Below are positions 1-64,000 of a stretch of 64,000 nucleotides of DNA, piece after piece. The translations under genes and the position numbers were made by a program. Source of the stretch: Sphaerolaimus hirsutus (lineage: Eukaryota > Nematoda > Chromadorea > Monhysterida > Sphaerolaimidae); assembly GCA_964036195.1 (NCBI GenBank), contig OZ038456.1:19282001-19346000 (forward strand), given 5' to 3'. Numbering within the stretch: the stretch's first letter is position 1; each line of letters opens with the position of its first letter. The notes under the pieces were generated by a model. It did no database searches and was not told the DNA's origin. It saw only the letters and a list, made by a program, of their open reading frames with translations.

Positions 1-25
1 CAGTTAAACTGGGATGTGTGCAGAA

Positions 26-3000
26 TCACTTTGTAATATGTTCATCTTTCAATCCTTCTTGAGTACCACCCGTTTGAGGTTTCTCATCAGCTAGAAGCTG
101 CCCAACAGCTAAAAAAAGAATTTTTTACACAAATTCAACAAAACAAAACATTGTTTCAAAAGGATCTCACCTTGAAAAGCTTTCTGCATTTGCTCCATAT
201 CCCTCAAAAGTCTGGCAACTTTTTCTTGTTTATTCTCACTCTGACTAATACCCATTTCCTCAGGGAGCTGTGTATCACTTTGACTAGTACCAGATATTGC
301 AAACGATTCAAGGCATGATATCAGATCAGGTGGACAATCACTTGCATGTCGGTGTCTGCAATCAGAAGACATCACATTAACCTCTCTATGTATTTTTTTG
401 TGAATACTGGGAGCAGTGCCAACCCAAGCCGTGTAAAGTGTAAAGTCGAGTGTCAAATGTCAATTAAAAAAAGAGATTATATTACAGAAGTTTGCAATTG
501 ACAATTTCCGACACTTTGCATGTCAATTGACAATTTTACACTGTTATACCTGTTTTATACTGTTATGTTGACAATGTTATACCATATTTCCTCGAAATAC
601 CCCCCCCCCTTGAATTAACCCCCCCTCGAAATACCCCAGGTGTTTTTGAGCTGGGGAAAAAATACCCCCCCCCTCGAAATACCCCCGTCTGTAATGATGT
701 ACATTATGTATGCAATGTACATGATGTACTTTATGTGGCCAATTTGCATCATAACTACACATAGACTAGTATGTGTAGCAATGTACGTCTATATGTCCTA
801 ATATATTTGTCTATATGTCCGAATAATATATTCGTCTATATGTCCTAGTTATGGGTACGTAAAAACCCATTCTCTACTACAATAGTTTACGAAAATTTCC
901 GGCGAAATAATAACCCCCCTCGAAAAAGCCCCCCTCAAAATACCCCCCTCAAAATTTCCACTCTGAAAAAAAAACCTGGGGGTATTTTGATGAAATACGG
1001 TGACACATTTGCCACCTGACATTACACTTTACTGGGCTTGAGATTGGCACATGGTTGAATGCTGCAATAGTTTCTAGCATTCATGCCGATTTTCTGCTGA
1101 AATTTCAAAAACATTGAAAACTCATAAATCAGCTTTGAACATGTTTAAGTTTACCAGAATAAGTGTCTGTCAACCAGGGCCGTATCCAGGGGGGCGGGGG
1201 GGGGGCTGCAGCCCCCCCCCTTCCCGGGGTGAGACCAGAAAGTGGCCGGAAAATGCCACTTTTCAACATCAGCGTAAAAAATTTTGCGCGCGCATTTTTC
1301 ACTAGGCGTGATGTATCAACGATGGGTAAGTTCTCCAAAAAAAAACACTTTCTGTGTTTTGAGTTTTTCAAAAATGAATACCTGTGTTTTGAGTTTTTTC
1401 TCAAAAAAAACTTGAGTAACTCTGTTTTTATTTCTGTGTTTTTTGTAAAAACTCAAGTTTTTTCGAGTTTTTTCTCTAAAAAACTTGAGTTTTTTCCAAA
1501 AAATGTGAGTTTTCCCCCAAAAAGTTCGATTTACAGCATTTCTATCTGGAAACAGTGGTTTTCTTATAAAATATTGGTTTTACACATGTTTTAACCCCAC
1601 ATAACATTTGTGTATTCATTCAAGTGTCAAAAAAAGTCTATAAAAATGTCCACAATGAGGACATCAACATCACAACACCAGCAACAAAATGCCCAGAAAC
1701 GACAATTTACACAGTACTCCAAAATTCTTCAATGGATGTGCACTGTATGGAAGACTATGGAATTGATTTGAACTACAACTACCATTTACCTCGAAATACC
1801 CCCATGGGGGTTTATTATTTCATCAGAAAGTTTTGTAAGGATCATAGAAAATAGTAGGCATTTACGTACCCAAACAGGTTATAAATGCGTACAAACAGGA
1901 TATATTTGAAATAAACATGTAGATAGCTACACAAGCTAGTACAGTCTATGTGTAGCTGCAATGCAAATTAGCAGTAATAAATACATCATGTACATTGGAT
2001 ACATGATGTACATCATCCCGGAGGGGGCTATATCGAGGGGAGGCTTATTATTTCACCAGTCCATTTTGAGGGGGGTTAATTCAGGGGGGGGGGGGTTAAT
2101 TCGAGGTAATAAGGTATACTTAAATGTCAAAACTTAAATTGTCAAATCCACCATGAGATGTGCATGCCATCTTGAATTTCTTTTTTGTACCATTATAAAA
2201 TATGAATACATTATGTACATATTTACATACTATACATGCTTATCTTATCTTGTTTAGTTTAACTGAATTAATGTGCATTCAACCGCTTCGCTGAAAAAAA
2301 CACAAAAACTCAAAAAAACTTTTCTGTGTTTCCGTGTTTCTGTGTTTCTGTGTTCTCCAAAAAAAAACTCAATTGAGTTTTGAGTTTTTCAAAATTTATG
2401 AGTTCCCGTGTTTCTGTGTAAAACAAAAACACAGAAACTCAATGAGTTTCTGTGTTCAATTTCTGTGTTTTTTCCATCGTTGGATGTATTATCGGCTCCC
2501 TGTGGCCAAAATCATTAAAAATATACTCAATTGTGTGCTGTTTGCTGTATTTGTATGTATATTTACACACATATACAGCGTTCCATGGCACTGGCGCCAA
2601 CGCCAAAGGCGCCATGACATTGTGCCTACTAATGGCGCGAGCGCCATGGCGCCATTCCGCCACTCTGTACGTAAAATTTTAGGCTGAGCCCCCCCACTCG
2701 CCGGCCTCTGTAAACAAGCAGTCCCCCCCCCCTCAAAAATGCTGGATACGTCGCTGCTGTCAACTAATGTTGATGGCGGTAAAAATTAATTTATTCCATT
2801 AAACACAAATGCATTCAAAACATACAGTTTTCAAATATTTTGAAATTTTGATAGGAAACCAGTGTGTGCAGGCACAAAATGCACAAAACTGACTTCAACA
2901 CAGACAACATTCTGTTGGCTTCAGCTGCAGCTCCATGGGATGCTCTTGTCAACTCAGACAGGAGTGTCTGCATAATTGGATGTGAGTGATGTGAGAAGAG

Positions 3001-6000
3001 AAATGAGAAGTTCTGTTTATTGAAATCATATACATAGTGGTCTGGAATATGGCTGAAACAAGTGCCCAGAGTCAAAACATGATTTAGTATCTTTATGCAG
3101 GTACCAGTGATATAAGGCATACAAAAATATATATTTAACAGATATGTTGGAATGCCCTTTTAAAATAGCCTTAGGATGGACTCTTTAAGAGGCCTTTGCT
3201 GGAAGCTACAAACACAATGAGTAAAAAATCACAAAAACTGACTGGGTCAAACACATCTCCTTCTTCAATCTGCAACAATTCCTCATCCCTCATAGAACTC
3301 AAATCCTCCAATGAAATGCCTCCCTTCAATTGTCTGCCACCATGATTGCCATTATTTGTGGCACCTCGACCTTTATCAGGTGAATCATGAATGGCATACC
3401 CAGCTGCCCTAGATTCCAACTTGCTTGCATGAAATGACATTGACCTGCCAGCATTGGCAAATTGCTCATGTTTTGATAATGCTGAATGCATTGGCTTTGG
3501 GTTGTTTTGGCCTGATGCTGCTGCGGCTCTGGGGTCGTAGTTTTTGCGCCTGTGTAATGCAGTACAATTTGTGACATAAGAAGGTTGCGACTTTCTGACA
3601 CTATTTCCAGAAATTGCCGACCTAAGCCATGCATCCTTTTGTGCCTTTGTCTGTGCCAGCATTCTAGCTGGGGAATTTGGTCCAAATGACCAGCCAGTGT
3701 TCCTACTGGCAGCAGTGTGCCTTGGTGAAACAGAGACTGCTTGCTGTCCATTTCTCACACTGAATCTACCACCATCAGCTCGCCTGAAAACCAATTTTTT
3801 TAACAAAATAACAGTAACATCTAGTACCTACCATTTTAATCAAATGGTCAATTTTTGAATAGTATAGTGTGAAAACTGCACCCTGAAATCTACCTTACTG
3901 CATCTGAATAATCAATATATGCATATGTAAAATACTTTTGTTTTACTCACCCCTGAACACAGAAAATGTAAAATACTTGTTTTACACATACTCATGAGTA
4001 CATGTGAGATAGGTAATTACTTTCTTTCCAGGAAAATGTAAAATTTATTGCTTATTTTCATGGAAAATGTAAAAGCGAGTACCTTTCTTAATAGAATATG
4101 TAAAAGTGGGTACTTTTTCAAGGAAAATGTAAAAAAATACTACTTATTACATGTGAGAGCGATTTTTACACTGTAAGACATAATAGATGTCGTTTTTAGT
4201 GGTAATTTAGAATTTTTTTAAATGATATGATTTATTCAAGATTTTCTTATTTCAGCAACAAAAAATTGTGAGTTTAGCAACAAAAATACAATTTCTGTAC
4301 TTGTGTACTTGTAAGAGTAACAGTAACTCACAGTACTCACTAGTGATGGAAAAAGCGCCAGGCTTTTAGCGCCAAGCGCCAAAAGCGCCATGGCGCTTTT
4401 CCGGTCCACGGCGCCAAGCGCCAATGGCGCCAGAGCGTTTTAGCGCCAAGCGCCAAAAGCGTCATGGCCCTTTTCCGATCCACGGCGCCAAGCGCCAATG
4501 GGGCCAGAGCGTTTTAGCGCCAAGCGCCAAAAGCGCCATGGCGCTTTTCTGGACCACGGCGCCAAGCGCCAAGGGCGCCAGGAAGCAATAGCGCCAAGCG
4601 CCAATGGCGCCAGCGCCAAAGTGAAAACGCTTTTTATTATGCCGCACGATGTCCCAAACAGCCTCCCCTGGAAAATTTTTTTCCAGCTATCTACCCAACC
4701 TCCGCGAGAGTCAAAATCAAGGGGGTTGGATTGGGTAGATACACTCATTTTCGGTGGGTGCATCTCAAGGGGAGAGTATTATTTCTATAGCTCACTCAAG
4801 ACCTGGGTGAATTTCAAGGGGTAAATACGAGGTGGTAAAATTCGAGTGGGTAGATTGAAAAAAACCCACCTTGAATAACACCCACTCGAATAACACCCAA
4901 CGATGGGTAAGTTCTCCAAAAAAAACACTTTCTGTGTTTTGAGTTTTTCAAAAATGAATACCTGTGTTTTGGGTTTTTTTCTTGAAAAAAACTTGAGTAA
5001 CTCTGTTTTTATTTCTGTGTTTTTTGTAAAAACTTGAGTTTTTTGAGTTTTTTCTAAAAAATTCAAGTTTTCCCCCCTAAAATTTTTATTTACAGCATTT
5101 CGATCTGGAAACAGTGGTTTTCTTATAAAATATTGGTTTTGCACATGTTTTAACCACACATAACATTTGTGTATTCATTCAAGTGTCGAAAAAGTCCTTA
5201 AAAATGACCACAATGAGGACATCAACATCACAACACCAGCAACAAAATGCCCAGAAATGACAATTTACACAGTTATGAGTTTCCGTGTTTCCGTGTCTCC
5301 AAAATTCTTCGGATGTGCACTGTATGGAAGACTATGGAATTGATTTGAACTACAACTATCATATTACCTCAAAATACCCCCATGGGCATTATTTTTTCGT
5401 CAGAAAGTTTTGTAAGGATCATAGAAAATAGTAGGCATTTACGTACACAAAACAGGTTATAAATGCGTACAAACAGGATATATTTGAAATAAACATGTAG
5501 TCAGCTACACAACCTAGTACAGTCTATGTGTAGCTGCGATGCAAATTAGCAGTAATAAATACATCATGTACATTGGATACATGATGTACATCATCCCAGA
5601 GGGGGGGTATTTCAAGGGAGGGCGGGCTTATTATTTCACCAGTCCATTTTGAGGGGAGTTAATTCAAGGGGCTGTTTATTCAAGGTAATAAGGTATACTT
5701 AAATGTCGAAACTTAAATTGTCAAATCCACCATGAGATGTGCATGCCATCTTTAATTTCTTTTTTGTACCATTATAAAATATGAATACATCATGTACATA
5801 TTTACATACTATAGGTAGATGCTTATCTTATCTTGTTTAGTATAACTGAATTAATGTGCATCCAACCACTTCACTGAAAAAAACACAAAAACTCAAAAAA
5901 CTTTTCTGTGTTTCCGTGTTTCTGTGTTTCTGTGTTCTCCAAAAAAAAAACTCATTTGAGTTTTGAGTTTTTCAAAGTTTATGAGTTTTCGTGTTTCTGT

Positions 6001-9000
6001 GTAAAACAAAAACACAGAAACTCAATGAGTTTCTGTGTTCAATTTCTGTGTTTTTTCCATCGTTGATAACACCCACTCGAATAACACCCCGTTGAGTAAC
6101 TTCCTCTCCAAAACTTACTGATGAAATTATAACTCACTGGGGTCCTATTCGAGGATATACGGTAGCTGGAATTGTGAGTAAATGAGGAGCAATTTTGGAC
6201 AACGTACCTATGCAACATTTCAATGTTTTTAGGGTACTCACAGTGATCAAATGCAAATTTAACAGGGCTTGGGAACAAAAATTTTGTCAGGTGCAAGAAG
6301 TCGTTAAGTCTACTTGTTTACTAGACTTCTTCCTGGATTTTTTATAATAATCGTTGGCGCTTTTTTGGCGCCATTTAAAATGCTGGCGCCAGGCGCCAAT
6401 AGCGCCGCCAGTAAATGGCGCCAAGCGCCAAAAGCCCCATGGCGCTTTCTCAGATCCCGGCGCCAAGCGCCAATGGCGCCAGAGCATTTTAGCGCCAAGC
6501 GCGAAAAGCGCCATGGCGCTTTTTGCTCTGGCGCTAGCGCCAGGCGCCAGCGCCATGGCGCTTTTCCATCACTAGTACTCACAGTAAAAGTACTCGATTA
6601 CCGTATTTCTTCTAATAGATTGGCCCTGTTCTATTTTTTAGTCAACTTTTTTACCTGCCGTTCTATTAGAGGTGCCGTTTTATTGGAAGCTGCCATTCTA
6701 TGTTTTTCATCAAACTTTTCACAAATTTCATTTGAACATAGTATTTTACTGAGACATCAGCGACATCTTAATATCAGAACATCAATTTAAACCAAACTAC
6801 CTAAATGTGTAGAAACCCCTGAATCATTGATCTGAACACCCTGGATGCTCTCACCACTAATTTTTCAAATGTTTGTGTTTTTGTACTCTTTCAACATAAT
6901 TTCTACCTGCCATTCTATTGGAGGTGCCATTCTATTGGAGGTATGCCATTCTATTAGAAGAAATACGATATTTATTTTTTGAGTAAATGTTACTACATTT
7001 TAACAACTGTGCAGTTCATCGTGTAAAAAGCAGAGTTGCGAAAGCGTATTTACGCTTACCCGAAATACCCGGGTAAATGGGTATTTATACTTACACTTAC
7101 GCTTACGCTTTCGTAAAATACCCATACGCTTTTTTACACTTTCCCGGCCGAATTACCCGGTTACTATAAGCGTAACAACGTTTCACTCGGTCCAGTTTCA
7201 TGCTTTAAAAAAGTGTAAAACAACAAACAAAAAAAATGAACGAAAACGTGTACAAAAAACTGACTGCGTGTGTGCAGTAGCACACTAAAACAGGAGAAAA
7301 TGTACACAACTCTGTTGAAATACAAATGTCTCGTTAAACTTGTCTTGCCTAGCAATATCGTAGCTTCAGATTAGGAATTTTGGGGCTGAAAATGGATTGC
7401 AAAAACTGAGAGCTTTATTTTGAAACAGTTCACTGAACAAAAACAGACAGAATCCGGGATGCATTACCTTTTCCGCCACTGTATGTGAGTATATATTCAC
7501 CTGGTATGCATATTTACTTGATTGTGAATGCATACAGAAACTTAATGTATAATAAATATGCAACTGTGTACAATTTATTGTGAAAATATGAATGACAATG
7601 GTGTATAAAGTCATCTAATAGTGAAAGCAAGGGTGTTTTCTGATGCAAGAGCACTTTCTAAAAGAAATTTACGCTTACTCTTTATTTTACGCTTTTCTAG
7701 GTATTCTAAAAATACCTTACGCTTACAGTATCCATACTCAAAATTTGGAAAGTGTATTTACGCTTATGCTTACGCTTTCCAAAAATACTGGTATTTTAAC
7801 AACTCTGGTAAAAAGTGAATTTCAATAAAAAGAAGTTTCACACCTAAACTGCTGCGCTGCACCTGCACCAGCAGATCCACCAGCACCTGGTCCCACATTG
7901 CCTGTACCTGCATATGACCTTCTCACATTTGGGGGCTTTTTACTTGGAGATGACAACCCTGTAGGCTGCTTCTGTTTTGCCTTTGCTGCTGCCAATGGCT
8001 TCATATCACGTGGTGATGGATCAATATGAGAGACTGCAAGGAGGAAATAGGCAATTTGACCAAACTTTATCAAAATGTCCAAAACAGAGGGGCAGTAAGG
8101 GGCAGTTTTCCCATCACCAAAACACACCAAACAACATTACACAAACTATTACCTTTAGACTCAGCATCCCTGTTAGTCAATTTAGCCAACTCATTCAAAA
8201 GCTTTTGCCTGATAGCACTGGGACCCACATCCTCAATAGGCTCATTTTGAACACCTATTCTACTAGTGCTGCCAGAATCCAATCTGCTTCTGAGCTGATA
8301 CTTTTGCAGTTTCCCAGCCCTGGTGAATGTGGCCCCAAATGGTGGAATAGGGACACACTGAGATGACTTCCTACTTCCGCTGGCGCTCCCGACATTTCCC
8401 GATGGCACTATAACAGGCTGGTTATCTGGGTCATCTGGCATATCACCCTTCTGGCTTAAAGCTGTGTTGTTGCCTTCACTGGCTGCACATGGACTTTGTA
8501 ATGTTTGAGGGCTGTGGCTGCCAGAAACTGGAGCAGATAGTTTTGGCATGACTTGATCAGATGTCGAGTGGCTTAGTGATAAAGCCACAGTTGTGAGAGC
8601 CCTTTCTATGCCTTCTCTGGCTAATTTCAATTCAGCATCATCAATTTCATTTTGACCATCTGAATTGCCATTTTTATCTGTTGGCTGTGCTGCAGGTGCA
8701 TCTGGCGGTGCACCTATGGGAAGGATGTGAGTGTATGGCCATTTTGGATGTGTACGGATGTGCAGAGGCAAGGGCAATCAAATCGAAATTGCTGAGTGAA
8801 ATGGGATTAATGAAACATGTGCATTGTGTGTGAAAGCACTTATTACAAAAGTTAGAATGTATAGAGTTATATGTAGCACACTAGCAGGGGTAAGAGATTG
8901 GTTTATGTTGGACATGAAACACTCTTTCCAAATGATGCTTTACCTGGCCTTTTGACAACATAAGTAGCTTGAGACATCATGCCCTCACTCATATCTGAAT

Positions 9001-12000
9001 CCCTTCTGACCCGCATTGCAACTTTTGGGGCAGTCACAGGAGGATAATATCTGTCAGACTTTTTACTAGCCATGGATGAAGCTGGGGTATCTTGTGGGCC
9101 ACCAGCCAACAGTTTGTCTGAAGATGGTAGTAAAGTGTTTTGAAATTGATCCTGTGCTGAAAGTGCAAAAATTTGGAAACCTTTAAAACTGACCTAACAA
9201 ATACTGTTTGGAATTATCTCCAGGTGATGGCAAATGTGCAGTATGTTTTGTATTTGATGGCGGTCCTGTTTTTGTCCTTAAATTAGGTCTCCTTTGTGCA
9301 ACAGCATCTTGTAGTGAGATTGGCTTTTTTACTCCATCCACAGTGCCAGCATCATTTTCAGCTGGGATGAAAAGTGCCTGCCCCTGCACTTTCTTTGGTG
9401 CCAGACCAACTAGTTTCTTAGGTGCAGGCTGAGCATCACCCAATGAAATTGTGAATGCTGTGCCTGGCTCAGAATGGCGAGCTGAAAAATAGGTCATATT
9501 AAGCAAGATTGGAGTTTTTGTTCAAAGTGATTTTTAAACATTGTTTTTTTGAATAAAAACACAAGCATTGAAACCATTTATAAAAAAATGTCAGCAAATT
9601 TTTTTGTATTTACTTATGCTCCAAGTATTTTTCAATTTTTCAGCATGCAATCTAACATACACATTACCATTGATGGTTTTTGCATTGTTTTTGAGGCATT
9701 TCAGTGTAAAAGCTTCCATTTGTTCAGGGTGATAATAAGCCATTATATCAGCCAGCAATAAAAATTCAGCTAACATTTTGGTGGTGGCTTTTTCACTGCA
9801 TCGCCAGCATTCTCTTCACAAAGCGGTATCACCATTCTAACAGGTGGTTGCCTCACTCTAGGTTGGGGAGGTGATGATGATTTTGTCATTACATCTGAAA
9901 CTGGCTGTGGTTCTGAAGGAAGATGTTCTGAGACCACTGGGGTTGACTCAGCCATGGGTGTTTTCATTAACCTGTGATTTAGAATACATGCAGTAAAAAA
10001 TATTGACATAATTGAGAAGTTACTAAGCTAGAATTGTTTTAGAATTTTACAACTTAGTAATTCCTTGAGTGATTATAATGAAACCTGATAAATGATAAGT
10101 GTTATTTTTTACCATTGACGAAAAATTGCTATCTATCCATCCCAAGGAGTGTATCAACTATATATCCCTCTCAAGGACTACCAGCTGTCCAAAAGCTGTC
10201 CAGAAACGGTCTGGTGAAATTTATCTCCCCCCCACCGTGACAAGCTCCCCAGTGAAGTATTTGAGGATGATGGTAGTAGAGGATGAGGATGTTGGTAGTA
10301 GAAGATGAGGATGAGGATTATTTGAGGATGATGGTGGACATTTTAGAAAAATAAAATATTGTGACAGAGTGTAAACTTTGCATTTTCAGTAGGCAAAATG
10401 TTTACCTTTCCATTTTCTGGCAAGCAAAATTTTTCTACCTTTTATTTTCTGACAGCTTAACCTTTAACACCTTTTGATTATCTGTAAGATTATTTTGACA
10501 CCCTCATTAAAATATCATAACCAAAAAACACACCTGCCAGAATGTGAATGGGCCTTCTCATCCTGCTCATGGTCAGCTTGTGGGTCAGATGATTTTGATG
10601 CAACTGAATTAGTTTTTGCAAATTGTGGATGTGGAACACCATCTTGAGAACACTCTTGGTCAATCTTGGCTACAAAGATTGTAAAACTTCGAGGTTACTT
10701 AGATAGAGTATTCATTTCATAACATACTTCATTTCTTCTAATAGAAAAGCATACCACCAAATAGAATGGTGCCTCAAATAGAACAGCAGGTTTTAGTTAT
10801 TTTTCACCACCAAAAAATAGAACAGCACTCTTCTATTAGAAGAAATATGGTAAGCAGATACATAATAACCTTACTAACCATTATGTGCCACTGTTGGTCC
10901 ATCAGGCCTCTGTGGAGTTTGGCTTCTCCTCCTAACAACTCTGAGTGCAGTGACATTGCCCAATTCCTGTGGCTGCCTCGACCTTCTATTGAGAACAGTC
11001 TCAGTGTCACTGTGACCAACTGAGACATTGTCATTTGTGTCATTGTCACTGACTTCATCTTCACCCCACCATGATGGGGCACCCCCAAACAGGGGGGTCC
11101 TACCATGACCTAGTTCTAGCCCTGTGAAATTGAAATGGACATGGAAATATTGTGAGAATTTTTTTTTTGATAAATGTGATGCTCACTTGCTCCAGAATGG
11201 TATCTACCACCCAACGGTGGTGGATTTTGTTGCCTAGAAACAGGAGGAATTGGTGGTGCAGGAGCCTCACTCCTCACACTGACAGTGGGTTCATCTGGTG
11301 GTCCTCTGTCATTGTCACTGGCAATTGATGAGCCACTGGCAATCCCTTGTAGCTGTGGCTGGTGCTGTTGATGGTATAGGTTGTGATATTGTCTTGTGCA
11401 ATGCATGCATGCTGGGTCATTTTGCTGTGGTCTGACAGGCTGCTGTGTATCGACTGCACTGCCGCAGGATGTACAGCAGTGACCAGAGCTGGCAGGCATC
11501 ATCATTGGTTGTGGGTACATATATGCACCTGGGAAGATATATCTGATTGGTGCTATTCACTTTTAAACATCACCCAAGCAATTATTATTTATGAAAATAT
11601 TTTTGAAGATTTGAGATTTTTTTAAAAATTACAGCAACAAATTTTGCCAGCAGGTCATGGGAAAATAAAATTAAACATGGCTAATCCTATTGTCCAAGTT
11701 CTGGTGGTACAGTTCTTTTGGAACAGACAGTAAATCCACAAAACCATCCATGAAAAACAAAATCAGTATTTCTCTGATGGCTAGGTCTATTTTTAACCTT
11801 TTTCTAGTGACCAAAAATAGCTTACACTACAACTAGAAGAAATCTGGCATGTATTCATTTACCTTGCATATGTGGTGGTGCAGCATAATACAGGCCAGGT
11901 GCAGGTACCAAAACAGGCTGGTAAATCACAGCATGCCCAGTGCCCATCAACGCTTGAGGATGTGGCTGATAGCGCATTGCATTGCCAGACATGGCAGAAC

Positions 12001-12858
12001 TGACAGATGGTGTATAATGAGAGTAGCCACCCTGGTAGCTGTCTGATGTCATCTGGCTAGAGGGTCTGCCAGTGGCACTTTCCAGTGGTGATGTCTGGTT
12101 TGGGTGCACTTGAACTCCTGACAGGTTATTTGCTGATGATGCAGGTGGTGATGTCATTGATGTTGAACTTTGTGAGACCTGTGAATAAATTTTGATGGAT
12201 GCATGAACATAAGGGAATATCTCAAACATTTGCAACTGTTTCAAAAATAGGTTTTATAAAGTGATGTTGACATGGTTTTTCTGTGATGACAAATTTTTTT
12301 TTAATTCTTCAACCATCTTCAGGGATGAAAATGAAGTATTTTATGTGTCACTCTGCTCAGCCTCACTCTCTAGGACAAATCCAAAACTTCATAGATTACA
12401 TAATCATGCACACTGGATCAAATTGTTTCATCAGAACAAATACCCTAACAACTCCAACAACAAGAAAAAATGTAAGGGAATATGTTTTGGTGTAACAACT
12501 TATGTGCAACTTATTTTGTGCACAAGTGTACATTTTTCCAATGCATAAGAGACTTTAATGAACACACAAAAGTGTGTATAAAGAACTGGCAGTTTTGCAT
12601 GTCTACTTTTGTCACCATTCTACACACAAACATTGACATCACACAACTTTTCCCCAAACAAACCTGTGAACCTGACCCAGAATTCATGTGCCTCAAAGTT
12701 GGTGCCACATGCACAGTTGTTGGTGGTGGCCTTTGCTGCTGACTGCCACCATGGCTCACGGGTGCCATTGGTACATATGATGTGCTATTTTCATTGGATG
12801 TGTTGCCATGGTCATCAGATGGGGGTGGGGGTGGTGATTGGGAACTCATTTTTGACAT
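26..12858 (-). CDS. CEP170-like: CEP170-like centrosomal/microtubule-associated protein, 14 coding exons
   Basis: Seen: exons 12664-12858, 11863-12178, 11187-11528, 10879-11121, 10534-10669, 9775-9971, 9194-9481, 8944-9156, 8153-8713, 7844-8033, 3243-3783, 2894-2967, 171-355 and 26-108, all with GT-AG borders. Their phases chain without a break to 3,564 nt (1,187 aa plus TGA at 26-28). The protein is mostly low-complexity Pro/Ser/Gln. Conserved islands match the CEP170 family as I know it: TPLFGGAPSWWGEDE (about residue 293), GTAFTISLGD (about 483), an acidic helix DDAELKLAREGIERAL (about 668), VFDPTLLSELTRA (about 1071) and a final helix KVARLLRDMEQMQKAF (about 1143). Family role: CEP170 proteins bind centrosomes and microtubules, usually with an N-terminal FHA domain. 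That domain is absent here; the first ATG exon begins just after a possible acceptor (AG at 12860-12861), so a 5' exon may be missing from this model. The 3' UTR lies outside the window. Confidence 0.75.
171..355 (-). CDS. CEP170-like exon 13, C-terminal helical region
   Basis: The exon encodes a Ser/Thr-rich stretch and then a charged helix ending in RDMEQMQKAF. Together with exon 12 (2894-2967) and exon 14 (26-108) it forms the conserved C-terminus, which aligns by eye with the human CEP170B C-terminal region (VSQLSQAIRENTEHLAEKM and the following ILKELRRVQKQLE helix). Exon 14 ends at TGA 26-28. Confidence 0.7.
580..1001. mobile_element. Fold-back element, TACCGTATTTCCTCGAAATACCCC family
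   Basis: The ends are inverted: ACCATATTTCCTCGAAATAC at the left and GGTATTTTGATGAAATACGG at the right. The interior has C-tracts alternating with TCGAAATA. It sits in intron 13 of the CEP170-like gene. Better copies lie at 29889-30289 and 53917-54328. Both ends carry TA, so a TA duplication (Tc1/mariner/pogo style) is possible but not proven. Confidence 0.6.
1175..2756. mobile_element. hAT-like element, CAGGGCCGTATCCAGG family, with nested insertion
   Basis: The left end CAGGGCCGTATCCAGG and right end TGGATACGTCGCTG are flanked by an exact 8-bp duplication CTGTCAAC (1167-1174 and 2757-2764). The edges are C/G homopolymer tracts, and GGCGCC words occur at 2585-2660. A second element (1317-2482) is inserted inside; without it the element would be about 0.4 kb, the size of its relatives at 20704-21140 and 56329-56767. 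Location: intron 13 of the CEP170-like gene. Confidence 0.85.
1317..2482. mobile_element. hAT-like element, CAACGATGG/CCATCGTTG family, copy 1
   Basis: Terminal inverted CAACGATGG and CCATCGTTG; the ends are arrays of CACAGAAAC/GTTTCTGTG words. A CTCGAAATACCCC fold-back core lies at about 1780-2116. The flanks share GATGTAT (7 bp), so the TSD is slightly decayed. It is nearly identical to 4898-6065, which implies recent spread. Nested in 1175-2756. Confidence 0.8.
2765..2893. other. Intron sequence beside a nested element
   Basis: This stretch lies between the transposon at 1175-2756 and exon 12 of the CEP170-like gene (2894-2967). Nothing else was recognised in it. Confidence 0.5.
4341..6574. 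mobile_element. hAT-like element with GCGCCA arrays, copy A1
   Basis: Ends TAGTGATGGAAAAAGCGCC and GGCGCTTTTCCATCACTA are flanked by an exact 8-bp TSD GTACTCAC (4333-4340 and 6575-6582). Both ends (4341-4640 and 6355-6574) are dense arrays of GCGCCA/GGCGCT words. The middle contains other repeats, including the complete element 4898-6065. No transposase frame is visible, so it is non-autonomous. Confidence 0.9.
4898..6065. mobile_element. hAT-like element, CAACGATGG family, copy 2
   Basis: Begins CAACGATGG and ends CCATCGTTG, flanked by an exact 8-bp TSD ATAACACC (4890-4897 and 6066-6073). Same word-array ends and fold-back core as copy 1 at 1317-2482. Nested inside 4341-6574. Confidence 0.9.
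6599..6970. mobile_element. Fold-back element, TTCTAATAGA family
   Basis: Inverted ends TACCGTATTTCTTCTAATAG and CTATTAGAAGAAATACGATA, with interior words such as TGCCATTCTATT. Related sequence occurs at about 10730-10852 and 48440-48700. TA is present at each end. Confidence 0.6.
7031..7807. mobile_element. hAT-like element with TTACGC arrays, copy D1
   Basis: Ends CAGAGTTGCGAAAGCG and TTTTAACAACTCTG, with an exact 8-bp TSD GTAAAAAG (7023-7030 and 7808-7815). Subterminal arrays of TTACGC words face each other from the two ends. The middle (7180-7620) has no recognised gene. Confidence 0.9.
9596..9774. repeat. Dispersed repeat within an intron
   Basis: The stretch around 9655-9755 (CACATTACCATTGATGG ... 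AAAGCTTCCATTTGTTCA) recurs with mismatches at about 22037-22140. The minus-strand open frame crossing it is therefore not taken as an exon. Confidence 0.55.
10728..10852. mobile_element. Short TTCTAATAGA fold-back element
   Basis: TTCATTTCTTCTAATAGAAA at the left and TTCTATTAGAAGAAATATGG at the right form the inverted ends. It lies in intron 4 of the CEP170-like gene, 60 bp from exon 5. Confidence 0.55.
10879..11121 (-). CDS. CEP170-like exon 4, with the family signature motif
   Basis: This exon gives the best single family match: a TPL-x-G-x-PSWWGED core followed by an acidic stretch and an arginine-rich tail (RRSRQPQE, RVVRRRSQTP). Entry phase is 2 nt and exit phase 1 nt, matching its neighbours. 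A longer open frame read from another phase over the same bases (10804-11106) is only a shadow, because it does not join to the adjacent exons. Confidence 0.75.
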
Positions 12859-13672
12859 TCTGATAAAATACAGGTAGCAAATTTGTCAATTATTTTGACA
12901 TGTTCAGTGGAATGTACATGTGTATTTGTGTAGATGCATATTGATGTGTTTAAGTAGGTCCACCCTGAAAGATTTCATGATTATTTTTATATGCATTGGG
13001 TTCAATCAAGTTGGCTGGTGTTTTAAATGATAAAAAGAATCAATTCAAAGGTAAAACCCGAACAGCATCTAGAACAGAACAATAAATATTACTTGATTTT
13101 AAAGAACAATTGGTTTTGTAGAAAGGTAAAACAATAAAAATCATAGCTTTGTCCCACCCCTTGCCACACCACTCAACACTCACAACACATTTAATCTCAA
13201 GACTAGACTCAAAATTCCCTCCCGCAGTGCCAGACTCTAAATATTTATAACCAATAAAAGTACACAAAACACGACCTGGACAATAAAAGTGAACAGTAAA
13301 TGTGTACGTTTGTGAATGTACACATGTTTTATAACTTGTGCAAAACACAGACTGTTATTTTATGAACAGTAAGTCTTTCATTTTGAAAGTAATTGAGTGG
13401 TGAGAATTCCTCAAGTGCACAAGAGAAGTAAGTGGTAAAAGTGAGAAATTATAAGTGTCAAGTTTTAACTGTTAAGACATCGGGAAATTTGTTACTGGAA
13501 ATATTTACTTGTCATAGTAAATTGATGAGATTTACCACCTTACTTTCCTAACCACTTGTCTTGTCACTTATCCACTTGTGAAATTAGCCCCTGGAAATCA
13601 AACAGTAAGTGCTAACTATCTTACACGGTGGTTCAAACTCACTCAAGTGCACACTAGAAAAGCATTATCTGT

Positions 13673-13861
13673 TTATACTCGGCGGATACTTAGTATGGAA
13701 ACCTACCATAACCCATCTGCATAATGAACCAAAAATTATACAGTTTTTCATCATAATATTTCGTTTTTACTATGGAATAATCAATTACGAAAAGTATCAC
13801 AAGATTTTATTCATTAAAGTATGGTAGGATTCTGCACATACTTTGCGGTCCGTCGAGTATA
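13673..13861. mobile_element. Fold-back element, TATACTCGGCGG family, copy 1
   Basis: Begins TATACTCGGCGG and ends CCGTCGAGTATA, with AACCTACCATAA near the left end. The copy at 28857-29051 carries a very similar interior, and a diverged one lies at 62306-62496. Confidence 0.6.
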
Positions 13862-14309
13862 GCGAGATATTAAATGAACACCACAGTATAGAAGAAAAAT
13901 TTCCACGTTAGAAGCCACTTGACGCAATTGAAATCGAAAAATTCCCTGGTAACTGCCACAGGTTGTACAATTCAACAACATCGACACAAAAACGCGTACA
14001 TTTTTATGTCTTTTATAAGGTTGTTTGCATCGGTTTTCCAGTCATTTCAAAAACATGCACATTTTTTGAAAAATGAAAGGAACAGCGATAGGGTCAATTT
14101 CCACAATGAAAGTCGAAAACTACATATTTGGTAAGAATTATTGACAAAAAGATTTGGCAATGACTGCGTATTTGGGTTCACGAGGTCCTGACAAATTTTG
14201 ACGATTTTCCAGTCCCTATTCCAAATTCCGAACATCCAATCCCGTTTGAATCCAACATAAAATATGGTTTGCTTGGGGCAGTATTTATCAGTCACACAGC
14301 ACACAGTAG

Positions 14310-14579
14310 TAGCGATGGAAAAGCAAAGCAAAAAGTGCCATGGCGCTTTTGGCGCTATTTTGGTGTGGCGCCATTGGCGCTTGGCGCATGAAAAGCGCCA
14401 CGGTGCTTCTATCGCTTGGCGCTATTTTAGCATGGCGCCAGGAACAAAACGCCTGGCACTGGCGCTTGGCGCTAGCGCCAAAGTAAGAAGCGTCTTGGCG
14501 CTTCTGGCGCTGTGGTTCAGAAAAGCGCTATAGCACTTTTGGCGCTAGCGCCAAAGTTCTGGCGGTATTTTCATCACTA
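14310..14579. mobile_element. hAT-like element with GGCGCT arrays, copy A2
   Basis: Ends TAGCGATGGAAAAGC and TTTTCATCACTA, with an exact 8-bp TSD CACAGTAG (14302-14309 and 14580-14587). Nearly all of its 270 bp is GGCGCT/GCGCCA words, so it is the minimal form of the 4341-6574 family. Confidence 0.88.
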
Positions 14580-15007
14580 CACAGTAGGCATGGCAATATG
14601 GAAACAATGCGTGCTCTTTTTACCTTACCATTTGATCGAAAAAATTTGATCAAGCTAAACAGAGCCACTGCCAGTCCCTGTAAAATGGTCAATGTGATAA
14701 AAAACGGCAAACGTTATGTAAAATGTCATTAAAAATGGAAAACGACCAGTAAAGCGATAAAAGAGGATTTGACACTAGACTTTTTGCCACTTGATTTTGT
14801 ATAGTATGTCACATTTTACAGGGTCTGAGAGTGTTCTGTTATGCTTAACCTGACATAAAGCACAACATTTTAAGTTCAATAAAACTACCCCAAAAATACA
14901 TTGTTCAATAATAGGTGGATCTTAAGACTTGAATTTGTCATTGACTATTTACAGATCAATATCTTGATATTGACATTTATTTCTGTTGTATTCATGTAAA
15001 TATGGGT

Positions 15008-15132
15008 GAAATTAGTGCAGTGGATGTGGAAGTATAAATTTTATGGTAACAATGTCCTATTTTATACCATCTAATAACATAAAATAGGACAGTTTTACCA
15101 TTAAAAAACTCATCAACACCGCACTAATTTCG
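15008..15132. repeat. Hairpin repeat (fold-back element)
   Basis: Arms GAAATTAGTGCAGTGG and CACCGCACTAATTTC, with TGTCCTATTTTAT pairing to ATAAAATAGGACA near the centre. The arms pair over most of their length. No TSD was identified. Confidence 0.6.
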
Positions 15133-17343
15133 TTCACATTTCAACAGGGTGAAAATATTCGGTGTGTTCAATTTTGTCTTGTGTAATCTTTGGCGCTGAC
15201 ATTTTTTCCCGGTACATAAACGTTTCGCTGTAACTCCAGCTTTAAGAAACGTTTGAATTTAAAAAAAAACGTCTCCAAATAGCAGGAAAACCGAATGCAA
15301 ACGACGAAAGATAGCAACGTCTCTGACAAGAAAGTGTACAAATACACATGTGCACAAATACACACATAATCCAATGGCATTCTATACCCACCATAAAGAG
15401 AGCACCAGGCAAAAATGAACACTTGTTGTTGACTTGAACACTAGCTGCAGCAGATAAGAAACCCATAAAGCTGAATAGCATGCATTATGCTTATAGGGTT
15501 GGGAAGGGATAGATGGATCATGAAAATTGAAAATTGCGGTCAAAAATATCTGGCTATATAACAGAAGTTGAAAGTGAGAAAGTGTGTCACAGTCTTTCAT
15601 TTTATTTACTTGACAAAGTATTTCTGGGTTCAAAATTTACACAGGTATATACTATAATTATTCTGGCATGATTGGTACATGTGCAATTATTATGGTGCTT
15701 TCCAAACAATTGGCAGTAAAGTTCCAAGCATGATGCTACAAAAACACATGCCATAGCTAATCATATTCCATTGTATTTTTCTGCAAAACTGGGAGAAATA
15801 ATGATTTCTTTCAGCATGCACATAACATGTTGAAAGAAAGCATTATTTTCCATGTGAATATAAAAGCAATTGAAGAACAATAAAAAGTGATTTCATGAGC
15901 ACACATGCTTCAACCATGGTTTCAATGTGTCACCCAATAACAATTCCATTTCAAGCATTGTGCACTTTCACCCCTACAAACAATACAACCAGTTTCACAA
16001 TGGCATAGTACAGCATTCAATAAAACAGAACACAAAATCCCATCAAACATCTTATCCCTACTCCATAGTTGTTTATCTCAAATGTTTGTATTGGCCCATT
16101 GCATGTGCACATTTCATGGTAGCATAAAAGCAATTGGGAAATGGTCCCAGTGTAAATACACAGTATACATATGCAGAAAGCATGAGTAGGTATACCTCAA
16201 ATCTAGAGTAAATATACATAGTGCATGTGTGCAGAGCTTCAGTAGCCCAAAAATTATAAATAGCTCAATCTTGCATGAATGTAAATATATCTGCAGTAAT
16301 GTAAATAGGTGGTGTGTGACAAAAAGCAGTAAAAATATATTTTATTATTTTCAAAAGCAGGTGGTGAATTTAGAATGAATATTATTATTATATTCTTGAA
16401 TTTTCTGCACATTCAAAAAGTCTGTAGAATATTTGTTCAATAAATACACATTGCCACACAAGAAAATAACAACAAAGTAAATAAGTAAACAAACTATAAT
16501 ATATTTAGCACAATTTTGCCTAGGCCAGGTTAGAAGTAAATAAAACACACAGACACAAAAACTGTAACTTAAAACAGAAAAGTAACAGTAAAATGAAAGT
16601 TGAGAACACAAAGTGACTGAACTAAACATTGTTGCCCACATCAATAAACCGACCACAGTTTCTTCATTCATGCAAAAAGTGTGCCACAGAATGTATTGCA
16701 CTTTATTACTTATGCATTGGTCACATGGCTTGCAATCTATCAATGTCAAAAGACTGACTTATAGTTTATAAACACTGGTAAAATGAAGTGCTTTCATTGT
16801 AGGATGAGTCAATGCTATGAAGGTAATGAGAAAACAGTAGAAAAACAACTGAATTTTCAGTAGCTGATTCACATGAAGGCCTTTATGAAGAATGAAAATG
16901 TCGTCACGTCACTCGTTACCTATTCAGGATAATGTCCGAAATTTGATATGCTAAAAGTGGAAAAAAGTACTTTATGTATATGTTAGCCGCGGAACAAATG
17001 TGATTTTACGGATTTGCCATAGAAAAGTAAAAGTTCTCTGAAAGTTTATCTCTGAAAAGGTACACATTTGAACAATGACAACCAACTTTGGAAGTAAGAT
17101 ATCACATTTTTGTTTTGAGATACAAGTGTGCTTATAACCCTGCGATGTCTAACACAAGTAGACAATATTTTGTACTGCTACCTGAAGCAAACGATTAAAT
17201 GTGATAAATGTAGCGTTTTGCATTTGAATTTTTAGTGTACATTGAAAGAAACACTCATAACAAATTTATAGATGATTTTTCCATAGATTCTCCACACAAA
17301 TCAAGCATTTTCATTTCTCTCAGTGACGACATCAGGAAATTGA

Positions 17344-17445
17344 ATGCGGAAACAAAAAAAAACGAAATTCGTCGGAGTTTTTCATGGCCGGACATGCGAA
17401 AATGATTGTCGAAATTGGAGAACCGTCGGAAAAAGACGCAAAGAA
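17344..17445 (+). promoter_or_regulatory. Possible overlapping upstream ORF at the RBM39 start
   Basis: An ATG at 17344 (out of frame) opens 40 bp before the proposed RBM39 ATG at 17384 and reads through it. It would matter only if transcription starts upstream of 17344, which the sequence alone cannot show. Confidence 0.25.
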
Positions 17446-18314
17446 GTGAGTCGCACGTGTTTTGAAGCTTTAAAATATGCTTTTAACTTTTTGAAATTTA
17501 CCGTGCTTGGGTATGACTTTGAGCCATTAGACATTCTGGCATTCTGCCAATCTTTATTTGACTTCCCAACAAAGAACTGAATACCGATTGTTAAATTAAT
17601 CTCGTTTCTGTCAAAAACGCCTGCCGTAAGTGCATATGTTTTAATTGAAGTACTTGTTGTCCCCTCAAACACTTGTAAATACTTTAAGGCCTTCTCAAAA
17701 TCATCACACTTGAGCTAACACAAGTTTTTCCTTCACAGACAGCCCCGCGAAAGCCGCACTTCAGAAATGTCTGTCGAAGGTCAGAATTCCAGCCCTATAA
17801 AGTGAGTGCTTTTGTCTATTGTACTGGAATGAATGTTTTGTATTTAGATTTGGGTTATTCAATTCATCGGCATTCTTTTTGACGATTTTTTTTGATAATG
17901 TGCCAAAAATTCGATTGGAACGTTTGATTGGATACGGTTTGTTCTTCGCATTTATTTGGTTTGAATATGCCTTTCATACAGATTTGTGATATTTTCACAA
18001 TATTTGGAGCTCTGCTTAGGCTTAGGCTTCGGTCTGAGTGTTTTGGTGAGTGTTCTCATTCTCTGGAATGAGGTACAAGTGTCAGTTGGACCTAAGCCAA
18101 TTAGTAAACGAACACTGATAAATTGTTTGCGTAGATTTGGAGCCTGGCAAGGGGTGATGTAGGTTTCAACCCGAACGGGTTTTCATATGCATAGTAAAAT
18201 CGGATACCGGATAAAACGCCCCTTTGCATGCTCATACAAACACAGAAATATACGATATTTATATTTAAATATCGGAAAAATAATGCTTATGATTACAACA
18301 ATAATAAGTTTTAT

Positions 18315-18351
<37 letters not shown>

Positions 18352-21300
18352 AAGAAAGAAGCGGGGCATAGTGAAAAGTACTCAAATCAGGTTCAGTACA
18401 TCTGGACTTTTTATTTATTTGGATTTTAATTTATTTCAATTTAATTCACCCCAATCTCCAGAAACTCTTCAACGAAATCCGAGTCCAAAAGTGACAGCGC
18501 GACAAAATCGCGCCCATCCAAAGATGATCACAATACCTCATCAAAAAGTGAATCGAAAAAGGAAAAATCGGATCGAAAGTCGGATAGAGATCGAGAAAAA
18601 GATAAGGATAAATCCAGGGACAAGGATAAGGGTAAGGATAGGGACAAGGAAAAGGAAAGGAGGAGAAGCAGCAGGGAGCGTGAAAGGGATCGGTTTGTTT
18701 TTTGGTTGTTGTTCTTTTGTTTGATTTTGTTTTTGTTAATAGTCACTATGAATGGTTCATTCGTTCATTCACTCATTTTGGTAAACTCAGCAAGCGTTGG
18801 TTACCCCCAACCCCCCTCCCATTGGAGATCATTTCACTACTGAACTTTTTGGCATTTTGCATGACATTTGACGCTTTACTATACCGTATTTGTCACTTGA
18901 AATGGTGCGGCACTGCCCTCTGGCAACCCATAAGTCAAAACAAATACACCCCCAAACACAAAACCCTCAACCTTACACCCTTCACCCTCCAAATAACCAC
19001 CCAATTAAACCTCCCATCCCCCACAGGGCAACACGGAAATCGCGCAGTCGTGATCGGGACCGAAATCGGGACCGGGACCGGAATAGGGAGCGGGACAGGT
19101 CCCCCATTCCAGGATCGGATCGTGATAGGAGGGACAAGGACAGAGGGAGGGATAGGGATGCGGGCAGGGAAAGGAAGAAATCTAGGAGCAGATCTAAGGG
19201 TAGAAAGTTGGTTGAAATTGGGATTTGGTTCTTTTTGGGGGAGATTTGAGAATTGCTAAGTGCTACGTTTAGTGGTGAATTGATTTATAAATGATTAAGC
19301 TTGTCACTTTGCACAATAACTCATGGCTTGTCTAATCTCATATTTATAACTTTTTACCTAACTTGTCAGTTGTTCACTTGGAATCGGCAGGTGGTTGTGA
19401 AAACTCTATGCCCTTTGCACTGTTTCGTGCGATTGCTTCCCAGAGTTAAATTTCTTCCATCTTTTTGCACACTGCAATCACAGTAGAACACTGGAACCGT
19501 ACCACAGAACTATTTGTGACCTCAAACGCGGTACGGTAAACCCCCACCCAACCAAACAACATCTCAGGTCCAGTCCATCGCGCGCGGGCTACCCCTCTCG
19601 AGCCTCCCTCTCCCCCTACCGGGGCCGCGGGGGGTCCCCCTACAGGGGGCCACCCCCCTCGTTCAGGGGGAGGTCGCCCACACCCCCGTGGCGCCGCGGC
19701 GGCATGACTAGACTACCGGGACCGGAAAGGAGGGATTAGTCGGTTTCGGTTTTGGTTGTTTGATTTTTATGTGGGGGAAGTGTTGGACTTTTCGAGAGAA
19801 TTATAAAACGTGATGATGTTTGTAAACTCATTGCAATTTGGTTTTATGTGATAATGGTGCGTGAAAAAGTTGTGTCACATTGTATCGGAAAATGCGGGGT
19901 TTCGTTCACGCTGGTTTCCGTAGGGATGGTTTACATTATAAAACTTGTTCAAACTTTTTTTAAACCTAGCAGCTAACATTAATTTACGCTGGGCGAAATT
20001 GCCGCCACAATTTTTACAATTTTCTCGCATGTCAAGGGCTTTACATGCGCCTTGCGATCTAATTTAATTAGGGTCCAGTCCACTTCTTAAATATATATCA
20101 CGGCCACCCCCGAAAATGCCCCCCCCCAAAAAAAAAAAATGCAGCATGCCATTCACCCCCCGATGTTCACCCCCTCGCGGCTACGACAAACATATGAGCG
20201 TGGAAGAAAGAGATGCCAGGACGGTTTTTTGCATGCAGCTGAGCCATAGAACCACGCCGAAGGAATTGGAGCAGTTTTTTGAGGATGTCAGTTGGGTGGG
20301 ATTTGGATTTGGGTGTTTGTTCAGGGGGGGCGTTATGTCGTTTAGCTGTGAGCAGTCTCCCACCCTGTAAAATTTCAGACTAATTTGTCAACTGTCAATT
20401 TGTCAATGTCTGCCTGTTGATTTCTTACCGGGAATTTTACATTTACAGGGTGATTTCAGAGGTATTTTAAGTTCAGGGGTTTATGCAGGGGTCTCTAAGA
20501 TTTTGGCTTTCGCGGGGGCTGTATAGATAGCAAATCGCTCCTCCGGAGGGATAGATAGCTGAAAATCATTCTGGGGGGGCTGGCGGGGGCACAATATATA
20601 GGCTTTTTCAAGGTTAAGAAGGCAGAAAGTGGAAAAAATCGCTAATAATCAGTTAAAAGTAGCCAAAAGTAGCTTTAAAATGGCTAAAAATAGGTATATA
20701 ACCCAGGGCCGTATCCAGGGGGGGGGGCGGGGGGGGCTGCAGCCCCCCCCCCCTCCCGGGGCGAAACCAAAAAGTGACCGGAAAATGCGACTTTTTCAAC
20801 GTCAGCGTTAAAAATTTTGCGCGCAAGCGCGCATTCTTCACCAGACATAACGTATTATCATCGGATTTGCTCTATGTGGCCACAAATCATTATAAATACA
20901 CTCAATGTTGTGTTTTTTTGCTGTTTTGTATGTAAATATACATACATATACAGCATTCCATGGCGCTGACGCCAACGCCAATGGCGCCATGGCGTGGCGC
21001 CTACTAATGGCGCCGGCGCCATGGCGCCATTCCGCCACTATGTAGCTAAAATTTTAGGGGGGGGGGGCTGAGCCCCCCCCCTCGCCGGCCTCCGTAAACA
21101 AGCAGCCCCCCCCCGCTCAAAAATCCTGGATACGTCCCTGATATAACCATTATATAGCCGGAAAGCACGATTTTGAATGTGAAAAACTATAAAAAGGTGC
21201 GAAAATTAGTGATTTTGAAGGAAAATTGGGGCAAAATTTCTCAAAAACCACTCCAGATAGATAGATAGCTGAGCGATTTGGGGGTAGTAACCAAAAATTT

Positions 21301-24300
21301 TGCCTCGGAATAGATAGATAGCTGAGCGGCCTCCGGGATAGATAGATAGCTGGCCGATTTGGGGGGGGGCAGCCCCCCCCCCCAGCCCCCTCCCCTAGGA
21401 GACCACTGGGTTTATGGTTGGAAAGAAATTAGGCCCCCACCATAAAATTATTCCCATGTAGTAGGGATGACCGATGTTTTTAAAACCGCCCTTTTAAAAA
21501 AAATGTTTAAAAAACAGGCATCGAAACAGTTTTTTTTAAACATCAGCAAAATTTTACAAATGTACTAGGTATTTTGCAATTTTTGCGCGCAAGCGCGCAA
21601 TTTCACCAGTGGCGTAGCCAGGATTTTTAAGCGGGGGGGGGGCGGATTGTATACGGAGGCCGGCGAACGGGGGGGCCCCCCCCCTAAAATTTCGCCTAAA
21701 ACGATAGCGGAATGGACGTATGGCGCTGACGCCATTTGTAGGCGCCGCGCCATGGCGTTGGCGTTGGCGCCAGTGGCTACAATAGAACAAAATTGTACCT
21801 AAATGTATGAAATTTGGTGCAAAATTTAGCAATTTTTAGTGGTATTTTACACCTCTGAAATGCAAATAAGTGTGACAGAAATTTGAAGGTGCGAAATGCG
21901 CGCTTGCGCGCAAAATTTTTGCCGTCGACCTATAAAATCGCCATAGAAAAGTGTCATTCCCGGCAACTTTTCTGTCTGGCCCGGGAAGGGGGGGGGGCGG
22001 CCGCCCCCCCCGCCCCCCCCTGGCTACGCCACTGAATTTCACCTACACATTACCATTGGTGGTTGTTTTCATTGGTTTTCGGGCATTTTTAGTGTGAAAG
22101 CTTCCATTTGTTCATGCTATTGTGTAATAATAAGCTGTGATATGTTAGTGTAGTATATAATATCCATCTAATGTGCTCCTACAGGGTCGTTAAAAAACAT
22201 TTTTTGGCCATACCCCTGTAGTAAAGGAATGGAATGGCGTATTTTGTCTGTGGCCCGGGAATTGGGGGCGGGGTGTGGCCGCCCCCCCTCGGGTTCAAAC
22301 GATATATCGTATCGAATATCGGATATCGACCATTTTTTAATATCGAATATCGATATCGAAAATTTTGAAAAAATATCAAATATCGATATCGAAAATTTTG
22401 AAAAAATATCGAATATCGATATCGAATATCGACCATATTTTCGATATATCGAACCTGTATAATGTCCTTAATTAAGTTATTATTTTTGTTTTGAGATATT
22501 TGTGATTAAGTTGATTTGCTTATAGTATCTAAGTTGATGAGTAAAAGTAAAGTATTTAATGTCATCTTTGTTGGAGTGCTTACTCCAGATTTCTTGTATT
22601 TGGCTTGGCCACATACCTACTGAACTACCTACCTCAAATTTGAAGCCAGAAAATGCTGATATGCTGCTTTTTTGCAACATGCCCTTAATCAATTGGGTTA
22701 TAAGTATGAATTGTAATATCTACCAATTTTTGTTTGTCTGATACAATTTGATTTCGTCATGTTTTTTCTTCGATTTTCTCATTCTGACCATTGTAAACCT
22801 TGTTAAAATCAATTGTACTTTTCAGTAAAGAGATAATCAACCATGTTTGCAACCATTTGAAAATACAATATGCTGCTTGAAATATGCCTTGCTATACCAA
22901 AAGCAAAATATCGAAAATATCGAAATATCGATATCGAATATCGACCATTTTTTAGTATCGAATATCGAATATCGATATCGAGGGTCCATATCGTATCGAA
23001 TATCGATATCGAAAATTTTGAAAAAATATCGAATATCGATATCGAAAATTTTGAAAAAGTATCGAATATCGATATCGAAAAGTGATATCGTTTGAACCCT
23101 AGCCCCCCCCCCCCCCTGGGTACGTCCTTGCCTAGTTATGTTCCAATTGTTATCATTTTTAATTATAATTCCAGGTGGGACAAGTGCGCGATGTGCGAAT
23201 AATCACAGATACAAAAACCCGCCGTTCGAAAGGCATTGGCTACGTGGAATTTTGGGAGTTGGAAGCGGTCAATGCGGTGAGCATTTTTTAGGTTTTATAG
23301 ACTTTATATTTTGATTTTTTGTGGACGACTCGTTGTGATATTAATCAAATTATTTTGCTTTTTTTGTGTAATCGATACCGCTGTTCAAATACTTAGCGTA
23401 ATCCGATACAGAAATCTACCGTAATCCGTAAAATTTAGTGACGTATTTCCCCGCAGACTCGCTGAGTGCCCCGCACAGGCTCTAAATTCATGCCATGTAT
23501 GGTAATTGTTACAGCTACTTTTTCTGTGTTATTTTAGTGCCGTTTTCTCGACATTTTTGAGCCGAAAAATCACTCATTTGTGCCCGTTTTTATGGCGCAG
23601 ACACGCTGTGAATGTGGCGATATGTGAATCGGCTGGCAAATGCAATTTTTCGACATTAATCTCCCAGAATTTTTTGTTTTCTAAATTTTCCTGTCCCTAA
23701 AATTACAGGTGGATGTGAGTGCGCACTGGCTGTAGCGTATAAAAATTTCCCGTTCGCTTATGCGGAGATTTTTTTATAGGGTACTTGCAGTAAGAAAAAA
23801 TTGCCGTTTGTAAATATCACAAATGAATTTTGACTGGTTATGTGTACAACGCGAACCGAACCTATTTTTACCCAAACATATTTTAATTTTGATCGATTTT
23901 CTCAACTTGGAAAAATTCTCACATCAAATCCATTTAAAGCCGGTTTAAGAATCCAACCCAAATCTTGAAAAAAATCAAACACGGAATAAATTACCATATC
24001 ATCGCATAATAATCATCAAAAATCCTTCTCATCTCCTACCCATCAAAAACCCCTCAAACCTAAATTTTTCCTCAAAATCACCCCCCCCCCCAAACACAGG
24101 CACTGATCAAAAATGGGCAAAAATTGAACGGCGCCCCTCTGGTAGTCCAGCCCACGCGCGCGGAACGAAATCGCGCTTCAGAAGCTGCCGCCAGATTTGC
24201 AGCTAAAGCGGGGGCGTTTTCTTCCGACCCACTTGGCGGCGTGCCAACTCATGGACCGATGAAGGTTGGGGGGGGGGGTATTTAAGATGGGTTTGAATTA

Positions 24301-27300
24301 GAGCAGCTGTTTTGGACTGGAATCGGGACCATACATTTCATTTTTTGGGCTTAGTGGAGCTGTTTTTTGGCATTGGAGGGTCAAATTAAGAATTTCATCA
24401 CTCGGTGTATTTTCCACCGGGATTACGGTATCATTTTCCCCCATACATATGTAGTAAATATATAGCGATGTTTATGAGAGTACACAGCTGAATATATTTC
24501 TCATATCGAATATATTTCTGCATCGAAAAGATAAGTATGGAAGGCTAAAATCGAAAAGTAGTTTTTACCGACCCCCTCCCTATTGTGCGAAACGGTGTGG
24601 CACTGGAAATATTCCAATATACCAGAAATTACACGCAATAATTGTCCATTTACCGGTACGTTACAGTGAATTTTTCCGGTCCGGTAAACCCACGGTTACT
24701 CACACCGATTTTGTAGAAACTCAAAAATATTTATGTACTTCACTTTACTGTATTTTTTTCTTTGCAGATTTACATAGGAAACCTGAACCCTAACATAACG
24801 GAGGAAATGTTGAAAGGCATATTTGAACCATTCGGGAAGCTGATCACAGTGCAAGTAATTGTCGACGATAATGGACTTTCCAGGGGTTATGCCTTCATCA
24901 CGGTTGGTTTGTTTGATAAATGGTTTATGGTACATAGTTACGTTTACTCGATAAATACGTATACTCGAGTACTGCGTAAATACGTTTACGTTTCCTCCCG
25001 GAAAAAACACCGGAACTCGCGTACAGAAAGCGTAATTTAGAAAAAATTTAGGGGTGCATAAAAAACAAAAACCAGTCAAACGAATTAAAACGGATGCAGA
25101 AATGGCAGCGGAAATGATAGAAGTTGCGATGGGTAGAGAAAGCGACGACCATCCCTTTCACTTTCTTCCAAGGTACAAAATAAAATAAAAATAACTTTTA
25201 CGTTTTCCCTAAGTAAAAATACTGCTATTTACGTTTAGTCACCTTTTACGCAGCGTAAAAGTAAAAAAAATTACTTTACGTTTTCTGTACTCAGGGGTGT
25301 GTGAAAATAAAAGACTTAACGTTTACCTCCACTTTGAAAGAAGTTCAGTACCTTCAACAACTCTGTTCTGGAAGAAAGTTTTAGGGACCAAACAGTTTTC
25401 ACGTATAATTGTTTTAATTACAAAAAATGGTTACCTATACAGTTTAATACGGGGGGGGGCTCAGACCCCCTCAATTTTTTTCACTATATAGGGACGGAAA
25501 TGCGTTTTGGCGCTAGCGCCATACAAAGGCGCCACGCCATAGCGCTATTGGCGTTGGCGCCAGCACCAGGAACCGCTTTTTATGTATGTAAATATGCATG
25601 CATATACAGCGAAAGTCCCAAAACTGTGTTTATTTCGAAGGATATTGGTTTACAGGGACCGATCCGCTGAAAATACAATGCATGAGGAAGATTGATGCTT
25701 GCGCGCAAAATTTTTGAGAAACATCTAAAAATATGCAGAAAAAGTTGCATTTTCCAGGACTTTTTTGATCTCACCCTGGGAAGGGGGGGGGGCTGCAGCT
25801 CGCTCCGCCCCCCCTGGATACGTCCTTACCATAACCCTCGAATAACACCCCCCCTCTCCCATTTTTACAAAACTACCACAACCCCCCAGTTCGCCCAAGC
25901 CGACGAAGCAAAAAAAGCGATCGAACAATTGAACGGTTTCGAACTCGCCGGGCAAGCCATGCGCGTGGCGCCGGTGCAAAGTCAATCTGGGGTGAAATCA
26001 TTGGCTACTGTGTCTAATGAAGAGGATTTGGATGATCCTGAGAAAAAGATTGAGATGAATACTACTGGGAGGTTTGTGTTGTTTGTTGTTGTTGTTTTTT
26101 TTGGGGGGGGGGGGTTAGAAAAAGAAACTTGAAATTTTTCTTATCGCATTTATGAGCAAGTCTGGTGCATACTTTTCGCTTTACGTCACTTTATTCATAG
26201 AAATACGGTAATTCTGTCGATTGACATGTAGTCGTATCAGTATCAGTCGCTAGCATTTAATATCGAGTTTTATAACGAAGTTTGAATAAAGATATAGAAA
26301 TTTTTCAATCAATTTTAGCTATACTGGAATTTATTTAATATATTTGAGATCTTATTCGTAATGTAAGGTGTCATTTATTGTAATACAAAAACATTATTTA
26401 TGTCATTTCACATTTTGTGTGATACCTGATAAATTTCTGTCTATCCTTTAAACCCCAATCACAATCCCACTTACCCCCCAACAGGCTGCAACTAATGTCC
26501 AAACTGGCCGAGGGCACCGGTCTCTCCCTGCCGCCCGGCGCCCAGCAAGTGGTCACCTCCTCAGCGGCAGCGAGTGCCCAACCGCTACCCAATACAACCC
26601 AGTGCTTCGTGCTGTCCAATATGTTCGACCCTGATAGGTGGGTGCGCAGTGGGTTTTGGGATTCAACTGAGTTGTGTTCAGCAGAAATTTGAATTAATGA
26701 TGGCGCGCCTTGGGTACGAGAAATTGGTCCAAGGTCCCAACGGACGCCGTTAGCGTAAACAGCACGGCCAAACAGCTTTGAATGCATTTGAGTTTACTAG
26801 AATGAGGTGACTGTCAAGTAGTTGACGGAAATAAAAAACTCGAGTATGTTTTTCATTTCTGTCAACTAGTTGACAGTCACCTCATTCCAGTAAACTCAAA
26901 TTTAGCTTGTTTATGAATTTTCAAAATTTCTATCAAAACTAGTGTGTGTAGGTAATGGAATTTGCGGCGGCAGCGGAAATTACGCTTTCGATGCATGCCG
27001 ATCAAACCCGTCAAACTCAATATGTAAATGGGCCAAAAAATTCTATCGCACAATCTCTGACGGAAACCCAGTCGGCTACTGAACATAACTCTAAACCGCC
27101 GGTTGTGGATGGGTTCAATGGGGTTTTAGATTGTGGGAAGGTTAGGGTTGGGTTTGAGTGACATAAATCGATGTTGATTATCGATATTTTATCGACAACG
27201 TTTTTTATCAGGCATTTTGTTTAGATATGGACCAGTTGAACCATTTGGACATAATGATACTATTATCAGAGAACATTATTAGCTTTACTTTTGTCCGTCT

Positions 27301-28285
27301 GAAACGTTATGTATATTCACATGTTCACCTTCTGTAAACAGATCTCTTTTCAAATTTCCTTTGAAAATCTATTTTAAAAATTCAAAATATTCTGCTGTAA
27401 AGTGACACATAGACATCATCCATAGCCACTTTTTTCGTGCCATTAATCTCAACATCCAATCAGCATTGACTCCGCCCCCAATTCGCAGTGAAACCGACCC
27501 GAATTGGGAGAAGGAAATTCGGGACGATGTAATTGAAGAATGTCGGAGACACGGCGGCGCTACGCACGTGCACGTGGACAAACTGTCGAAAGAGGTTCGT
27601 GTTTGGAGGGGATTTTTTATTTTGGGTTTGATTACCGTATTTTCTTGATTAATTTTCCCTTGGATAATTCCTCTCATAAATAATCCCCTCTCTTGAATAA
27701 TCCCCCCTGTGAGGCGAGTGATGAAAGAAAACCCCTCCTCGAATAATCCCCCCTTTAGGTATGATAAATTTGTTTTTGCCCAATTTTAAGAAAAACGGCA
27801 GGTTTTTTGTTTATAATGCATTTTGTAAAAGAGATTATTATTGCGTGCAGTAATGGAAAATTTGATATCAAACCATCAAAATCAATGAAAACAACCCCCA
27901 AAGTGAAAGTGCGTGGAAAAATAAAAAACACTACCTAGTGAATCAGTACTGAGCCTTACGGCTGCCGTTTTTCAGTTTTTCTTCGTTGAAATGCTTTCCA
28001 TTCTCTCGTTTTAAAAAACGGTTAAACGGTTTGAAAAACTTCGGCCATCCCGACATGTTCAACAATTTTGTGCACATCTTTTTTCAACCATTTAAAAAAA
28101 ATTTCACACAGGGCTACGTTTACGTGAAGTGTCCAACAATCGCATCTGCAGTCGCGTCGGTGAATTCTCTACATGGACGATTTTTCAGCGCTCGCGTAAT
28201 TCAAGCTAATTACGTTCCGATTAATAAGTATCACGAATTGTTTCCGGAAAGTTTCATGGCGCAGCAAATTTTGATGGCCGTTTGA
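17384..28285 (+). CDS. RBM39: RNA-binding protein 39 (CAPER-alpha), splicing factor and coactivator
   Basis: Seen: exons 17384-17445, 17739-17801, 18462-18692, 19027-19206, about 19568-19672, 20145-20286, 23175-23276, 24100-24264, 24768-24902, 25890-26071, 26485-26637, 27489-27594 and 28112-28285. The phases close to 1,800 nt (599 aa; human is about 530). Order: acidic/Lys N-terminus, RS region (about 55-210), MSVEERDARTVF entry to RRM1 (about 238-316; RNP2 VFCMQL, RNP1 KGIGYVEF), RRM2 (351-425; RNP2 IYIGNL, RNP1 RGYAFIT), linker with LAEGTGLSLPP, and a C-terminal UHM (about 492-595) with GYVYVKCP and an R-F-F motif. Known role: nuclear spliceosome-associated factor whose UHM binds ULM motifs (e.g. 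of U2AF and SF3B1). Start choice: ATG 17384 is the first in frame after TGA 17324-17326; ATG 17767 is an in-frame alternative. The end of exon 5 is uncertain. Confidence 0.93.
18317..18349. repeat. (AT)n microsatellite
   Basis: About 16 uninterrupted AT units in RBM39 intron 2, 113 bp before exon 3. Confidence 0.95.
18462..19672 (+). CDS. RBM39: RBM39 arginine/serine-rich region (exons 3-5)
   Basis: Exon 3 encodes Lys/Asp/Ser repeats (DKDKSRDKDKGKD), exon 4 Arg/Asp repeats (RDRDRNRDRDRNRERDR) and exon 5 Arg/Gly/Pro repeats (SPYRGRGGSPYRG). Exon 4 is ended at 19206 rather than 19199, because only then does exon 5 read in this frame from an acceptor at 19567. In exon 5, donors after 19633, 19660, 19672 and 19687 are all in the phase required by exon 6, so the exon end is unresolved. 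The GC-rich tract 19570-19720 differs sharply from the surrounding introns. Confidence 0.7.
20486..21408. mobile_element. hAT-like element, CAGGGGTCTC family, with nested insertion
   Basis: Ends CAGGGGTCTCTAAG and CCTAGGAGACCACTG, with an exact 8-bp TSD GGTTTATG (20478-20485 and 21409-21416). Interior words: GATAGATAGCTGA and TCGCTCCTCCGG. Diverged fragments of the same family lie near 29780-29830 and 31585-31650. Confidence 0.88.
20704..21140. mobile_element. hAT-like element, CAGGGCCGTATCCAGG family, copy B2
   Basis: Ends CAGGGCCGTATCCAGG and CCTGGATACGTCCCTG, with an exact 8-bp TSD ATATAACC (20696-20703 and 21141-21148). GGCGCC words occur at 20965-21030. Nested in 20486-21408; the 437-bp length matches the copy at 56329-56767. 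Confidence 0.92.
21607..22034. mobile_element. hAT-like element, CAGTGGCGTAGCCAGG ends, copy B3
   Basis: Ends CAGTGGCGTAGCCAGG and CTGGCTACGCCACTG, with an exact 8-bp TSD AATTTCAC (21599-21606 and 22035-22042). It interrupts the dispersed repeat also seen at 9655-9755. Interior GGCGCC words lie at 21725-21770. Confidence 0.92.
22289..23101. mobile_element. hAT-like element with ATATCG arrays
   Basis: Ends TCGGGTTCAAACGATAT and ATATCGTTTGAACCCTA, with an 8-bp TSD GCCCCCCC (22281-22288 and 23102-23109). The TSD is low complexity, so it is weaker evidence than the others. Both ends are arrays of ATATCGA words separated by a unique middle (22457-22900). It sits inside the C-tract of another element. 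Confidence 0.8.
25449..25829. mobile_element. Left-truncated GTATCCAGG-family hAT-like element
   Basis: The right end CCCTGGATACGTCCTTAC and the interior (GCGTTTTGGCGCTAGCGCCA, ATGTATGTAAATATGCAT) match the copy at 56329-56767. The left terminus is missing. It ends about 60 bp before RBM39 exon 10, near that acceptor. Confidence 0.7.
26787..26900. repeat. Hairpin repeat in RBM39 intron 11
   Basis: Arms TTTGAGTTTACTAGAATGAG and CTCATTCCAGTAAACTCAAA; GGTGACTGTCAAGTAGTTGA pairs with TCAACTAGTTGACAGTCACC. About 45 bp per arm with two or three mismatches and a short loop, giving a strong stem in the transcript. Confidence 0.85.
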
Positions 28286-28800
28286 AACTTGAAAGTTGTG
28301 TCGTTTCTTTGAGTGTTGTGGTTATTTTGTTGTTGATGTCTTTTTTCTTGTTTTATATAAGCACAGTGGATCTTTTATAAGGAAACGGGAAATTTATGTG
28401 GGCACTGCGTTTTCTGATTGATTTTTTACTTGGGAAAAAAATTGATAAAAAATCGGTGGGAAACATTGATGAAAATTTCACGATCGGGTAGAACAGAATA
28501 AGGATAAATGTGTGGGGTTTTTTTGTCGAATATTACTCATTGTATCTGCACAAATATTGATTACCTATCTGGTTACAATTTTTTACTTTTTTGTTGTCAG
28601 TGTTCCGTGTATCACTTCTGTAGTATTTTAAATTGTACACAAATCATGAATAACTACCATCTACCCATAAACTAGATTTTGGGCTCATTTGTAAATTTTA
28701 ATTCATGATACTTGGTATATTTTGTTCATTATCTATCTATATATAACACTCCTATGTATTTAGTCGTTTCAAAAAATCAACATAAAGAAGAAAAAATCCT

Positions 28801-28806
28801 AATAAA
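28801..28806 (+). terminator. Probable RBM39 polyadenylation signal
   Basis: A canonical AATAAA about 515 bp after the RBM39 stop (28283-28285). A repeat element begins 50 bp downstream at 28857. Confidence 0.6.
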
Positions 28807-28856
28807 GTTTTCGCTGGATTTATCAGCCTTATAGTTTACCTAACCCTATATCCGTG

Positions 28857-29051
28857 TATACTCGGCGGACAGCACACCTAGTATGAAAACCTACCATAAT
28901 TTGATGGATAATATCTTCTGATAGGTTTCGTAATTAATTATTCCATAGTAAATGATGAAATATTATGATGAAAAAACTGTATAATTTTTGGTTCATTATT
29001 CAGATGGGTTATGGTAGGTTTTCATACTAAGTGTAATGTCCGCCGCGTATA
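28857..29051. mobile_element. Fold-back element, TATACTCGGCGG family, copy 2
   Basis: Begins TATACTCGGCGGACA and ends TGTCCGCCGCGTATA; the inner arms carry AAAACCTACCATAA and TTATGGTAGGTTTT. It separates the RBM39 3' end from a retrotransposon relic at 29076-29213. Confidence 0.8.
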
Positions 29052-29075
29052 CAGTGAAATCACAATGGAAAGGAT

Positions 29076-29213
29076 TTTTTGTGGTGTTAACGTTGACATC
29101 TGGCACCAGGTCAATGTTGTGATCAAGCACATGTGTTCTGCCGATGTCATATTCTGACAGGCTAAACAGCCCCTCCTGATGACCCAACATTCGGCGAAAC
29201 TTGAGTGACAGAA
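29076..29213 (-). pseudogene. Ty3/Gypsy-like pol fragment
   Basis: The minus strand encodes about 45 codons. The part FSLSEYDIGRTHVLDHNIDL resembles the conserved stretch just before the reverse transcriptase of Ty3/Gypsy polyproteins (FS-x5-DLG-x-T-x2-I-x-H-x-I). The frame is cut off at its 3' side near the fold-back element at 28857-29051. No protease, RT or LTR is visible nearby, so this is a relic. Confidence 0.5.
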
Positions 29214-29888
29214 GTTTTCTTATGACTTACATTTGAATTTGTGAATAAGTGATAGTATCTGTGATGTATCTTTTTGCGGTATTGACAAAGGGCCTATTTT
29301 GCCTATTTATTTCGCTAGTGTAAGTAAAGTGGTCAGTCACTTGTCACTTTAAAGTTTACATGACTTGCCACTTAACTGTGATTTCACCTGTACTTGTCCA
29401 CTTGCGGAAATTGCCCCGCCCGACATTTGTTAACACAATTCCCAGACAACTCTTTCCATCCTGACGAAACGAAACTAATTCCGGTCTAGGTATTCAAATT
29501 TATCCTATCCGATTAGCTTGAAATCAAAATTTGTTGCAACAATTTTCCGAATCAAACACTGCTATCCTTCTCGACGGCTTCATTTCCCGAACTAATCCAA
29601 TGTTCGTGTTTTTCGTGGTGCTTTTCGATCGTTGTCGTGGTCATTTCCTCACCTGGAAATTTGCAGTGTTGAGTTGGGATTACAGCGAAAGTTGTAATGA
29701 AGTAAGATGACCACTTGACCTATCACTTATCCCTCTGAATTGGCACCTAGCCAAATAAACGGATTTTGTAAATTTGGTCCCCTACGGGGGTCCATAAAGA
29801 TAGTAAATCGCTCCGCTGGAGGGATGGATAGATGAAAAAATTATTTTGCGGGGGGGGGGGGGGGGTCCGCGTGTGTTCAATATTTATG

Positions 29889-30289
29889 TACCGTATTACC
29901 TCGAGATACCCCCAGGGGGGGGGGGTATTATTTCGCCAGCAAAATTTGAGGGGGAATAATTCGAGGGGGGTCTATTATTTCGCCAGAAATTTTTGGAAAT
30001 TCCCCATACTCAGACGTAGAAAAATCGAACAATTGCATAGACATATGTGTTTATCGGCATATATAACTGTATATACACGTAACCCCTTCCCTAACGTCAC
30101 TCAGTCATCGGTTTTTACGTGTGTTCTGCATTGTACAGATCACAAACTGCGATATTTCCCATGTACGTTCTCTTTACATTCAATTTTTTTTTTGGGGTGG
30201 GGGTATTTCGAGTGCGGGGGTTATTATTTCCTCAGCCAAATTTTAGGGGTTATTTCGAGGGAGGGGGCTTGATTCGAGGTAATACGGTA
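29889..30289. mobile_element. Fold-back element, TACCGTATTACCTCG family
   Basis: Begins TACCGTATTACCTCGAGATA and ends TTCGAGGTAATACGGTA; G-tracts alternate with TTATTTCG words. The middle (30,000-30,170) is non-repetitive AT-rich sequence. Confidence 0.7.
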
Positions 30290-30563
30290 GGTTTTTCTCA
30301 AGTATTGAAGTAAGAAAATGGCAAAACCGCTAAAAGTAGGTGAAAATAGGTATATGAGTAAATACATGTAGTATACTCCAGTTACTTTACACCCTGCACG
30401 CATGGTTCCCGCTGGAAGCGTGCCAACGACTTTTTTACGCTGGCAATTTTCATAAAAAGTTGAAAAAGTCACCTCTGTTATAACTCTATAAATGCATTGA
30501 CTTATTCACAACAATTATTTCTTCATATTTTATACAAAAATGGCACGCTCTGTGACCGTCGGC

Positions 30564-31397
30564 TAGTGATGTAAAGGCACCGGGGCACCGCCGGTGCCGG
30601 TGCGGTGCGGTGCCATTTTTTTGCCGGTGCCAAAGGTGCTAGCACCAGGGCCAAAGTAAAAAGCACCGGGAAAGGCACCGGCCAAGGCTTCATGTGCTGT
30701 GCAATTTTGTCCATAGTATGTGCTTATTCATATTTGAAAAAACAGCGATATATTTACCCAACCGTTTTTGCCTATTTTGTAAACCTCCCATCAAATAAAT
30801 ATACCTACTGTGAAATCCATTATACCCGATACGTGATCTGATATCTGATAAGCGAATCTAAAATTTTGTTGAATTTTAAATCATTTTTATATTTTATATT
30901 TATCTTATTTTTTTGTTCAAAATTTGTTGTCAGTTTATGACAGAGATAGTTCCATTCTCTGTACAGCAAGACTCCGATCAGTAGAGAATAGTGGCTATGG
31001 ACATTGTAGTGAATTAAATATTTTATCTTTCATTTGTAATCATTGTAATTGCTTCAAAAAGTTGATTGCCACATCATTCTGATCATTTTAAGTGCTCAAC
31101 CATCAAAATCGGTTGAAAATTCATGGAAATATGCACTTCCAAAGGTGAGACCACTGAGAAACTGCCCGATATTTACTTCAGAAATTCCAGCCCGGTGCGG
31201 TGCCTTTCGGTGCTAGCACCGGCGACCCGCCGGTGCCCTTCGGTGCCGGTGCCATTTTTTCCAAAAGGCACCGGTGCCGGTGCGGTGCGGTGCCATTTTC
31301 TGGCCGGTGCCCCAGGGTGCCAGGTGCCCTTTTCATGCGTTGGCAAAGGTGCCGGTGCGGTGCGGTGCCATTTTTCCCGGTGCCTTTTACATCACTA
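30564..31397. mobile_element. hAT-like element with GGCACC arrays, copy A5
   Basis: Ends TAGTGATGTAAAGGCACCGG and GGTGCCTTTTACATCACTA are the termini of the GCGCCA family, but the word arrays are GGCACCGG/CCGGTGCC. The flanks show no matching 8-mer, so the TSD is lost or the copy is rearranged. The middle (30,690-31,180) has no recognised gene. Confidence 0.75.
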
Positions 31398-31706
31398 CCT
31401 CATGTCGGCACGCTTCCAACGTGAGACATAAGTGAGTGCGAGGGCAGAGTATCATTTCCGCCGAGTATACCACAAAAATAGGCAAAAAGGGAAATGAATT
31501 AGGATTTTAAAGATGAAAATCTATAAAAAGTTTTTTAAATTAACGATTTTGGGCAATAATTGGTGCAAAATTTCGCAAAAATCTCTCCAGATAGGTGGAT
31601 AGCTGAACGATTTGGGCTGGCGCCCTCCGGGATAGATAGATATGGCGGATTGGGGGGGGGGGGGGGGTAATCCCCCCAACCCCTCTACTAAACCCCTGCA
31701 ACTCAC

Positions 31707-31880
31707 CTTTTCCCTCCGTCTTTGTATGGTGCACATGACTCGCATGACTATGACTTATTTTTGGCTCTGCATGTCCAAGATGATAATCAGTGTGGTCCCC
31801 ATGTTTGTGGTGGTGATGTGGGATCACATAGGGATGTGTGCACGGATTTGTTTGGGATTGGGTATTTTTGGGTTTTGAAT
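31707..31880 (-). CDS. Possible orphan His-rich exon
   Basis: On the minus strand an open frame runs VIPHHHHKHGDHTDYHLGH and on through further His/Ser residues to a good donor (GGAAAAG|GTGAGT; exon edge 31707). Such His clusters occur in loops of zinc transporters and other metal-binding proteins, but nothing else supports a function. No AG acceptor precedes the frame between about 31785 and 31960, and no in-frame ATG is present, so it may be a decayed exon or chance. Confidence 0.3.
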
Positions 31881-32845
31881 TTTGTTGGCACGGCGCCAGG
31901 CGCCGGTTTTTTTCCAGGATTTTTAGTTGGTTTTAAACGAAAATTCGAGCCGTGCGAAAACTGGGGCATGCGCCTCGCAGATAGGAACGCAAAATGACAG
32001 ATAAATTTGTCAAGTAAATAAATAACAAATGTTTACTTATTGTTGTTCAAATGTTGAAAAAAAACAGTGGCCAATTTTGTTTAAGTGCACAGTGAAAACT
32101 TTCCTTTGGATTTTATTGGATTTGAGCCACATTCCATTTCACAAGCTTTCCTTTCGCATGACTGTCAGTCACTATACACATCACATGACATTTTACGGGA
32201 CGCTGTACTGCCCGGTATAAATACGACCAAATGGGATAGCTCGTGGCTGATGAGAAAATAACCCAATAGCACCCAAAAAAACCCAATCAAATCCCAAACA
32301 CTGAGTTAGGGGGTTGTAATCCTCATTTCAACCCCCCAATGCACACATATTTTATAAGCACAGTTTCATGTATGTCGCTGTGCGGCACGATCGATGTGTC
32401 CCCCTGGGGCCAAATCCAATTGGAACGTAATGCGTAATTGTAAGGCGTCTGACACGCGAGCTTATCTGGGGACAGTCCCAGATCCTCGAACCCTTACTTT
32501 ACATTTGTCGCGGCAATTGGCACTGCATGACACTTTACATGACATTTGAAACTTTACTTTACACTTTACAGGGTCTGAGATTGGCACCTGATGTCAATCC
32601 CGCGAGTGGAGAAGTAAAAAACCCATATATGAGTAGTGAGAAGTGGAATGGGAAGTTAAAAGTCAAACGCGAAATAAAGTTTTGAATTTTCTTTTATCGC
32701 TTCTAGCATTGCTTTGCTTTTAACTTTTTCGTTTCTATTCCACTTCTCACTTCTAAAATGGTTTTTTATTCCCCACTTGCAAAATCCATCCCTCCGCAAT
32801 CTCAATGCTATCTCTCCTATCATTCGCCTTACACATGCGCCCTAC

Positions 32846-32958
32846 CTTCCAATTGGGTCTGGCACCTGGGGGTAATGCGGCATGGGTCTGTGCGCAGTGG
32901 GTTTCCTCTGCGCTTCTTGCACTTCTTGCATGTCTTTTTTGAAGCGTTTATGCCTGAT
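32846..32958 (-). CDS. Possible orphan exon of unknown protein
   Basis: A 113-bp stretch with acceptor CGCTCAG| and donor GGAAG|GTAGGG on the minus strand. One frame reads RHKRFKKDMQEVQEAQRKP and continues with a Pro/His-rich tail ending PDPIGR. A second frame is also open, which lowers confidence. It could belong with the His-rich frame at 31707, but the phases do not join directly. Confidence 0.3.
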
Positions 32959-33041
32959 CTGAGCGGTTGGGTGGACTTTGGGTTTTGTGGGTTCGGGTTG
33001 AGAAGTTTTTTTGCATTTTTTTGGGCGTACCTAGTGTGAGG

Positions 33042-33537
33042 CAGAGTTGTTAGAATTACTGAACTTTTCTCAAAAGTATATGTAAATGTAAATATTATTT
33101 TTTTACTCACCACAAAGTATAGAAAATGTAAAATACTTTTTTTACTTGTACTCATGCGCAGATGTGAGTAAATACTTTTCTTCCCAGGAAAATGTAAAAG
33201 CGAGTACTTTTGTCCTGGAAAACGTAAAATCTACTACTTTTTACGTGTGAGAGTGAGTTTTACGCTGGAAGACATCAATAGATGTCGTTTCTAAGTGATT
33301 ATTTAGTATTTTTTAGAAAAATGATGTGATTTCTTCAAAATTTCTTGTTTTAGCAACCGAAAATTGTGATTTTAGCTACAAAAAATACATTTTCTCTGTA
33401 CGTGTGTACTTTTACACGTAAATGTACGCGTAAAAGTGAGTACATTAGTTTTTTTCAAAAGTATATGTAAATGTATTTGCCGCGTACTCGCGTACGCGTA
33501 TTTTTCGAGTTAATGTACGTACATGTTAACAACTGTG
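33042..33537. mobile_element. hAT-like element, CAGAGTTGTTA family, copy D3
   Basis: Begins CAGAGTTGTTAGAAT and ends ATGTTAACAACTGTG; flanked by GTGTGAGG and GTGGGAGG (7 of 8 identical). Interior words: AAAATGTAAAA, CGTACGCGTA and GTGAGTA. Confidence 0.75.
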
Positions 33538-33976
33538 GTGGGAGGCTGACCACCTTGTGGAGGTTCAAGGAAAGATTTCAAGGGGTTTCTACGGGACATA
33601 AATGTCGCACGAGTTTTTCAAATGTTATGTGAATCGCCCGGAAATCTATCTTTTCGTCGAGTCTTTTTTACGGGGTGCGCGACTGGCCCCTGGGGTTTAC
33701 TGAAATTGACTGGGTGCGAGGAGACTTGGTAAGAGTTAAAATATCAGTTTGTAAAACTGTTCAACAGTCAATACAACAAATCCGAATAAGTCCCTTGGGG
33801 AGTTATTTTTCGTCATATTTTTCACTGGGGGTTGTATGTATGTATGTATTCATTGCTTTTACCGATTTTCGATACTGGGACTACTAATGAAAATGTCATC
33901 ATATATGAATCCCATCGGTTGTGTATGCTCTACACAGAGAACGTCACTAAAGTTTAAACAACGCAATACGGTTGTA

Positions 33977-34040
33977 AATAAAATATCACAACGTGAAAGA
34001 ACATCACAACGTGAAATAATCACACGTGAAATTATCACAA
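33977..34040 (-). repeat. Short direct repeats at the LINE 3' end
   Basis: On the plus strand the unit ATCACAACGTGAAA recurs about three times, with decayed versions (AATCACACGTGAAATTATCACAAT). Several LINE groups end in short 3' tandem units instead of poly(A), so this may mark the tail. Confidence 0.5.
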
Positions 34041-34148
34041 TACTGGGACCGGTGTCGACCATATTCCGCGAGGAGTGCCAGAAGAAAAGCAGCCGGCGCG
34101 GTGTAAAGAAGAAGCGTATTTATGCTCATGCGTGAGCTGTCAGATAAG

Positions 34149-37100
34149 TTATCTATCCGACGCGCCGTGCTTAAGGCGCATACACTGCCATTCACAGTGT
34201 TTGATACGCTTGGATATCAAGCTTGAAATCATTTCGCGATGATTGTGACATCTAGCATCCGATGTCAGCCAGTGTAATTTGGCTGTTGTTGAGTCCATGC
34301 TTGGAGCTTGACAAGGACATTTATCGCCTTGTTTTTCAAACAAATTTGCGTTTGCATGGCGTGTTTTTGAGCACGTCAGTAAAATATGCTTGGGTGTCAA
34401 TATCGCTCCACCTGAGTCACGCCCACAATCCATGCAGCGCGTTCCATTTGGAATTTGAAAAGCGTTATACCGAGCCTGTAGCCACCATTTATGGCGACCC
34501 AAAAAGCTGCGTATATGTAAAACATCATCCAAATCATGCAGTCGGTAAAATTGACTTTTCTTATCCGTCATCAACGTCCGCTGCCGATCCATACATCTCA
34601 CCCTTATCAACTTTTTGAGCCAAGCCTTGTTCCTCGGAGCTCCATCGGTTTGCGTGAAATTATAGAAGCGCGCATAAATCGCGGCCCTGTCTGGGACACA
34701 AGTGCCCATCAAATCCCGCTGTAAAGCATTTGAGCGGCGTGGAAGATTTTCGCACAAGTGATCATATGCTGATCTCGTCAAATTTCCATTTAGTCCACTC
34801 AAGTAGCCGCAATACGCAATTGTATGCTTTCTAATCCAATCGGAGGGCTTGACACAGCCAAGGTCGAACCAAATCGCATCAGAACACGTGGTTTTAAGCA
34901 ACCCCACACTTTGCTTAACAGCCTTTAGAAACGATTTATCAATCGCTTCTAACTGTGGCCGCCGTATACCTGTCACCTCCAGGCCGTACGCGATCGCGCT
35001 TTCCGCATATTGTTTCCATACGAAATCAACACACCAGAATTTCGCATCTGTCAAATTCGCAGTGTTTTGACACAGGTTACTCAGCCTTTCTGCTTTCCGC
35101 ACGGCAGTTTTCCTGTGTTCTTCAAAGGTGTCACGTGCACTAGTTAGGGTCACGCCGAGATATTTTATTTTGTCGGTTTCTGAGATAAACATGTCTTTTT
35201 TGTGATGGTCGAAGCCCAGCTTCCATTTTTTGGACATGTTTGCCTTTTGCCCCCATCTCAGAACAAAACTCTTCGTGGCGTTAATTGCCACATCCCAATC
35301 CCAACTCCATCTGGAAAAAATATCCAGCGTGCGTTGCAGATCAGATTCTGTATTGCTCAAAAAGCAAATATCATCGGCGAAGAACAGAGCCGGTATTTTA
35401 TGTGGCCCAAATTTGGCCCCCACATCTGCCGCCTCTAAGTGGAAGCGTAAATCTGCCAGGTAGATGATAAAACCAGTGGGTGACCAACAACATCCCTGTC
35501 TTAATCCGATGGGATATTCCATTTCCTTGCTAACATGGTCGCCGAATGTCATTACGCATTTTTGGTTTTTGTAGGTATTTGCGATCGCTTGCACAAATTT
35601 CGATGGGTACCCAAAGTGACCCATTTTAGCCCACAATTTTTTCCTATTCACGCGGTCAAATGCCTTTACCGCATCGACAAAGCATGAGATTAATCTTCCC
35701 TTTGTTTTGTCCGCGTGCCTTTTGCATGCCTGCATTATCACGACGTTATCCAATGTTCGTCGCTTTCCACGAAATCCGCCCTGAATGTCACCGAATCCGT
35801 TATTTTTCTCGAAGGCGTCAAGCGTGCGCCTATTCAAAACCGCCATGTATAATTTCATTACATTACATCCAATTCCCAGAGTGCGATAGTTTCTGATATC
35901 CATCGTACTCCCCTTTTTGTGCAAAAGTACCATTTTGCACAGCTGTTTATCGGGGTCAATTCTGCCTCCGTTGAACCAGTCATTAAACAGCGTAACAAGG
36001 CAAAGGATTCGTGACTGGTCCAGAATCTTTAAAACCTCATGTGGCATTTCTGTTGTGCCAGCAGATTTTCCGCCTTTGAACTTTTTGATTTCCGCGCGAA
36101 TTTCCACTTCCGTAATCGGTTTTGTTAAATCAGATTTCGATTCCGGGCTAATAATGTCCCCGCCAAACCATTTTCGCACATCCATATTTTTGGATCCTGG
36201 GTTTGGAGACATCACAATGTCCCATGCCCGTTCTAGTTCCTGTTGTATTTCCGGTTCAGTGCAAACTAGCCCCGCCTCATTTTCCAATGCAAAGCGCCTC
36301 GATGAAACATCCTTCATTCCATTCATGTGATGGTAAAGGCGCTTGACTGCCGTGCTGCAGTTATATTGCAGCTGAGTTATGAAATGTAACTCTTTTTCAT
36401 CCTTTCTTGCGCATCTGTATTTGCGCAAATGAAGCCGTGCCAGACGCAGCCGCAAAATGGCCTCTTTGTCCATCCAATTTTTTTTTAAATGCCGCCGTGA
36501 TTTATTAACCTTCCGGGACAGCTTTAACTCGTAATCGTCGTATTTTTCCCGCTTTTGCTGCCCGCCCTTGGGTCTCATTGGCGCAACCCTATCAGCTAAA
36601 TCATGAATCGAATCGTTGAAACTCGGATGTGAGTTCCCTTTGTTCAGCGGGTTATCGTTCATGAGTTCCGACAGCTGTTCCAAGTGTATTTTCTTCCGTG
36701 AAATTTTCGCCGAGTGGGCTGTTACATCGCGAGCCTCACTATCCGGCCAATGCAAAGTTAATTCCAATGCGTGATGGTCACTCGACATCGGACTTGATGT
36801 CCCATCGTCGTCTATGCGACCACTCATCAGTCGCGTGTGCCAGCTGTCCAAGAGCGCCAGATCAATAATCGATCTACAATTATGGCGCGTGAATGTCCAC
36901 AAACCAGACATTTTTTTGTTCAGTAATTCTAAGCCGGATTCTTTGTACCAATCGCGGACTTCTCTACCGTTTGCGTTCAATGTCGCAGTGTTGCCTGGTA
37001 TTCCCCATTTACCGGTCCCTATGTGGCCGTTAAAGTCTCCGACCAATAGTGTTTTGATTTTTTTCGATCTGTTTTTCGCAATCACATCCGTCAAAGTGTT

Positions 37101-37703
37101 CAGAATCGACTTGTTATTTTCCATTATTGATTGCGAGCGGTTTGCCTTGCCATTGTTTTCCAGGTAAACTAGCGTCACACCTATTCTACCCGTTTCGCTT
37201 CGTAAATGAACACTCATTATGTGATTTTCGTGTCTATTGGGTGAGACATATTCACCCCGCCACTTCACATGTGTGTAAATCAGCAGACCGCCTGTTTTTT
37301 TTGCGTCTGACTTGACACGGATAAATCGATCATAGTTCTTCAAATGCGGTGCATCCACGCCGGAAAGACATTGCGCCTCACATAAGCAGATGACGTCATA
37401 TTGCGTCATGCTAGCGACTTCTCGTAAAGTGTTGAAATTCCCGCGTAGTGATCTAACATTCTGGTACAAGATTGTTAGATCATTTCCCTTTTTCACGGCC
37501 TCAACCTTTCTCCGACTACACTGTGCCAAAATTGCCCCTGTCGCTAGGCTTGCTGCTATCGGCACGTCTGATATTTTTACGTTATTTGAGATTTGCGGTT
37601 TGATCGCAAACGTCGGAGCACAGTGCAATACTAGCACGCAGATAAGTACTTTAAACGCAGTAAATTCAATTCTAGACTTCCAGTTCACGCAAAAAATCTT
37701 CAT
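34149..37703 (-). CDS. LINE ORF2: endonuclease and reverse transcriptase
   Basis: From ATG 37703 the frame encodes 1,184 aa and ends TAA at 34149-34151; an upstream extension to 37742 has no ATG. The APE-type endonuclease shows the N of YQNVRSL, the E of CLCEAQ, GDFNGH (about 223) and SDHHALEL (about 308). The reverse transcriptase shows KMVLLHKKG, RNYRTLGIG, FVDAVKAFD, LRQGCCWSP and the catalytic FFADDICF (about 776). A Cys/His motif CMDC-x12-H-x4-C follows (about 1089). These enzymes nick target DNA and copy the element RNA there. Odd point: the N-terminus MKIFCVNWKSRIEFT is followed by the hydrophobic run FKVLICVLVLHCAPTFA, like a signal peptide ending in A-x-A style, which is unexpected for a LINE RT. 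A second hydrophobic patch follows at about 45-60. Confidence 0.92.
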   Translation of the reverse strand: MKIFCVNWKSRIEFTAFKVLICVLVLHCAPTFAIKPQISNNVKISDVPIAASLATGAILAQCSRRKVEAVKKGNDLTILYQNVRSLRGNFNTLREVASMTQYDVICLCEAQCLSGVDAPHLKNYDRFIRVKSDAKKTGGLLIYTHVKWRGEYVSPNRHENHIMSVHLRSETGRIGVTLVYLENNGKANRSQSIMENNKSILNTLTDVIAKNRSKKIKTLLVGDFNGHIGTGKWGIPGNTATLNANGREVRDWYKESGLELLNKKMSGLWTFTRHNCRSIIDLALLDSWHTRLMSGRIDDDGTSSPMSSDHHALELTLHWPDSEARDVTAHSAKISRKKIHLEQLSELMNDNPLNKGNSHPSFNDSIHDLADRVAPMRPKGGQQKREKYDDYELKLSRKVNKSRRHLKKNWMDKEAILRLRLARLHLRKYRCARKDEKELHFITQLQYNCSTAVKRLYHHMNGMKDVSSRRFALENEAGLVCTEPEIQQELERAWDIVMSPNPGSKNMDVRKWFGGDIISPESKSDLTKPITEVEIRAEIKKFKGGKSAGTTEMPHEVLKILDQSRILCLVTLFNDWFNGGRIDPDKQLCKMVLLHKKGSTMDIRNYRTLGIGCNVMKLYMAVLNRRTLDAFEKNNGFGDIQGGFRGKRRTLDNVVIMQACKRHADKTKGRLISCFVDAVKAFDRVNRKKLWAKMGHFGYPSKFVQAIANTYKNQKCVMTFGDHVSKEMEYPIGLRQGCCWSPTGFIIYLADLRFHLEAADVGAKFGPHKIPALFFADDICFLSNTESDLQRTLDIFSRWSWDWDVAINATKSFVLRWGQKANMSKKWKLGFDHHKKDMFISETDKIKYLGVTLTSARDTFEEHRKTAVRKAERLSNLCQNTANLTDAKFWCVDFVWKQYAESAIAYGLEVTGIRRPQLEAIDKSFLKAVKQSVGLLKTTCSDAIWFDLGCVKPSDWIRKHTIAYCGYLSGLNGNLTRSAYDHLCENLPRRSNALQRDLMGTCVPDRAAIYARFYNFTQTDGAPRNKAWLKKLIRVRCMDRQRTLMTDKKSQFYRLHDLDDVLHIRSFLGRHKWWLQARYNAFQIPNGTRCMDCGRDSGGAILTPKHILLTCSKTRHANANLFEKQGDKCPCQAPSMDSTTAKLHWLTSDARCHNHREMISSLISKRIKHCEWQCMRLKHGASDR

Positions 37704-37798
37704 GTAATTGCCGAAAAACGAACACCAAACAAACACATCCAATAAAAATTTTTTACCAGTTCATAGGTGATCAATTCCTGAATGTTCCAAAAAAACCC

Positions 37799-40700
37799 CT
37801 AAAAATACGTATTTGGGAGGGGACAAAATGCACGATAAAACATTTCCAAAAAACTGTAAAGCGATAAATTCGACGGCAGATATCTCTGTAAACGTAAGAG
37901 ATTAAAGAAAATCAAACAATCACATTTAGAAGCAATACACGCTGTCAAATGGTCCCCTAAAAAAATCTGCCCAATTCCTCCGCTCTCGGACCGGTGCACC
38001 ATAAAACGGGTGGCATCTGCGCGCGTGCAGTTGAATGCGTATTGGTCAAATTCAACAACCAACAGCGTTACTTGGAAATATACCAAGTTATAGCCACAAA
38101 CCTCAGCGGCTGTTGCGGCGCGGCATACACAGCCGGCGCAGGCAGTCCCTAATATCGTTCGCCCACACCCCCTTGACGCTGGGGACGACCAAACCGGCCT
38201 CCAGTCTCTGCTCCAAATCGACCCGCGCCTCGGCCTCGGCCGCGCCAACCCCGCCCACGATTCTGATAAGGGGGATTCTGATAAGGGGGATTCATTAATG
38301 TCAAACGGTTTGCCATACATACTATAGCGGTTCTTAAGTGGAACCAACGGTTCATTCAAGCTCATTTCCTTCACCAATTCGCGCGTTACAATCGCGTCAT
38401 ATAAGTGGGAGGCGTGAATGCCATCCCTTTGACAGCCAAACAGATAAGCGATCTGTTCGTTGTTCAGTTCGCAAAACCGCATCGAGTTCTTCGTCAGCCA
38501 CTCGATCGGCCGCAGTGCCGTCACAAAGGGCACGTCCCGGAAGTAGCTCCAAACCAGGTACTCCAGGTTTCGCACCCATTGCAAGGTGTCGTCAATGCTG
38601 CGCTCGTCCATGCGCCGAGACAGGGGCGCGTGCAGCAGTGGGCTCACAATGCACACATAAATTTGTGCATCGCGCATCTGCCAGTTGCTCATCCAGGCCC
38701 GCAGGCGCGTCAGCATGTGCAGCATCGGGTGGCACAGCGTGGCTGTGGCGTGTGCCTCGTCGAAGTGGTTCATGCTCTCCAGCGTGGCTAGGCTATCGAG
38801 CACGCCCTTCACCAGGACTGCGTCGTAGCGCCTCATAGGGGCGTAGCAGTTGATGACCGTGGGGATTATCGACCCCATGCGCTTGCCGTGAAATGTGCCA
38901 CGGAACAGCTTCATTTCGCCCGCCCAATTTCGATTTTGGGTGAGGCGCTGGTATTCAATTGGCAGGCGCGCCGTTGTGCTATCTCCAATGGTCAGCACAA
39001 ATTTGGATGCGCGTGGCAGGTCGATGTAGTGCCTGCGCCAGGGCGGCTGATCGTAGAACACATTCAGCGGCCGAGTGAACTCTCGGTGCGGGGCATCCGG
39101 CGCCCAAGCAGTCCCCACGCGCACATGCCGCAGCATGTCGGCCACCGAAATCTCGTTGTTAGAGATCTGAGGCACGCTTACTAGCGTGATATCCATGCGG
39201 TGGCGCTCGCTGCGCATCGATCTTTGCAAGCAGGCTCGGACTTCCGTTTTTGTTTCCTCGCTCAGATCCTCTGGCTGGATGTAAATCGGTCCCGGTTGTT
39301 CAGCTGCTGGTTCGGCAGCGGCAGCCTCGGCCACGACCTGGGCCTCGGCCGCACAACCATCCTCCGGCGCGAATATGTCCAACGGCGGCATATTTTCATC
39401 CGCTTCTTCCAGAGCCCGCACATCGCCGGCGGGTTGTATGTTGCCCTGAATGTCCTGGGCCTGATGCTCAATATGTTCGGGCTCTGGCGAGCTTGCGCGC
39501 TCGCCGTCCTCGTGATCGGCCAGTACTTCGGCGGATACATCCAAGTCATCGTCTTGGACGTTTTCAACAATTTGGGGCCCCACGTTCTCGTCACGAACCT
39601 GAAAATTTTGTTGCGACAGTGGTTGAAATGTGACGCTACGCGAACTGCCCCTTACGTTGGCTCGGCTGCCCGCCCGTAGCGCCGCCCCGCCCGGTGGCTG
39701 TAAATTCAAGGTTTCGAATACATAAATATCAGCAATACGCGCATTACTCTGCGTTTGGTTGGTGCTAACATTGTTTTCGGCCAAAAGTCCAATGTGACTG
39801 GATCTCCCCGACTCAGGCTGAGCCGATGCCTGTGTTTCGCGGGCGCGTACAAGCTGCCCAAAGTGCGCAACATAGCGTACTTTGTGGGATGGTTCGGTGT
39901 AATCATCCGCCCATATTTTTGTGTCCATGTAGATCTTGAAATCGCGGTCATTTAGCCGCCGCGGACCCACTTTCTCCTCAAAAGTGTTTAGCAGCTCCTC
40001 CCTGATGTCCGTCATCGCTTCGCCCAGAAGCCCCATAAATGGCTTGAGCCAGAACTCTCGCTGTTCATTTGCGATATCCACCTGTGTGTGGATCATATGC
40101 AAATGTGCGCCTAAAATATCGCAATTTTTGCCAAATTTTAAACTTCTTTGCAGTACCTCGGCCTCATATTTTTCCGCCCCGATCATTAAGGCCGATCGGA
40201 AATCCCATGGCGCCTGGGCATTAAATGGATGCCTTCCGCATGAAACGAGGCGGCGCCATTTTTTTTCCCCGTCTGCTTCCACGTATGTTCGGACCAGGAT
40301 CGGCGCCAGCGTTTTGCTGCAGTCGATCGCCCCCCGTATCTGTGTTATATCACAGATTGCTCGTATATACGTTACGAGTCTGTTAGCGGGTTGCAAACCA
40401 ACCACATCCAGAAGTGCCTTGTACGCTGTTGAATCTTTTGCACCTTCCACGCTCGAGATGTCGTCCATGGGGAACCAATGATCCCCTTTCGCAATGTTGG
40501 CCCACAGCCGTTGCGTGTCGCGGTACCAGTCGTACCAGCGCTCATCGAAACCGGCACCACTATGGCACCGGTACGCCGCTGACACGCGCGCCAATTCGGT
40601 GTAATCATGATCAGATGCACCGCAGTGCTCCATTTGCAACTGTAAGTAGGTCGTGTCATAACTACAAAAAAGTGGCGCTATAATCGCATTTAAGCATCTA

Positions 40701-41524
40701 ACCCGCATCAAAGCCAGCATCATGCATGGATATGGATCGTCACAGTGATCCAGCATGACAGGATACGGCCACGTCAGACTTAGTTGTTCTGAAAATTCAT
40801 AGGCCGCGAATTTTATCGGTGGCGTGCGGGCCGGCGGTGTTTCGCAGGGCGATGAAGTGTCGCTTTCGAGATCGCTAACCCGATCTCTCAAGTCGGAATA
40901 GCGTTTTTCGGACTTGTGAGCCCGCCTTTCCAGAGCGCACATGCGGCGTTCATTGTCCATCAATACGGACAACACGAAATCCATGTCAGCGAGGCATGTG
41001 TAGGCATCCTCGCCGTCCTTTTCAATGCCGCGCCTTATATCGCGTCGGGCAGACCTCAAAGTGTCTTCCTGCGTGCGCTCTTCTGTTTCGCGCATGCGCT
41101 TTGGAGTTTTTGCCGTGTCTTCTTCGGCCTTGCGCTTTTTCGCGGCCAGTGATGCCGAGCACGCCCCACTGCTTTCCTGCATGGCAGTTGGCAGCGTTCC
41201 AGTTCGGAATTTTATCGAACGTACCCTTAATTCGGGCAAGGCATGTCCGTATATTTGATCATGGACATCGACAAAATCACAAGCGATTATGTTCATCACC
41301 GTGAACACAACAAGTGCAGTAACGAGCAAGAACCCACAATGTGCGAAAACTCGCTGTTTCGCTTTTAAACCAACCGCGGGTTCTTTGTCATTCTTTTTCG
41401 GTACATTTTCAGGCATCGGCTCTAAAAGCGAGTCGTCCTCTTCCATTATGGCCAAATTTCCGTCCTCGCTCGCGTCCTCTCCGCGATTTTTCTCCGGGCG
41501 TCCGCGTTCCTCGTCGCCAGACAT
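37799..41524 (-). CDS. LINE ORF1: membrane segment, coiled coil and SGNH-hydrolase-like domain
   Basis: From ATG 41524 the frame encodes 1,241 aa; the open frame extends upstream to 41731 without an ATG. Order: acidic/basic N-terminus, hydrophobic segment HCGFLLVTALVVFTVMNIIA (61-80), basic cluster KKRKAEEDTAKTPKRMRE, charged probable coiled coil (about 145-235), a long unassigned middle with an acidic Glu/Ala/Pro linker, then an SGNH-hydrolase-like region (about 840-1050) with GDSTTARL as block I and DGIHASHLYD as block V. SGNH/esterase ORF1 proteins are known from CR1/L2-type LINEs; the membrane segment is not typical. Near 38280-38320 the neighbouring frame becomes RG-rich and ends at 38149, suggesting the last 165 codons here could be a frame error. 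Confidence 0.75.
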   Translation of the reverse strand: MSGDEERGRPEKNRGEDASEDGNLAIMEEDDSLLEPMPENVPKKNDKEPAVGLKAKQRVFAHCGFLLVTALVVFTVMNIIACDFVDVHDQIYGHALPELRVRSIKFRTGTLPTAMQESSGACSASLAAKKRKAEEDTAKTPKRMRETEERTQEDTLRSARRDIRRGIEKDGEDAYTCLADMDFVLSVLMDNERRMCALERRAHKSEKRYSDLRDRVSDLESDTSSPCETPPARTPPIKFAAYEFSEQLSLTWPYPVMLDHCDDPYPCMMLALMRVRCLNAIIAPLFCSYDTTYLQLQMEHCGASDHDYTELARVSAAYRCHSGAGFDERWYDWYRDTQRLWANIAKGDHWFPMDDISSVEGAKDSTAYKALLDVVGLQPANRLVTYIRAICDITQIRGAIDCSKTLAPILVRTYVEADGEKKWRRLVSCGRHPFNAQAPWDFRSALMIGAEKYEAEVLQRSLKFGKNCDILGAHLHMIHTQVDIANEQREFWLKPFMGLLGEAMTDIREELLNTFEEKVGPRRLNDRDFKIYMDTKIWADDYTEPSHKVRYVAHFGQLVRARETQASAQPESGRSSHIGLLAENNVSTNQTQSNARIADIYVFETLNLQPPGGAALRAGSRANVRGSSRSVTFQPLSQQNFQVRDENVGPQIVENVQDDDLDVSAEVLADHEDGERASSPEPEHIEHQAQDIQGNIQPAGDVRALEEADENMPPLDIFAPEDGCAAEAQVVAEAAAAEPAAEQPGPIYIQPEDLSEETKTEVRACLQRSMRSERHRMDITLVSVPQISNNEISVADMLRHVRVGTAWAPDAPHREFTRPLNVFYDQPPWRRHYIDLPRASKFVLTIGDSTTARLPIEYQRLTQNRNWAGEMKLFRGTFHGKRMGSIIPTVINCYAPMRRYDAVLVKGVLDSLATLESMNHFDEAHATATLCHPMLHMLTRLRAWMSNWQMRDAQIYVCIVSPLLHAPLSRRMDERSIDDTLQWVRNLEYLVWSYFRDVPFVTALRPIEWLTKNSMRFCELNNEQIAYLFGCQRDGIHASHLYDAIVTRELVKEMSLNEPLVPLKNRYSMYGKPFDINESPLSESPLSESWAGLARPRPRRGSIWSRDWRPVWSSPASRGCGRTILGTACAGCVCRAATAAEVCGYNLVYFQVTLLVVEFDQYAFNCTRADATRFMVHRSESGGIGQIFLGDHLTACIASKCDCLIFFNLLRLQRYLPSNLSLYSFLEMFYRAFCPLPNTYF

Positions 41525-41589
41525 TTTTAAACCGAAACTGCGATTTCGACTTTTTTCAACTTTTTCCTTTTTTGCGATATCAGTGACTA

Positions 41590-41835
41590 ATACTAATTGG
41601 CACTGTGCCAGTCTTGGCACACTGCCAAGTAAGTAGTTATGCCAATTTTGGCAGATCGCCAATATGCCCTCTCTCTCTACTTGAGAGCTAACGGCAGAGC
41701 TGCTAGCGTGTTTGAGGAATGGTACATACAATGTAACACGCTCTCGTAAAACTATTAGCGAGGCACTATTCCAGGCTTTAAATCAAGCCCTGTTGTGTCT
41801 CAATCCGACACAGTTTGGCACTCTGCCAAAAGTGA
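41590..41835 (-). promoter_or_regulatory. LINE leader with repeated TTGGCA/TGCCAA palindromes
   Basis: At least three imperfect palindromes occur: TTGGCACACTGCCAA (41615), TTTTGGCAGATCGCCAA (41647) and TTTGGCACTCTGCCAAA (41813). They are spaced irregularly just upstream of ORF1 and resemble full NF-I-type sites (TTGGC-N5-GCCAA) or short RNA hairpins. Function is inferred only. Confidence 0.4.
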
Positions 41836-42252
41836 TCAATGAATCACCTATCGACACTTCTTCGCAGTTCGCGTCTTTACACAGTGCAGCGTCGAATACG
41901 TTTCGGTAGTTAACCGCGACGTGAAATTCCTTCCAGGTCCAATACGTTAGGACACCAGAGCCAGTGCTCAATACCTCACTGGTTTTGGCACTTGTCCAAA
42001 AACGACCTCACTTGGTCGTTTTACCTACCAGTCAAACAAAAAAGGTCGAAAACAAACAAAAACGCCAACCTGGTCAAGCTAACAGAAAGCAACACCAAAA
42101 CTCCCACTACCTTCCGCAGCAAACCTCTAATTTGATCCTTTGTCCGCTCCTTTAAGAAAAAGAGCTCGCTCACTTTTTTCTTTTTCCAGTTTCTTTTCCA
42201 GTTTCCAGGTTATTCGAGTGGTATTTTTCTCAGCTAGACTATCTAATCTAAT

Positions 42253-42423
42253 TCATTGCCTAACCGGAAGCCAAATCAGTGCGACAACGACAGAAACGGC
42301 CGCCAAAATCCCGGCCGCTATTAAACATCCGTATAATTCCGCTGCGAAGCCCATTTTCAGCCGGATATCGTAGCCTATGTACGGTTGCATATTGGTCGCG
42401 CCTCCAGTCAGTTTATCCGACAT
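42253..42423 (-). CDS. LINE small upstream ORF (ORF0): 56-aa single-pass membrane protein
   Basis: ATG at 42421-42423 (minus), TGA at 42253-42255. The 56-residue product begins MSDKLTGGATNMQPYIGYD and then has a hydrophobic helix LIAAGILAAVSVVVALIWL near its C-terminus, ending PVRQ. It lies on the same strand as ORF1 and ORF2, about 0.7 kb upstream of the ORF1 ATG, inside the GC-rich element-like sequence. Composition and the clean helix argue for a real protein; no homologue is recognised. It is below the usual ORF length cut-off. Confidence 0.55.
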   Translation of the reverse strand: MSDKLTGGATNMQPYIGYDIRLKMGFAAELYGCLIAAGILAAVSVVVALIWLPVRQ

Positions 42424-43361
42424 TTTTTCCGTTTTTTTTGTTTATTGCGAGTTGTTTTCGAGTTATTTGCAGTTATTGTTAGTGTACTTTCTTGAAGGAA
42501 GTATTTAGTTGCTTTATGGGTAATTTCGGGTACCCGGGGAGTTCCGGAAGTAGCGAGTCGTTAATTACTTTTCGCATGAAGCTGAGTAACATTTGTCAAC
42601 TGTTCTGCTCCTTCCTCGCATCCTGTGAAGTTACCGGGTGTGCATTCTCAAAAGTTACTAATTTCAGACAAAGTTTCAGATGCCTGATATAAATTCCGAT
42701 TGGTATTTCATATTCCTGAAAGTGTTTACTGGCCATTTTATGCTTTACAGGCCCTATCAATTGACAGGTAATTTGAAGCCTTATCACAAGTTGGCTTGGT
42801 CATGGTCAGACATTTCACTTTCCATAAAAATTTCAATCCATGCTCTCTTCAAAATGTCTTAAATTCTCGCCTCTAAACCGGTGTGTGTAGCGCCATTCAT
42901 CTACTCACCACTTAAATATAACTTTACTTGTCACTTTTCCACCCCACCTCACCCGGGCAGCTTCCACATAAAGCCGGATTATTGTCCCGCAATTTCGTGA
43001 ACAAACTGCTACGCATTCTTGGTGTGCTCGTCTTACACATTTGTTTACTTATCACTTTCCAAAAATTATCAGTCCGTAAAGGTGTACAAAAGTGGAAATA
43101 TGCTTAAATTATATAGGTACCTACATGTACATTTTGTGACAACATTATACTGATGGGTAATGGACATTTGAGAGTGAATTTGCACTGCGCATTAGTGTAA
43201 ATAGTTTCCTGTATTTTCACTTTGTTCGATGTTAATAAAATATTCATTTGATAAAACCGCAGAAAGCATAAAAGTTTCACAGAGGGGCCAATTGTTGAAC
43301 GTAGCATGCATATGCTTAAATTAACTAATTTTGCCCTGGGATTAAAATTTTCGCCAGCCAC

Positions 43362-44580
43362 CAACGATGGAAAGAACACAGAAATTGAACACAGAAACTC
43401 ATTGAGTTTCTGTGTTTTTGTTTTACACAGAAACACGGAAACTCACAAATTTTGAAAAACTCAAAACTCAAATGAGTTTTTTTTTGGAGAACACAGAAAC
43501 ACAGAAACACGGAAACACAGAAAAGTTTTTTTAGTTTTTTTAGTTTTTTCAGCGAAGTAGTTGAATTCACATGAATTCAGCTAAACTAATTAAACAAGAT
43601 GTGATATGCATGTATAGTATTTGTGAAAAATATGTACATGAATGTATTCATATTTTATTATGGAACAAAGAAGAAATTAAAGATTGCATGCACAATTGCA
43701 CATATCCTGATGGAATTGACAATTTCAGTTTCAACATGTTTCAGTATACCATATTACCTCGAATAAACCCCCCTCAAAATGGAATGGCAAAATAATAGGC
43801 CCCCCTCCAAATACCCCCCTCTGGGATGATGTACATGTAAGATGTAAATATTTATATGGTGTATTTATTACTGCTAATTAGCATCACAGCTACACATATG
43901 CTGTACTAGATTGTGCAGCTATCTACACGTTTATTTCAAATATATCCTGTTTGTACATTTATAACCTGTTTTGGGTATGTAAATGCCTACTATTTACCAT
44001 GATCCTTATGAAATTTTCTGACAAAACAATAACCCCCGCCCCCTCAAATAAGCCCCCCTGTCAAAATTTGCTGGTGAAATAATAAACTCCCATCTCAAGG
44101 TAATACAGTAGTTGTAGTGAAAATCAATTCTGTAGCCTTCCATACAGTGCACATCCATTGAAGAATTTTGGAGTACTGCGTAAATTGTCATTTCTGGGCA
44201 TTTTGTTGATGCTGGTGTTGTGATGTGGAGTGGATGTCCTCATTGTGGACATTTTTATGGACTTTTTTGACACTTGAATGAATACACAGATGTTATGTGG
44301 GGCTAAAACATGTGCAAAACCAATATATTATAAGAAAACCACTGTTTCCACATCAAAATGCCATAAATCCGAATTTTTTGGATAAACTTGAGTTTTTTGG
44401 GGAAAAACTCGAGTTTTTTAGTAAAAAACTCAAAAAACTCGAGTTTTTACAAAAAACACAGAAATAAAAACAGAGTTACTCAAGTTTTTTTTGAGAAAAA
44501 AACTCAAAACACAGGTATTCATTTTTGAAAAACTCAAAACACAGAAAGTGTTTTTTTTTTGGAGAACTTACCCATCGTTG
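43362..44580. mobile_element. hAT-like element, CAACGATGG family, copy 3
   Basis: Begins CAACGATGG and ends CCATCGTTG, with an exact 8-bp TSD CCAGCCAC (43354-43361 and 44581-44588). It is in the opposite orientation to copies 1 and 2, with the same CACAGAAAC-word ends and a CTCGAATAAACCCCCC fold-back core at 43747-44110. Confidence 0.92.
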
Positions 44581-47147
44581 CCAGCCACACAAAACGGGGG
44601 TTTTATACAAGGTCGACCTTTTTACAAACAGAATTTCTCACTTGATTTTTTATGTGGAAGTTATGTACCTAGGTTTATTGGGGTTCTGCTCGCCATGTTG
44701 CTCAAACGGGGGTGTTATTCGAGCAGGGGTTACCCCGAAAAGTAAAATGATAACGTTGATCAAATCCGTTGTGCTACGGTATTCTCTGCGGTAGGTACTA
44801 AAAATGCAAAACAACATCTCTATCCGATTTTCATTTCCCGCTTGCATGCATTTACTAAAACCTCACTTTTTGCGTGTGATATCAGTCAACTGAAAAATAC
44901 ATTTTTTGACTGAATGCAGATTTTTTGGCCCTGTATACTAAATAAATAGGTAAATACCTAGTTGATTCAGAACAAAAATTACGCATTCCGTCCAGTTGTT
45001 ATAACCTAGGTAATTTGAATGTGATATTCCAGTTGACAATTGTCAACTATTTATTGAAAGTTGCTGCGGTAGAAGCACTTTGTTGAGTCGCTTGATTGTA
45101 AAAAAAAATACACGGTTTTTCGCAAAAAAATGCGAATTGGTCCGATGGAAAGAGTGCCAACTTACGAAAAAAGGGACAACAAAGCGAGATGAATAAATAT
45201 ACCCATACAAATATCGCGCGGATGAACTTTGACCGATTTCGTTGAATTGCAAGTTTCACCACGTGGAAAGAAAAGCGTAATTTATGTTGTTCCACTTGTC
45301 ACTCAAAAAGTCAACTAAAAATCCGACCGCAATTTTATTTGTTTGCCGTCATTCGAATCGAAAAGATTTGGATATTCTTTGGAATGGAAAATATATACCG
45401 CATCATTTTTCACACGGTGGTTGATTTTTCTATTAAGCGATAATTCAGAAATACATTAAGCTCTATTTACCAAATTCCGGCAGACCTGTTCTTCAGAAAA
45501 CACTACCAGGTGGTTGTTTCTAGTTTCCCCAATGAATAATTTTCTATTTATTTCAACATTTCTAAACTTGAAAATATTGTTAAGAGTGATTTTTTGTTAA
45601 AAATAATGAAAAAGTAAACTTGGTTCACTGGAGTGAAAATCTAGTATTGGTGGTTCACTGCTAGCTGCTACATTTGCAAGTAAATAACATGACAGTGGAA
45701 AAATCATGCAAATTTGAATAACAGTGAGGTCTAGCTATAGGGCTCACAGAAACTATGCACTGATATATTGGCCAGAAGTATGTGTGCAAAATCCTGATAG
45801 ATATAAATATGTCATACTGAGGACCATAGGCGGCGCAAGGTCCCAATTTGCGCTTGTGACATTCACATGAGCCAAAAATTTTCCTTGTGACATCTTTTTG
45901 TCGGCGCCCTTATGTGAAGTTGGCGGCCAGCCAAAAATATCAAAATCGCTATAAAAATAAATAAAAATTGGCTAAAATAGCTATAAAACCATGTATATAG
46001 GTGAAAATAGTGATTTTAAAGGGGAAAATTGGCAAAATGGAGCAAATTTGAGTGATTTTGAAATCATTTTGTACTTTCACTGTCATTAGTACAATACACG
46101 CTTGTGAACGTCACAATGTGACAGTGATATTTCTGCTTGTGACACCAAAAATTCTGCTTGTGACATTCACAAGTGCACAAGCACTTACGCCGCCTATGCT
46201 GAGGACTGAGGATTTGAACAATGTTTTCACAAAGGTCTGACACATTGATTGGCATTCTTAAAATCATGGGACAGAAACTGGAAGCGGTACTAGGGCATTG
46301 TGGTTGTAGTCTATGGCGGCCCACACACTAGTTGACACACGTGTTGTGACACAATTTGTAGGTATCATTTATAGACACATGTTTTTCAGTTTCATGACAA
46401 TATCAGTAAAAATTGGATTTTCTACGAAAATTTATGAAAAGTACCTTTGAGACAGGTTGAAGAAAGGTGTACCCAACCAAGTAAATAGCCACTTCTTGCG
46501 TGAATTGCAGACAATCCAGTGAGCAAATAGATTTACTGGAGTATGAAGTAATACAAAGCTTATTTGCACACACACATTTTCTTTTCAAAACTTGCTTTTA
46601 CACTTTATCCCCCCTATATTTACTCATTCAAGACATTTTGACAACCTAAAAACGAAAAACCTAAAAACGAAAAATAAAAAACCATCACATTTTTGAACCA
46701 CCCCGTACAGCAGCGCAGTGCTTGTCGTAAACACATGTAAACTTATCGGTAACATGTGAGGGGATTTTCCGTGCGGCCACTGCCCACAGCATGTGCAAAT
46801 CGCGCCGCCCCCCCCCCTGCCCAAATTGTGGATCATGGATGTGTAGCCGCAAACAGCGCCGGAAAAGTGTCCAATTCAATTCAATTGGTAGAAAATTCAA
46901 TTGGTAGAAAGTAAGGCGCTCGACACGCCATGAAAGCAACGGGGAGAGTTATTCGAGGGGGGTCTTATTGGAGGATTTGCGGTATATTAAAAAAACCAGA
47001 CCAGGAGCCACGAGCAGACCCTGTAAAATGTAATGTGAAATGTAAAATGGCGTGCAAAGTTTCAAAAGTCATAAATAAAATGTCACATTTTATTTTTTAC
47101 TTGTCGTTTCACATGGCATTTTACATTACTTTGCATGACATCATTTT

Positions 47148-47405
47148 TAGTGATAGAAAAAGCACTGGGAAAAATGGCACCGCGCCGCACCAGCACCGGT
47201 GCCATTCCTCAGAAAAGGCACCTGGCACCTTGGGCACCGGCAAAAAAAATGGCACCGCACCGGCACCGGTGCTATTCTGAAAAAAATGGCACTGGCACCG
47301 GCAGGGCACCCCCGAAACATGGCACCGCACCGCACCAGCACCGGTGCTGGTGCCCTTCGGTGTGCAGCACCGGGGCACCGGTGCCACGGTGCCTTTCCAT
47401 CACTA
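47148..47405. mobile_element. hAT-like element with GGCACC arrays, copy A4
   Basis: Begins TAGTGATAGAAAAAGCAC and ends GGTGCCTTTCCATCACTA; flanks ATCATTTT and GTCATTTT agree at 7 of 8 bases. The 258 bp are almost wholly GGCACCG/CGGTGCC words. It is inserted in an older repeat of the CCTGTAAAATG type. Confidence 0.85.
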
Positions 47406-48951
47406 GTCATTTTGCAGGGTCCAGAAGTGGCCCCACGGATTGCACTTGCAAACTATTTCGCAGAGGAACTTTGCACGCCGCCATAACATCACATTTACAA
47501 TTTTCCAGCTATGTACTCGGTCAAATAGTCAAATAGGGCGGTCAGCCACCGCACAGAATATATTTACAAGTGTCTGTAACTTTACTTCAGACGTTCCTCA
47601 CCGTGTAACATTTTTGCAACATTCCACATCTACCTACATAGTGACAATATAATGACCAGTATTATATTTATGTATCGTCACGTAACTTATACGCCATTTA
47701 GTCATCTGAATTTTCACCTTGAATTGCGGTGAACATTTTGATGATTTCATATGCGAAATTGTAGAGTACAGACACTTCTTAAGGAACCGTCGAATATTTA
47801 AATAGTATTTACTGCGGCAAATTTGGTGTTTCCCTCACACAAATCCTCCATATATTTGCGTTGTTTGCAAACATAAAAACGGCCGTCACTTTTCACCAGT
47901 CAAGTGTCAGATAAATATCTCACTTTTTAGTGTTTATTTATAGTGTTTGTTGTGATGTGCGGAAAAAGTGTGCATACTCAAACAATGTGTCAATTTTGCC
48001 TTCCTGTTTCCCGATTTGTGAAAACTCAGTGAGGCGTGCACATGTAATGCGCACTTTTTGTATTTCACATTAAAGAATGAATGACACTTCAAATTTACCG
48101 CAATTAGCAAATTTTCGCATTTTTGGCTGACCTTGTGTTTTGTGCCATAAATCTTTTTACCTGTATCAATTTCCGGTTTTTAGGTAATAACAGGTTTATT
48201 TTTGAAGGAAATGCACGCACCTCGAAATGTATTTAATGACACTTGCAACTTCAACATTTTTGTTGTTTGATATTTTACACCCACCTAAACTCGAAAACCC
48301 CTCCTTTCATCATAATATAAGCATATTTTTATCGTTTTTTTTTGTCTTAAATAAATACATTCTGTTCATATTTATACTGAATACCTAGGTTGAAATATTC
48401 ACTTACATATAAATAATTATTCCATATTCCTTCCAATAAAATGGCATACCTTCAAAAGGGCACCTCCTTTAGAACGGCAGATTTTAGCTCTTTTTTTACT
48501 CACGCAAGTGGCAACATCCAATATAATGGCATGTGAAAATTATTTTGGAAGATTTTTAAGGAAGAGAAAAAACAACGTTTAAATGAAAAATATGTGGAAA
48601 AAGTGGTGAAAAATATAACGGCACCTCCAATAGAACGGCAGCTAAAACATGACGAAAAAAACCCAGAATGGCGCTCTTATATTAGAATAAATACTGTATT
48701 TACTTTTTTTGTCCCATACCCTGTCCATGTTTTTTTCGATCAAATTTCTTCACCTTGAGGCACGTGTCTGATCAAATATTGAACTGTTGAATGGCACTTT
48801 TTTGCGCGAAATTGCAATGGGGTAAATACATCGTAGGTGGTGGTGAAAATGCGCCATGAAATGACACTCACACTGGCGCCATGGCGCCAAATTTCTGTGG
48901 CGTCAATTGCGCCTGGCCCTTATATTTACCGATATAATGGCCCTACACACA

Positions 48952-49180
48952 CTAGTTTTAATCGTGACCGATGTGAAAACTGAAATGGCCATATGGCGAC
49001 ATCCAGCCTACTCTTTTTGTATGCTATATGTGTTTTAGTTTTTAAATTTTTAAATGTTAACTTTCATTAATTTAAATTCCAATCAAAATAAAATAAAACC
49101 ATTCAACCGTGTTCATTAACTGGCATTTGAAAAAATTTCAGTTTTCACACGAAGTTACGGTGAAAACTAGTGTGTGTAAG
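48952..49180. mobile_element. Fold-back element with CTACACACACTAGTTTT ends
   Basis: Begins CTACACACACTAGTTTTA and ends TGAAAACTAGTGTGTGTAAG. A solo end of the same type (AAAACTAGTGTGTGTAGG) is present at 26936 in RBM39 intron 11. Confidence 0.6.
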
Positions 49181-49286
49181 CACAATACTTACATAAATGT
49201 AACTAACTTGACGCCACTACTAACTGAAAATGTCGTATTTATATTCATGTACCATTTATATTTGTCGCCATATTTGTGAAATCTGC

Positions 49287-49499
49287 TGCCAATTTCTCAG
49301 GTGAGGTGAGAAATAAGTGGAAAGCCATGTGACATGACAAGTAAACTTACAAGTGACAAGTAAATCTTAAATTTGTTTATTTTATTTACATAAAACTTGT
49401 CACTTGTCTTTTTTTATTACATAACATGTTGTTATAACCACATAAAATTTTGTTACAAATTATCACTTTTCTTTTCACTTGACCACTTTAGGAATTGGC
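49287..49499. mobile_element. Fold-back element with GCCAATTTC/GGAATTGGC ends
   Basis: Begins GCCAATTTCTCAGGTGAGG and ends CCACTTTAGGAATTGGC; interior words ACTTGTCAC/AAGTGACAAG recur. Similar words appear at 13370-13600, 29320-29420 and 52100-52340. Confidence 0.5.
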
Positions 49500-50734
49500 G
49501 CCTTAATGCCCCATTGGCTAAATTTCCGGCGTTTTGGGATCACTAATCGTGAAAGACATTGGCAGCAGTTCTCAAAAATCCTTTGGGTTGACCTTATCAA
49601 GTGGAATTTATGACTTCGTTTATGCGGCTCGAAATAATTCCAGCAAAAACCACAGTCTAAACCCCAAGAAAATGTGCACAAATTTACTGTTTTTAAGTGC
49701 GTGAAAAACTGCCAACCGTGGAAATTTCTCACCTCAAAATTTCACAATTCAATTAAAATTTCGATTTATAGCGTAGGTATATTCGAATTTTGCCGCGCAT
49801 TCGCTATAAAAATAACATTTATCACCCGAAAAATGTCTTCTCGCCGTGGAGCGAATTTGTGAAATCTTTGTGACATATCGCCCCCCCCCCCCCCGCGAAA
49901 TAATAATGGAATAATTGATGGCGTACGAATATCGACACATTGATTTCGTTCACACTTCAAGTGAAATAGCCGCTGGGAAATTTGAATAGAATGTTATCAA
50001 AGGGGAAAACGGCTAAATGCATACATAGGTAAGTATGTGTATTACCGTATTTTTTGAATTGGTCCCAGGGGCTGTATTTTTTAGTCAACAAAATTTGAGG
50101 GGGGTAGTTTTCGAGGGGAGGCTTTTTCATGATAACTTTTGCTGAAATACATTTCATACTTACCTAACTATATGTTACCCCTATCGTTTTTTGAATTGTT
50201 CACGTTCATTAGACTTATTCCTGACGGGGGGGGGCTTAATCGAGCTGAGGGTTTATTTTTCTATACTTCGCTAAAACGGGGTAATTATCGAGGAGAAGTC
50301 AATAGGTGAAATACGGTAAACACAAAGTGATGAATATTTATATGTTTGTCAAAAAGGTGCGTCAAGTGCCGTTGAGATGAAATGTTTTCTTATTTAGAAT
50401 TTGGCTTTCAGTTGCGATGAACTTGGATATCTCTACCAAATACATAAAATACTTTACGCTTTTTTCATACACCATCATTCATAACACAATGAGATTTTCA
50501 CAAATCCTTTTCGATGTAAGTAGGTTTTCATTTCATTTGCATTTATGTAAATATTAGGTATTTTTGGGTAGTCTTTTTGAAAAAACCCGCTTGTAACCCA
50601 AAATTTTTTTATTTCAAATTCAAATTCGTAAATTATATCGCCGCCTTCCAAATCAATCAACATAAACAATTCACAATCCATCCATTCCAATCAAAAATCC
50701 TCGAAAATAAAAATTCGTTACCCAATTTGCGCAG

Positions 50735-53700
50735 ATGCACCGAATATCACCAATTTATTCGTCAACTCCGGTTTGTTCAAAATCGAATGTGACCGCAAAA
50801 GTGACGACTGATTTATACGCCCCCTCAGTGACTATTCGCGATAATGAGCTGAAATATGGAGGTGTTAATGCCGCTTATCATGTGCCACGTTCAAGGGATT
50901 ACGGTAACTTTTGAGGAGTATACGTACAGGGGCCAGGTTCAATTAGAGTGTAAGGCGCAGGTAGGGTGCCCGACATGCGAGTAGGCAGAGGAAATGTGCT
51001 TGTCGGGCGCCTCAGGTGCCCCTTACACTTACAATTGGAACTGGGACCTGATTGAGACTTGATGAGGCGTTGGTGTGATATATTTTTTACCCGACAAGTT
51101 TTTTGTCGGGTTGTAGGGTTAATATCTATCTTTCACTTTTTTTTGTGTGCACTTTCAATTGCAGGATTCAATGTTTTTCCTATTGGAAACCAAACTACCT
51201 TCTATAACCACATTTGATCCGGTAGCTTATAAAATTGTCCAAAGTCTGTATTTTTTAATAACCTTCAAATACAGTGAGGTGTTGATTTTTAAATCTAGGT
51301 ACACATTTTTTCCGATCTGTTAAAGCTGCACCCAAAACAATCCCGGACCAGTTAAATCACACCCGTAATCTAAATAAACCCCCATTCAGGTGATCTAGTG
51401 CTGACCCGAATTCACCAACATCGCTACCCGTTAGAATTGTGGGCCGCTGGCAGGGCAGGCCCCAGTTCTGGCAATGTGCCAAATAGAGCGAAAACAGGAA
51501 GGCAGCACAAAAATCACAAACGCAGAGGGGACAGGGTTCACGCGGCTCCAGGTGCGTACCTGGGGCCAGATCCAATTTGAAGTATGGTGCTCGTAGCGGG
51601 TATAAGCTCAGGAAACGTGTGCATGGTAGGGTTGTGAATTTCAAAATTTTCGTGTTCGGGTATCAGGTATCGGGTCCAAAAAAGTTCGAGTCGGGTTTCG
51701 GGTATCGGGTCCAAAAAAGCGCGGGTATCTGGTTCTGGTCGGTTCCCAACCCTAGCGCACAGGCAATAAAATTATTGGGCGTCTTTATTTTCAGATCCAG
51801 TTTTTGTAAAAAAATGCAAAAAGCGATTGTGCCACAAAATCGCCCATCGAAATCCGGATCAAATTGACCCGACCAGAAATTGAAATAAAACGCAGGCTTC
51901 CGCCCAGCCGAACAATCGATACCTACCCATCAACAGTTGAGCACTTGGCAGTTTCATAATCAAAATATGCACCATCCTAGTAGTGGCGGCCATTTTAGGA
52001 GCCATAGGAATGGCGCCAGGAATTCTATGGCGCTGGCGAATTTTGGCGCGAGGCCAATAATGGCGCCAGATAGGTGAGTCGGGAAATTTGGGTGGTTGTT
52101 CACAGGTTAACTTTTAGTTTTGAATGTTTTGGCAATTTCGCAAGATGTTAAGTAACCTGATAAGTAATAAGTTTCATAAATATTTAAGTGGTAAGTTTAT
52201 TCGTAAGCGTACCTGCCAATGGTATTTACTTATAGACAAGTTTATTTGTGTCACTTCCGAAAAGATTTACATGTCACTTGATTTACCATTTAAAATTTAT
52301 CACTATTTATACTGTCACTTGAACACTTGCAGAATTGATTAGTTTTAATACACAAATAGTGTGGCATACGCATACTTTAGCAAATTCCATCAAATTTTAA
52401 GTAAATCCACGCAAAATTTCCGAAACTGATAAATCTGTATTATATGTATTATCTGTATAACATTATAAATAGTTTCCAAAATGAACATTTTTTGTCTCCG
52501 TCAACAGTACTTAACGAACTCTTGGTTCTTACAAACTTAAATGCCCCCAAAGTTGATTTATTAGTTCGTAAAATATCCGCCGTAAAATATGAAATGAATG
52601 TTCGTGGGGCCATTAACAGTTCTGATTAAACTTTCTGAAGGCCGCAACATTTTAATCCCTGCCGCATGCAAATGCAAATTCATATTTCATACAAATTTCT
52701 ACAAAATTTCTCTCGCCTCATTTCCGTTTTGAAAAACGAAAATCAGAAAATCATTCGCAAAGGTCATCCCGCGAACGAATCTCAAGTAGAACAGTGTCAC
52801 ACTTGAAGAATTTTTGTCGCAATGAAATTGCTTTTGACGCTCAGAAATCCCATTTCCAGGGACATTGGACATTTTGATGGATTGTAAGATCTGGTGCCAG
52901 TTCCGCAAATTGAGAAGTGAGAATAAAAATGGCAAAAGCGAAGTAAAATGGCAAAGGTGAAGTGAAATGGCAAGTAAATTGCAGAGTTGGAAAAACGTAT
53001 TTACGTTTACCCGAAATACCCAGTTATTCGGGTATTTATACTTACGTTTACGTTTACGTTTTCCAAAAATACCATTACGTTTTGTTACGTTTTCCTGACC
53101 AAAATACCCGGGTACTAGGGAAAACGTAAAAAAACTTGTGATCGTTCACATGTGCACATGTTCAAATGGGGTGCACCACCTGCAGCCACAAAAACGTAAC
53201 ATGTATACATACAAAAATGTAGTGTATGAAAAAAGTGACTGCACGGTTGCACTTATGTACACATGGAATACTGGGTACATATTCATAAATGTGTTCAAAA
53301 GCTGAACACAAAAACCTTGTTGTTTGTTTCTGGAGTGTTGCGTTTATAATTTTTTTGTGATGAATTCCGACGACGCCACTAGCAACAACTGTGAGTAGTA
53401 CATGTTCCGAAACTGGCAGGGTGAGTGCAAGCTCTGGTGCCAATCCCAGACTCTGTAGGATGCCCTGTAAAATGTAAAATTTCATGCAAATGTCAAAACT
53501 GATGTAAAATGCCCAGCAAAATGGCAACTATTTGCCACCTTCCAGGGCACTTTGCAAGACTTTAGACACTTTACATGCCATTTGACATTTTACAGGGTCT
53601 GGGACTCCCCCAGAATCACCAGCGTTAGTTGGATTTAGCCACACTTACTACAGAAAGTGGTGCAGATGGAATGATTGACCCACCTGAAGGTGAAAATAAT

Positions 53701-56700
53701 GGTATATTCCAAAGCACAATGGCAAATATGGATTGTAAAAATTTTTACGTTTACGTTTTTTTTATACGTATTCCTTGGTATTTTAAAAATACCTTACGTT
53801 TTAGTATTTATACTTTTTATTTGGAAAAGGTATTTACGTTTACGTTTACGTTTTCCAAAAATACCAGTATTTGCACAACTCTGGTAAATTGGCAAAAGCG
53901 AAGTAAAAAATAATAATACCGTATTTCCTCAAAATACCCCCCGGGGGGTGATTGTTTCAGAGTGATAATTTTGAGGGGGGGGGGGGGGTTAAACAAGTGG
54001 GGTATTTCGAGGGGGGCTTATTATTTCGCCAGAAATTTTTTGAAATTACAGTACTGAATTGTCGTCTGTAACGTACGCAGGTGTAGAAAAATGCAACAAT
54101 AACCACTATATAAATATAAGAGTCTATTGACTTTTTTAAGTGTATAACAGTGTCCTAACGTAACAATTCATTGTTTTTAACGTGTGTTTTGCATTGCCCA
54201 AATCACAAACCGCAGTTTTGTTAGGTATTTACATACTCTGTACACTCAATTTGGGGGTGGGTAATTATTTCATAGTGTCCATTTTGAGGGGGGTATTTCG
54301 AGGGGGGGTATTTCGAGGAAATACGGTAAATAGTAGTTTTTCTTCGCTTTTGCCATTTCACTTCGCATTTGCCGTTTTACTTCTCACTTCTCCATTTGCG
54401 GAACTGGCCCCTGGATTGGCAAATAATTACGTTTTACAATAGTAGTTTGTGTTTGCACTCGCTCAATAGTTGACATTCACACAATGTTCTAAACAGAAAA
54501 TGTCACCCATAAAATCTCGGCCCATTTGTCATGAGTTTCCACAATTTCACAATGAATTTTATCACCCTTGGAAACGCGCGTGGGAATTGTCTAAACTTTT
54601 GTATTTTTGCAAATTTTTGTGGTTTTCATAATTGAAACTAAAACTGTCAATGTTTAGTTTTCGGAAAACACGCGCAAAAATAAATGCAGAATTTTTAAGA
54701 CATATTTAGTTATCATTTCCCGAGACAATATGATGTAGTTTTCATTTTCGAACAGCTGTTCATGATGCAAACAACATGTTTTCATGTGAATTTATATTTT
54801 CTACAATTCCACTAGGTAAGTGCAATATGATTGCGTTACATGTATTTTATGTAAAATGTGAAATTTAATAGGTAAATACCTACCTATCATGTTTATTTTT
54901 AAGTGGTTCCAATAAGTGTTATTGTTGTATTTTTGTAGTTAAATGATTGCAGGTATGCATATAATACAGGTAAAATGTTTGAAAATTTACACGTAATTGT
55001 ACAAAAAAATGTCCACCTATACGGTACACAATAAAACATTTTTCAAGTGTCAATGCGACCGTTTCACCCCATTAGTTTTCAATGCAAAAATAATTTATTT
55101 TTATCATCACACCTAACGATTTGAGAACGCCACCCAAAAATTCTTTATGATAGTGGAAATTCCATTGGATTTCGATGTCGAAATCCTTCGAACATACAAT
55201 GTTCCACCGAAATTTGAACCGAACATTTCTAAATATATATAATCGTAAATCGTAAATTGCATTCATTATGCAAACCAAATAAGGTAATTCTAACATAAAT
55301 GTCGAACGACTTATTGTACACAAGGATGTATGTTAAACCGCAGGGGTAAGTGCCGCATTCAAGATTTATATTGGTATTTACCGAACACAAACACAGTAGT
55401 TGACAATTGCTCATCGGTCAACTGAAAAATACATTTTTTGCATGTTTGAATTGACAACATTGAACAATTCCTTTCTGTTTAGCCAGTAAATTATTGAACA
55501 ATGCATTTGCGCATAACTGATCCGTTTTCGTCCACTCAAACATGCTCAAAACAGATTTTTCAGTTGAACACTTACCGACTCTACAGGTGTCACTCCCAGA
55601 CCCTGTAAAATTTCAAATGTCATGTAAAACGCCCTGTAAAATGTCAAGTGACATGCAAAGCGTCAAAAGTTCTGCAAAATGTCAAGTGTCATGCAGAGCG
55701 TCAAAAGTCATGTAAAATGCCCTGGAAAATTACAAATTTTCTTTTATTGTTCAGTGGCTGTTTGACATTTTATAGGATCTGGGATGTGGTCCCAGATGTG
55801 CATAGTCACAATGTGTATGTAAATCTACCTGAAAAAGTTCAAAAATGTGTTGTTGTTATTATTTTTTTCTCCCAAAACCCTCAAAACTCCCCCCCCCCTC
55901 CCAGAGCTTGGAGGCAGTTCCCCCGATCAACAACCGAACCATTTGACCGGATATCGCCGCTGCACCAAAGATTCCAATACCACAACCACCAGAATTACTA
56001 TCAATACAGACAGCAGCCGCACAGACTTTTGATCGACCCGGAATTGGCGGAAAATCGCAGAAATGGCGGCAAATTCAATTTGAATTTGAATCGAAATATG
56101 CCTCAGAGATTGGATGAGGCAGTTGATTATAGAGTTAGGCAGCCGCCGCACACGCAAATGGTCAGTGGAATGGGAATTGGATTGGTGGTGGAATGTATTT
56201 ATGTACTATGGGGGGTATTTTTGGTGCCTGTGCTTTTTTTTGCTGCCAAGCGCACATTTGGGGGTCTACAATCAACGACGATACTATCCCCTATACTTCC
56301 TCCCCATATCGCCCAATTATCTAGGTATCAGGGACGTATCCAGGATTTTTGAGCGGGGGGGGGCTGCTTGTTTACGGGGGCCGGCGAACGGGGGGGGGCT
56401 CAGCCCCCCCCCCCTAGAATTTTTCCCTATATAGGGAGGAAAATGCGTTTTGGCGCTAGCGCCATACATACGCGCCATGCCATGGCGTCGTTGGCGTTGG
56501 CGCCAGCGCCAGGCATCGCTTTATATGTATGTAAATATGCATACATATACAGCGAAAGTTGAAAAAATGTGTTCAATTTCAAGGATATTGGTCTACAGGG
56601 GCCGATCCTCTGAACGTAAAATGTGTGGGGAATAAATTGCGCACTTGCGCGCAAAATTTTTAAGAAACATCAAAAAAATATATAGGTAGGAAGAGTTTTC

Positions 56701-58388
56701 AGGTCTCACCCCAGGAAGGGGGGGGGCAGCAGCCCCCCCCCGCCCCCCCCCCCTGGATACGTCCTTGCTAGGTATCTGTGTATCTGGAGCGATTTTTGAG
56801 AAATTTTGACAAATTTTTGCTCAAAATGGCTGATTTTCGTACCTTTTTGCCTCGTTTCACCTTCAAAATAGTTCATGCAACTTTTTACCCCCTTTTTAGA
56901 ATTCACCCCCCCCCCTGCCCCGCGAAATACATAATAAATATTTATGCATTTTTGTGAGGTTTCCACGTCAAAAATTAAAAAGTGCAAACTTTTGAAAATT
57001 GAGTTGAGCACAAACATCCAATTTTTGCAGCTAACACCCACCACATTCGCTGCCCAATCGCACACCAGCAGTGGGTCTCACTCCAGAAAATCCAGACAAA
57101 ATGGCAGGAATGGCCACAAATCGAATGGGTCGAGATTATATCAAATCAGTGGAAATACCATCGTTTTAGATGGGAACGATGGACAAAAGTACTCAAATAT
57201 TGTGTTGCCTGTTGCTTCGGGCATGCACCATCATAATTTGGCAAGCAGCCAACAATATTCACCAGTCATTTATAGCAGAGTTAATGGATCGCCTGCGCCT
57301 AATTTGAATGGGATAGCTGGAAATGGGAGTGTGAAAGGTTGGTGTTTCCATTGGCAAGGTGTAGGTTTGTATTTAGAACAAGTCTTGGTGAACTTGTCAC
57401 CACATACGCAGATCCTTTAATAAGTCTCCAGGGGGTTATTTTTCATCAGATTTTTTTATCTGGGAGTTATTCAAGTGGGGGAGGGGGTATACAAGAATTG
57501 GTGTTTTTTGTGTGAAAATTTACAAGAACATTTGTAACCAATCCATTGTAAGAATGGGTTTCCATTTTACCTTTGAAACCAGTTTCCTTAAGTATTTATC
57601 GTGTACTTCAGTTTAACCAGTTCATTATCATTTTAACTTAAAAAGTTGGCTATCCCAGAGGAGAACTTATTCGAGGGGAGGAGTCATTTGATGGAGGAAA
57701 CTTTTTCAAAGATTTGCGGTAATTAAATTTTACTTTAAGTCAGGGCAGATCAGAATTCGTGAACGTAGATACTGAATAGATGGATCTACCGGTACTGACA
57801 CTAATCCAAATTAGTCAATTAGTGCACTGATGTTTTCTGCATAAAATACAAGTTCAATACATTGATTTACACGCATGAAGTTGATACATCTAGTTTTCGG
57901 CTGTACAACCCAATTTAGTTATTATGCCGGCGCAAAATTTAGTTGACGCGGAATCAATTGATGTCTGTGTCAATGAATTTTTAGTTGCAGGGATGTCAAA
58001 ATAGAATTTGTATGTGAATTCATTTAAAAACATTATCAAATTTGACTAGTCATGTCACATTTTTGAAATGTGATTTTGACACACTTTCAATCAAATATTT
58101 TTACGCCCTGAACAAAATGAACCTAAAAATTGACAACTGACATCGATTGACACCGCCCAAACTAGTGTGCACAGGGCCTTATTACTGCACAAAACTGTAC
58201 AAAATCATCAACACACATCAACCCCCCCCCAAACACCCCACCCCAAAATCAGCAGACTCAAATGCACCAATGGGTTCCCACGGCCACCAGGCGAGCCAAA
58301 GTCACCAACAACCACAGACAATGTCAGTGAGCACATTGCATCACCACCACCAGAGGCTCAATGGCAGGCAGCACAGGGCAAACGACAG
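50735..58388 (+). CDS. Unrecognised Gln/His/Asn-rich protein, five exons, 3' end outside the model
   Basis: Seen: exons 50735-50903, 51896-52073, 55905-56160, 57031-57337 and 58253-58388, all with GT-AG borders and compatible phases, giving 348 codons plus 2 nt without a stop. The first begins MHRISPIYSSTPVCSK at an ATG just after a possible acceptor (GCGCAG|ATG), so ATG 50735 may be the start or an internal Met. The product is largely disordered: YAPSVTIRDNELKYGG, a WQFHNQNMHH patch, HQRFQYHNHQNYYQYRQQP, a short hydrophobic/acidic island QISGNTIVLDGNDGQKYSN, and a His/Gln tail (STLHHHHQR). No domain is recognised. Introns carry several transposons. Further exons were not found before 64,000, so the gene probably continues. 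Confidence 0.65.
51627..51754. mobile_element. Short element with TAGGGTTG ends and GGTATC words
   Basis: Begins TAGGGTTGTGAATTTC and ends GGTTCCCAACCCTA; flanks GTGCATGG and GCGCACAG differ by transitions only, so the TSD may be decayed. Interior words: GTCGGGTATC. It lies in intron 1 of the unrecognised gene. Related ends occur at 58850 and 62795. Confidence 0.6.
52982..53883. mobile_element. hAT-like element with TTTACG arrays, copy D2
   Basis: Begins CAGAGTTGGAAAAACGTATT and ends AGTATTTGCACAACTCTG, with an exact 8-bp TSD GTAAATTG (52974-52981 and 53884-53891). Same family as 7031-7807, but the words are TTTACG rather than TTACGC. Confidence 0.92.
53917..54328. mobile_element. Fold-back element, TACCGTATTTCCTC family, best copy
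   Basis: Begins TACCGTATTTCCTCAAAATA and ends TATTTCGAGGAAATACGGTA, a near-perfect inverted pair. Interior: G-tracts and TTATTTCG words. Confidence 0.8.
55575..55800. repeat. Fold-back repeat with CCCTGTAAAATG ends
   Basis: Begins near CACTCCCAGACCCTGTAAAA and ends TTTTATAGGATCTGGGA; interior words ATGTCAAGTGTCATGCA. Relatives: 53440-53600, 60636-60985, 62905-63025, 32485-32590. Confidence 0.55.
56329..56767. mobile_element. hAT-like element, CAGGGACGTATCCAGG family, copy B4
   Basis: Begins CAGGGACGTATCCAGG and ends CCTGGATACGTCCTTG, with an exact 8-bp TSD CTAGGTAT (56321-56328 and 56768-56775). 439 bp, in intron 3 of the unrecognised gene. GGCGCC words at 56450-56515. Confidence 0.92.
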
Positions 58389-59107
58389 GTGCGGGAAGGG
58401 GGTTGGGGATTCGTGAAGGGTTTTTGTAGGGTTTGGGGGTTTCTGTTGTAGGGGTTTTTTTAATGTGGATGTTTGGTGGTTTCAAACAATTTTACTTCAA
58501 GTATTCAAAATACAATCTGAATATCTGAACATATTATGTTTTCGAGTGAACTGCGTGCTAAGTATGCCGCATGCAAAGTATGCCCAATGCAAAAGATAGG
58601 AGGCGCGAAGTTCATATGGTCATTGTACCCAATTTGTGAATGATTTCACACAGAATGCGGACACTTTTAATTTGCACAGTGTCCTGTGAATAAAGGTAGT
58701 TTCGTAACAGCTAGCGTTACACGCTACACGCTACAGCCGTGACCTACTAACTCACTCGCTTTCTACTGTCTGGATTTTGCTCGTGGATTTAGCAAAATTG
58801 ATGCTCGCCATAGTCAAGGCATGCGATCTTGGGTAATGTTTACCGAACCTAGGGTTGGGAATTTCAAAATTTTCGGTTCCGGTTCTCGGTTCTCGGTTCC
58901 AAAAGATTTCGGTTCGGGTATCAGTTCTCGGTTCCTGAAAATTTTCGGTTCCGGTTCTCGGTTCGGTTCTTAAACTCGGTTCCGGTTCGGTTCTCAAATG
59001 ATCAAAATTTTGGTTCCGGGTAATAAAATAACCGGGTATCGGGTAATAATCGGCTGAACAATAGAAAAACAATATACAAGAAAAACAAAAAAGTTTACAT
59101 GTGTAAG

Positions 59108-60312
59108 TATTAGGTTGTAAACTAATAAAGTGTCTTTTTTTGATTTCACACAAATATACATTTGTGCATCCCACATTATGTTGTACGTCGACCTATTTTG
59201 ATGCCATTTTAGTACCTATGTTGGGGTTTGCGGTCTGGGCTATGAAGAAATGTTTTTGTTCGCTCGAATAATCCCCCAGTCCCGAGATAAGGGGGTCTAT
59301 AAAAAGGTGGTCATTTTACGTGGCCAATATGCACATTGAATTTGAAGCTTAATAACTCAGCTATTTCTGGGCCAATTTGGATCGTTCAACACTTAAAATG
59401 ATCGGCACAACCTGTAGATTCCATTTTTGTGGTCGGATTAGTGATGTCTAAATTCCGTATGCCGATTCGACCCAGTGTTCAAACACCAAAAATATTTTTT
59501 TCTGAACATCCTATTATATACTTTAGACAATAGGGATTCATATACCAAAAAAATTATTTCAATATCTCTTTCCAATCAAAAGTAATAGAACTTTAAACTT
59601 CCGCCTCACATACATGTAAATAACTAATCAATAACGATGAATACAGATAACCTGAGCTTAAAAATGACACTCTCAGGTGTTTCTGATCATTTTGAGTGTT
59701 CATTGGTGGAAATCGGCTGAGAAATGGCCGAGATATGTATTTCTTAAGTTACATGCATTGCTCATCATGCAGATTTTTCTATTTATTGTTGGGAGGCGAA
59801 TGTTTAAAGTGATATAACTTTGGACCGGAGAGAGATATTGAAATAATTTTTGGGCCAGATTTATTCTTTTTGTCTATAGTATATGATAGCACCTTCAAAA
59901 AAAACGTCTCGAAAAATTATAATTACGATTATTTGTTATGTTCAAAAACTGGGTCGAATCGGTATACGGAATTAAGACATCGCTAATTTGACCACAAAAA
60001 TTGAATCTGCAGGTTGTCCTGATTATTTTAAGTTTTGAATGATCCGAATCGGCCCAGAAATGGCTGAGTTATTAAGCTTCAAAGTCAATGTGCATATTGG
60101 CCATGTAAAATGACCACCTCTTTATAGACCCCTCTTATCTCGGGACTGGGGGATTATTCGAGCAAACAAAAACATTTCTTCATAGCCCAGACCCGAAACC
60201 CCAACATACTTGAATGGCATCAAAATCGGCTGGTGTACAAAAGAATGGAAAGCACAAATGTATATTTGTATGAGATGGCAAAAAAAGACACTTTATTAGT
60301 TTACAACCTAAT
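59108..60312. repeat. Large palindrome of about 1.2 kb
   Basis: The left arm starts TATTAGGTTGTAAACTAATA and the right arm ends with the complementary TTAGTTTACAACCTAAT. Pairs along the arms include GGTCTGGGCTATGAAG with CTTCATAGCCCAGACC, and GGTGGTCATTTTACGTGGCC with GGCCATGTAAAATGACCACC. The arms are about 500-600 bp with visible divergence; the loop is about 100-200 bp near 59,700. Confidence 0.85.
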
Positions 60313-61977
60313 TAGTGATGTAAAAAGCGCCAAACTTTTGGCGCCAAGCGCCAAAAGCGCCATGGCGCTTTTGCATCGACGGCGCCAAAAGCGCCATGGC
60401 GCTTTTCTGGACATAAGCGCCAATGGCGCCAGGAGGCTATGGCGCCAAGCGCCAATGGCGCCAGCGCCAAAAAGATTTGCTGTCGATTACGCAGACACGG
60501 GCCACCGCAACATATTTTTATTGCTTTCTATGACTTCTACTAGGTAATATATCCCAAAACATAAACATAGCTAAATGAATGGCAAAAACATTTCTTTACT
60601 TAACACTAGGGTAGGAATGGCACCAGGGGGCAGTCCCAAGCCCTGTAAAGTGTGAAGTAAAGTGTCAAATGTAAAGTCAAATGCAAAGTCAAATGTCAAA
60701 TATATAGTCAAATGTAAAGTAAAGTGTCAATTGTTTATCCAAATTTTTTTTCATATCCAAATTTTATGTTTTTGTATCCCAATATTATTTGGATACAAAA
60801 AAACACATTAAATTTGGATATGAAAAATAAGATTTGGATTCACAATTGACACTTTACTTTACATTTGACATTTGACTTTGCATTTGACTTTACATTTGAC
60901 AGTTTACTTAACATTTGACATTTGACTTTGCGTTTGACTTTACATTTGACAATTTATCTTACACTTTACAGGGCTTGGGACTGCCCCCTGGGGCCAGATT
61001 TAATACTCCCTACAGATTTGTAGGGTAGGGCGTACGCCCGACAGATTTTTCTAATGTTCAGCAGCATCGACGCACATGCACCGAGAGCAAGGCGGTTTGT
61101 AAAATACACGAAACTATCCCTTAAGGTCGCCGATATTGCAATATGACTTATATCACTTAGATTTTGGCCCAGAAATCACGATTTCGTCACTTCTCGGCAG
61201 TCCGTCACTTCTCGGCAGTCCGTCAACATTCTTTTTTCGATTTTGTCGGGTGCATTACTCGCATAAGTCGCGCTTTTGTATAGTCAGGTGGTCACTTTTT
61301 TAGTGTCCACTGCCTACAACCGAAACCATGAGGGCAGCGACAAGAAATAAATGCATGCACGTGCGTACAAAAGCGCGACTTATGCGAGTAATGCGCCCGA
61401 CAAAATCGAAAAAAGAACGAGTTGGCGGACGGCCAAGAAATGACGAAATCGTTATTTCCATGCCAAAATCGAAGTGATATACGTCATATTGCAATATCGG
61501 CGACCTTAAGGGATAGTTTCGTGTATTTTACGAACCGCCTTGCTCTCGATGCATGTGCGTCAATGCGGCTGAACTTTAAAAAATCTATCGGGCGTACGCC
61601 CTACCCTACAAATCTGTAGGGAGAATTAAATCTGGCCACTGGTGTGTGCAAAATAGCAACACGGACAGTTCATTGGACTGTCTCATTAGTCTCAATAATA
61701 ATTGTAACATTAAAAAGCTACTGAGTTAATGCAATTCACTGTCAGCTATCGCGTGGAATTGTTGAAACTTTGGCGCTTTTTTGGCGCTTTTGAAAATGCT
61801 AGCGCCAAGCGCCAATGGCGCCACCGGAAAATAGCGGCAAGCGCCAAAAGCGCCATGGCGCTTTTCGGAAGCACGGCGCCAAGCGCCAATGGCGCCACAG
61901 CATTTTAGCGCCAGGCGCCAAAAGCGCCATGGCGCTTTTTGCTTTGGCGCTAGCGCCATGGCGCTTTTACATCACTA
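60313..61977. mobile_element. hAT-like element with GCGCCA arrays, copy A3
   Basis: Begins TAGTGATGTAAAAAGCGCC and ends GGCGCTTTTACATCACTA, with an exact 8-bp TSD AACCTAAT (60305-60312 and 61978-61985). The ends (60313-60470 and 61770-61977) are GCGCCA/GGCGCT arrays. The middle holds two nested hairpins, 60636-60985 and 61012-61627. Confidence 0.93.
61012..61627. repeat. Long inverted repeat inside copy A3
   Basis: Left arm CTCCCTACAGATTTGTAGGG ... GGGCGTACGCCC; right arm GGGCGTACGCCC ... CCCTACAAATCTGTAGGGAG. Inner pairs: CCGATATTGCAATATGAC with GTCATATTGCAATATCGG. Arms of about 250 bp flank a loop near 61,300. Confidence 0.8.
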
Positions 61978-62305
61978 AACCTAATACATTGGTTGGATAT
62001 TTCATACTACAGGAGCATATCACAGCTTATTATTTCATGGTAGAATGCAGAAATCAGAGTTGTTATAATAATACTGGTATTTAAAAAAGTGTAAAATAAA
62101 ACATATACGTTTTCTGTACTCGCGTACTTTTAAAAAGTACACGAGTAAATGAGTACTGGTATTTTTTTCTGGAGGAAAGGTAAATGTATTTATGTAGTAC
62201 GCGAGTGAGTACGCGTATCATTTTGAGTAGAAACATAAATAACTTTTGCCAACTATGGTTAAAACTGCCACAAAACCAATGAAAACTACTACCAGTGATA
62301 ATGTG

Positions 62306-62496
62306 TATACTGCAGTGACATTACACCTTACAATGAAATCAACCATATCCCATCTGAATAAACAAACATACATAAAAAATTTCATCATCTTTATCAAAAA
62401 AATTTGATATATATGATGAAATTTTTCTATGTTTGTTCTTTTATTCAGGTGGGATATGGTAGATTTCATTGTAAGGTGTAATGTCGCTGGAGTATA
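62306..62496. mobile_element. Fold-back element, TATACTGCAGTGACATTACACC ends
   Basis: Begins TATACTGCAGTGACATTACA and ends TGTAATGTCGCTGGAGTATA; the inner arms carry ACCATATCCCATCTGAATAA and its complement. Diverged relative of 13673-13861 and 28857-29051. Confidence 0.75.
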
Positions 62497-63484
62497 TGTG
62501 AAATTACACGCTCCCGTGCAATCATTTTGCAAACAGATGAATTTTGCAATTCTGAACACGCACCAAGATGTTCAGCTGCTGTTTAAAGGCTTAGATGTAG
62601 GTGTTGACAAAACGCTGTTTAAAAACTTTAAGATTCCTAGAAAATTTCGGTTCTTTTGGGTATTTACTTCGGTTCCGGGTATAAGTGCCGGTTCTCAGTT
62701 CCGGTTCGGTACTCAAGGTCGGTTCCTGTTCTCGGTTCTCGGTTCCAAAATAGTGCTCGGTTCTCGGTTCGGTTCGGGTCGGTTCGGTTCCCCAACACTA
62801 CCCCCCCTATTCGGACCCCTGAAAAGTGGGGTAGATATTTTGGCTCCAAAAAGCGGAAACGGAAAACGGAAAGTTGACACTAAATAATTCCATTATCGGC
62901 TGTCATTCCCGCACCCTGTAAAATGTCAAGTGTCATGCATAGTGTGAAAAGTCATCTAAAGTGCCCCGTAAAATGTCAAACATCCGATAAAAAATAAAAG
63001 TAAGGGCATTTTACAGGGTCCAGGAGTTTTACCGTGTTCTGTCTACACACGCCACCCAACGAGCAATCGGGTGCACGGCACATTGTGGGGAAGAATGTGA
63101 GTGTGGTGATCAATACAGGTGCTGAAGATTGAACATTGTGAAAATGTTGTCAATTGAACATTATGCCAATTGAACATTATGCGAGTATTAAAACTGTTTC
63201 TTATTGACCAATAGAAATCTTTATTAGTCTCAACTCGATAATCACAGACATAAATATTCATGTGAACTGTGTATGCAGTCATGTGACATTCAAGTAGAAA
63301 GTTGATGGAATTTTTCGTTCTGTTGTCGAGCGGTCTAGTAAAGGGGGTTGAGGTTATTTCCCCCTTCGAACTCTCCAGCTATCTATGCTGGCAGGGGTCT
63401 ACGATGGAGGGGTGTGGGTTCACTTCCCCACCCCAAAAAAGTGCCCAACTCTATCCATCTATCCAGCAGTAGAGATGGAACAAA

Positions 63485-63660
63485 CGTTGTTTTTTTCAAC
63501 GACTCCAGTTTAAAAAACAGTTTGATGCTTGCGTTTTTTTAAACAACATTTTTTATTCAAAAATTGGTTTGATGCTTGCATTTTTTCAAACAAGGTTTTT
63601 TTATTTAAAAAACGGTTTGATGCTTGCGTTTTTTTGAAACAACATTTTTTATTTTTAAGA
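63485..63660. repeat. Tandem repeat with unit of about 60 bp
   Basis: Three imperfect units contain GGTTTGATGCTTGC followed by a T-run and AAACAACATTTTTTATT. A related T-rich stretch occurs at 21480-21545. Confidence 0.65.
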
Positions 63661-64000
63661 AACCGGAGATGATTTTTTGGTACCATCCCCTGGACCCCCC
63701 CACCCAAAACAAAAATCTTTGAGAAATTTTTGGAGGTATTTTTGAGAAATTTTGCCCCTATATCCAATTCAATTTCACTCACCTTCTAAACCTTGAAAAG
63801 TTCCTTGGAAAAGCTTTCTATTTCGGCCTATGGTAATGTCGTGTAAAAACTGGTGCATTATCTACGCCACATAATAAGACCCCATTATTTGAAATATTGT
63901 AAGCACAAGGGGTTCTTTTTAAAATTTATGGTAATGTAGTGACACGATGCAGTGCAAATTACCATCAGCAATATCAGAAACCCCTGTAGTCACTGTATCA

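Follow-up and report, generated by a model that had tools for sequence, protein, structure and literature searches.

The site at which LINE RNPs assemble, and the involvement of membranes, are open questions. In the parts of the literature drawn on here, lipid-binding ORF1 esterases and ESCRT dependence hint at membranes, but by way of surface binding or a host complex. If a LINE encoded membrane-spanning helices in both ORF0 and ORF1, membrane assembly could be tested directly, and such helices would also bear on LINE passage between species. A reading of the sequence alone (the sequence-only reading) had given all three proteins of one LINE a membrane-type segment, and the element was analysed here within its window, the whole stretch of 64,000 nucleotides.

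An APE-type LINE with three open frames

The gene order, the single strand and the three frames of the sequence-only reading were confirmed. In the single copy examined, the minus strand carries ORF0 (42423-42253, 56 aa plus stop), ORF1 (41524-37799, 1241 aa as read, true C-terminus uncertain) and ORF2 (37703-34149, 1184 aa), in that order and each open. The element is an APE-type LINE. Pfam matched ORF2 to RVT_1 (2e-27; 35145-35921, minus strand, with FADD present) and to Exo_endo_phos_2 (7.9e-12), in agreement with the endonuclease/RT assigned earlier, and the 10 PDB matches of ORF2 include R2 and L1 ORF2. The APE-type endonuclease occupies about residues 76-325 (36729-37478, minus strand, limits by eye) and contains QNVRS, CEAQ, GDFNGH, SIIDLAL and SDHHAL. 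A Cys-Cys-His-Cys motif lies near the C-terminus (34371-34436, minus strand). In the protein searches, candidates shared 5-residue words with the query and were between 0.55 and 1.75 times as long; 14 of the 6930 candidates were relatives of ORF2, at 20-30% identity, the best at 25% over 64%. Viral and genome contigs yielded no relative of ORF1 and none of ORF2.

The copy is apparently intact, the host genome is animal-like, and the LINE was probably mobile recently. LTRs are absent: 59 families of direct repeats were found in 32500-44500, and the 20 largest measure 14-44 nt. A target-site duplication was sought between 43500-42424 and 34148-33600, the element ends not being fixed, and no shared word of at least 11 bases was found (longest 10). 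The presumed 3' untranslated region spans 33850-34148 on the minus strand, its exact end not located. A simple frameshift fusion of ORF1 and ORF2 was ruled out, because ORF1 stops at 37799 and the ORF2 frame opens only at 37760.

Hydrophobic segments and the leader

Hydropathy was assessed in all three proteins as a 19-residue Kyte-Doolittle mean, and the controls were 196 unrelated small ORFs (ATG to stop, 40-90 aa) from elsewhere in the window. ORF0 peaked at 2.76, a level matched by 2 of 2000 shuffles of ORF0 itself and reached by 0 of the 196 controls, which upheld the description of a 56-aa single-helix protein. The one helix lies near the C-terminus (residues 33-53; 42265-42327, minus strand) in a tail-anchor-like position, with 3 residues remaining after it, and ORF0p is probably a small tail-anchored membrane protein. 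No family in Pfam or PHROGs matched ORF0 better than E 0.1. By codon content ORF0 outscored the other frames in its stretch, its GC3 of 0.554 is close to that of ORF1, and AAAAATGTC is common to the ORF0 and ORF1 starts; its synonymous-codon score was equalled or beaten by 12 of the 196 controls, so that support for ORF0 on this measure is weak.

The ORF1 peak was 2.39, at residue 64. None of 2000 shuffles of residues 1-150 reached this value, and 22 of 2000 shuffles of the whole protein did. The segment spans residues 63-82 (41279-41338, minus strand) and consists of 20 residues, none of them charged; a second and weaker stretch (residues 268-287) scored just above 1.6. Residues 193-222 (40859-40948, minus strand) show a heptad pattern that fits a coiled coil by a simple score rather than a dedicated predictor. 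Basic KKRK (129) and KRMR (142), which we take to be NLS-like, lie after the hydrophobic segment and before the coiled coil. A hydrophobic segment of helix length and above background is therefore present in both ORF0 and ORF1, and as sequence features the predicted membrane segments of these two proteins are well supported.

The ORF2 segment (residues 16-34; 37602-37658, minus strand) had been described as signal-peptide-like and looks so by eye, but this part of the claim proved weak. Its peak of 2.08, at residue 16, was near chance: of 2000 shuffles each, 531 for residues 1-60 and 130 for the whole protein reached it, as did 8 of the 196 controls, and 0 of the 14 distant ORF2 relatives had a window as hydrophobic. 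On a biological insertion scale, the segments summed to -2.8 for ORF0, -0.9 for ORF1 and +3.2 for ORF2; the last value would make the ORF2 segment unlike a stable transmembrane helix and a signal peptide at best. Any AUG-started ORF2p with a complete endonuclease necessarily includes this segment. Membrane insertion of ORF2p appears doubtful, and an ORF2 cleaved after a signal would be secreted, which is hard to square with nuclear target-primed reverse transcription. Membrane segments in all three proteins, from which anchoring of all three could be inferred, thus held by hydropathy for ORF0 and ORF1, where the AUG-poor leader described below supports translation from before them, and were weak for ORF2.

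The 728 nt between the ORF0 stop and ORF1 Met1 (41525-42252, minus strand) are depleted in AUG and strongly folded by prediction. The sole ATG lies at 41727, compared to 9.4 expected from 500 dinucleotide shuffles, of which 0 had a count as low; 0 of 1187 overlapping control segments were as low. The depletion was spotted post hoc and then tested, and the test spanned 8 trinucleotides in 4 regions. The predicted folding z was -4.68, and 0 of 20 shuffles folded as well. Since the depletion starts right at the ORF0 stop, ORF0 would belong to the same leader, and an AUG-poor, well-folded spacer would place it at the head of the same mRNA. An AUG-poor spacer also makes ORF1 Met1 the likely true start. 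These features argue that ORF0 and ORF1 are carried on one mRNA and that translation of ORF1 begins upstream of its hydrophobic segment.

ORF1 motifs and known retroelements

ORF1 contains GDSTT (847), VLVKGVLD (903) and DGIH (1034), at 38405-38986 on the minus strand. By the block consensus, GDSTT and DGIH would be SGNH blocks I and V, and VLVKGVLD would be block III with its Asn replaced by Leu. Shuffling produced the GDSTT and DGIH pair 15 times in 10000, but one of 14 control proteins also has it. An SGNH domain was unsupported by any match in Pfam, NCBIfam or PDB, and two single-sequence AlphaFold2 models (mean pLDDT 37.7 and 35.9) were too low for fold comparison. The sequence-only reading of ORF1 therefore stood for the 20-residue segment and, by the simple score, for the coiled coil, while its SGNH-like domain is weaker than claimed and is better described as SGNH-like at motif level. 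No family in Pfam, NCBIfam or PHROGs matched ORF1 better than E 0.1. Words from the first 500 residues gave 0 relatives at E <= 0.001 among 6920 candidates, and the esterase-like part gave 0 at E <= 1 among 1585. A PDB match to hexokinase-2 (three sequences, E 0.01, residues 351-428) was rejected as chance, without profile support. An RNA-binding tail, from an RG-rich reading of another frame at about 38290-38150, was not favoured by codon scores.

The element resembles CR1, L2 (ZfL2-1) and RTEX, LINEs with a type IV ORF1, in its APE/RT and in an ORF1 coiled coil followed by SGNH-like motifs, as far as the parts of PMC3905857 and PMC4120745 drawn on here describe them; the latter sets out the LINE ORF1 types, and the former proposes a membrane role for ZfL2-1. 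Unlike these elements, it has an ORF0, a hydrophobic segment of integral type, an additional region of ~350 aa, and a far longer ORF1 in which the block III Asn is replaced; no sequence relationship with them could be detected. A count of the word "transmembrane" in the main text gave 0 for both papers, and none of the top-ranked titles and abstract openings in a literature search described a LINE whose ORF0 or ORF1 is transmembrane. The best reading of the sequence is a new LINE variant in which ORF1p, and probably ORF0p, would be an integral membrane protein.

Small transmembrane ORFs and esterase ORFs have also been added to bdelloid rotifer LTR and Athena retroelements, according to the sections of PMC5408684 drawn on here. 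The rotifer elements differ in being LTR or Penelope-like and in keeping the extra functions in separate ORF3s (transmembrane ORFs, GDSL esterases), and the GDSL-like ORFs are described there as being without coiled-coil and TM domains. The RNPs of human L1 and of Zorro3 in yeast are likewise thought to meet a membrane, but act via an ESCRT late-domain motif, whereas the present LINE is without PTAP or PPxY (PMC5478143, in part). The LINE/ESCRT interaction described in that source counts in favour of a membrane model. Its finding that glycosylation and Golgi function are dispensable for human L1 counts against one, and its authors left ER entry possible.

Models of expression and assembly

Our leading model, which we hold tentatively and with slightly less than even confidence, is that of a LINE expressed from one tricistronic mRNA, with an oligomeric ORF1p, held in the ER or nuclear-envelope membrane, around which the RNP collects, and an ORF0p that is probably tail-anchored. 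We infer the order of events, and with it membrane insertion, the membrane concerned, topology and RNA binding by ORF1p, as follows. ORF0 would be read first, and ribosomes would then scan or reinitiate through the leader, which is long, structured and poor in AUGs, until they reach ORF1 Met1; the ORF1p made from there would include its single membrane-spanning segment. While anchored in that membrane, ORF1p would oligomerise via its coiled coil and collect element RNA and ORF2p, in the manner of membrane-bound Gag. The ORF2 segment may bring ORF2 synthesis to the same membrane, which is the weakest step. The model is weakened by the codon score, which drops to 1.1 in the stretch containing the ORF1 hydrophobic segment. 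With a charge of +2 before the ORF1 segment and -3 after it, most of ORF1p is predicted to be lumenal (N-in/C-out), in which case this part, including the basic NLS-like stretches, could not meet RNA; such an arrangement is difficult to reconcile with RNA binding or with target-primed reverse transcription in the nucleus.

The position of those basic stretches after the ORF1 segment fits an ordinary cytosolic LINE, a possible explanation to which we give about one chance in three. ORF0 would then act solely as a regulatory upstream ORF, and the ORF1 segment would be a helix that is buried or associates with lipid in a protein found mainly in the cytosol. The ORF2 segment would be an incidental leader that fails to engage the secretory pathway, consistent with its being within chance reach. 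Leaders that support reinitiation would also select against AUGs regardless of any function of the ORF0 peptide. However, the ORF0 helix stands far above other small ORFs in hydropathy, and the ORF1 segment is a run of 20 uncharged residues.

Partial decay of the copy examined, with degraded ends of ORF1 and ORF2 and some hydrophobic or tail segments being read-through of non-coding DNA, is unlikely. Judged by synonymous codons, ORF1 residues 1180-1241 were not coding-like (ORF1 table -13.9, mixed table -6.7; GC3 0.344), and the three frames were mixed in codon score at about 38300-38060. ORF2 residues 1-40 had a near-neutral synonymous-codon score (1.2), and 37760-37580 scored -6.6 for full codon content, yet was the best of three frames. 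In contrast, the ORF0 and ORF1-start stretches score as coding by codon content, GC3 of ORF2 residues 1-72 (0.472) is near that of the remainder (0.484-0.488), and ORF2 runs 1184 codons without a stop.

A more virus-like LINE, with all three products inserted into the ER or nuclear envelope or delivered there, a Gag-like ORF1p scaffold that spans the membrane and bears an esterase-like head, and an RNP that is membrane-wrapped for nuclear entry or cell-to-cell transfer, is very improbable, and an extracellular particle would be speculation. Also very improbable is a secretory or enveloped element (type II ORF1p whose coiled coil and esterase-like head lie in the lumen or outside the cell, small viroporin-like ORF0p, and an RNP leaving the cell in membrane): the ORF1 charge bias, the signal-peptide-like ORF2 start, the rotifer ORF3s, an excess of ORF2 glycosylation sequons (12 vs 7.4, sd 2.5, in shuffles) and single furin-like R-x-[KR]-R sites in ORF1 (1097) and ORF2 (645) fit it, but no fusogenic envelope family matched ORF0 or ORF1 better than E 0.1 (Pfam and PHROGs, with NCBIfam for ORF1), ORF1 sequons were not in excess (5 vs 5.0), the motif scan found no PTAP or PPxY late-domain motif, and genomic DNA would be out of reach for an ORF2p in the lumen. 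KDEL, KKxx and CAAX were likewise absent in that scan, which located YPxL-type motifs at ORF1 254 and 265 and at ORF2 730.

Organization and class of the element

Three open frames, each in another phase, run along the minus strand from 42423 to 34149: ORF0 (42423-42253, 56 aa), ORF1 (41524-37799, 1241 aa as read) and ORF2 (37703-34149, 1184 aa, uninterrupted). The order ORF0-ORF1-ORF2 on one strand, proposed in a sequence-only reading, was thereby borne out. Pfam identified APE-type endonuclease and reverse transcriptase domains in ORF2, the expected motifs were present, and R2 and L1 proteins were among the ORF2 matches in PDB. Long terminal repeats were not found: among 59 direct-repeat families in 32500-44500, the 20 largest measure 14-44 nt. 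The element is a LINE, and all results on it rest on one copy. Since ORF2 is open across all of its codons, the insertion is probably young.

Third-position GC was higher in ORF1 (0.50-0.73, up to residue 1180) than in ORF2 (0.47-0.49), a difference that may reflect separate histories. The first codon of ORF2 shares bases with a TGA in the ORF1 phase (ATGA; window 37801-37700), possibly a vestige of coupled translation; the ORF1 frame is closed earlier, by a TAG at 37801-37799. The presumed 3' region contains 3.8 copies of a 15-base unit with CACAACGTG (33981-34040).

Hydrophobic segments and the leader between ORF0 and ORF1

Maximal hydropathy over 19 residues was 2.76 in ORF0, 2.39 in ORF1 and 2.08 in ORF2. 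The ORF0 value was matched in 2/2000 shuffles of the protein itself and in none of 196 unrelated ORFs (ATG to stop, 40-90 aa) from the rest of the window. The ORF1 value was reached in 0/2000 shuffles of residues 1-150 and 22/2000 of the whole protein. That of ORF2 was equalled in 531/2000 shuffles of residues 1-60, 130/2000 of the whole protein and 8 of the 196 unrelated ORFs. No window of at least 2.08 occurred in 14 distant ORF2 relatives (20-30% identity; top 1.97), several of which begin near the endonuclease and may lack their N-termini. Sums on a biological insertion scale were -2.8 for ORF0, -0.9 for ORF1 and +3.2 for ORF2. These comparisons make predicted membrane helices credible in ORF0 and ORF1, and the ORF2 N-terminus a signal-peptide-like start at most. 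The earlier proposal of a membrane-type segment in each protein is thus supported for the first two and weak for ORF2.

The 728-nt spacer between the ORF0 stop and the ORF1 start (42252-41525) contains a single ATG (41727), the start of a 16-codon frame. Dinucleotide shuffles of the spacer gave a mean of 9.4, with one or fewer in 0/500 (Poisson value 0.0009), in a post hoc test of a pattern spotted beforehand. Overlapping 728-nt segments elsewhere in the window, 1187 in all, each had at least 3 (mean 14.6). Among seven other trinucleotides tested, the mildly low ones were TAA (10 vs 15.7 expected; 18/500 shuffles as low) and TGA (13 vs 17.4; 40/500). No ATG loss was found in the ORF1-ORF2 spacer (2 vs 1.9 expected) or the 3' region (7 vs 6.2), and the 152 nt upstream of ORF0 were uninformative (0 vs 0.3). 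Predicted folding of the spacer was -233.9 kcal/mol (z -4.68), and 0/20 shuffles were equally stable. Scanning or reinitiation would call for a leader with just this feature, an AUG-free stretch that begins where ORF0 ends and runs up to ORF1 Met1. The pattern supports ORF0 as the putative first cistron and Met1 as the likely ORF1 start, which would place the hydrophobic segment at residues 63-82 within the ORF1 protein.

Frame-specific codon content agreed with this at ORF0 (+10.8 for the stretch containing it; -3.0 and -13.2 in the other frames) and at the ORF1 start (+17.7), dropping to +1.1 in the stretch around the ORF1 hydrophobic segment; in that around the ORF2 N-terminus it was -6.6, yet the highest of the three frames. 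Synonymous codon choice lent ORF0 weak support, 12 of 196 control ORFs scoring as high. Met1 of ORF2 is the sole Met before residue 99 and the endonuclease starts at about residue 76; given an AUG start and no splicing, a predicted ORF2p with the full endonuclease must therefore contain the hydrophobic stretch.

The palindrome TTGGCN5GCCAA, which we take to be an NFI-type site, has nine exact copies in the window (0.09 expected). Three, with two one-mismatch copies, cluster in the spacer (41597-41999) and may there serve as promoter sites or form RNA hairpins; the others lie at 24233, 29740, 45920, 52043, 57238 and 61422.

Architecture of ORF1

An acidic N-tail precedes the hydrophobic segment and is followed beyond it by basic NLS-like stretches (KKRK at 129, KRMR at 142) and a heptad pattern at 193-222, in agreement with the sequence-only reading that placed the segment ahead of a coiled coil. 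Residues ~225-560 had no family match, and their predicted model was too poor for use. Beyond an acidic linker, motifs resemble SGNH blocks I (GDSTT, 847), III (VLVKGVLD, 903; Asn substituted) and V (DGIH, 1034), judged by the block consensus. Blocks I and V occurred as a pair in 15/10000 shuffles, and one of 14 control proteins has them too; no esterase was found with Pfam, NCBIfam or PDB, and the single-sequence structure model of this part was too poor for use. The SGNH-like domain claimed earlier thus stands at motif level, as a lead to a candidate identity. Past residue ~1180 the coding look is lost (-13.9 by the ORF1 codon table and -6.7 by a mixed one; GC3 0.344) and frames are mixed at ~38300-38060, so the real C-terminus may differ from the one read here. 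Within this tail (38300-37799), 2.3 copies of a 15-base unit (38259-38293) and three competing frames, one RG-rich, were observed.

A possible membrane scaffold, and the surrounding sequence

We tentatively propose, at a little under an even chance, that ribosomes would reinitiate past the structured leader to make ORF1p, and that this protein would span the membrane of the ER or nuclear envelope as a scaffold on which the RNP collects, ORF0p acting as its small membrane partner. The main mechanistic difficulty is topology. Charges flanking the ORF1 segment are +2 before and -3 after, so the positive-inside rule predicts a lumenal bulk of ORF1p, which clashes with RNA binding and the NLS-like stretches. 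A cleaved signal peptide would likewise strand ORF2p on the wrong membrane side, casting doubt on such a function. Signs pointing the opposite way are the ORF2 sequons (12 vs 7.4, sd 2.5, in shuffles) and furin-like sites, one each in ORF1 and ORF2; sequons in ORF1 number 5 vs 5.0.

The closest published idea found was ZfL2-1 ORF1p, which combines a coiled coil with an esterase and binds negatively charged phospholipids and liposomes, RNP assembly on a membrane surface being proposed (PMC3905857). Esterase ORF1s (type IV) were limited to vertebrate L2 and CR1 groups within the set of Jockey superfamily elements covered by that study (PMC4120745). In rotifers, LTR and Athena elements have acquired ORFs of transmembrane and esterase type, the GDSL-like ones described as without coiled-coil and TM domains (PMC5408684); L1 and Zorro3 require ESCRT (PMC5478143). 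No LINE with a membrane-spanning ORF0 or ORF1 was described among top-ranked literature matches, by title and abstract start.

An RBM39-like gene of several exons lies on the plus strand at ~18-28 kb (18300-28300) and suggests that the host is an animal. One exon matched RBM39 structures best (5e-20) and another, an RRM, poly(A)-binding protein (3.8e-23; RBM39 1.7e-12); the remaining exon layout is our own reading of the region. Upstream of the element, a ~240-base repeat including an 8-base tandem unit (43361-43600) has other copies at 2247-2483 and 5830-6065 (92-93% identical). Tandem 74-base units rich in GCGCCAAGCGCCA form a satellite-like family at two distant places, 4355-4612 and 61802-61939.
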